From an uncultured Bacteroidales bacterium (lineage in GTDB: Bacteria; Bacteroidota; Bacteroidia; Bacteroidales; UBA932): a DNA stretch of 37,133 bases. The stretch lies in contig CALVCB010000017.1 of NCBI GenBank assembly GCA_944325965.1, positions 1-37,133 of the forward strand. Reading direction: 5' to 3'. The position numbers and the translations under genes are program-made. Each line of letters begins with the position of its first letter. Within the stretch, counting starts at the first letter, position 1. The notes below the pieces were generated by a model. The model ran no database searches and was not told the origin of the DNA. It was given only the letters and a program-made list of their open reading frames with translations. This document shows positions 1 to 37,133 of the stretch, in pieces.

Positions 1-69
1 TCCAGTCTTGTCAATGATCTTCTGATCTCCCCCGGAAAACCACTCCCCGAATCGCTCTCTCAACCTCAT
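1..69 (-). CDS. 5' end of an unknown gene running off the left edge
   Basis: An ATG at 67-69 on the minus strand opens a frame with no stop to the window edge, giving 23 residues that begin MRLRERFGEWFSGG. A consensus Bacteroides-type promoter (86-116) lies directly upstream and would give a leader of only about 10 bases. This supports a real gene start rather than a chance frame. It lies beyond the predicted terminator of the large PUL operon, so it is probably a separate transcription unit. The fragment has no signal peptide and too few residues to assign a family. A short CCCG-AA-CGGG dyad at 72-81 sits between promoter and start codon and might be an operator. Confidence 0.4.
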   Translation of the reverse strand, partial: MRLRERFGEWFSGGDQKIIDKTG

Positions 70-85
70 TTCCCGAACGGGATTG

Positions 86-116
86 CAAAGGTACTACTTT
101 TTTCCTTACCTCCAAA
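86..116 (-). promoter_or_regulatory. Bacteroides-type promoter for the left-edge gene
   Basis: On the minus strand there is a -33 TTTG (113-116) and a -7 TACCTTTG (86-93) separated by 19 bases. This matches the Bacteroidetes housekeeping consensus TTTG-N19-21-TAnnTTTG exactly. It points left, out of the PUL, so it drives the gene starting at 69 and not any PUL gene. Confidence 0.65.
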
Positions 117-182
117 TTTTTTCCGATTTTTTTTCACCTCTTTTGGAAGGACAAATGTATCAAACCAGGGATAAACATCTGG

Positions 183-228
183 ATATAAAACGATTCCAGC
201 TACAAAATTTTTTTTGACACTGGAACCG
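183..228 (-). terminator. Probable terminator of the 31-kb minus-strand operon
   Basis: On the minus strand CGGTTCCAG (220-228) pairs with CTGGAATCG (191-199) as a 9-bp stem with one G-U pair, followed by TTTTATAT (183-190). On the plus strand the same position would be an A-C mismatch, so the structure favours the minus-strand transcript. The loop is long (20 bases), which lowers confidence. A second small hairpin, AGAAGT-N7-ACTTCT at 236-254, lies just upstream, between the stop codon at 275 and this stem. Confidence 0.55.
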
Positions 229-274
229 TTTTTTTAGAAGTATAAAAAACTTCTCTAATGACTACCGACACCGA

Positions 275-529
275 TTATTCCGACAAAATCATCCTTGCTA
301 TTCCTTCCATGAGGGAAGCCCCACTTGTTTGGGCACCCATCGATGCGACAGAATCAGTAAATGCGGCACCCCAATAATAATTGGCATACATCTGCGGATA
401 CAGCCTTCTGTCAAGGTTTTCCGACAAGGCCTCTCCGTTAGAGAGCAAAAGTTCACGCAGCTGGTCCTTTTCATGGGCCATTATATCCTTATCAAGTATG
501 TAATTGACAACGTACGGAATCAGGACCAT
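275..529 (-). CDS. Small unknown protein (84 aa) overlapping the DUF1735 gene end
   Basis: I do not recognise this protein. It is an 84-residue frame with an ATG start at 527-529 that overlaps the stop of the upstream DUF1735 lipoprotein gene by 10 bases in another frame, an arrangement typical of translational coupling. The protein has a short hydrophobic start (MVLIPYVVNYIL), a charged middle (KDQLRELLLSNGEALSENLDRR), an aromatic patch (YPQMYANYYWGAAF), and no clear signal peptide or lipobox. It is the last frame before the predicted operon terminator. It could be a genuine small protein, or a decayed C-terminal fragment of something longer. Confidence 0.4.
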   Translation of the reverse strand: MVLIPYVVNYILDKDIMAHEKDQLRELLLSNGEALSENLDRRLYPQMYANYYWGAAFTDSVASMGAQTSGASLMEGIARMILSE

Positions 530-1473
530 TCTTCCACTTTGAGCTCTTCTTCCGCATAGCGGCGGAGGACAAGTTTCTCGTCAACCTTGAAATACTTGCC
601 GTCAGAAGTCTGGTATGTGTATGCCAGATTGAACTGGGGAGCGATACGGTCACTGGACCAGAATGTATAATCTCCCTCCTTTAAATATGTACATTCACTG
701 CTGACAAGGGTAGCTCCATCGCACGTAACTGCAACAGTATAACTGTCTGATGAAGCATCGCTGTCATCCAGTGCAAGGCGCAATGTCCCGAGAGAAGTGT
801 CATTGTTGCCGAGGCCAGGACAGAGAACTACATCAGGAAGCTCGGTTGTGAGTGCGACAGTAACATTCTTGTTCAGGTCCTTATCTTCATATACGACAGG
901 ATCCCCTATGGCATTGCCGCCGGCATCCACTTCTGTAACTGAACCAAGCCTGTAATATGTACCGGAATATGAGCTGATATACTTCACAACCACTATAGAT
1001 GTCTCTGCTCCTTCGCGTATGGCTCCATTAGGCTGGCTTTCGTCACCCGGGATGGACGTGCCGGTAACCCTGAACGGAAGGGCATAATGGGCAGTCAGTG
1101 ACAGAGCGTCAGCGTAAAAGGCATCGGTAAAGGAAATGCCGACATCTGCTATGGCAAGATTGGCCCTGCGGACACGGAATGTGTTCGGATCGTCCAGGGT
1201 ATAGTAGTCAGACGGCATAAGCACCTTTCCTGTACCCTCGAGGAGTGTCTCGTCAAGTTCAAAGGTGGCCCAGTCGTTCATGTCAATTTCCCGTTTTCCG
1301 CCAATGGAGACCCCGACATAAATCTTGTTGGTGCCTGAAACAACGGTCCTCAAAGGCTGGTCCAGAGAGAAACCCATGTTCGGATACTCGTAGTCATAAA
1401 CATAATCCTCATAGCAGGAGGATACCGACATGGCAATTAATGGCAATGAAATGAATTTAAGAATATGTTTCAT
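520..1473 (-). CDS. DUF1735-type surface lipoprotein B (putative glycan-binding protein)
   Basis: This 317-residue protein has the DUF1735 (BT_3987-like N-terminal) pattern seen in proteins encoded after SusD in Bacteroidetes PULs. Such proteins are usually taken to be outer-membrane glycan-binding lipoproteins. A lipoprotein signal ends VSSC with Cys20, followed by acidic residues (YEDYVYDYEY), consistent with surface export. The N-terminal half carries the beta-sandwich pattern (PNMGFSLDQPLRTVV; TLDDPNTFRVRRANL; YALPFRVT). The C-terminal half, from about residue 170 (SYSGTYYRLGS), resembles DUF4361. I chose the ATG at 1471-1473. An in-frame extension to 1491 starts at TTG and only adds six residues before the signal. 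It is the positional counterpart of the protein at 20655-21593. Confidence 0.8.
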   Translation of the reverse strand: MKHILKFISLPLIAMSVSSCYEDYVYDYEYPNMGFSLDQPLRTVVSGTNKIYVGVSIGGKREIDMNDWATFELDETLLEGTGKVLMPSDYYTLDDPNTFRVRRANLAIADVGISFTDAFYADALSLTAHYALPFRVTGTSIPGDESQPNGAIREGAETSIVVVKYISSYSGTYYRLGSVTEVDAGGNAIGDPVVYEDKDLNKNVTVALTTELPDVVLCPGLGNNDTSLGTLRLALDDSDASSDSYTVAVTCDGATLVSSECTYLKEGDYTFWSSDRIAPQFNLAYTYQTSDGKYFKVDEKLVLRRYAEEELKVEEWS

Positions 1474-1508
1474 TTTTTTATGTTTTATCAATTTGTTAGG
1501 CAGCGGGG

Positions 1509-1542
1509 AAATATTCCGGGGATTCTCCCCCCCGGAATATTT
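1509..1542 (-). promoter_or_regulatory. Perfect 13-bp hairpin between SusD-4 and DUF1735-B
   Basis: AAATATTCCGGGG (1509-1521) and CCCCGGAATATTT (1530-1542) are perfect inverted repeats around an 8-base loop. The structure starts two bases after the SusD stop (1545-1547) and lies inside the 71-base gap to the next gene. There is no T-tract after it on the minus strand, so it is more likely an mRNA stabiliser or expression step-down element at the end of susCD than a full terminator. Confidence 0.7.
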
Positions 1543-1544
1543 GT

Positions 1545-3326
1545 TTAATACCCCATATTATTAATCATGCCTGACGGATTCTTCATTACTTCTGCGTAAG
1601 GTATCGGCAGATAATAATAATGGATATCATCAAAACCACGCTTCTCGACCTCTTGAGTAGTATCGTATGACAATGTGCCGTCAGTTCCCCTTTCCACAAC
1701 TACTTTACGGATCACAGTGTCAAGAGGGAGCAGCCAGCGCCTCATGTCCCAGAAACGGAAATTCTCAAAAGCGAACTCAATGCGCCTTTCGTTCTGTATC
1801 ATCTCACGGAAAGCATCCTTGTCTCCTTTTATTTCTTCGATATAAAGGTCATTGGTGATGCCGCCTGATTTCTTGCGGATGTCCTTCATGACATCATAAG
1901 CGGATTTTGTGATACCTTCACCACGTCCATCCGGCCCCCAGGCCTCGTTGGCGGCCTCGGCAAAGGCCAGGAATATCTCAGCTTTTCTCATAGTCGGATA
2001 GAAATGTATGGAAGTCGAAGTCTGTATCGGATTTAGCATATCCACTTTCTTTGACATGAATTTGGCAAGATAATATCCTGTGCGGGACGCCCGACTTCCA
2101 CCGGACATGAACGATTCAGAGTCTTTTCCTCCATATACCACATCAATATATGAGTCATTCTCTCCGAACTGGGATCCCTGATGATATACTGTGAGCTCAA
2201 ATCTATTGTCCCTTCCGGCATACGGATTATTCTCATCATACCCCGAAGCATCATGATCAATAGGATAGCCGTTAGCCTTCATAGGATAGGCATCCACCAG
2301 GTTCTGGGACGGCGCAGTATTGCAGGAGCCGAAATAATACGGAGGGAAATGACGCGACTCCATGTTGTTCGCCTGGAAATAATATCTGAACACGAAATGG
2401 GACGGAGTAACAGGATTCGTCTCATTGACATCCACAATATCATTCCATTTCATGGCCACATAGTCCCCGAATCCCGAGAGATTCATTACCTTCCATGCCT
2501 GCTGTGCAGCACGTTCCCATTTTGCTTTATACTCATCCTCATTGACAACAGTGAATTTGCCCATGCCATCAATCTTTACAATATTGTCCGGCTGATAGGC
2601 TGGACTTGCGGCATACAACAGTACACGAGCCTTGAGGAATTCAGCCATGACGCTTGTCGCACGGCCGATATAGGCCTCTTCCGGAGCCGATGCCGGGAGG
2701 ACAGCTGCAGCCATATCACAATCACTGCAAATCTGCTCCACACAGGCCTCGTATGTATCACGCTTAATCCAGCTGAAATCGGAAGCCTTCTCGGGAGTGA
2801 TGAACTCTCTCACTATCGGATATCCGAGGGCCTGGCCGTCCGCAGTCTTACCGCCATAATGGAGAAGAAGATAATATCCCCACCATGCCCGAAGATAGTG
2901 CGCCTCTGCTTCAAGCTGCCTTTTTATTTCCGCATCTTCATCAGTGCTTGTAGAATATTTAGTGTTTTCTGTAAGCCCTTTCAAAAGGAACTCATGGATA
3001 TTCTGGAACTGATTGTAGGCCTGGGACCATACGCCCAAAGGGCAATTGGATGCCGTAACGCTCCCCAGCCCAAGCCTGTAAATACCAGAATTGAACGAAT
3101 TGGTGACAGCATTGTCAGTAGCCGCATCAAGGAAATTGCCATCCCAGGAATCAGGACGGTTGGGCATAGCATTATACACTCCCATCAGGACCCCCTGCGC
3201 CATATCAGGGACGATCCACATCCTGTCATCCGCCACCTCAGCAGTCTTTTTGGGCTCGAACATACTGTCACAGGACCACAAAAGGACGCCGGATGCAATA
3301 ATCAGAAATATTCTTTTAATATTCAT
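1545..3326 (-). CDS. SusD/RagB-family lipoprotein (SusD-4)
   Basis: This 593-residue SusD-like outer-membrane lipoprotein would cap the SusC-type transporter encoded 15 bases upstream and bind glycan at the cell surface. The signal peptide ends LLWSC with Cys19. The N-terminal SusD-like domain has the TPR-helical pattern (IHEFLLKGL; EAEAHYLRAWWGYYLLLHYGG). The C-terminal RagB/SusD domain shows the typical IRKKSG, NERRIEFAFENFRFWDMRRW and YYYLPIPYAEV blocks. Full length for the family, with no visible damage. It resembles SusD-2 (21629-23401) in length and end motifs, as expected for the second pair of a duplicated module. The ligand is not predictable. Confidence 0.93.
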   Translation of the reverse strand: MNIKRIFLIIASGVLLWSCDSMFEPKKTAEVADDRMWIVPDMAQGVLMGVYNAMPNRPDSWDGNFLDAATDNAVTNSFNSGIYRLGLGSVTASNCPLGVWSQAYNQFQNIHEFLLKGLTENTKYSTSTDEDAEIKRQLEAEAHYLRAWWGYYLLLHYGGKTADGQALGYPIVREFITPEKASDFSWIKRDTYEACVEQICSDCDMAAAVLPASAPEEAYIGRATSVMAEFLKARVLLYAASPAYQPDNIVKIDGMGKFTVVNEDEYKAKWERAAQQAWKVMNLSGFGDYVAMKWNDIVDVNETNPVTPSHFVFRYYFQANNMESRHFPPYYFGSCNTAPSQNLVDAYPMKANGYPIDHDASGYDENNPYAGRDNRFELTVYHQGSQFGENDSYIDVVYGGKDSESFMSGGSRASRTGYYLAKFMSKKVDMLNPIQTSTSIHFYPTMRKAEIFLAFAEAANEAWGPDGRGEGITKSAYDVMKDIRKKSGGITNDLYIEEIKGDKDAFREMIQNERRIEFAFENFRFWDMRRWLLPLDTVIRKVVVERGTDGTLSYDTTQEVEKRGFDDIHYYYLPIPYAEVMKNPSGMINNMGY

Positions 3327-3341
3327 ACTGTTTTCACTTTT

Positions 3342-6300
3342 TTAGAATGTAAATGAAAGACCTCCGGTGAAAGTGCGGTATACAGGATAATTGGTTATGC
3401 CCGCATCAAGCCTTTCAGGGTCAAGGTCCTTGATCTTCGATATGACGCACAGGTTTGTGCCGCGCAGGAAGACCTTTATCTGCTTCATGACACCTTTTGC
3501 CTTGTAGTTGTTAAACGTATAGCTAAGTTCGACATTCTTCAGGCGGAAAAAGCTTGCATCCTCTATCCAGAAGTCGGAATTCCTGTAGCTGTTCGACCCG
3601 GTAGTAGTAGTAAGGCGAGGGAGTGTACCGTCCGGATTGTTAACCGGATGCCAGCGGTCAAGGGCTTTCACCGAATATGAATCAGCGCCATTGTTCCAGT
3701 AATAAGCATTCGAGAGCAGTGCTGATGCTCCTGTCTCTGCTGTACCAAGCACATAAAGTCCGAAACCTTTATACTGCAGGTCCACATCGATACCCCATGT
3801 GGTCACAGGGAAGCTCTGACCTATCATGGTCTCGTCCCTGTCATCGATGACACTGTCATTGTTCAGGTCCTTATACGCTATGTCTCCTGTTGTATAGTAC
3901 CCGAAAGCCTGGCGCGGATGTCCCTCCAAGTCGACATCCCGGCCGAACAGGCCTTCTGATATCTGGCCAAAAATGGCACTGGTAGGGCGCCCCACAGTCT
4001 TGCGGTATTCCTCTATATTGGTCAGTTCGCTGGCTTTTACCACCTTGTTCTTGGTATAGGTAAAGTTCACACCTACAGTATACTTGAAATCCCCGCCATG
4101 CAAAATATCACTCCAGCTCAGATATGCGTCCACACCCTGATTGAGGACATCCCCGACATTGGTGGACGGCAGATAGTCACCGACAACTTCACTGTATTCC
4201 ACTCCATTTTTACCGATGGTTCCGCGCCTCATCTCCCTGAACCAGTTTGCCTCTCCGCGCAGGCGTTTATCAAGAAAGACGCCCTCGACTCCTACATTCC
4301 ATTCAGAAGAAGTCACCCAACCAAGGTTCGGATTACCTATACGGCCAAGGTTCATTATATATTCACCAACATTGTTGGTATTACCTGTCGCATACGACCC
4401 CCCGGTATTCCATGCGGTATTGTAGAGCAGATAGTTAGAAGCTGCGAAGAAGCCGAGCAGGCCGTAACTTGCCTTGAGCTTCAGGAAATCGACACCACCG
4501 GCAGACTTCATGAACGGCTCATTGGAAATCACCCAGCCTGCACTGACTACAGGGGTAAACATGAAACGGTTGGACTTTGCCAGCTGGTTGCTTCCCATGA
4601 CTCCGAGTACCACTTCAGCAAAATATTTAGAATCATAGCTGTAATTGAGTCTCGGGGTAAAGTTGGTAGTAACGACATTCTGGTTAGCCCCGAGCTTCTC
4701 ATCCTTGTAGTAACGGAAAGCTGCCACAATTGAAGCGGTATGTTTGCCGAAAGTCCTTTCATAACCGGCATTTGCCCTCCATCCGATCTGACGCGTGGTC
4801 TGTTCAGAAGATATATTGATATCGTCATTCTCATTGACCTTCTTCATCTGGGCGACACGTAGAGCATCTTCCCCGTTCTCATCGAGATAACTGTCAACAG
4901 CATAAGTGGCGAATGTCTTCGAAAGCTGCTGTCTCAAATAGTTGTAATTGTCAAAGGTGATATATGCATCGGCAAACAGGCCTTTGACGTATTTATCAAG
5001 ATCCAGCTTTATCCCGAAATTGGTCTGACTGTTAACATAGCGTTCAGATGTATTTCCGCCATAGCCCATATCTACAAGCATATTGCTTTTCTGGCGTACG
5101 CTCGCCCCGTAATACGGGCTGCCGTCCTCATTCGGTTCCATGCCTATATCTTCAGCATTTATTGTAAGCGGATATTCATTCGGACGGTTTGAAGATGCCG
5201 TACTGTATACCGCAGCCCCATCAAGTCCACCCCAGTTCTTAATTTCCAGTCTGGCGGCGACATCAGCAGTAACTGTAAGGAAATCGGTAATGCCAATATC
5301 AAGATTACCTCTAAGGTTAATCCTGTTAAGGTCCGACCTCTTGCCGACCTTCTCAAGTCCTGAGCCTCCGGTATAGCCGGCAGTAAGGGCGTAACGGACA
5401 CGGTCCGTACCTCCATTGAACTCGACTATAGCCTTGCGGTATGTACTCATATTGCGTGTAAAACGTCCGTACCAGTCAACATCAGGATAGAGAAGGTCAT
5501 TCTCCCCGGTAGAATTTTTATATCCTTCAAGCTGATAATCAAGATAATAGTTAGGAAGGCCGTCATTCTGGCGGGCTTCATTGTAGAGTGTGGCATAGTC
5601 ATACGAGCCGAGCCACTTAGGCACGCGGGTAGAAGGGCTGACACCATACTCGGCTGTAGCACGGATAATCTTTTTGTTCGCCTGTCCGCGCTTGGTAGTG
5701 ATAAGAAGGACACCGTTGGTGGCACGTGGACCGTAAAGCACCTTGGCCGGGGCATCTTTCAGCACCTGGATAGTCTCAATCTCTTCGGCAGTGATGTCAT
5801 CCATCGGACGTTCTATCCCGTCTATAACCACAATTGCCTGAGTGCCTCCGGCATGGAGGCCCCTGATATAGATTTCCGCCCCATTATATCCCAGGCCGCC
5901 ATTGGTAGAGCGGACAATCAATCCGGCAGCCTGGCCCTGAAGACCGTTGGAAATATTCAGGTCCGGATATTTCTTGAGTTTTTCAACATCGACTGTCCCG
6001 ATAGCGGCAGTAAGGTCATGCTGTGAAGTATATGCTCCGTCCATCCTGTCAAGCATATCCCTCTCCCCGGCAAGGAAAGCCTCAGATTCAAGTACAATCT
6101 TAGTCGGAGCCTTAAGTACCCGAAGATCAAGGACATAATCCTTGTAACCCTCCGCATCGATGAGGATTACGGAATTGTCTTTGGTTCTGAGGGTAAACCG
6201 GCCACTGGCATCTGTATACAGTGTGATAGCTCCTTCTCCGGTTATTACAGCTGCTTTGCTGACAGGGTTCCCAGCCTCGTCAGTGACCTGTGAAACGACG

Positions 6301-6413
6301 GTCACGACTTTAGGTTTCTCTGCCTTTTTCTGTGCGGAGGCATCAAATGTCCCGCAGCAGAATATCATTATCGTAAGTGCCGTTACAAGCGGCATCAGTA
6401 TTCTGTTCTTCAT
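3342..6413 (-). CDS. SusC/RagA-family TonB-dependent transporter, atypical TonB-box type (SusC-4)
   Basis: This 1023-residue outer-membrane transporter imports oligosaccharides with SusD-4. It has a signal peptide ending ASA-Q (about residue 28) and a carboxypeptidase-regulatory-like beta domain (about 36-105). The plug contains NGLQGQAAGL, IYIRGLHAGGTQAIVVIDGIERP and LKDAPAKVLYGPRATNGVLLITTKRG. A 22-stranded barrel ends LSFTF. The usual VVVGYG TonB-box segment is absent: residues 117-140 instead read LDRMDGAYTSQHDLTAAIG. A DLNNDSVIDDRDE calcium-loop-like segment lies in the barrel. I chose the ATG at 6411-6413. A longer frame to 6437 starts at TTG, overlaps SusD-3 and puts eight residues before a good signal peptide. 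It pairs by family with SusC-2 (shared ISKIKDLDPE and GGLSF ends). Confidence 0.93.
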   Translation of the reverse strand: MKNRILMPLVTALTIMIFCCGTFDASAQKKAEKPKVVTVVSQVTDEAGNPVSKAAVITGEGAITLYTDASGRFTLRTKDNSVILIDAEGYKDYVLDLRVLKAPTKIVLESEAFLAGERDMLDRMDGAYTSQHDLTAAIGTVDVEKLKKYPDLNISNGLQGQAAGLIVRSTNGGLGYNGAEIYIRGLHAGGTQAIVVIDGIERPMDDITAEEIETIQVLKDAPAKVLYGPRATNGVLLITTKRGQANKKIIRATAEYGVSPSTRVPKWLGSYDYATLYNEARQNDGLPNYYLDYQLEGYKNSTGENDLLYPDVDWYGRFTRNMSTYRKAIVEFNGGTDRVRYALTAGYTGGSGLEKVGKRSDLNRINLRGNLDIGITDFLTVTADVAARLEIKNWGGLDGAAVYSTASSNRPNEYPLTINAEDIGMEPNEDGSPYYGASVRQKSNMLVDMGYGGNTSERYVNSQTNFGIKLDLDKYVKGLFADAYITFDNYNYLRQQLSKTFATYAVDSYLDENGEDALRVAQMKKVNENDDINISSEQTTRQIGWRANAGYERTFGKHTASIVAAFRYYKDEKLGANQNVVTTNFTPRLNYSYDSKYFAEVVLGVMGSNQLAKSNRFMFTPVVSAGWVISNEPFMKSAGGVDFLKLKASYGLLGFFAASNYLLYNTAWNTGGSYATGNTNNVGEYIMNLGRIGNPNLGWVTSSEWNVGVEGVFLDKRLRGEANWFREMRRGTIGKNGVEYSEVVGDYLPSTNVGDVLNQGVDAYLSWSDILHGGDFKYTVGVNFTYTKNKVVKASELTNIEEYRKTVGRPTSAIFGQISEGLFGRDVDLEGHPRQAFGYYTTGDIAYKDLNNDSVIDDRDETMIGQSFPVTTWGIDVDLQYKGFGLYVLGTAETGASALLSNAYYWNNGADSYSVKALDRWHPVNNPDGTLPRLTTTTGSNSYRNSDFWIEDASFFRLKNVELSYTFNNYKAKGVMKQIKVFLRGTNLCVISKIKDLDPERLDAGITNYPVYRTFTGGLSFTF

Positions 6414-6430
6414 TTTCAGGTCATTTAAGT

Positions 6431-8341
6431 TTACCAACCAGGATTCTGCTGAAGATTGCTCAAAGACCCGACTTCAGCCCCCGGGAAAGGATACCAGTAA
6501 TGTTTTGTGTCGTAATTGCGGACTTCCACTGTATTAGGCACTATAGTATAGCTAAATGTCAGATCCTTACCTTCATTATAATCTGCAGGATCTACATCTG
6601 CCCCCTGGTCGCAAGTCCATACAAAATTCTTTATAGGGGTGGAAGTAGGGAATACCTCGTCAAATATCATCCATCTCCTGATGTCCTCCCACCTGTGGTT
6701 CTCGAACATCAATTCGACAGTACGCTCCCTGCGGTAGGTTTCTCGGAATGTGGACGGAGTAGCATAATCATCCACTATCGGAGTGACCCCGACACGGGCG
6801 CGGATAATATCCAGGGCCTCTTTCGGTGACCAGGCAAAACCTTCCGGCTTACCGGTCGCGTCTTTAGTAGCCTCAAAAAGTGCCTCGGCATAATCAAGGT
6901 ACATTTCTGTCACCCTGATATAGAAGCTCTTTACCCTATAGATATTATACCCACGGTTTTTGTTGGATGGATACTCCCACGGCTGACATTCAGGCCATGT
7001 GTATTTTCTGGCAAGCCATCCGGTGAATTCCCTCTGGGCTGACAAGTTGTTGTCCTGGGTGATATTGATATAGCCTGCACCGCCTACCCAGGAGGATATA
7101 TAATAGTCCCGTTGGTTCTGGCCCTTCTTGCCCCATTTGGTGCCAGGAAGGAGAAGATTGTTATAGAACCTCGGGTCCCTGTTCTGCATGGAAGACCATT
7201 CCCCTTCCACATATCCGGACCTCTCGTCAGTTATCGGGTAATATTTCCCGTCAGGCCCCTTACGCTCATAGTATGCGACAATGTTTGCTGTCGGCATGCC
7301 TACGATCGCAGCATCCTGTCCGGTGAATGTATCAAGGTCGGCCCATATCCAATATCTCCTGAGGGTATTGGCCTGTTCTTCCTCATTCATGTTCCTGCGG
7401 TCCCACCAGAGATATTCCTCATGACAGAACGTGGTAGTAGGGAGGACGAAAATCCCCTTATATGCATCGATGGTGCCCGGTTCGATAGTTCCGGTAGTGA
7501 ACCTGCGTCCTGTATCATTGTCCCTTATGAATTCCAGACATTCCTGTGCAGCCTTTGCAGCTTCAAAACAAAGATCTATGTCATAGGGTTTCTCTACAGT
7601 AGATGCCAAATCATTCTGCATCAGTGGGCTGGCAGCATAAAGCAAGGCCTGGGCCTTGAAACCCATGGCTGCGGCCTTGTCCGGACGGGAATAGTTGGCG
7701 TCATCCCATTTCACCGGAAGGAGAGCAATGGCCTGGTTGATATCCTCCATCATCCAGTTATGCGACTGCCGGTAAGTCATACGGGGAATATCATCATCGC
7801 CGCCATTGAATACCCTGTCGAGCTTAGGCATCCCTCCATAACGCTTGATAAGCTGGTAATAGTACCATGCCCTATAAAAATGGGCCTGGCCGAGGATATA
7901 GTTGCGCTCCTCATCAGTAATATTCTGGACTCTGTCAATGTTTGCAAGGATGCGGTTGCATATACGCAAGGCTTTATATGACTGGCTTATTACGCTGCTT
8001 CCCTGCATACCGATTTCCCAGTTGCTGTTACGTGTAGCGGAATACCAGTTGCCGGTATTGAAGGTGTTGACCACGAAATTCTCCGTATTGATTGAGGATG
8101 CAAGTTCATCTGTAATACACATAGGATTCATATCGCGGCTCATCTGGTTTGCCCCTGTCATATTCCATCTCTCAAGCAGAGGATAGCAGCGGTCCAGATA
8201 CCCCCTTATCGATTCATAGCTTTCATATATGGTATCCTCGTCAAGGCCGAGATCAGGAGACTTGTCCAGGAATTTCTCGCAGCCGGTACTGAACGACAGA
8301 ATGCATAAAAAAGCCAAAATATTGTAATATATCTTTTTCAT
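6431..8341 (-). CDS. SusD/RagB-family lipoprotein (SusD-3)
   Basis: This 636-residue surface lipoprotein has a signal ending FSTGC with Cys21, followed by EKFLDKSPD, a very common start for mature SusD proteins. SusD family blocks include ILGQAHFYRAWYYYQLIKRYGGMP, AAMGFKAQALLYAASPL, YLDYAEALFEA and RRERTVELMFENHRWEDIRRWM, ending LQQNPGW. It partners SusC-3, encoded 18 bases upstream. It is about 48 residues longer than its module counterpart SusD-1 (588). Function is glycan capture for import; the ligand is unknown. Confidence 0.93.
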   Translation of the reverse strand: MKKIYYNILAFLCILSFSTGCEKFLDKSPDLGLDEDTIYESYESIRGYLDRCYPLLERWNMTGANQMSRDMNPMCITDELASSINTENFVVNTFNTGNWYSATRNSNWEIGMQGSSVISQSYKALRICNRILANIDRVQNITDEERNYILGQAHFYRAWYYYQLIKRYGGMPKLDRVFNGGDDDIPRMTYRQSHNWMMEDINQAIALLPVKWDDANYSRPDKAAAMGFKAQALLYAASPLMQNDLASTVEKPYDIDLCFEAAKAAQECLEFIRDNDTGRRFTTGTIEPGTIDAYKGIFVLPTTTFCHEEYLWWDRRNMNEEEQANTLRRYWIWADLDTFTGQDAAIVGMPTANIVAYYERKGPDGKYYPITDERSGYVEGEWSSMQNRDPRFYNNLLLPGTKWGKKGQNQRDYYISSWVGGAGYINITQDNNLSAQREFTGWLARKYTWPECQPWEYPSNKNRGYNIYRVKSFYIRVTEMYLDYAEALFEATKDATGKPEGFAWSPKEALDIIRARVGVTPIVDDYATPSTFRETYRRERTVELMFENHRWEDIRRWMIFDEVFPTSTPIKNFVWTCDQGADVDPADYNEGKDLTFSYTIVPNTVEVRNYDTKHYWYPFPGAEVGSLSNLQQNPGW

Positions 8342-8359
8342 AATCTTTTCCAGTTTTTA

Positions 8360-11300
8360 TCAGAAAGAGAATCTGAGACCTACAGTATAGGAACGGACTA
8401 TAGGATATACATTCTCCCCTCCTGTCTCCGGGTCTACCCTATTGTCACCGCCCCACCAGGTCAAAAGGTTGTTTCCATTTGCAAACACCGTACAGCTTGA
8501 CATCTTGACTTTCTGTATCCATTTGCGAGGCAGGCGATAGCTTATCTCCACATTTTTGAGCCTCAGATATGAATAATCCATGTATTTGTATGTATTGCCC
8601 TGATTGTTGTGCTTCTGTGCAATATGGAGCGCAGGTCTCTGGACCCCGGTGGATCCGGCCGTAGCATAAGTCCAGCGCTTCTCCACATCGGGCTGCCCCT
8701 GTATATTTCCATTAGGGAAATCCCAGAGAAAAACATCAAAGCCGTTCTTATACAGTCCCGTAGGGGCATACAGCATGGCGCTGAAACCAAGGCCTTTCCA
8801 GTCGAAGCCTAACGTGAGGCTGTATGTAGTCAAAGGATAATTAAGCTGCTCGACAACCACATTGTCCTTGTCATTGATAACACCGTCGGCGTTGAAGTCT
8901 ATATAGGCAAAATCTCCAGGAATAATATTTGCCGCAGCATCAAGACTGGACTGCGCCCCATTGAAGATATCGTCTACCGTCTGGTAATTTCCAGAAACTA
9001 TATAACGTTTCTGAAAACCTATAGGCTTTCCCTGATCCTTCTCGTGCTCCAGAAAGTTCTTCGGGTCATCTCTGAAAGTGACACGGTTTTCACTTGTGGA
9101 GAAATTGAAATTGGCGAAGTAATTGAAGTGAGGACCTATCCTGTCCTCCCAGGCAACTTCCAGATCGATACCGTGGTTCTTGGTCTTTCCCAGATTAGCT
9201 GCAGTAATGCTTACTCCTACCCACGCTGCTGTGGTACGCGGAGAAAGCAATATACCTTCCCTTCTTTCATTGAAGAGATCAGCCTGTATACGGAGTTTTT
9301 TCCACAATCCTATTTCTATACCGAGGTTCTGCTTAACAGCCGTCTCCCATGTAGCATTCGGCTGGGCAATATTACCTTCAGAATATGTAGGGCCGAAACT
9401 TGTATTCGAATCCATACCGAAATTAATGCCGCCTTCCTGATTAAAGAGCTGTATATACTGGAATCGTGTCGCCCCCCTGTCACTTCCGACCTTGCCCCAT
9501 GAATATCTGAACTTAACATTCGAAAGCACATCCTTTATACCCTGCATGAACGGTTCCTCGGTAAGACGGTACCCCACAGAGAATGACGGGAACAGTCCGA
9601 AACGTTTGCCAGGAGCGAATTTCTCGGATCCGGTATAGGAAATATTGAACTCAAAAAGGTAGCGTTCCTTCCAGTTATAAGTGACACGGCCGACCCAGTC
9701 TTCTGTATACTGCGGAAAATCCAGAGTCATATTGCTTGCTTTAGAGTCTATTATCTGACGGTTCATAAGAGCAAGGGCACCGACTTCATGACCTTTGAAT
9801 GTCCTGTTGTACTGGATGGCAAACTCATAGTAAAGCCGACGTCCCGCCGACTGCAGGGCATCGAAATCGACACCAACCGGAAGCTGGTAATACTGGTTGC
9901 CATGGAATCCTGAAGCGTTTTCTATAATAGGATAGGTTACAGACCCGTCTTCCCCATAAATAGGGGAAGAGTAATCATAGGTACGAAATTCCCTCGGGAA
10001 CAGGTTCTGCTGCTGGAGGTCAGTGCCTCCCCATATACCGCCGTTCCTTATGCGGTCCCGGTTCTCTGAATAGGAATTGTAGGCAATCTTCGCATGGACC
10101 TGAAGACCTTCCGTGATGAAATCGAGCTTCTGGGTAAGCTGGGCATCGTACCAGCCCTGGAAAATCTTGTTCCTGACCTGGCCTCCGGATGTCTGGTTGG
10201 CAATAGGGTTGTACCCCTGGTTGGATTTATCACCCCAATATCCGTCAGAATATTTTATAGGGAACTCATTCAATGGAGCCTGCAGAATCTTCTGGTAAAT
10301 ATTGTTATAATACTGCTGATTCCTATAGGCCATTTTGCCGGCTATGCGGACAGAAAACACTGTAGACTTCGTGATGTTAAAATCAAAATTAGCACGCCAG
10401 TTCAGTCTTGAGTAATACTGGCGTGGATCGAAATCCGGTTGTTTCTTAATGTTATAGATTCCACCGTCCCTCTGGTAGCCGACAGATGCGAAATAGCGCA
10501 TGAACTCGGACTTTCCGTTGATGTTAACATTGTAGTTCTGGGAAACAGCGGTCTTGGTCATCTCGTCATACCAGTCCACCTGAGGGAAAACATCATTATA
10601 AGGACCGTAATTGCCGGTATCAAATGCATTCTGCCATGCATCTATGGTAGACTGCGGGATAATCTTGTCCCATCCGCCTTCATTGGCTGCAGCCTCGTTA
10701 TACATCTTCATCGAAGTAATATAATCCGCCCATTCAAGTCTGGCCGTAGGCTGTTTGAAGCCGAAATTGGTGCTGAAACTTACAGTCGGCTTATCAAGCG
10801 ACCCCTGTTTGGTGGTAAGAAGAATGACACCGTTTGCACCGCGGACTCCGTAGACAGCTGTTGCAGAAGCATCCTTCAAGACAGAAATGGATTCAATTTC
10901 ATTGAAATCCACATCATTCATGTTCCTTTCGATTCCGTCTACGAGCACGAGAGGGTCAGTGTTCTGCCATGAACTCTTGCCTCGGATGTAGATAGATGCG
11001 GAATTACTTCCCGGCTGACCTGTAGAATTGATAGTGATGACACCGTTCAGTTTTCCCTGAAGGGCCTCGGAAACGGTATTCATGTTTCCTCCCTTCATAA
11101 TTTCTTCACCGTCCGTCTGGGTGATGGAACCTACGGAAGAGACCTTTTTCTGTACTCCATATCCCACGACAACGACCTCATCCAGAAGTTCGTTTTTCTG
11201 TGAGAGGGAGACATTGCCGTTACGGCGGATTTCACCGAGGGTAGTATTCAGGTCATCATAGCCGATATAGGAAAACAAAACAACAGCATCGTCCGGAATA

Positions 11301-11521
11301 GACTGATCTGCAATATAATAACGGCCTTCCAAGTCGGAAATAGTCCCGGTATTGTCGAATCCTTCTACCGTGACATAGACACCGATCAGAGGCTCGCCGT
11401 TGGCAGAATCTGTTATCCTACCGGCTGCCCCCCCCTCTGACTGTGCAAAGGACAGCGAGGCCGGCAGCAAGGCAAGAAGAAGCAGACTCACAAGACTCAT
11501 GATTGGATGATCATGCTTCAT
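8360..11521 (-). CDS. SusC/RagA-family TonB-dependent transporter (SusC-3)
   Basis: This 1053-residue canonical SusC-type transporter has a signal peptide ending SFA-QS (about residue 27) and a carboxypeptidase-regulatory-like domain (about 31-108). The TonB-box region is LDEVVVVGYGVQKK (about 113-126). The plug includes IYIRGKSSWQNTDPLVLVDGIER and LKDASATAVYGVRGANGVILLTTKQG, and the beta-barrel ends VGLRFSF. The barrel carries a DFNADGVINDKDN loop. It is the first gene of the second import module, and is preceded by a 114-base gap with a strong inverted repeat and the leader motif AACTAACT-AATTAATGA that is also found before SusC-1. No extra STN or anti-sigma-interacting N-terminal domain is seen. 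Confidence 0.95.
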   Translation of the reverse strand: MKHDHPIMSLVSLLLLALLPASLSFAQSEGGAAGRITDSANGEPLIGVYVTVEGFDNTGTISDLEGRYYIADQSIPDDAVVLFSYIGYDDLNTTLGEIRRNGNVSLSQKNELLDEVVVVGYGVQKKVSSVGSITQTDGEEIMKGGNMNTVSEALQGKLNGVITINSTGQPGSNSASIYIRGKSSWQNTDPLVLVDGIERNMNDVDFNEIESISVLKDASATAVYGVRGANGVILLTTKQGSLDKPTVSFSTNFGFKQPTARLEWADYITSMKMYNEAAANEGGWDKIIPQSTIDAWQNAFDTGNYGPYNDVFPQVDWYDEMTKTAVSQNYNVNINGKSEFMRYFASVGYQRDGGIYNIKKQPDFDPRQYYSRLNWRANFDFNITKSTVFSVRIAGKMAYRNQQYYNNIYQKILQAPLNEFPIKYSDGYWGDKSNQGYNPIANQTSGGQVRNKIFQGWYDAQLTQKLDFITEGLQVHAKIAYNSYSENRDRIRNGGIWGGTDLQQQNLFPREFRTYDYSSPIYGEDGSVTYPIIENASGFHGNQYYQLPVGVDFDALQSAGRRLYYEFAIQYNRTFKGHEVGALALMNRQIIDSKASNMTLDFPQYTEDWVGRVTYNWKERYLFEFNISYTGSEKFAPGKRFGLFPSFSVGYRLTEEPFMQGIKDVLSNVKFRYSWGKVGSDRGATRFQYIQLFNQEGGINFGMDSNTSFGPTYSEGNIAQPNATWETAVKQNLGIEIGLWKKLRIQADLFNERREGILLSPRTTAAWVGVSITAANLGKTKNHGIDLEVAWEDRIGPHFNYFANFNFSTSENRVTFRDDPKNFLEHEKDQGKPIGFQKRYIVSGNYQTVDDIFNGAQSSLDAAANIIPGDFAYIDFNADGVINDKDNVVVEQLNYPLTTYSLTLGFDWKGLGFSAMLYAPTGLYKNGFDVFLWDFPNGNIQGQPDVEKRWTYATAGSTGVQRPALHIAQKHNNQGNTYKYMDYSYLRLKNVEISYRLPRKWIQKVKMSSCTVFANGNNLLTWWGGDNRVDPETGGENVYPIVRSYTVGLRFSF

Positions 11522-11525
11522 AATG

Positions 11526-11542
11526 TCATTAATTAGTTAGTT
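11526..11542 (-). promoter_or_regulatory. Leader motif before SusC-3 shared with SusC-1
   Basis: The minus strand reads AACTAACTAATTAATGA a few bases before the SusC-3 start. The SusC-1 leader (31483-31500) carries the same string with one extra G. The match suggests shared ancestry of the two module starts, or a common translation-leader sequence. Nothing else recognisable lies here; no good -33/-7 pair was found for SusC-3. Confidence 0.4.
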
Positions 11543-11565
11543 TATAATATATGTGGTTATAGGCA

Positions 11566-11625
11566 AATCCTCCGGCTTCATCACCCGTATGCGCCTTATG
11601 TCATCCGGAGCGAAACCGGAGGATT
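11566..11625 (-). promoter_or_regulatory. Long stem-loop between the catalytic cassette and the second import module
   Basis: AATCCTCCGG (11566-11575) and CCGGAGGATT (11616-11625) are perfect inverted repeats. On the minus-strand RNA the stem extends inwards by five more pairs including two G-U, giving about 15 bp around a 30-base loop. It begins 10 bases after the DUF4965-family stop codon and is followed by only three T residues. It is a candidate attenuator or mRNA-end stabiliser marking a boundary inside the operon. Confidence 0.6.
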
Positions 11626-11635
11626 CTTGTCCAGG

Positions 11636-14164
11636 TTATCTGGTATACATGCCTTCAAGCATTTTAATGTAGTATCCGCCGACAACGGAGCGTGCCTGGA
11701 AGCCTGCCTGACGAGGGGTATCTGTATATACCCAGTCCGACATAGGCACACGGACAGGCGTCTCGTCCATATATTTCCATACAGGAGCGACGAATGCCTC
11801 GAATGTCTCCTTGTCGTCGGCAAGGGTAGCCGTCCACATGATCCAGTCAGTTTTCGTATATGCCTTCCTGCTGTCAAGAGGCAGGCCATACGTGTTCTGT
11901 TTAGTAAGGTAGTACGCAATCTCCGTCTCAGCGATTTCCGGATCAAATATGCCGAATCCAAGAATCTTGTCCCATACAAGATTGTACTTCTGGCTCCATG
12001 TTCCCGGCTTGTCGAAAGTAAGCCTGTAATGGTCATTGTCGTAGGCCATCACCTTCCATTTGGCAGCCATATCACGGGCTGTAGAGACATATTTCTCTTC
12101 CACATCCTTTTTGCCGAGCATGCCTGCAAGCTTGCCGTAAGACGCTATACCCATAATAGCCTTGATGGACAGGTTGGCATTGTGGGCGAAATGACCTGCA
12201 AAATCATCCGTACAGAGCTGGTTGGCAGGATCAAGCCCGTTCTCCACCAGATAATTGGCCCACGTGGTAAGTACATCCCAGTGTTTTTCAGCATAGCCGG
12301 CATTACCTTCCGCAGCAGCTATTGCAGCAGTCAGCACCAGCATGTTGCCGGACTCCTCTACAGGCATGTCCCCTCCGTATGTCTGGCCATTGGCAAGAGG
12401 GTACGTCCCTACATCATGCGCAGCAAAAGGTTTGGTCCATTTTCCGCTTTCACTGTAATAGAAGATGTGGTTCATCAGGCCTTTCACCAGTTCAGGATTG
12501 AAATACAAGAACATAGGGGCTGAAGGGTATGTAATGTCCACTGTTCCGATAGAACCGTTGGAGAAATTCTCCTTGGAAAAGAACAGAAGATCACCCTGCG
12601 GAGATTCGACAAGCTTATGTGCAGCTATGGCCTGCCTGTAGGCAAGGGCACAGAGTTCGGCGTATTTCTGTCCACCTGCAGCGGCGGTCTTCGTCATCAG
12701 GTCTCTGTCGAAGGAAGAACATTTAGCCATCAGCGAATTATATTCATTTGCAGCGGCTCTCATCTGTCCTGTAATGGTCTTGTCTCCGTTCCTGTTCCAG
12801 TACGGACGGAGGTTGTCTCCGAAATACTGGATAGAATATATGTCATCGTACGCAAGAAGAATATAGTCAGAAACAGTCTTTGCACCTACCTTGCCCAAAT
12901 TATTTGCATATGCCAGGGCAACGGGAGCCTTGAGCATGCTCGAAGTTTCAATCTCCTGCTCTGAAGGGAGCAGGGCCCCGGTAGAGATGAAGCTGTCTTT
13001 CATATCATGGTAATCGCCAAGGGAAACATTTCCCTTACCAGAAGGCGTACCGAGATAGAAATAACCCCAGTCGATACGGACATTGTCCCCTTTGCGCCCA
13101 AGAATGTTCTGTTCTACCGTACCGGTCTTTACAAAGTCAATACCGTCAGCCGCACCGGTCCGGGAAACAACTGCCTGTGATATGTCATTGACTGCAAGCT
13201 GCGGAGTAGCCTCGACATATACCTGGACATCATGCTCTTTGCCGTCAACGGAACGGACCTGATATGTCAGATAGTTGACCGGACGGGAAAGGAGCTCGAG
13301 GTTGTCCATAAAGAACGGAGCCGTGAACACCATGTCCACCTCAACACCGCCGCAGGCAAATGTAGCTACCGTACGGGTAGGAAGGACATCCAGAGATTTC
13401 TGCTCGGCCACATCGGCAAATGTGCCGCCTTTTTCCTTTTTGAAAAGGCCGAAGTCGACATAGGAGCCGCCCACCGTATTGTGGCAGTGCGCAGCGACAG
13501 TCAGTTTTCCTGGCTTGAGGGTTTTCAGTACCTCGGCAGGAAGGCCCATACGGACATTGTTTTTCCATTCATAGCCGGTACCGACCACCTTTACACCGTT
13601 TATATACAGTTCGAAAACATCGTCATGCGAATATTCAAGGACTATGTCCGCGGCAGACAGGTCCTCCGTAAGTTCCACTGTACGGCGTACATATATGTCC
13701 TTGTCGTTACCGCGCCAGATAGTTCTTACCCCAGGCATGTCCTTCGATCCGAACGCCCCCGGTGCACTTTTCCATGAAGAATCGTCATAGCCAGGAGAGG
13801 TCCAGTCCCCGGAAGGTTTACGGTCTGCCATATACTTCGCCTCCCACGGTTCTACCGCAATGGTAGGAAGCACAGGCACAAGACGCGGGCTTTCAAGGCC
13901 CAGGACCCTGTATGTCACACCATCGACACGCACCGCACCGACTATGGACTGGTCACGGCCCGTCCAATGGCGGGTGGAAGAAGCATTAATCCGGTCTGTA
14001 GCCGACCAGACTGAAAAATACGGATCGACTGTTACCAGAGGAGCAGCAGGAGGCCGGACCTCACTGGAAAGTGAAGTGTCCGCCTCCTTTACCGTGCTGC
14101 CGCATCCGGTAAGAGCAGCTGCCGCTAAGGGCAGCAATATTGATTTGATAAGTTCGGGTTTCAT
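11636..14164 (-). CDS. DUF4964/DUF5127/DUF4965/DUF1793-family lipoprotein (glutaminase A-like fold)
   Basis: This 842-residue protein has a lipoprotein signal ending LTGC with Cys21. The mature N-terminus matches DUF4964 (PPAAPLVTVDPYFSVWS ... TRHWTG, about 38-70). A galactose-binding-like beta-sandwich insert follows at about 115-240 (WTSPGYDDSSWKSAPGAFG; DDVFELYINGVKV), then a DUF5127-like region. The C-terminal half (about 480-842) has the DUF4965 and DUF1793 (alpha/alpha)6-barrel pattern with WANYLVENGLDPANQLCTDDFAGH and KTDWIMWTATLAD. Fungal relatives are called glutaminase A, but bacterial PUL members are largely uncharacterised. In a cassette with two sulfatases, GH2 and GH43, a glycan-directed activity is more plausible; that is inference. 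It sits 7 bases after the sulfatase gene. Confidence 0.85.
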   Translation of the reverse strand: MKPELIKSILLPLAAAALTGCGSTVKEADTSLSSEVRPPAAPLVTVDPYFSVWSATDRINASSTRHWTGRDQSIVGAVRVDGVTYRVLGLESPRLVPVLPTIAVEPWEAKYMADRKPSGDWTSPGYDDSSWKSAPGAFGSKDMPGVRTIWRGNDKDIYVRRTVELTEDLSAADIVLEYSHDDVFELYINGVKVVGTGYEWKNNVRMGLPAEVLKTLKPGKLTVAAHCHNTVGGSYVDFGLFKKEKGGTFADVAEQKSLDVLPTRTVATFACGGVEVDMVFTAPFFMDNLELLSRPVNYLTYQVRSVDGKEHDVQVYVEATPQLAVNDISQAVVSRTGAADGIDFVKTGTVEQNILGRKGDNVRIDWGYFYLGTPSGKGNVSLGDYHDMKDSFISTGALLPSEQEIETSSMLKAPVALAYANNLGKVGAKTVSDYILLAYDDIYSIQYFGDNLRPYWNRNGDKTITGQMRAAANEYNSLMAKCSSFDRDLMTKTAAAGGQKYAELCALAYRQAIAAHKLVESPQGDLLFFSKENFSNGSIGTVDITYPSAPMFLYFNPELVKGLMNHIFYYSESGKWTKPFAAHDVGTYPLANGQTYGGDMPVEESGNMLVLTAAIAAAEGNAGYAEKHWDVLTTWANYLVENGLDPANQLCTDDFAGHFAHNANLSIKAIMGIASYGKLAGMLGKKDVEEKYVSTARDMAAKWKVMAYDNDHYRLTFDKPGTWSQKYNLVWDKILGFGIFDPEIAETEIAYYLTKQNTYGLPLDSRKAYTKTDWIMWTATLADDKETFEAFVAPVWKYMDETPVRVPMSDWVYTDTPRQAGFQARSVVGGYYIKMLEGMYTR

Positions 14165-14171
14165 CTTTTGG

Positions 14172-15866
14172 TTATTTCTTTTTGGCCTGACGGTTCTGTC
14201 CAGGATAAGGTTCTACCATACATCTTTTGGCCCAGGCCTCGTACTGGCTGACCATTTCCGCAAGGCGGTCAGGATACCGGGAAGCGAGGTTGTGCTGCTC
14301 GCTGCGGTCCTCATTGAGATTATAAAGTTCCCAGTCAGCTTTGTTTCCCGGTTTTACAATCTTCCATCCGTCATCAGAAAGGAATGCACGTTCGTTGAAG
14401 TGCTCGAAACCGAGATACTCATGGCCTTCCCTGTGCCCTGTCTTGAAGACCGGCACGAGGCTCAGCCCTTCCATAGGGATAATGTCATGGCCTTTGTATG
14501 TCTCAGGATATTCAGCGTCAGCAAGTTCTACACATGTAGCCATAATATCCATGACATGTCCGGTCTCCTCGGTAATAGTGCCTGCACTTTTCTTGTCAAT
14601 ACCTTTCGGCCAGAAAGCAATCATAGGAGTACATATACCGCCTTCATAGGATTTGGCCTTCCAGAAACGGAACGGTGTGTTGGCGACATTAGCCCATTTG
14701 GCTCCAATGGACGCATAAGTGGTTTCCGGTCCTGGCAGCACTTCCTTGTTTTTAGGGTAGACCATCTGGCGTCCGTCGCGGGTCATGTCAGGACGGTCGT
14801 TGTCTCCAGGAGAATAATTCTGGCAGACTTCGCTGCTGCAGCCGTTGTCGCTCATAAAGAGAATAAGGGTATTGTTGAGTTCTCCGGTCTCCTCAAGAGC
14901 AGCAATCACTTCTCCTATCCCCTGGTCCATACGGTCAACCATGGCAGCATGCACAGCCATAGCCCTTGCATCCCATTCTGCAGTAGGGTTGTCCTCCCAG
15001 CTGTCCTTGAACTGGCGCTCTGACAGGAAATCCTTCTGATCACCGAACAGGCCCATCTCCTGCTGCCTTTCATAACGAGCATTGCGTATTTCCTCCCAGC
15101 CGCATTTATATGTATCCTTGTATTTCTCGATATCCTCCGGAAGCGCATGAAGCGGCCAGTGAGGGGACGTATAGGCAAGATACATGAAGAACGGACGGTC
15201 CTCCTTGGCATATTCCCTGATCTCGGAAGCAGCCCTGTCGGAAAGTGCCTGAGTGATATAATATCCCTCCGGTACTTCCTTGATCGGTACCTCACCTTCA
15301 ACCAGGCTGAACGGATCAAAATAATCCACCACTCCATATATAATACCGTAATGACTGTCAAATCCCCTGTTGACAGGATAGTTGCACAAGTCAGAATAAG
15401 TATCATAGAATACCTGATGGTTCAGCCAGTCCCTCTGGTCCTTGCGCAACGGGGTCTCGGCCACATGCCATTTCCCCACCATGCTGGTACGGTAGCCGGC
15501 CTCTTTGAGAACTTCAGCAATGGTCACCGCGTTCCTTGAAAGAGTACCGCGATAGCCAGGAAGGTGATCATCGAAAGTCATCCTTCCTATGCCTGCCTGA
15601 TGCTGATACAGGCCTGTAAGCAGGGAAGCCCTGGTCGGGCAGCTGCGGCTCGTATTGTAGAAATGGGTAAAGCGGAGACCTTCCGAAGCGAGCCTGTCAA
15701 GGTTCGGGGTCTGTATCTCTCCGCCATAGCAACCGAGGTCTGAATATCCGAGGTCGTCTGCAAGAATCACGATAATGTTAGGACGCTTGTCCTTCTGGGC
15801 AGCTCCTGCTGTCACTGCTCCAACTGCCAGCATTGACAGCGGTAAAAGAACTTTTTCCGGTTTCAT
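14172..15866 (-). CDS. S1-family sulfatase, Ser-type, periplasmic
   Basis: This 564-residue arylsulfatase-type enzyme hydrolyses sulfate esters, probably on glycan fragments in the periplasm. The signal peptide ends about AGA-AQ (residue 23). The metal ligand pair is D37-D38 in VILADDLGYSDLGCYGG. The formylglycine signature is S75-C-P-T-R79 followed by ASLLTG. Counting back from R79, the modified residue is Ser75, not the adjacent Cys76. GKWH (K132, H134) and SDNG (D340, N341) complete the site. It is in the ARSA-like clade, sharing the HQAGIG and YGG-TPNLDRLA pattern with the sulfatase at 34775-36835. The 139-base gap upstream may contain its own weak promoter. Confidence 0.93.
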   Translation of the reverse strand: MKPEKVLLPLSMLAVGAVTAGAAQKDKRPNIIVILADDLGYSDLGCYGGEIQTPNLDRLASEGLRFTHFYNTSRSCPTRASLLTGLYQHQAGIGRMTFDDHLPGYRGTLSRNAVTIAEVLKEAGYRTSMVGKWHVAETPLRKDQRDWLNHQVFYDTYSDLCNYPVNRGFDSHYGIIYGVVDYFDPFSLVEGEVPIKEVPEGYYITQALSDRAASEIREYAKEDRPFFMYLAYTSPHWPLHALPEDIEKYKDTYKCGWEEIRNARYERQQEMGLFGDQKDFLSERQFKDSWEDNPTAEWDARAMAVHAAMVDRMDQGIGEVIAALEETGELNNTLILFMSDNGCSSEVCQNYSPGDNDRPDMTRDGRQMVYPKNKEVLPGPETTYASIGAKWANVANTPFRFWKAKSYEGGICTPMIAFWPKGIDKKSAGTITEETGHVMDIMATCVELADAEYPETYKGHDIIPMEGLSLVPVFKTGHREGHEYLGFEHFNERAFLSDDGWKIVKPGNKADWELYNLNEDRSEQHNLASRYPDRLAEMVSQYEAWAKRCMVEPYPGQNRQAKKK

Positions 15867-15914
15867 CGAAAACAGTTATTGTTTAAGTATTATTGTTGAA
15901 TTAAAAAGTCGGCA

Positions 15915-15984
15915 AAATGTGCACGGAACCGATACAAAATTACATTCCACATGCAATTTCAGACATACGATTCCGTGCAATTTT
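15915..15984 (-). promoter_or_regulatory. Inverted repeat and possible internal promoter before the sulfatase
   Basis: The 139-base gap between GH2 and sulfatase genes holds GCACGGAA (15921-15928) and TTCCGTGC (15971-15978), with flanking AAAAT and ATTTT that extend the symmetry apart from a one-base offset. Between the arms, on the minus strand, lies TAATTTTG (15935-15942), an exact TAnnTTTG -7 element. The best -33 candidate 21 bases upstream is TATG (three of four bases). This may be a regulated internal promoter with an operator-like dyad, or an mRNA stem-loop. Confidence 0.4.
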
Positions 15985-16005
15985 AGTACGTTTCACGGCA
16001 ACAGC

Positions 16006-18165
16006 CTAAAAAGCCTTTAGGCCGAAATCAAGAATAGTATCCTTTGCTGTATTATTGTCTACAGAAACTTTAATCATGTTTTTTCCGGGCCGGAGATAGC
16101 CAGTAAAGTGACTGAGATTATACTGGTTGTACGTCTTTGTCCTGCGCTCTGGAGCAGAATGGACCTCCTTGCCGTTGATCCAGACTTTCACATGTCCGGA
16201 AGTATTGAGAAGAAGACTTAAATGGCCATAAGCCTTGTCAACCGAGAATTCTGCCTCTGACTCTGCGGAATCCTTCACCGGAATGTCAATGACTTTCCCG
16301 TTCCGGAGGACAGGGACCAGGACATCAGCCTTTACGGGAGCAAGGTTATAAAGCCTGCCGTGCATGAAAGACAGGACTTCTTCCGGCAGTTTGATAACCT
16401 CACGGTCATAGGTAATAAGTCCGTTCACCTCTTTTTCAACATCGGTTGTCTGCGTGTAAATAGCCGCGCTGAGCCCCTGAGGGACAAGCAGTTCAAGGTC
16501 ATACACCAGCCTGGAGTAGTCCGCCATGAGATCCATGTCCCTGCTGGTGCTCCTGTATCCCCAGCCTTTGCCCTCGTAGAGCATGTGGCCTGATACTGGA
16601 AGTGACAGTCCGCCGAACTCGCCAAGGGCTGAAATCCTTCCGGATGTCTCCTCTGCAGGAATCATGGCTGTGGACGGATAGTTGTGGATGTCATAGTAGT
16701 CGCCTACATTCCTGTCAGCCCAGCCAGAAACGCTGTTCACAAGACGGCCGTTAGCCATGGAAAGGGCATATTCGGTCATCTGAGCCGTATTGTGCTGCCC
16801 CCAGCCTTCGTTGAACACCACCCATGTAGTGATGCACGGATAGAAGGAGAGCTGGGACACCATTTCGGCATATTCGTATTTCCACTGGTCAACAACCTCC
16901 TGCGGAGCATCCCAGTCATGTGTGGATGCAGCAGACACGTGCTGCTCGGAAGCCTTTGAAGAGTCGAATCCGGAAGGCATGTCCTGCCATACCATCAGGC
17001 CGAGAGAATCCGCATAATAGTAATAAAGTTCCGGTTCAACCTTTATATGCTTACGGAGAGTATTGAATCCCATGTTCTTGAGCTGCACCATATCCCACAG
17101 CATGGCTTCCTCGGACGGAGGGGTAAGCAACCCGTCAGGCCACCATCCCTGGTCAAGAGGGCCGAACTGGAAAAGAGGGGTCCCGTTGAGGGCAAAACGC
17201 TCGTAGCCCATCCCGTCCTTCATTTTGGACACTTCCCTCATGGCAAAGTAGCTTTCTGCATGGTCCACTTCCCCGCCTTTTGACATAAGCGAGATTTCCA
17301 CGCCATACAGCTTCGGAGATGACGGAGTCCAGAGACAGGCGTCAGGAACCGATACTGTAAGAGGCTCTGATACAGAGCCTTCCGCAGAAGCAATCTCCGC
17401 CGTGCCATCTTTTACGACTACCTTGACACTTTCACCGCCCTTCAGGCCCTTTGCAGAAAAGCTGAATGTAACAGTCCTGCTGTCTACATCAGCCTGAGGC
17501 ATTACACCATCAATATATGCACTGCCTACCGGTTCAATCCAGACAGTCTTCCAAATGCCGGATACAGGGGTGTACCATATACCGTTAGGTTTGAGTTTCT
17601 GCTTGCCCCTGGTAGCAGGAGTGGTATCGGTAGGATCGGTAACCGACACTACAAGAGTGTGAGGGCCCTTGCCTTTGAGAGCCTTGGTGATATCGAAGGA
17701 GAAAGCATTGTTACCTCCTGTATGCGTGCCGACAGACTTCCCGTCTACAAACACTTCACACTGATAGTCGACAGCCCCGAAATGGAGTATGATGTTCCTG
17801 CCTTTCCATGCAGGGTCCAGGGTGAACTCCCTCTTGTACCAGAGCCTGTCATCCGGAGTAAATGCCTCCGCAATTCCCGACAGGGATGACTCAATACAGA
17901 ACGGGACAAGGATTTCCCTGTCGAACGCAGCATCCGTGATGTCTGCAGAGGATGGCGTCACGCTACAGTTCCATATTCCGTTGAGATTCAACCACTGAGA
18001 ACGCTCCAGACGGGGCCTCGGATAGCTGCGCCATGCGTTTTCCGGGGTCACTTCCTTTCCCCAGCGTGTTATAAGCCCGTCTCCTGCAGGTTCGTAGGCG
18101 GACAGGGATGATGGCAAAAGTATGCAGCCCGCAAGGGCTGCAAGTATTGTCGTTTTGTGTTTCAT
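16006..18165 (-). CDS. Glycoside hydrolase family 2 enzyme
   Basis: This 719-residue GH2 hydrolase has a jelly-roll sugar-binding domain (about 45-215, with RPRLERSQWLNLNGIW and WYKREF), an immunoglobulin-like sandwich (about 217-312) and a TIM barrel from about 320. The acid/base is E453 in VVFNEGWGQ and the likely nucleophile is E516 in LGEFGG. A C-terminal beta-sandwich-like extension (about 620-719) ends LDFGLKAF. GH2 members of this type release beta-linked galactose, glucuronate, mannose or related sugars; the specificity cannot be set here. The N-terminus has a Sec signal with LSA-YE at residue 23. An internal LAGC (residues 11-14) could also act as a lipobox, but the hydrophobic stretch continues past it. 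It lies 37 bases after the sulfatase-GH43 gene. Confidence 0.92.
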   Translation of the reverse strand: MKHKTTILAALAGCILLPSSLSAYEPAGDGLITRWGKEVTPENAWRSYPRPRLERSQWLNLNGIWNCSVTPSSADITDAAFDREILVPFCIESSLSGIAEAFTPDDRLWYKREFTLDPAWKGRNIILHFGAVDYQCEVFVDGKSVGTHTGGNNAFSFDITKALKGKGPHTLVVSVTDPTDTTPATRGKQKLKPNGIWYTPVSGIWKTVWIEPVGSAYIDGVMPQADVDSRTVTFSFSAKGLKGGESVKVVVKDGTAEIASAEGSVSEPLTVSVPDACLWTPSSPKLYGVEISLMSKGGEVDHAESYFAMREVSKMKDGMGYERFALNGTPLFQFGPLDQGWWPDGLLTPPSEEAMLWDMVQLKNMGFNTLRKHIKVEPELYYYYADSLGLMVWQDMPSGFDSSKASEQHVSAASTHDWDAPQEVVDQWKYEYAEMVSQLSFYPCITTWVVFNEGWGQHNTAQMTEYALSMANGRLVNSVSGWADRNVGDYYDIHNYPSTAMIPAEETSGRISALGEFGGLSLPVSGHMLYEGKGWGYRSTSRDMDLMADYSRLVYDLELLVPQGLSAAIYTQTTDVEKEVNGLITYDREVIKLPEEVLSFMHGRLYNLAPVKADVLVPVLRNGKVIDIPVKDSAESEAEFSVDKAYGHLSLLLNTSGHVKVWINGKEVHSAPERRTKTYNQYNLSHFTGYLRPGKNMIKVSVDNNTAKDTILDFGLKAF

Positions 18166-18202
18166 TTGATAATTGGTTTGTAGTATTGCGTTTTCAAGTC
18201 AA

Positions 18203-20596
18203 TTACAGTTTCATTTCAGGAACAGGAGTGGCTTCATCGGGCCCCGGGGTTGCGTAATGAGGGTCGATGGCGCGGATATACACATCGCCGTCAGGAAGAA
18301 TACGCACATCAAGAGGCACAATCGTAGTTCCGAGCTTGTTTATGGTCTGTGCGGTCTCGCTGAGATCCTTCTTCTCGATTCCGGCAGGATTGAGAGGCGG
18401 GACATTCCCGTTGAAGAATGCCGTACACCACCATCTTCCCTGCTTGTCCTGGAAAGGAGTGCCGTGGCCGAGGAAGCGCCCTACGAAACGTCTTTCGCTG
18501 TAAGGGCCGGTAATCTTGTCCGCTGTACAGTAATAGAGGTTATATGAACCTTTCCTGCCCTGGTCTGTGGACCATGCCGTACCGAAGAACACATATTTGC
18601 CTCCTATCTTCATGATAGTCGTGCCTTCATGTCCGATCTTCCTGTCTGCGGGGTCGATACGCACCTGCTCGCCCACACCGGAGAATCCGTCATTGACAGG
18701 GACGACATATCCGTTCCCGTGGGCAAGATACCATTTCCCGTCATCGTCCTTGAAAAGGGACGGGTCATGGCGCTTGTTGAAAGCCTCGAGGTTTGTAAAT
18801 TTCCACGGTCCCATGATATTGTCACCTTCGGTTACGGCAAGGGTGCTGACAGCAGAAGGACAATGTACCATGACCCAGTTCTTTCCTGTCCAATGTATCT
18901 CCGGGGCCCAGAGACGGGAACCGTTACCCTTGGAGCGGTTTACTTTTAAAGGCAGGTCATCCGTAGAATACGGGGAGCCGAGATATTCCCACTCGACAAG
19001 ATTGCTGCTTTTCCAGATTCGGAGCTGGTTTCCCACTATACTGCTGTCTCCAAGGCCAGTGTTGAATTTGTCAGTCTGCTCCCTCGGCTCATTCTCATTG
19101 GGTGTAGTCCCTGTAAGATAGTATGTGCCGTCCGGTCCGAGGACTATATAAGGATCACGGATCCAGCCCGGCTTGACAAGTACAGCCTCCTGGTGGAGGT
19201 CTATCTTGTTGTTGAACGGAATATCCATGTCGGCACCGGTATCCCCCTGCTCTTTCATCCATTTTTCAAGTTCGGCACGCATTTCCGCAATCTTTTCCTG
19301 GTATTTGGCCTCTCCGGCAAGATTGTGCATCTCCCACGGGTCTTTTTTTAGGTCATAGAACTCCACGGCAGGACGGTGTACGAAACGGTCGCACAGATAT
19401 GCAGCCCTTTCATCGGTCTCGGCAGCCCTCTTCCATGCAGGCCATACGCCGGTGATATTGTTCTCGGCCATCAGATGCTTCTCATGGTAGTCTTTTTCCG
19501 GAGTGAGGTTCAGGATAAGGGCATAACGCTCGTCACGTATACTGCGGATAGGGTACGGACGTCCTTCAGGATAGTTGTTGTGGATACCGTAGGCGTATTT
19601 CCTTGCTGTCTTCGACTCGCCGAAAAGAGCCTTCTTGAAACTGACACCGTCAAGTTCAGGACGCGATTCCCCGCCTGCGATATCAATAAATGTAGGAAGG
19701 AGGTCCTCATACTGGACAATGGCGTTGCTCTTGCTTCCGGGCTTGATCCTTGCCGGATAACGTGCCAGAAGGGCACTGCTCACCCCGGGGTTCCAGAGCG
19801 TCCATTTCCCGCCAGGGAACTGAGGGCCCTGCTCACCGAGGAAGAATACGATGGTATTGTCAAGCTTGCCGATTTCCTCAAGAGTCTGGAGAACGGATCC
19901 CACTTCATTGTCAAGCGCACGGAGCTCGGCCAGATAATGTGTCATGATCTCACGCATCTCAGGGCTGTCGACACAGTTTCCAGGTACTTTTATCTCATCT
20001 GGATCGAACTCACTCGGGTCACCCCATGTCCATGGGGCGTGGGTATTTATACTGCAAACGAACAGAAGGAACGGGTCATCGCTCCTGCTCATCCACTCCC
20101 TGATCCCGTCAGTGCTGTATGGGGCCTGTTTGGCCGTACAGCCCACAGTAAAGCCCGGAATCTCATCGAACTTGTAGACCGACTTCGGCCCCGGGTGATC
20201 TTTTCCCGTACGTCCGACACGATACCCTACCTCCGGCATGTACTCATTGACAGTCTTTGTCCCGGGAAAAGTGTTCTTGTGGTTCTGATATGAACCGTGG
20301 TGGGCCGGGTAAAGCCCTGTGTACATGGAGGCACGGATAGGGACACTCATTGCCTCTGAGGCATAATTGTGATAGAACTGTACCCCCTCATGCGCCAGCC
20401 TGTCTATGTTCGGAGTCTTGATATTCTGTCCGCCATAGCAGCCCAGTTCCGATGAAAGCAGGTCATCAGCCATGATGACCACGATATTAGGCCTCTGTTC
20501 AGGCTCCTGCGCCGGAGTCCGGTCTGCCGCACCGGCAGCGGCCGCAGGAACTGCGGCCACTGACAGGGCAGTTGCTTTAACTATGTTTCTGTTCAT
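18203..20596 (-). CDS. Sulfatase-GH43 fusion enzyme
   Basis: This 797-residue two-domain protein has a Sec signal ending about AGA-AD (residue 24). Residues 35-455 are an S1 sulfatase with D44-D45, a Ser-type signature S84-V-P-I-R88 then ASMYTG, and GKDH (131-134). The second metal motif reads GEQG (E255-Q256) in place of the usual DNG. Residues 472-797 form a five-bladed propeller of the GH43 type: D481 in WIRDPYIVLG, APEIHW (565-569), D611 in RHDPSLFKDDDGKWYL and E657 in GHEGTTIMKIGGKYVFFG fit the three catalytic acids. No stop or frame break separates the domains. It probably removes a sulfate and then a terminal sugar such as an arabinose, xylose or galactose residue; the linkage is unknown. 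Confidence 0.92.
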   Translation of the reverse strand: MNRNIVKATALSVAAVPAAAAGAADRTPAQEPEQRPNIVVIMADDLLSSELGCYGGQNIKTPNIDRLAHEGVQFYHNYASEAMSVPIRASMYTGLYPAHHGSYQNHKNTFPGTKTVNEYMPEVGYRVGRTGKDHPGPKSVYKFDEIPGFTVGCTAKQAPYSTDGIREWMSRSDDPFLLFVCSINTHAPWTWGDPSEFDPDEIKVPGNCVDSPEMREIMTHYLAELRALDNEVGSVLQTLEEIGKLDNTIVFFLGEQGPQFPGGKWTLWNPGVSSALLARYPARIKPGSKSNAIVQYEDLLPTFIDIAGGESRPELDGVSFKKALFGESKTARKYAYGIHNNYPEGRPYPIRSIRDERYALILNLTPEKDYHEKHLMAENNITGVWPAWKRAAETDERAAYLCDRFVHRPAVEFYDLKKDPWEMHNLAGEAKYQEKIAEMRAELEKWMKEQGDTGADMDIPFNNKIDLHQEAVLVKPGWIRDPYIVLGPDGTYYLTGTTPNENEPREQTDKFNTGLGDSSIVGNQLRIWKSSNLVEWEYLGSPYSTDDLPLKVNRSKGNGSRLWAPEIHWTGKNWVMVHCPSAVSTLAVTEGDNIMGPWKFTNLEAFNKRHDPSLFKDDDGKWYLAHGNGYVVPVNDGFSGVGEQVRIDPADRKIGHEGTTIMKIGGKYVFFGTAWSTDQGRKGSYNLYYCTADKITGPYSERRFVGRFLGHGTPFQDKQGRWWCTAFFNGNVPPLNPAGIEKKDLSETAQTINKLGTTIVPLDVRILPDGDVYIRAIDPHYATPGPDEATPVPEMKL

Positions 20597-20654
20597 TAGC
20601 TTTAAATAATATTAAAATTGGGTATTTGCAGATTTCTCTACTTCCTTCAGCCGG

Positions 20655-21593
20655 TCAGAAGCCCCTCCACTCGTAAAGGACGCGGCCATCACCCTGGTCG
20701 TTACGGACACGGTTACGGAACACCATGGTGTCCTCGCAGGTCCATTCCACACCGTCGGCATCAGTATACTTATATCTGAGGACGAACGTCTTGGTGGCCT
20801 CGTCATAAGTGCAGTCCCCGTTCTGGGTGACTTTTATGTCCGGAAGGAAATCAGGATCCGGTTCAAGTGTTACATTTCCACCTCCATCGACAGGGACGGT
20901 AATAAGCATGGAGTATTTGCCCTTGGCCGGGTCATTGGTCCCGTTCTGGTCGGCATAAACCCTGAACCGGTCTGCGGCAACAGTCTGGAGCTGACGGATG
21001 CTGTTGGTAGCAGTAAACTGGTTTTCATACTCGATAGTCTGCCCGTTGGAACCGGTGGCTTTCCCCGTATAGGTGTAGTTCCCGTACTGCCTGCCCTGGT
21101 AGCTCAATGATATGAGGGTATAGTCCTTGCCGCTGGAAATCTCATCGGCATCAGCCCCGGTAATTCTCACCGGGAGGATGAACTCGCCGGTAAGGGCCCT
21201 TGGATCATTAACAAAAGCTGCCGAATCCAGATGTACCGGCATATATGCCTTCAATGAACCTTTCGGGATCACTATTTCCGAAGGGTTGTCGAAAGTATAC
21301 ATATCTTCAGGCAGCGGAATCTGGTTCTCGTTGGTTACAAGTGATCCATCCACAGTATATTTCACTACCCTGTCACGGTCATTTTCAGGAAGGCCTGCAA
21401 ATACGAATCCCACCTTCAGCTGCAATCCCTCCCCAACGACTACCTGGTAATTGTAGGTCTGATAGGTGAACAGCACTCTCTTGGTCGGATACTCGATATC
21501 GTAGTCACCGAATCCGCAGCCGGACAGAGGCAGTACAGCTGCAACGGTGATGAGCAATGTCTTAAAAACAGGTTTCATATTATTGTCTTTCAT
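20655..21593 (-). CDS. DUF1735-type surface lipoprotein A (putative glycan-binding protein)
   Basis: This 312-residue lipoprotein closes the first import module and is encoded 35 bases after SusD-2. The signal peptide ends LSGC (Cys26 from the first ATG). A second ATG at 21576-21578 would remove five polar residues and also give a good signal, so the exact start is open. The mature start GFGDYDIEYPTKRVLF and the blocks YTFDNPSEIVIPKG and EFILPVRITGADA match the DUF1735 sandwich. From about residue 170 (YGNYTYTGKATGSNG) a second beta-rich domain ends VLYEWRGF. The role is probably glycan binding at the cell surface alongside SusD. Its counterpart in the second module is the protein at 520-1473. 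Confidence 0.8.
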   Translation of the reverse strand: MKDNNMKPVFKTLLITVAAVLPLSGCGFGDYDIEYPTKRVLFTYQTYNYQVVVGEGLQLKVGFVFAGLPENDRDRVVKYTVDGSLVTNENQIPLPEDMYTFDNPSEIVIPKGSLKAYMPVHLDSAAFVNDPRALTGEFILPVRITGADADEISSGKDYTLISLSYQGRQYGNYTYTGKATGSNGQTIEYENQFTATNSIRQLQTVAADRFRVYADQNGTNDPAKGKYSMLITVPVDGGGNVTLEPDPDFLPDIKVTQNGDCTYDEATKTFVLRYKYTDADGVEWTCEDTMVFRNRVRNDQGDGRVLYEWRGF

Positions 21594-21628
21594 TTGTTGT
21601 CTTTATTCATCATCTGTGTATCACACGC

Positions 21629-23401
21629 CTACTGCCATCCCTTGTTCTGCACTATACCGGCATTGTACACCTCTGAATAAGGTATAGGCTGGTAAGGAGA
21701 AGCAAAATAACGTTTTTCCAACTCTACTGTCCTGTACTCTGTACCAGAGTCGGTTGTCGTAATTTCAACTCCGTTTACAGGGACGTTGATATGGTCCGCC
21801 CAATCCGGTTCAGCGGCATACCACCTCCTGAGGTCATAGTAGTAGTGGCCCTCAAAACTCAGCTCTATACGGCGCTGGAGACGGACATATTCATTGAACT
21901 TGTCCCTGTCATCCGCTATGACTTCGTCAAGGTACTTCGCACCGGCAGCTTTATTGTCACGAGTGAGGATACGACGGAGAGCATCCTTGGCGGTGAATCC
22001 ATATCCCTCAGGATCTCCTGACGGTCCCCATGCCATGTTGGCTGCCTCTGCATAATTAAGGAGAAGCTCTGGAAGGCCGTAGAGGATGTTGGCACGTGGA
22101 GTAGCAGTCTGGGCACCTGGAGTAAGGTTAACAGACATCCTCAAAGTCTTTTTAAGATAGTACCCTGACCTTGATGTCTTGGCAAGCGGATCATATGCAT
22201 CTATTCCCCCTTCTACAGTGTTAAGCTTATAATTGGAAGAACCAATGGTACCGCCATTATAACAAACGAATAGAGCCAGACGGGCATCCCTGTTTGCATA
22301 TGGATCAGCCGGATCATACGCAGTCCCGTCCTCCGTTATAGGATATCCGTTCTTGTCCGGAAATGCTTCAACAAAATTCTGGGAAACATTTATCAGGGCA
22401 TTACCATAAAGCTGAGGCGGGTAGTTATCGTTCTCGAAAGCACGGTTTCCGGTCACGACCTTTCCCCGCATAATCACATCATTGTTTTTCCAGTCCCTGT
22501 TATTAATCTGCGTAAAATAATATTCATCCCTTGATGACATTGCAGCATTGATTCCCCCGACGGCAACAATGGCTTCAGCAGCAGCAACGGCTGCCTGTTC
22601 CCATTTCTTGGCATCATCTCCTTCAGGATTGAATGCCGGGCTTGCGGCATACAGGAGTGCTCTAGCCTTTATTGCCTTTGCTGCAGCACCTGACAAGTGA
22701 TCCCTGAAAGAACTTCCATACACTGCATCTGTCCCGGAATACAGGTCCGGCAGTCGACAAGCCACCGTAGCACTGTCACAATCATCAATAATAGCCTTTA
22801 TACACTCTTCATACGTGGCGCGCGGGATATCCAGGTCATCCACTCCTACTTCAAGAATCCTGTCCCCTACAAGAGGAATACCCAGGACACTGCCATCTTC
22901 AGCTACACCTCCGAAATTCCTCAGCAATTCAGATATCCAATATGCCCGCATAGCATAAGCCTCACCTTTCAGACGCCAGAACATTTTGAGATTGTTTTCT
23001 ATGTCAACCTCGCTTTCGAAAGGGAAAAAACGTACCGGTGTACGCCATTCCGTATCATCATTCAGAACCATATGGCTCATGAATACATTGAGAGTACGAA
23101 TGTTCTTATAGCCGTTAGTCCATATATCCAGCGGATTCTTATTCGGCGACATCGCCCCGATTGCGCATCTGTAATACTCTCCGGACTGGTTTCTTATGAC
23201 AGCATTGTCAGTCATTACATCCATATTGTTGTCAAACAGTGTCGGGAGACTATTGTACACGCTATTCAGCGGGCCGCAGAAATATGCCGCCTCATCAAGT
23301 ATACTTTCGTCTCTGGTATTATCCGTTTCCGGTTCCAGAAAACTGCAGGAAACAGCACTAAAGACAGAAAGGGTAATACATATAATATCGTTTATTTTCA
23401 T
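21629..23401 (-). CDS. SusD/RagB-family lipoprotein (SusD-2)
   Basis: This 590-residue SusD-like lipoprotein has a signal ending SAVSC with Cys19. Family blocks are present: LKGEAYAMRAYWISELLRNFGG, AIKARALLYAASPAFNPEG, LLNYAEAANMAWG, LQRRIELSFEGHYYYDLRRWYA and YQPIPYSEVYNAGIVQNKGW. It partners the atypical SusC-2, encoded 28 bases upstream. Length and motif order match SusD-4 (593 residues), including the AVIRNQSG / AVTNSFNSG segment after a TDN motif near the N-terminus. Confidence 0.93.
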   Translation of the reverse strand: MKINDIICITLSVFSAVSCSFLEPETDNTRDESILDEAAYFCGPLNSVYNSLPTLFDNNMDVMTDNAVIRNQSGEYYRCAIGAMSPNKNPLDIWTNGYKNIRTLNVFMSHMVLNDDTEWRTPVRFFPFESEVDIENNLKMFWRLKGEAYAMRAYWISELLRNFGGVAEDGSVLGIPLVGDRILEVGVDDLDIPRATYEECIKAIIDDCDSATVACRLPDLYSGTDAVYGSSFRDHLSGAAAKAIKARALLYAASPAFNPEGDDAKKWEQAAVAAAEAIVAVGGINAAMSSRDEYYFTQINNRDWKNNDVIMRGKVVTGNRAFENDNYPPQLYGNALINVSQNFVEAFPDKNGYPITEDGTAYDPADPYANRDARLALFVCYNGGTIGSSNYKLNTVEGGIDAYDPLAKTSRSGYYLKKTLRMSVNLTPGAQTATPRANILYGLPELLLNYAEAANMAWGPSGDPEGYGFTAKDALRRILTRDNKAAGAKYLDEVIADDRDKFNEYVRLQRRIELSFEGHYYYDLRRWYAAEPDWADHINVPVNGVEITTTDSGTEYRTVELEKRYFASPYQPIPYSEVYNAGIVQNKGWQ

Positions 23402-23429
23402 GTCAGTATAATTTCAATATTCCATAGTG

Positions 23430-26400
23430 TCAGAAAGAGAATGAAAGGCCTCCTGTTATAGTCGTTGCCAAAGGGAAATCACCGACGCCAGCATTAAGGC
23501 TCTCCGGATCAAGATCCTTTATTTTCGAAATGGTAAACAGGTTTGTTCCTCTAACAAAGAACTTCAGCATATTCAGACCTATTTTCTTTGAGGCTTTATA
23601 TGGTAGAGTGTAACCGAATTCTACATTGCGAAGTTTGAAATAGCCCCCGTTCACAACCCAATAATCTGAATCAACAAAATTGTTCGTAGAACTGTCAGCC
23701 CTGAGAACAGGATGAGGATTTCCATTCGGCAGACCGGTATATACCACATTTGAATATTTCCTGTCTCCATAGATCTGATAATACTTATTCGTCAGCATCC
23801 TGTCAAATCCGGCAAGTCCGTATCCGAGAATATCAAGATTGAAACCTTTATATTTCAGACTGACAGTAATTCCGTATGATACGGAAGGCTGCACATTGGC
23901 TATAACATCACGATCTCTTTCATCGATTATACCGTCACTGTTTATATCCCGGTATTTTAAGTCTCCAGGATATACTTTACCGAACGTCTGTTTCGGAGAA
24001 GCATCTATATCAGCCTGATCCTTGAACGTACCTATTACCTGATAACCTTTTGTATCACCGTCCCTGCGCACCTTTGCAAGAGCTCCCAATTCATCAGGCC
24101 ATTCAATATCCGCTTCCCTGGTAACCTCGGAATAACCATAGGCAAAGTTACCTCCAACTGTCATCTGGAAATCCCCGAAACGTTTTGTATAATAAAGCTC
24201 GGCTTCGGCTCCCTGCGCAAGATATTCCTTATAATTATACCATACCAATGCACCACCCTTGCCGCTTACCCCAGGTGTAATATCCGTAAGGTTAGCAAGG
24301 CCTCCATCCAATACATTCCTGAAATACCCTACAGATCCACTGAACGAATGGTCGAAAAATTCAAAATCGACACCGGCATTGAACTCATGACTTTTCTGGA
24401 ACCCGATATTCGGATTGCCTGTCTGGTTGAAATTTACTATATTATTGAATGATGTAAACGGATATGTCCCATTTACAGCCCATTCCGTCCTGTAGTAATA
24501 GTTAGAAACGATTCCCTGCTCTGTATAGGAAGTAGAGCCAAGAATACCGTATGATGCCCGGAGTTTGAGGAAATCCACCCAGTCAACATTTTCCATAAAT
24601 GAATTTTCTGACATAATCCATCCGGCACCTACAGTAGGGAACACACCGAATCTTTTATCAGGGGCAAAGCTTGGAACACCAACACAATTCAAGCTTACAT
24701 CCACGACATAAGTCTTGTCGTACATATAGTTGGCCCATATCCCGGCATTGACACGCCTTAAACTGTGGATCTGGTCGTTAAAGTCCTGCTGCTGCATGAA
24801 ATATACTGCAAGTGCAGAAATATCGTGCTTCCCGATTTCCCTGTCATAATTGACAGTGGTATTAAAAGCCCAGTTCCGGTTTGTAGCAACAGCGCCTCTT
24901 GCTTGTTTGGTATTCGGATTATCATATCCCCATTGTTTATAAGAAGCTATTTCATCATCGGGACCGCCAATAAGCTCGTAGACAGAATATCCTCCGTCTT
25001 TTTTCGCCGAATACTCATTGTAAAGGTCAAACGTAACACTCGGACGAATGCTAAGACCTCTCACCCATTTGTTGAGATCGACATCAAGAGTAAAATCCGA
25101 CTGCAGATAGGAATACTCTCTTTCAACATATCCGTTACGGGTCAGAATTCCCAACGGGTTATTCTGTGCTACCGAAGAACCGCCCAACACATATTCCTCA
25201 GGGCTTCCGACCATATCTCCCGGGATTGTAATAGGATACTCATTAGGCCTTGTTTCAGACAAAGAATTTATAAAGTTCTGTGTAGAAGTATTCGGCCATG
25301 TCTTCATCTGTATAGCAGCATTGAGGCCAACCCTCAAAGTTATAAAGTCATAGATGGTATTATCTATGTTTCCTCTCGCAGTAATGACCTGGTCCCTATT
25401 GGGATAATCGGTATACTTTTCCAGGCCTCCGTTTGTCTGGAATCCTACATTCAGAAAATACTGTGTATTCTTGCTTCCTCCGGTAAGCTGTGCATTGGCC
25501 CTGGTAATTGTCATAACATCGTTCAGGAACTGGTCATAAAAATCCACATCAGGATAAAGCAGAGGATTCGAACCATCATATTTGGACGGATCATATATAG
25601 GCGCCCTGCCTACATTTGCCAAAGCCTGGTTATACATTTCCGTATATTGTCTGGAATTGAGATACTGCGGAAGCCTGGTAGGAACCTCAACTCCAGACTG
25701 GACGTTAACGCGCACCCCATTCTCATATGCCTTGCCTCGTTTTGTCTTTATCATGAGGATTCCGTTTGTCTGGATACCTCCGAAAAGAGACTTCAGGGAA
25801 GCATCTTTAAGAAGCTGTACACTCTCTATGGTCTCCGGTTCAATATAATCAAGGGAGCGTTCCACTCCATCAATCATTATGATAGGTGTACCACCATTTG
25901 GTGCACGCACAAACCCGTTGTATGAAGTAAATCCAGGCACCAGGGCATTGTTCATTATGTACAGACCGCCAAGCCTTCCGCCCAAAGCATCCCACAAGAA
26001 CATCGTAGGGTTTTTCTCAAGTTCCTCCCCATCTACCTTAGAGTAAGATCCAACTACACGGTTTTCTGAAATATAATCACCGGTAACCGTATAAAGCTGA
26101 TGAGCCTCATCTTCATATTCAGAAAGTTTTTCCAGTTCAATAACTGCATGTCCGTCCCTAATATCAGATGCACTTATTGTTTTTGAACCATATCCGTCGG
26201 CTTTGACTTTCAGTACATCTATAGGAAGGATCGAAATGGTAGATACTCCCTGATCATCAGCAATATAAGTATGTCTGTTTCTTGATGAGGATATTTCCGA
26301 ATACCCTATAGGTGTGCCGGCCTCATCAACAACCTCTATTGTAACAGTACTTCTTGACTGTCTTCTGTTCTTGTTCTGTCCTGATACCGGCTCAATAGAG

Positions 26401-26459
26401 CAGATAAATACCATTGTCAGAAACAAGGTGCAGAGATATTTATGTATATGAAATTTCAT
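23430..26459 (-). CDS. SusC/RagA-family TonB-dependent transporter, atypical TonB-box type (SusC-2)
   Basis: This 1009-residue SusC-type transporter has a signal peptide ending VSG-QN (about residue 27) and a carboxypeptidase-regulatory-like domain (about 38-110). The plug carries LWDALGGRLGGLYIMNNA, TPIIMIDGVERSLDYIEPETIESVQLLKDASLKSLFGGIQTNGILMIKTKRG, and the barrel ends GGLSFSF. The VVVGYG segment is missing; residues 121-141 read QLYTVTGDYISENRVVGSYSK. The plug IYIRG motif is also degenerate (GFVRAPNGG). The loop DINSDGIIDERDRD resembles those in the other SusC proteins. It shares its terminal ISKIKDLDPESL-GG pattern with SusC-4. It is encoded 18 bases after SusD-1. Confidence 0.93.
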   Translation of the reverse strand: MKFHIHKYLCTLFLTMVFICSIEPVSGQNKNRRQSRSTVTIEVVDEAGTPIGYSEISSSRNRHTYIADDQGVSTISILPIDVLKVKADGYGSKTISASDIRDGHAVIELEKLSEYEDEAHQLYTVTGDYISENRVVGSYSKVDGEELEKNPTMFLWDALGGRLGGLYIMNNALVPGFTSYNGFVRAPNGGTPIIMIDGVERSLDYIEPETIESVQLLKDASLKSLFGGIQTNGILMIKTKRGKAYENGVRVNVQSGVEVPTRLPQYLNSRQYTEMYNQALANVGRAPIYDPSKYDGSNPLLYPDVDFYDQFLNDVMTITRANAQLTGGSKNTQYFLNVGFQTNGGLEKYTDYPNRDQVITARGNIDNTIYDFITLRVGLNAAIQMKTWPNTSTQNFINSLSETRPNEYPITIPGDMVGSPEEYVLGGSSVAQNNPLGILTRNGYVEREYSYLQSDFTLDVDLNKWVRGLSIRPSVTFDLYNEYSAKKDGGYSVYELIGGPDDEIASYKQWGYDNPNTKQARGAVATNRNWAFNTTVNYDREIGKHDISALAVYFMQQQDFNDQIHSLRRVNAGIWANYMYDKTYVVDVSLNCVGVPSFAPDKRFGVFPTVGAGWIMSENSFMENVDWVDFLKLRASYGILGSTSYTEQGIVSNYYYRTEWAVNGTYPFTSFNNIVNFNQTGNPNIGFQKSHEFNAGVDFEFFDHSFSGSVGYFRNVLDGGLANLTDITPGVSGKGGALVWYNYKEYLAQGAEAELYYTKRFGDFQMTVGGNFAYGYSEVTREADIEWPDELGALAKVRRDGDTKGYQVIGTFKDQADIDASPKQTFGKVYPGDLKYRDINSDGIIDERDRDVIANVQPSVSYGITVSLKYKGFNLDILGYGLAGFDRMLTNKYYQIYGDRKYSNVVYTGLPNGNPHPVLRADSSTNNFVDSDYWVVNGGYFKLRNVEFGYTLPYKASKKIGLNMLKFFVRGTNLFTISKIKDLDPESLNAGVGDFPLATTITGGLSFSF

Positions 26460-26477
26460 GTCAGTTTTTTCTATATG

Positions 26478-28244
26478 TTATTCCCATCCAGGATTCTGCT
26501 TGAACAAAGGACCGATATATGTGTCATCCCTAAGAATCGGATAAAGATTATGTTTTTCTTCATATACCCTCTGAAGGACAGGCGTATCCGGATACTCATA
26601 TCTGAAGCCTGTAGGATATACATCAGGATCATAACCTGATTTAAGTTTTACAATATTCACTGCATAAATGTCGTTGTCATAATCCGGATCTGTTCCTATA
26701 AGCCACCTGCGTATGTCATAAAAGCGGTGATCTTCGAAACAAAGCTCTACCCGACGCTCATTGCGAACCCTTTCAATAAACCTTTCAGTAGTCTGATATT
26801 CCGGAGGAAGATCGGCAATGCCACCTCTGTTCCTGACCAGATTTAGAGCTTCAAGGGCAGAGTATGTGCTTCCGTTTCTCTTTTCATCTATTCCCCATCC
26901 GGCTTCTGCAGCAGCTTCAGCGAAATTAAGATACAGTTCAGACATCCTTATATATGGCCATACTTGGTCTAGAGCCGTATTCCAGTCTTTCCCCATCCAT
27001 TTCTTCACGTATGTACCCGTCTTGGTATATCCAGCCATGATTTCTCCTGAAGAATATGAAATATCACCACCTCCCATTGTCGATGATCCTTCTTCCTGGT
27101 GGTACAGGTTCATTTTCCTGTTGCCGAACACTGTACACTGATTGTATATGATATCATGCTCGAATCTTATACCACGGTCCACGTATGGATTCTGATCATT
27201 ATAGCCTGATTTCGGATCAGATATAGGATAGCCGTTAGTCATATCATAGCAGTCAATGAACTTCTGGTTAGCAGACACGCCATATGTTCCGGTCAGTTTT
27301 CCTGGAGGCCTGATGGTAATTTTATAAGCTTCCGACCCCCATGCAATTTTAGCCCTTCTTCCGAACAGCACTTCTTTAGTATATATACTATAGTTCACAC
27401 CTTTGAAAATATCATAATAATTCTCCCCTGGTGCGAGCTGGTAGCCGTTCGACTCGGCTGCCTTGATAGCCTCATCTGTAGCAATCGCAGCTTCCTCCCA
27501 CAAATCTTCACGCACTTCACCGCCTTCCAGGGTTGCCTGAGGACTGGCTGCATAAAGCAGTGCTCTTGAACGCATGGCAAGAGCCGCAACACTTGTTGGA
27601 TGCTGCCATTCTGAATCCGGAATTACCGGCTCAAGATATTTTGCAGCCTCGGCAAAATCATTCGCGATATTCAGATAAGTAGTCCTCATATCATCCCTTT
27701 CCCTGTCCAGATTCTCGGAAAGATCTTCGAACGGCTCATAAAAATATGGCATTCCTCCCCAACGGCGGCATATTTCAAAATATGCAAATGCCCTGTAAAA
27801 ATAGCAGGTACCGATTATTTTATTCCGTCCAGCCTCATCTCCAGGGTACATATCTATATGCTTAAGCCCCATATTGGATATCCGGACATATTTCCACATC
27901 TTCTCCCAAACACCTGTATTGCACATTACAGATCTTCCGTTCGTGATCATAGTCATATAATCACCTGCGGCAGACAACAGACATGGCACTGTAAACTGCA
28001 TGGTACACATGGAGTTGTCTGCGACATCATCCCATGTTCCATGAGGGTTGGCCCCGGCCTGAAGATATTTGACCATAGTATTCTGTGTCATCCAGTCTAT
28101 ATACAGTTCAAAATTGTTCGCGTTCCCGAAAACTTCTTCAAGCGTAAGACCGTCGGTCTCTTCCCTTTTGTCAAGATAATCGCATGAGACTACAGACATA
28201 AAGAGAGATAACGATAATATCGTATATTTAAACAAAGCTTTCAT
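26478..28244 (-). CDS. SusD/RagB-family lipoprotein (SusD-1)
   Basis: This 588-residue SusD-like lipoprotein has a signal ending SVVSC with Cys21, followed by DYLDKREE. The helical core includes IIGTCYFYRAFAYFEICRRWGGMPYF and ALAMRSRALLYAASPQ. The C-terminal blocks are YLNFAEAAAEAGWG, RNERRVELCFEDHRFYDIRRWLIG and a terminal FKQNPGWE. It is encoded 19 bases after SusC-1 and should form a SusCD complex with it. It is the positional counterpart of SusD-3, though their N-terminal halves have diverged clearly. Confidence 0.93.
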   Translation of the reverse strand: MKALFKYTILSLSLFMSVVSCDYLDKREETDGLTLEEVFGNANNFELYIDWMTQNTMVKYLQAGANPHGTWDDVADNSMCTMQFTVPCLLSAAGDYMTMITNGRSVMCNTGVWEKMWKYVRISNMGLKHIDMYPGDEAGRNKIIGTCYFYRAFAYFEICRRWGGMPYFYEPFEDLSENLDRERDDMRTTYLNIANDFAEAAKYLEPVIPDSEWQHPTSVAALAMRSRALLYAASPQATLEGGEVREDLWEEAAIATDEAIKAAESNGYQLAPGENYYDIFKGVNYSIYTKEVLFGRRAKIAWGSEAYKITIRPPGKLTGTYGVSANQKFIDCYDMTNGYPISDPKSGYNDQNPYVDRGIRFEHDIIYNQCTVFGNRKMNLYHQEEGSSTMGGGDISYSSGEIMAGYTKTGTYVKKWMGKDWNTALDQVWPYIRMSELYLNFAEAAAEAGWGIDEKRNGSTYSALEALNLVRNRGGIADLPPEYQTTERFIERVRNERRVELCFEDHRFYDIRRWLIGTDPDYDNDIYAVNIVKLKSGYDPDVYPTGFRYEYPDTPVLQRVYEEKHNLYPILRDDTYIGPLFKQNPGWE

Positions 28245-28263
28245 TTCCTTACTGTTACTTCAA

Positions 28264-31200
28264 TTAAAAACCGATTTGGAGGCCCAAAGTCACTGTCCTT
28301 GTCATCGGATAATAACCATTAGTTACATTGCTTCCGCCGTCACTTGCCTCCGGATCGGCCAAAGGATATCCCGGGGCCCATGTAAACAGGTTATTGGCTC
28401 TGGCATATACAGAAAATTTGGAAAGACCTATTTTCTGTACTATGCGTTTAGGCAGATTATATGCAACATTAATATTTTTCAGACGAATATACGAAGCATC
28501 ATAGGCAGCTACGGACCTTGCCTGTCCGTCACCTATATTATTATGGATCCTGTTAGTATCGAAATGGTAAGCAGGATACCTGGCGTCTCTATTATCAGGG
28601 CTCCATGAATCGAGCTGATATTCAAAAACCTGATTGGACAGACGGTGAAGCGGCCATGCAAAATTGTCCACAACCGTCCTTGTAAGGTGGCTCGCAGCCT
28701 GGAACATCATGTCAAACTCAAAATTCTTGAAAGTAAAGCCCAGAGAAAAAGAATAATTATAAAGCGGATATGTCTGTGCGTATCCCAGAGCATATATGTC
28801 ATTACTATCAATAATTCCATCGCCGTTAAAATCCACATACTCTGTATCGCCCAATCCCATAAGGCCTCCGCCATAACGTGCTGCAGTCATCGCAACGTCC
28901 GCATCCTGGATCCAGCCTGTGTGATGATAGCCGAACACCTGTCCTATACGGTGCCCTTCTTCCTTCAGATATACTGGCGTATACATAGGTTCATCCTTGG
29001 ATATGATACGGTTGTCACTGAAGCTCACAGCCGGCCGTGCCCATACATACCAATTGTCATCCGGAGAAGACCACTGGAATTTAAGTTCAATTTCGTATCC
29101 TTTTGTCCTTGTCTCTCCAAGATTCATTTTCTTAGGCTCAATTCCAGCATAAGTAGGCACAGACTGGCGAGAAAGCAATATACCTGTCCTGTGTTCATCG
29201 AAGAAATCCATGGAAAGCACAAACATGTCATTCTTAAGGAAACTCAATTCAAAACCGATATCACGCTTGGTGGCTATCTCCCATCCGGCATTTACATTAG
29301 CGGCTTTTTCTTCTACTATAGGAGTCCTGTCCGGACCGGCTATACCAGGAAGTCCCGGAGTATAGACATCTCCAGACCCGGTTACAAACGAAGATGAAAA
29401 CAGCCATCTGTCACCGCCGGAAGCATCACTTCCCACCTGTCCCCATGAAGCACGGATCTTGGCCCGGTTCACTACCTTGCGCAAAGGCTGGAAGAATTTC
29501 TCGTTATGGAGATTGTATCCGACAGCGAATGACGGGAACAATCCATATTGCTTTGAACTTGCAAACTGCTCTGATCCGTTATATCCTAGATTCGCTTCAA
29601 ACAAATACTTATTGGCATAGTCATACGTTACTCGTGCGGCAATACCCTGTTCATAACTTGGAAACTGCGCATTGCGCATGGTCTTGCGTCGCTGTCCGAC
29701 TATAAGGCCCGTAACCCCATGCTTGCCGAATGTCCTGTTATAGTTGAGGGAAACCTCATAGTAATAATTCTTCGTAGGATATGGATCACCATCCATAGAA
29801 TCAGTATTCACTGTAGGAATTTCTTCCGGATCCTCCCGGCCTGTTTCTGTTCTTCCCAATCTTCTGACCCATGTCAGGTCAGTATTCAGTTTATATGTGA
29901 TGGCACTGTACTCTATGGTTTTCGTCCATCTGCTAATATTATTATAGGAAGCCTGGATCTTTGCGCTCAATCCCTCCGTTATAAAGCTCAGATCCTGATT
30001 CAAACGTATACTTAAATTAATATTGCTTGTCTTGACAGTTCTGCTTCCGCTGAAACTGTTCGCTACCATTGGGTTCTCTGCATTTGTTATATCGGTTGAC
30101 CCGAGTCTCCATCCCGTTTCATCAGGATGAACCGTATCAGGATACTGCTCCAGAACATCTGCCGGATAAAAAGGAACTCCATCCATAGGTCCAAGTGTAA
30201 AAATAGGACGGAAACGACGCTGTGTATTAGTCTCGAACGGAGCATTCCTAAAACCTATATAACCGCCCGCATCAATTGAGACAACCGTGGTCTTGGTGAC
30301 ATTCATATCCACATTGAACCTATAGTTATAACGGTCGTATTTGTATGACGGATCATAAAGTTCATTCTTAATCGTATTGATGATGTCTCCGTCATGCATA
30401 TAAGAAAGCGAAGCGAAAACACGAGCGAAATCTGTACCTCCCGATACATTCAGATTGTATTTATGCTGTATACCGTTTTTAAGCATGACATCCTGCCAGT
30501 TCGTGTTGGTATACACATACGGCATATCCTGCACCCTATAATGCTCTATAACCTCATCCGAAAGCATCGATCCCCAGTCATTATCGTTTTTTCTGGCTTC
30601 ATTTATAATCAAGGCAGTAGTATAACTGTCCATTGGCGCAATCATATTGATAGGCTGTTTTACGCCTACTTCAGATGAGAAATTCACCTTGACTTCTCCT
30701 GCCTTACCTCTTTTAGTCGTAATCAGGATTACTCCGTTAGCTCCACGTACACCGAAAACAGCAGTTGCAGATGCGTCTTTCAATACTGACATTGTCTCGA
30801 TTTCAGAAGGATCGATATTGTTATAATCACGCTCTACTCCATCCACCAGTACCAAAGGATCTGAACTAACCCACGATGACACCCCGCGGATCATTATTTT
30901 AGAGACTTCACCGCCCGGCTGTCCGCTATTCATAACCACAGACACACCTGGTATCTGGCCTTGAAGAGCAGAAGCGATTGATGTAGTATTTGTCCCGGCA
31001 AGGTCATCCCCCTTCACCTGGGTAATCGCAGCCACCGAACTTTCTTTCTTCTGTACACCGTAACCGACGACCACCACTTCATCAAGATTCTGCGCATCCT
31101 GGGCAAGGGCAACATTGATGGTGGCATTACCGGTTACAGGAAACTTCTGCGTCTCGAAACCCAGACAAGAGAAGACCAGCTCCGGTGCATCCCCGGTAAC

Positions 31201-31464
31201 CTCTATCGAATATTCACCGTCCAGGTTGGTCGACACACCATTCGTAGTATTCTCCACGAAGACATAGACACCGACGAGAGGGACTCCCGATTCGTCGGTC
31301 ACAATTCCGTTTACAGTCATAGCCCCACCCTGCTGATCCGCACTCTGGGCAGATGCCGACCAGTCCGACATAAAGACCGGGAACAGCAAGACAAAACCCA
31401 TTGCAAGGACATGGCAGAGACTATTCTGCAATACATGCAACACTTTAACACGAAAATCATTCAT
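28264..31464 (-). CDS. SusC/RagA-family TonB-dependent transporter (SusC-1), first gene of the large operon
   Basis: This 1066-residue canonical SusC has a long signal region ending ASA-QS (about residue 40) and a carboxypeptidase-regulatory-like domain (about 47-120). The TonB-box segment is LDEVVVVGYGVQKKESSV (about 127-144). The plug has LQGQIPGVSVVMNSGQPGG, IMIRGVSSWVSSDPLVLVDGVERD and LKDASATAVFGVRGANGVILITTKRG. The barrel includes DFNGDGIIDSNDI and ends LGLQIGF. It follows the divergent control region and a predicted promoter about 80 bases upstream. It is closest in plan to SusC-3. No STN domain is present, so control by a FecR/sigma pair contacting this transporter is not indicated. 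Confidence 0.95.
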   Translation of the reverse strand: MNDFRVKVLHVLQNSLCHVLAMGFVLLFPVFMSDWSASAQSADQQGGAMTVNGIVTDESGVPLVGVYVFVENTTNGVSTNLDGEYSIEVTGDAPELVFSCLGFETQKFPVTGNATINVALAQDAQNLDEVVVVGYGVQKKESSVAAITQVKGDDLAGTNTTSIASALQGQIPGVSVVMNSGQPGGEVSKIMIRGVSSWVSSDPLVLVDGVERDYNNIDPSEIETMSVLKDASATAVFGVRGANGVILITTKRGKAGEVKVNFSSEVGVKQPINMIAPMDSYTTALIINEARKNDNDWGSMLSDEVIEHYRVQDMPYVYTNTNWQDVMLKNGIQHKYNLNVSGGTDFARVFASLSYMHDGDIINTIKNELYDPSYKYDRYNYRFNVDMNVTKTTVVSIDAGGYIGFRNAPFETNTQRRFRPIFTLGPMDGVPFYPADVLEQYPDTVHPDETGWRLGSTDITNAENPMVANSFSGSRTVKTSNINLSIRLNQDLSFITEGLSAKIQASYNNISRWTKTIEYSAITYKLNTDLTWVRRLGRTETGREDPEEIPTVNTDSMDGDPYPTKNYYYEVSLNYNRTFGKHGVTGLIVGQRRKTMRNAQFPSYEQGIAARVTYDYANKYLFEANLGYNGSEQFASSKQYGLFPSFAVGYNLHNEKFFQPLRKVVNRAKIRASWGQVGSDASGGDRWLFSSSFVTGSGDVYTPGLPGIAGPDRTPIVEEKAANVNAGWEIATKRDIGFELSFLKNDMFVLSMDFFDEHRTGILLSRQSVPTYAGIEPKKMNLGETRTKGYEIELKFQWSSPDDNWYVWARPAVSFSDNRIISKDEPMYTPVYLKEEGHRIGQVFGYHHTGWIQDADVAMTAARYGGGLMGLGDTEYVDFNGDGIIDSNDIYALGYAQTYPLYNYSFSLGFTFKNFEFDMMFQAASHLTRTVVDNFAWPLHRLSNQVFEYQLDSWSPDNRDARYPAYHFDTNRIHNNIGDGQARSVAAYDASYIRLKNINVAYNLPKRIVQKIGLSKFSVYARANNLFTWAPGYPLADPEASDGGSNVTNGYYPMTRTVTLGLQIGF

Positions 31465-31482
31465 AGATTTAAGGTTGTTAGT

Positions 31483-31500
31483 TCATTAATTCAGTTAGTT
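31483..31500 (-). promoter_or_regulatory. Leader motif before SusC-1 shared with SusC-3
   Basis: The minus strand reads AACTAACTGAATTAATGA in the 5' leader of SusC-1, matching the SusC-3 leader (11526-11542) apart from one inserted G. It lies between the predicted transcription start and the start codon. Its role is unknown; it may be a translation enhancer or simply a trace of module duplication. Confidence 0.4.
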
Positions 31501-31526
31501 GTTTTTTTTTAATCCGTAAAGACCAG

Positions 31527-31586
31527 AACGTCTTTTTTAACGGCGCGAATTTATGTCAAACACCTTAATATCAACAAACGTCTTTT
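31527..31586. repeat. 50-bp-spaced direct repeat in the divergent control region
   Basis: AACGTCTTTT occurs at 31527-31536 and again at 31577-31586, exactly 50 bases apart. The left copy lies just downstream of the predicted minus-strand -7 box and the right copy overlaps the -33 box by two bases. The spacing is close to five helical turns, so both copies could face one regulator. A partial copy (ACGTCTT) occurs at 31752-31758. Confidence 0.45.
31546..31578 (-). promoter_or_regulatory. Predicted promoter of the 31-kb PUL operon
   Basis: On the minus strand TTTG (31575-31578) is followed after 21 bases by TAAATTCG (31546-31553), one mismatch from the TAnnTTTG -7 consensus. It would give a leader of roughly 75 bases before SusC-1. 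The imperfect -7 fits a promoter that needs an activator. Confidence 0.5.
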
Positions 31587-31587
31587 C

Positions 31588-31654
31588 CCGAAAATCTACA
31601 CTATTGTTCCGGAGCCGAAAAACATAAAAACAGGACATAAATATAGATTTTCGG
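31588..31654. promoter_or_regulatory. 11-bp inverted repeat between the divergent operons (operator candidate)
   Basis: CCGAAAATCTA (31588-31598) and TAGATTTTCGG (31644-31654) are perfect inverted repeats separated by 45 bases, in the middle of the 308-base gap between the two divergent operons. The left arm lies just upstream of the predicted minus-strand -33 box and the right arm about 65 bases upstream of the plus-strand -7 box. This is a reasonable layout for a shared activator or repressor binding as two half-sites. Confidence 0.5.
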
Positions 31655-31719
31655 AACATTATTGCACATAAACAGACAATCCGCACGGTCCGGACGCATC
31701 AACAGATGCAAAAAAGAAT

Positions 31720-31727
31720 TAACTTTG
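31720..31727 (+). promoter_or_regulatory. -7 element of the plus-strand sulfatase operon
   Basis: TAACTTTG is an exact TAnnTTTG match lying 45 bases before the chosen ATG of the sulfatase-phosphoesterase gene. No TTTG is found 19-21 bases upstream, which suggests activator dependence. A small hairpin, GCATC-AACA-GATGC (31696-31709), occupies the place where the -33 box would be. Confidence 0.45.
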
Positions 31728-31772
31728 CTCCCGACCGTAAAGATGCAGGATACGTCTTGTAAACTGCAAAAA

Positions 31773-34697
31773 ATGGATAACAGAATACTATTAGCCACGC
31801 TGGCAATCCCGGCCGTATCAAACGGCGTCTGCAATGCAGCAGAAAGCCAGCCGAAAGAACAGGATAAAAATAACAGGCCGAACATAGTCATCATGATTGC
31901 AGATGACTGCACTTACCGTGATCTCGGATGCTACGGCAGCAAGAATTCAAAGACACCCAATATCGACAGGCTCGCACAGGAGGGAGTAAGGTTCACCAAC
32001 TTCTTCCAGGCGGCCCCGATGAGCTCTCCTACACGGCACTGTATGATGACCGGGCTGTATCCGGTAAAGAGCGGTGCATACCCGAACCATACCTTTGCAC
32101 AGGAAGGCGTAAAGTCCGTAGTACAGTATCTCCGGAATGAAGGCTACAGGGTTGCCCTTCAGGGAAAGAGGCATATCGCCCCTAAAGAGATATTCGACTA
32201 CGAGTACCTCAGCCCGGACAATGTGGATGTGGATACAAGCCTGATCAGACCGTTTATCGCAGATGCCAAGGCGAAAGGGCAGCCGTTCTGTCTTTTCGTC
32301 TGCACACACCAGCCGCATACACCATGGAACAAAGGGGACGCAAGCCAGTTCGACGCCGACAAGCTGATTCTCCCGTCTTATTATGTGGACACGCCCCAGA
32401 CAAGGGAAGGGCTGACAAGATATTATGCAGAAATCAGTTTCATGGATTCTGAACTGGGCTCGGTGCTCGACCTGCTGGACGAGACAGGCGTAGCGGACAA
32501 CACAGCCATGTTCTTCACATCCGAGCAGGGCAATTCCCTGCCTTTCGCCAAGTGGACATGCTACGATATGGGGCTCCAGACAGGAATGATAGCACGCTGG
32601 CCAGGTGTCACCGAACCTGGCAGCACATGCGATGCAATAGCTGAATATGTGGATATTGTCCCTACATTCATCGAAATTGCAGGAGGAGAACAGCCTGAAG
32701 GGCTCGACGGCAAAAGTTTCGTAGGACTGCTTAACGCGAAGGAAGACAAGATAAAGGACTGGTCATTCGGGCTGCAGACATCCAGGGGCATCATAGGCGG
32801 ACCGGAATACTACGGAGTGCGTTCAGTTCGCAACGACAGATACGTATATATAAAGAACCTGACACCTGAGGCAACATTCCAGTGTACCACGACATCCGAG
32901 AAAGACAAGATATGGATGTCCTGGGTCGAAAAGGCCAAGACCGACCCCAAGGCTGCAGAGCTTGTGAACAAATACCAGCACCGTCCTGCCGAAGAACTCT
33001 ATGACAGGATCAAGGATCCTGACCAGCGGCACAACCTCATCGGGAAAAAGAAATATGAACCGGTAAGGGAGGAAATGGCCGCCGTACTCGAATCCTGGAT
33101 GAAGAGCCAGGGAGACCTCGGACAGGAAACCGAAATGGAGGCCAAGGAGCACCAGGCATCCGTCCTGGCAAAGAAGAATGCCAAAAAGACGGCAAAAGGC
33201 TTCGTATTTGAAGACTTCAACGGAAACGGGAAGAAAGACTCCAATGAAAAAGGCATTCCGGGCGTGGCTGTATCGGACGGGATGAACATATCCACCACCG
33301 ACGGGAACGGGTACTACGAGCTCAAAGTGAGGGACCACTGCGTAATATTCGCAATAAAGCCAAAAGGATACATCTCCCCGGCAGATGAATACAATCTTCC
33401 TCAAAGCTGGTACATTCACAAACCGGCAGGATCACCGCAGCTGCAATACAAGGGTTCAGCACCGACCGGGAAACTTCCGCAGTCCCTAGACTTCCCGATG
33501 CACAAATATGAAGACCCCGAAAATTTCAGTTTCTTTGCATTCGGAGACCCGCAGCCTTACTCGAAAACAGAGGTGGAATACTTCCGCAGGATGATTGTGG
33601 ATGAAGCCAACGACCTCGAAGGGATATCATTCGGCATAAGCCTCGGCGATGTAGTAGGAGACAAACTCGACCTGCATCCATTCTACAGGGAAGCCGCAGC
33701 AGGTATGGGCATCCCGTGGTACAACGTCATCGGGAACCATGACAGGAACTATGACTGCAAGGAAGAAAAATACGCCAATGAGACGTTCGAATCCAATTTC
33801 GGTCCTTCAACATACGCGTTCCGGTACGGGGATACGCATTTCATTGTCCTCGATGACATTTTCATGAACAATGCCCCGAAGGCCAACCCATATAAGGGAG
33901 GATTTTCTGAAGACCAGTTCAGCTTCATAGAAAACTACATGAAGCTGGTAGGGAAGGATGAACTGGTCGTACTTGCCTATCATATACCTTTATATTATAA
34001 GGAAGGACAGTTCATCCCTGAGCACAGGGAAAGGCTGTTCGAAATACTGAAAGGGCACAATGTACTGGGTCTCAGTGCTCATACCCATATTCAAATGCAG
34101 TTTCATTACGGGAATGAAGCAGGATGGGACGGTCCGGTGAAATTCCATGAGTACAATGTAGGAACTACCAACGGGGACTGGTACTCCGGCAAGACAGACG
34201 TGAACGGCCTGCCTGACGCCACAATGAGGGACGGGACTCCGGCCGGCTATGCCATAATCAACATTGAAGGCAACAGATATTCCTTCAGATACAAGGCGGC
34301 AAGGGAATCCGATGATTTCCAGATAAGGCTATATAATCCTGAAGTGGTCCCATACCGCCAGGGAGGCAAATATCCGCTGTACGCGAACTTCTTCATCGGG
34401 GACGTTGACGATACTGTGGAATTCAGGATCAACGGAGGGGAATGGAAAAAAATGAAGAGGGTCACTGACGAAGCGGACCCTACTTTCCTGAAACGCCTGT
34501 ATGAATGGGACAGCGCCGATACGGCAATGAAAGGCCGCAGGCCGAATTCTGTCCCTACAATGTGTACGCATTTGTGGAAAGCCACACTTGACAACACTCT
34601 GGAGCCGGGCACACACAGCATTGAAGTACGTGCGACCGACATGTTCGGCAACATCCATACGGCATCAGGATCATACAGAACCGAAAAACCAGAGTAG
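31773..34697 (+). CDS. Sulfatase-metallophosphoesterase fusion protein
   Basis: This 974-residue protein has a Sec signal ending about CNA-AE (residue 22). Residues 35-455 are an S1 sulfatase: D44-D45, Ser-type signature S84-S-P-T-R88 then HCMMTG, GKRH (131-134) and SEQG (E251-Q252) instead of SDNG. After a Lys-rich linker (460-475) comes a MetallophosN-like beta domain (about 476-575, GFVFEDFNGNGKKDSNEKG). A calcineurin-like phosphoesterase core (about 585-775) follows with FGDPQ (D592), LGDVVGD (D626), GNHD (N655, H656), AYHIP (H737) and SAHTH (H770, H772). A MetallophosC-like tail ends the protein. Both active sites look intact. I chose the ATG before the signal peptide; a longer frame from 31662 adds 37 unlikely residues. 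First gene of the plus-strand operon. Confidence 0.92.
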   Translation: MDNRILLATLAIPAVSNGVCNAAESQPKEQDKNNRPNIVIMIADDCTYRDLGCYGSKNSKTPNIDRLAQEGVRFTNFFQAAPMSSPTRHCMMTGLYPVKSGAYPNHTFAQEGVKSVVQYLRNEGYRVALQGKRHIAPKEIFDYEYLSPDNVDVDTSLIRPFIADAKAKGQPFCLFVCTHQPHTPWNKGDASQFDADKLILPSYYVDTPQTREGLTRYYAEISFMDSELGSVLDLLDETGVADNTAMFFTSEQGNSLPFAKWTCYDMGLQTGMIARWPGVTEPGSTCDAIAEYVDIVPTFIEIAGGEQPEGLDGKSFVGLLNAKEDKIKDWSFGLQTSRGIIGGPEYYGVRSVRNDRYVYIKNLTPEATFQCTTTSEKDKIWMSWVEKAKTDPKAAELVNKYQHRPAEELYDRIKDPDQRHNLIGKKKYEPVREEMAAVLESWMKSQGDLGQETEMEAKEHQASVLAKKNAKKTAKGFVFEDFNGNGKKDSNEKGIPGVAVSDGMNISTTDGNGYYELKVRDHCVIFAIKPKGYISPADEYNLPQSWYIHKPAGSPQLQYKGSAPTGKLPQSLDFPMHKYEDPENFSFFAFGDPQPYSKTEVEYFRRMIVDEANDLEGISFGISLGDVVGDKLDLHPFYREAAAGMGIPWYNVIGNHDRNYDCKEEKYANETFESNFGPSTYAFRYGDTHFIVLDDIFMNNAPKANPYKGGFSEDQFSFIENYMKLVGKDELVVLAYHIPLYYKEGQFIPEHRERLFEILKGHNVLGLSAHTHIQMQFHYGNEAGWDGPVKFHEYNVGTTNGDWYSGKTDVNGLPDATMRDGTPAGYAIINIEGNRYSFRYKAARESDDFQIRLYNPEVVPYRQGGKYPLYANFFIGDVDDTVEFRINGGEWKKMKRVTDEADPTFLKRLYEWDSADTAMKGRRPNSVPTMCTHLWKATLDNTLEPGTHSIEVRATDMFGNIHTASGSYRTEKPE

Positions 34698-34721
34698 AAA
34701 AGGCAAAGCCTGAGCCGCATG

Positions 34722-34756
34722 CCCCTGACAGGGTCTGTCACCGCAGGTGACTGGGG
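34722..34756 (+). promoter_or_regulatory. Competing hairpins between two sulfatase genes
   Basis: The 77-base gap holds TGACAG-GGT-CTGTCA (34726-34740) and GTCACC-GCA-GGTGAC (34737-34751), two perfect 6-bp hairpins that share GTCA and therefore exclude one another. CCCC (34722-34725) and GGGG (34753-34756) could close the first alternative. No T-tract follows, only an A-rich stretch up to the next start. This may be an RNA switch, an attenuator or a processing site. Confidence 0.5.
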
Positions 34757-34774
34757 TTAAAACATAAAAATAAA

Positions 34775-36835
34775 ATGAAAACAAAAAGCATCAAATACAT
34801 GGGCCTGATGGCGGCAGCCCTGCCTGCCGCCGTCTCATGCTCACCGGAGAAGGGGGCAAGGCCGAACATAGTGGTGATACTTGCCGATGACATGGGATAT
34901 TCCGACCTCGGATGTTACGGGGGTGAAATTGAAACACCGAATCTGGATAACCTTGCAGAGAACGGGATCAGATACAGGCAGTTCTACAACAATGCCAGGA
35001 GCTGCCCCTCAAGAGCGGTCCTGATGACGGGGTTGTACCCCCACCAGGCCGGGATGGGATGGATGGCGGCCGCAGACCTGCAGACGCCGCAGTACCAGGG
35101 GCATCTGAACAACAACTGCGTAACCATAGCAGAAGTGCTCAAGGAAGCCGGATACGGCACCTACATGTGCGGGAAATGGCATCTGAGCAGTGACAGGCAG
35201 AACCAGGGGAAAGTAGAGGAGGCATGGCCTGCACAGAGAGGGTTCGACCGTTTTTACGGTATACCGTCAGGAGCTTCGAACTATTTCAAGACTACAATGT
35301 ACAATGAGAATACTCCTTCCCCTACACCGGAGGGCTTCTATATAACCACGGCACTCAGCGACAGCGCAGCCACGTTCATAAGCCGCCACGACTACAAGGA
35401 GAAGCCGCTTTTCATGTACCTGGCATTCAACGCGCCGCACTGGCCGCTCCATGCACCGCAGCAGACAATAGACAAATATGCAGAAAGGTACATGGCAGGA
35501 TGGGACAGGCTCAGGCAGGAGCGTTTCGAAAGGCAGAAGGCGATGGGCCTGTTCAGACAGGACGTCGTCCTTTCGCCACGGGACAAGGATGTACAGGCAT
35601 GGGACTCCCTCACACCTGAGGAGCAGAAGGAATTTGCAATGCGCATGGCCATCTATGCGGCGCAGGTAGACCTGATGGACCAGGGCATAGGCAAAGTAGT
35701 GCAGGCATTGAAAGAGACAGGCCAGTTCGACAATACAATCATAATGTTCATGTCCGACAACGGGGCCTGCGCCGAGTTCATCAGCGGAGGGAAACGCAAG
35801 GCTGTGGACGGTAAGGAAGACACGCATGAAAGCTACCGTATAAACTGGGCAAACCTCAGCAGCACCCCTTACAGGGAGTACAAGCACTATACGAACGAAG
35901 GCGGTATCGCCACCCCTCTGATAGTCAGCTGGCCGGAAGGCATCGACAGCAGTCTTGACGGGACATTCATAGACGAATACGGATATTTTGCGGACATCAT
36001 GGCCACCTGTGTGGACGTTGCCGGGGCAGAATACCCGGAAACATACAGGGGCAATGAGATACATCCTATGGAAGGGGTCAGCCTTGTCCCGAATTTTTCA
36101 GGCGGGAATACAGGCAGAGGCATGACTTTCTGGGAACATGAAGCCAACATTGCCGTCAGGGACGGCAAATGGAAGATTGTCCTGAAGACAGGCGAAGGCA
36201 ACACGTTCAAGCCGGAGAACATCGAGCTTTACGACATGGAGGCCGACCCTACCGAAATGAACAATCTCGCGGCATCAGACCCTGAAAGGACGGCAAATAT
36301 GTTCAAGGCCTGGGAAGAATGGGCGGAAAGGGTACATGCATATCCTCTGGACACCCGCTTCTACGGAGAACGCCAGGCTGCCTACAAAAGGGTGATAAAC
36401 GGAGAATTCGACGACAACTTCGGAGGATGGAGTGTCAAAGAGCCGGAAAACGGGGGCATCTCCTTCAGTATCGATACCGCATCCATGATGTCAGGGACTA
36501 AATGCGCCAGGGCGGACATTGCCGCAGAGGGTAGCAAGGACGCCGACGCATTCCTCAAATGGAACTTCCCGAGCGGCGGGATGAAGAAGGTCAGAGTCGC
36601 ATTCGACTACAAGGCGGACGGTGCCAACACATTGTCCCTCAAGATAGAAAAGGCAGGGGCCCCGGCAGAAAAACTGTTCTCGGAGACAGTTGCCATAGCT
36701 CCTGATGGAGGACAGTTCGACACAGGTGAGATCAGCATACCGGAGGACGGGCGCTGGCAGGTGGTATTCTACTTCGGCAAATCGTCCAAAGGCAGAATCT
36801 GGATAGACAATGTAAAAATGGACTTCCGCGAATAA
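34775..36835 (+). CDS. S1-family sulfatase lipoprotein with C-terminal carbohydrate-binding-like domain
   Basis: This 686-residue lipoprotein has a signal ending AAVSC with Cys22. Residues 28-525 are an ARSA-like S1 sulfatase: D38-D39, Ser-type signature S76-C-P-S-R80 followed by AVLMTG, GKWH (K134, H136) and SDNG (D328, N329). A C-terminal module (about 540-686) begins INGEFDDNFGGWSV and ends GRIWIDNVKMDF, the pattern of CBM4/9/22-type beta-sandwiches. That would tether the enzyme to its glycan. Membrane anchoring plus a binding module suggests action at the cell surface or on large fragments. It is the second gene of the plus-strand operon and resembles the sulfatase at 14172-15866, which lacks the binding module. 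Confidence 0.92.
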   Translation: MKTKSIKYMGLMAAALPAAVSCSPEKGARPNIVVILADDMGYSDLGCYGGEIETPNLDNLAENGIRYRQFYNNARSCPSRAVLMTGLYPHQAGMGWMAAADLQTPQYQGHLNNNCVTIAEVLKEAGYGTYMCGKWHLSSDRQNQGKVEEAWPAQRGFDRFYGIPSGASNYFKTTMYNENTPSPTPEGFYITTALSDSAATFISRHDYKEKPLFMYLAFNAPHWPLHAPQQTIDKYAERYMAGWDRLRQERFERQKAMGLFRQDVVLSPRDKDVQAWDSLTPEEQKEFAMRMAIYAAQVDLMDQGIGKVVQALKETGQFDNTIIMFMSDNGACAEFISGGKRKAVDGKEDTHESYRINWANLSSTPYREYKHYTNEGGIATPLIVSWPEGIDSSLDGTFIDEYGYFADIMATCVDVAGAEYPETYRGNEIHPMEGVSLVPNFSGGNTGRGMTFWEHEANIAVRDGKWKIVLKTGEGNTFKPENIELYDMEADPTEMNNLAASDPERTANMFKAWEEWAERVHAYPLDTRFYGERQAAYKRVINGEFDDNFGGWSVKEPENGGISFSIDTASMMSGTKCARADIAAEGSKDADAFLKWNFPSGGMKKVRVAFDYKADGANTLSLKIEKAGAPAEKLFSETVAIAPDGGQFDTGEISIPEDGRWQVVFYFGKSSKGRIWIDNVKMDFRE

Positions 36836-36900
36836 GAATCGGAAAATTTCAAAACAGCTTCTAATCGGACAAATCAGTTTAAACCATTAATAACACAATT

Positions 36901-37133
36901 ATGAAAAAGAAACGGAACGAGGCTGCCATAATGCAGCCGTTCAGACAGGCCAGAGTGCTGCCGGCAGCGGCGCTCGCAGTCACAGGGCTCACAGCGGCAG
37001 GATGCGCCCAGGCAAACGCCAAGCAGGAAAAGCCGAATGTCATCCTCATCTACATTGACGACATGGGATACTCCGATATAAGTGCTTTCGGAGGAAACTA
37101 CACCCCTACCCCGAATATCGACAGGATAGGCCA
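36901..37133 (+). CDS. N-terminus of a further S1-family sulfatase lipoprotein (cut by window end)
   Basis: An ATG at 36901 opens a frame that stays open to the window end (77 complete codons). The lipoprotein signal ends TAAGC (Cys35). The mature part shows KPNVILIYIDDMGYSDI with metal ligands D53-D54, then FGGNYTPTPNIDRIG, the standard start of an S1 sulfatase. The formylglycine signature lies beyond the edge. An internal ATG at 36931 would give a shorter and more usual signal peptide. The 65-base gap after the previous sulfatase has no evident terminator or promoter, so it is likely the third gene of the same operon. Confidence 0.85.
   Translation, partial: MKKKRNEAAIMQPFRQARVLPAAALAVTGLTAAGCAQANAKQEKPNVILIYIDDMGYSDISAFGGNYTPTPNIDRIG

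Follow-up and report, generated by a model that had tools for sequence, protein, structure and literature searches.

A sulfatase joined to a calcineurin-like phosphoesterase in one gene of an uncultured Bacteroidales bacterium

Sulfatases that share a polypeptide with a glycoside hydrolase are on record: the available portion of one study lists S1_7 with GH10 or GH32 and S1_15 with GH29 (PMC6388578), and PDB 6hr5, a rhamnosidase/sulfatase, is another sulfatase-hydrolase fusion. According to the accessible text of its report, a Ser-type S1_8 sulfatase of Bacteroides plebeius (BpS1_8) desulfates arabinogalactan proteins and thereby enables GH43_24 action (PMC8406133); its assignment to the Ser type follows from its expression as an S76C variant. 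Phosphodiesterases have been described in other SusCD surroundings. The phosphate utilization systems of Flavobacterium, as excerpted, combine SusCD (PusCD) with secreted phosphodiesterases and are induced by phosphate shortage (PMC8115612), and a further source, available in part, counts 576 susCD loci that contain phosphodiesterases and are without known glycan enzymes, sulfatases or peptidases (PMC6499787). Here, we analysed a window of 37,133 nucleotides, the whole stretch of contig CALVCB010000017.1 considered in this work, in which one gene joins an S1 sulfatase to a phosphoesterase. Like the glycan-degrading fusions excerpted from PMC6388578 and seen in 6hr5, its product has two catalytic modules in one protein, but the partner of the sulfatase is a phosphoesterase instead of a glycosidase; unlike the Flavobacterium systems as far as they are described in the excerpt of PMC8115612, it includes a sulfatase.

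The fusion gene (31773..34697, + strand) is an open frame from ATG to stop that encodes 974 amino acids, and a TTG at 31662 offers a longer start in the same frame (1011 aa). Five Pfam domains, each above its own cut-off, follow one another in the order Sulfatase (PF00884, residues 36-304, 3.8e-40; 138.5 bits against a cut-off of 25), SGSH_C, MetallophosN (PF16371, residues 489-551, 33237..33425, +; 1.9e-11), Metallophos (PF00149, residues 608-773, 8.8e-8; 33.2 bits against 21.5) and MetallophosC (PF16370, residues 793-960, 34149..34652, +; 5.6e-46). These results confirm the preliminary description, made from the letters of the DNA, of a single frame in which a Ser-type S1 sulfatase is followed by a MetallophosN, phosphoesterase and MetallophosC arrangement. 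By eye, a probable signal peptide covers about residues 1-23 (31773..31841, +), where a hydrophobic N-terminus precedes Ala-Glu-Ser, and the counterpart in Candidatus Cryptobacteroides avicola (L024) begins alike. The S1 sulfatase module comprises residues 31-455 (31863..33137, +), supported by PF00884 and by Foldseek matches to 4miv and 9bb9; the linker comprises residues 456-476 (33138..33200, +), and the phosphoesterase half, with all three of its domains, residues 477-974. The AlphaFold model of the whole protein is confident for both halves (pLDDT 90.0), with a weakly modelled linker (mean pLDDT 52 at residues 461-470), and since the placement of the halves relative to each other is uncertain (pTM 0.61), we make no claim of a substrate channel. 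Two further features lie near the junction: M455 (33135) is a conceivable start for a separate phosphoesterase, but one without a signal peptide, and an SdrD_B match below the Pfam cut-off is found at the beginning of the phosphoesterase half.

The window belongs to a fragmented assembly (2.06 Mb in 109 contigs, 78% complete), in which an assembly or sequencing artefact might have joined two separate genes. However, the continuous frame and the linker recur in the genomes G343 (L014 and L023; 99% identical) and G068 (L009 and L024; 84% identical), and thus the fusion is no assembly error; the probability that we attach to an artefact is negligible. The preliminary description would have given up the fusion for a stop or frameshift in the linker (residues 455-476), and that change is absent, with both relatives sharing the frame. 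All three carriers, G000 (the window genome), G343 and G068, are members of one genus whose named relatives are Candidatus Cryptobacteroides, L024 being Candidatus Cryptobacteroides avicola and L023 an uncultured Bacteroidales bacterium. Compared with L024, the sulfatase half (residues 31-455) is 81.4% identical with a dN/dS of 0.113, and the phosphoesterase half is 87.8% identical with a dN of 0.073 (silent sites are saturated and give no ratio); 19 of the 21 linker residues are identical. Compared with L023, dN/dS is low for both halves (0.056 and 0.069). Taken together, these results show that both halves are under purifying selection and that the linker is conserved.

The formylglycine motif of the sulfatase half, S84-S-P-T-R88 (32022..32036, +), is of Ser type and contains the serine that had been singled out beforehand. 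Of 19 aligned sulfatase rows, 8 have Ser and 11 have Cys at position 84, with no other residue there, and D44, D45, R88, K132, H134, H182 and K260 are invariant (19/19); D44, D45, K132, H134, H182 and K260 are presumably calcium or catalytic residues, as in S1 sulfatases. The best Foldseek matches are sulfamidase 4miv (2.7e-26) and the lambda-carrageenan sulfatases S1_8A (9bb9), S1_8B and S1_8C, with identities to solved structures of only 22-28%. By sequence, S1_8A is the best solved match, with 5g2v and sulfamidase close behind. The fused sulfatase resembles the S1_8/sulfamidase branch (9bb9, 4miv and BpS1_8) in fold and formylglycine motif, and BpS1_8 further in its glycan-utilization setting with GH2 and GH43, but it differs from that branch in having E251-Q252 and a second catalytic domain. 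Asp-Asn/His is the usual sulfatase pair at the position of E251-Q252. A gene for an anaerobic sulfatase maturase is present in the same genome (G000:C4:52214-53362; TIGR03942, 496.9 bits against a cut-off of 349.45), and TIGR03942 scores above its cut-off in 2 of 14 control genomes. By its fold and Pfam match, its C/S-x-P-x-R motif and the maturase in the organism, the N-terminal half is predicted to be an S1 formylglycine sulfatase.

Modelled alone, the phosphoesterase half gave a confident AlphaFold structure (pLDDT 94.0, pTM 0.93) in which the phosphoesterase core lies between beta-rich N and C domains. Its best Foldseek matches are Rv0805 (4.0e-11), GpdQ (1.8e-7) and lupin PPD1 (9.5e-7), within a list (E <= 0.001) that also contains unrelated proteins aligned over the beta domains. 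A profile search returned weak matches to purple acid phosphatases, GpdQ (2zo9) and Rv0805, and phmmer against solved proteins found no match up to E 0.1. The core spans residues 592-773 (33546..34091, +) by PF00149 and alignment, and D592, D626, N655, H656, H737, H770 and H772 do not vary in any of the 35 aligned rows (2 fused, 33 stand-alone). The preliminary description had listed these seven residues as metal ligands; all lie at the positions it gave, but H656 belongs to the GNH motif and, going by the fold, we take it to be the catalytic His, not a ligand. What it had not recorded is that motif I reads D592-P-Q594, again with Gln in 35/35 rows. The half thus has the PF00149 fold with a complete dimetal site in which Gln replaces one usual His. 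GpdQ and Rv0805, both class III phosphodiesterases, carry His at that position (D-x-H) and have D, D, N, H, H, H ligand sets. The fused half shares with them the core fold and the D, D, N, H, H, H residues, whereas its D-x-Q motif, its additional N and C beta domains and an identity of 13-15% set it apart; since the D-x-H form of motif I is replaced in every row, we describe it as GpdQ-like in fold and do not class it as a GpdQ/class III member. A search of open-licence literature found no assayed activity for the MetallophosN-Metallophos-MetallophosC family. We infer that the phosphoesterase half hydrolyses a phosphate ester, a diester being more likely than a monoester.

Stand-alone phosphoesterases of this type are spread across the sampled Bacteroidota relatives, with 31-65% identity over the module and, by eye, likely signal peptides. 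Their invariant site is the same as that of the fused half; in contrast to it they have a likely signal peptide of their own, and some adjoin SusCD and GDPD genes and few adjoin sulfatases. We analysed 45 stand-alone loci, to which G515, G994 and G1103 contributed two each; L085 (a copy of L088), L086 (G237, whose contig is short) and three loci of the same genus (L083, L147 and L149) were set aside. In 15/45 loci, SusC is encoded no more than 5 kb away from the stand-alone gene. GDPD is encoded within that distance in 7/45, and in 2 more (L115 and L120) it stands in the same row of genes but at its far end; these nine GDPD loci come from three genera, and Pfam confirms GDPD in four of the neighbours. 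Such surroundings resemble the SusCD genes with secreted phosphodiesterases in the excerpted account of the Flavobacterium systems (PMC8115612), and likewise the 576 susCD loci with phosphodiesterases counted in PMC6499787. A sulfatase is found within 6.5 kb in 5/45 loci, so a tie to sulfated glycans is not general for the family. At least one of the phosphatase types used as probes (alkaline phosphatase, purple acid phosphatase, PafA-like and GDPD) occurs within 6.5 kb in 13/45 loci and none in the other 32, a count that is flattered because the probes were drawn from neighbours in these same loci, some of which match themselves. With 14 genes in 505 kb, compared with 1 in 146 kb of outer flanks, the enrichment is weak, and none of the probed types was found in ten sulfatase-only loci (133.6 kb); the phosphatase genes near the stand-alone kin are suggestive only. 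The window's own genome encodes MetallophosN-Metallophos-MetallophosC-GDPD in a single 744-aa protein, and in L157, from a more distant subfamily, a SusD-like gene (by eye) precedes a phosphoesterase and then a GDPD (Pfam). Genes for an alkaline phosphatase and a purple acid phosphatase lie next to the stand-alone gene in G178; in G542, one protein has a glycosyl-hydrolase-like GHL10 domain followed by MetallophosN and MetallophosC (Pfam); and the stand-alone gene of G1252 shares an overlap with an undecaprenyl-phosphate-translocase-like gene, on a short contig where no glycan-locus gene was seen.

In the window, the fusion gene is directly followed by an S1 sulfatase of 686 aa (34775..36835, +), and two SusC/SusD pairs (21629..31464, -) diverge from it. 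At lower coordinates are a second two-enzyme protein, an S1 sulfatase fused to GH43 (797 aa; 18203..20596, -), a GH2-family enzyme (16006..18165, -) and another S1 sulfatase (14172..15866, -). Together with the contig of the 99% identical relative, the locus has GH2, GH43, GH76 and S1-GH43, an arabinofuranosidase-like gene and numerous genes for sulfatases. From this content we would guess at a sulfated arabinogalactan-like glycan as the substrate; the GH76 in the relative's locus fits such a glycan poorly.

In G1242, of the same genus, the phosphoesterase is a separate gene (522 aa, 65.0% identical to the fused half). Immediately after it comes a sulfatase of 685 aa, which along its whole length shares 60.6% identity with that at 34775-36835 of the window, and next an S1-GH43 protein (820 aa). 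In the phosphoesterase tree, the stand-alone G1242 protein is the sister of the fused pair (window and L024; 99/94), and the G1252 protein joins them next (100/100); all of these belong to a single genus. In the sulfatase tree, the fused half groups with a GH43-fused sulfatase of G1242 (49.8%), two of G679 and one from Kiritimatiellia (6 rows, 99/97); the G1242 sulfatase nearest to the fused one is thus joined to GH43 (Pfam), not to a phosphoesterase. This grouping means that a single sulfatase clade occurs alone, with GH43 and with a phosphoesterase. The third operon gene of L023 is a sulfatase only (490 aa), while the sulfatase part of the 820-aa G1242 S1-GH43 protein is 71.6% identical to it and the 807-aa S1-GH43 counterpart in G109 is 76.2% identical. 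In the other operon, the place of the window's 797-aa S1-GH43 protein is taken in G068 by just a sulfatase (472 aa, 95% identical). The fusion has the look of modules being shuffled within a locus that serves the utilization of sulfated glycans. A phosphoester-processing family is the probable source of the phosphoesterase half, which would at first have been a neighbouring gene, the state kept in G1242, and would have been fused later; alternatively, the join may have been lost in G1242.

We consider it fairly probable that the gene encodes one exported enzyme of a sulfated-glycan locus with two active sites, a sulfatase and a phosphate-(di)esterase, working on one substrate or in one compartment. 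Going by the motif, the anaerobic sulfatase-maturating enzyme would convert S84 to formylglycine, which would equip the N-terminal half to cleave a sulfate ester; from its fold and kin, the C-terminal dimetal, class III phosphodiesterase-like half would cleave a phosphate ester, for which a diester of glycerophosphodiester type is the likelier candidate. That phosphate ester could sit on the same glycan as the sulfate or be released with that glycan, and the fusion would couple two steps of one pathway. Among the roles offered by the preliminary description, sulfate removal together with phosphate ester or diester hydrolysis fits best, because the folds of Rv0805 and GpdQ, the GDPD genes near some stand-alone kin and the GDPD fusion in the window's own genome all point that way. 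Its third proposal, a second sulfatase activity in the metallophosphoesterase half, found no support apart from the sulfatase-rich operon, and we know of no calcineurin-like sulfatase family; with phosphodiesterases and purple acid phosphatases as neighbours in fold and profile, and with GDPD partners of the module, we regard cleavage of sulfate esters by both halves as highly improbable. The beta-rich domains around the core could also fit a phosphoesterase half turned into a binding or structural module, but the ligands are all invariant and the core (residues 585-790) is 88.8% identical to that of L024, which makes this reading improbable.

The chief rival to a coupled enzyme is that both halves are active on unrelated substrates, a sulfated glycan and an organophosphate for phosphate supply, and that the fusion brings just equal amounts and a shared export signal. 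It draws on the stand-alone kin that lie in SusCD-phosphodiesterase clusters like those excerpted from the Flavobacterium phosphate-shortage account (PMC8115612), on the 576 phosphodiesterase-bearing susCD loci counted in the available part of PMC6499787, and on the weakly modelled linker and the pTM of 0.61 of the whole-protein model. However, the linker is conserved, fusions of another type (S1-GH43) in this locus and related ones unite enzymes plausibly of one glycan pathway, and the unfused G1242 gene already heads an equivalent sulfatase operon, which argues that the phosphoesterase belongs to the locus even unfused; we therefore judge mere co-expression rather unlikely. Returning to the two-site enzyme, we hold as a tentative possibility that it is a dual esterase for a natural glycan bearing both sulfate and phosphodiester groups (e.g. 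phosphoglycerol). If so, the fusion would indicate that a doubly charged polysaccharide, as yet undescribed, exists where these bacteria live, and one enzyme would strip both blocks ahead of GH43 and GH2 action. Glycan-utilization loci are interpreted through their glycosidases and sulfatases, and phosphate esters are rarely considered; a fused gene beside a relative with separate genes is a testable lead that some sulfated glycans may carry phosphate, and it offers a way into the function of the widespread MetallophosN/C family.

No sulfatase-phosphoesterase fusion was found in a search of open-licence full text, which agrees with the earlier remark that no characterised enzyme joins these superfamilies; the combination is a new architecture, while multi-enzyme sulfatase fusions are already known. 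Among the matches listed, the fusion was seen in G000 and G068 in the two genus samples (151 and 380 genomes), in G000, G343 and G068 in the family sample (398 genomes) and in G000 alone in the order, phylum and class samples (344, 345 and 169 genomes). These samples overlap, the E thresholds for listing a match were 1e-60 to 1e-80, and the best candidates scored per genome numbered at most five (151-genome genus sample), two (380-genome genus, family, order and phylum samples) or seven (class sample), so further fusions may have escaped. In the collection of named genomes, 2 of 7 loci carry the fusion, L023 and L024, which are the same contigs as G343:C8 and G068:C8. The contig G109:C23 starts within MetallophosC (60% identical), leaving its fused or unfused state unreadable. 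Two further candidates were rejected: in G994:C124, reported as an open frame of 1071, the sulfatase stops at a TAA and the phosphoesterase begins 18 bases later, making two genes, and the longer match in G679 (28-478, with one TAG) is really a stand-alone sulfatase of 463 aa.

The window encodes a protein of 797 aa in which an S1 sulfatase is fused to GH43 (18203-20596, minus strand), and kin with the same domain make-up (795-804 aa) were found in the genomes G1252 and G002. The counterpart in the same-genus genome G068 is a sulfatase of 472 aa, 95% identical, without GH43. S1-GH43 proteins were also found at other loci: the sulfatase part of one (L148 8164-10476) falls within the clade of the sulfatase that is fused to the phosphoesterase, while the two others, from G1242 (L147 12753-15215) and G109 (L083 540-2963), carry a sulfatase type different from that clade. 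Since the same pairing occurs in differing sulfatase types, the S1-GH43 combination was gained or lost more than once.

The window's own genome encodes a MetallophosN-Metallophos-MetallophosC-GDPD protein of 744 aa (L151 8619-10853, contig C4) with SusC/SusD genes close by, and in G542 a protein of 891 aa has GHL10 and DUF4985 followed by MetallophosN and MetallophosC (L160 1483-4158).

In G1252, the stand-alone phosphoesterase overlaps the end of an undecaprenyl-phosphate-translocase-like gene (PF04018), the two lying at L149 350-2820, and no glycan-locus genes were seen on this 5.7-kb contig. In G178, Pfam matches place purple acid phosphatase and alkaline phosphatase genes in one row with the stand-alone phosphoesterase (L088 4442-10776).

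Elsewhere in the window, a GtaA_6_Hairpin/DUF5127/DUF4964 protein (11636-14164, minus strand) lies amid sulfatases and SusCD pairs. In the 99% identical relative, the far side of the locus holds a GH76-family gene (L080 14310-15554, G343 contig C8).
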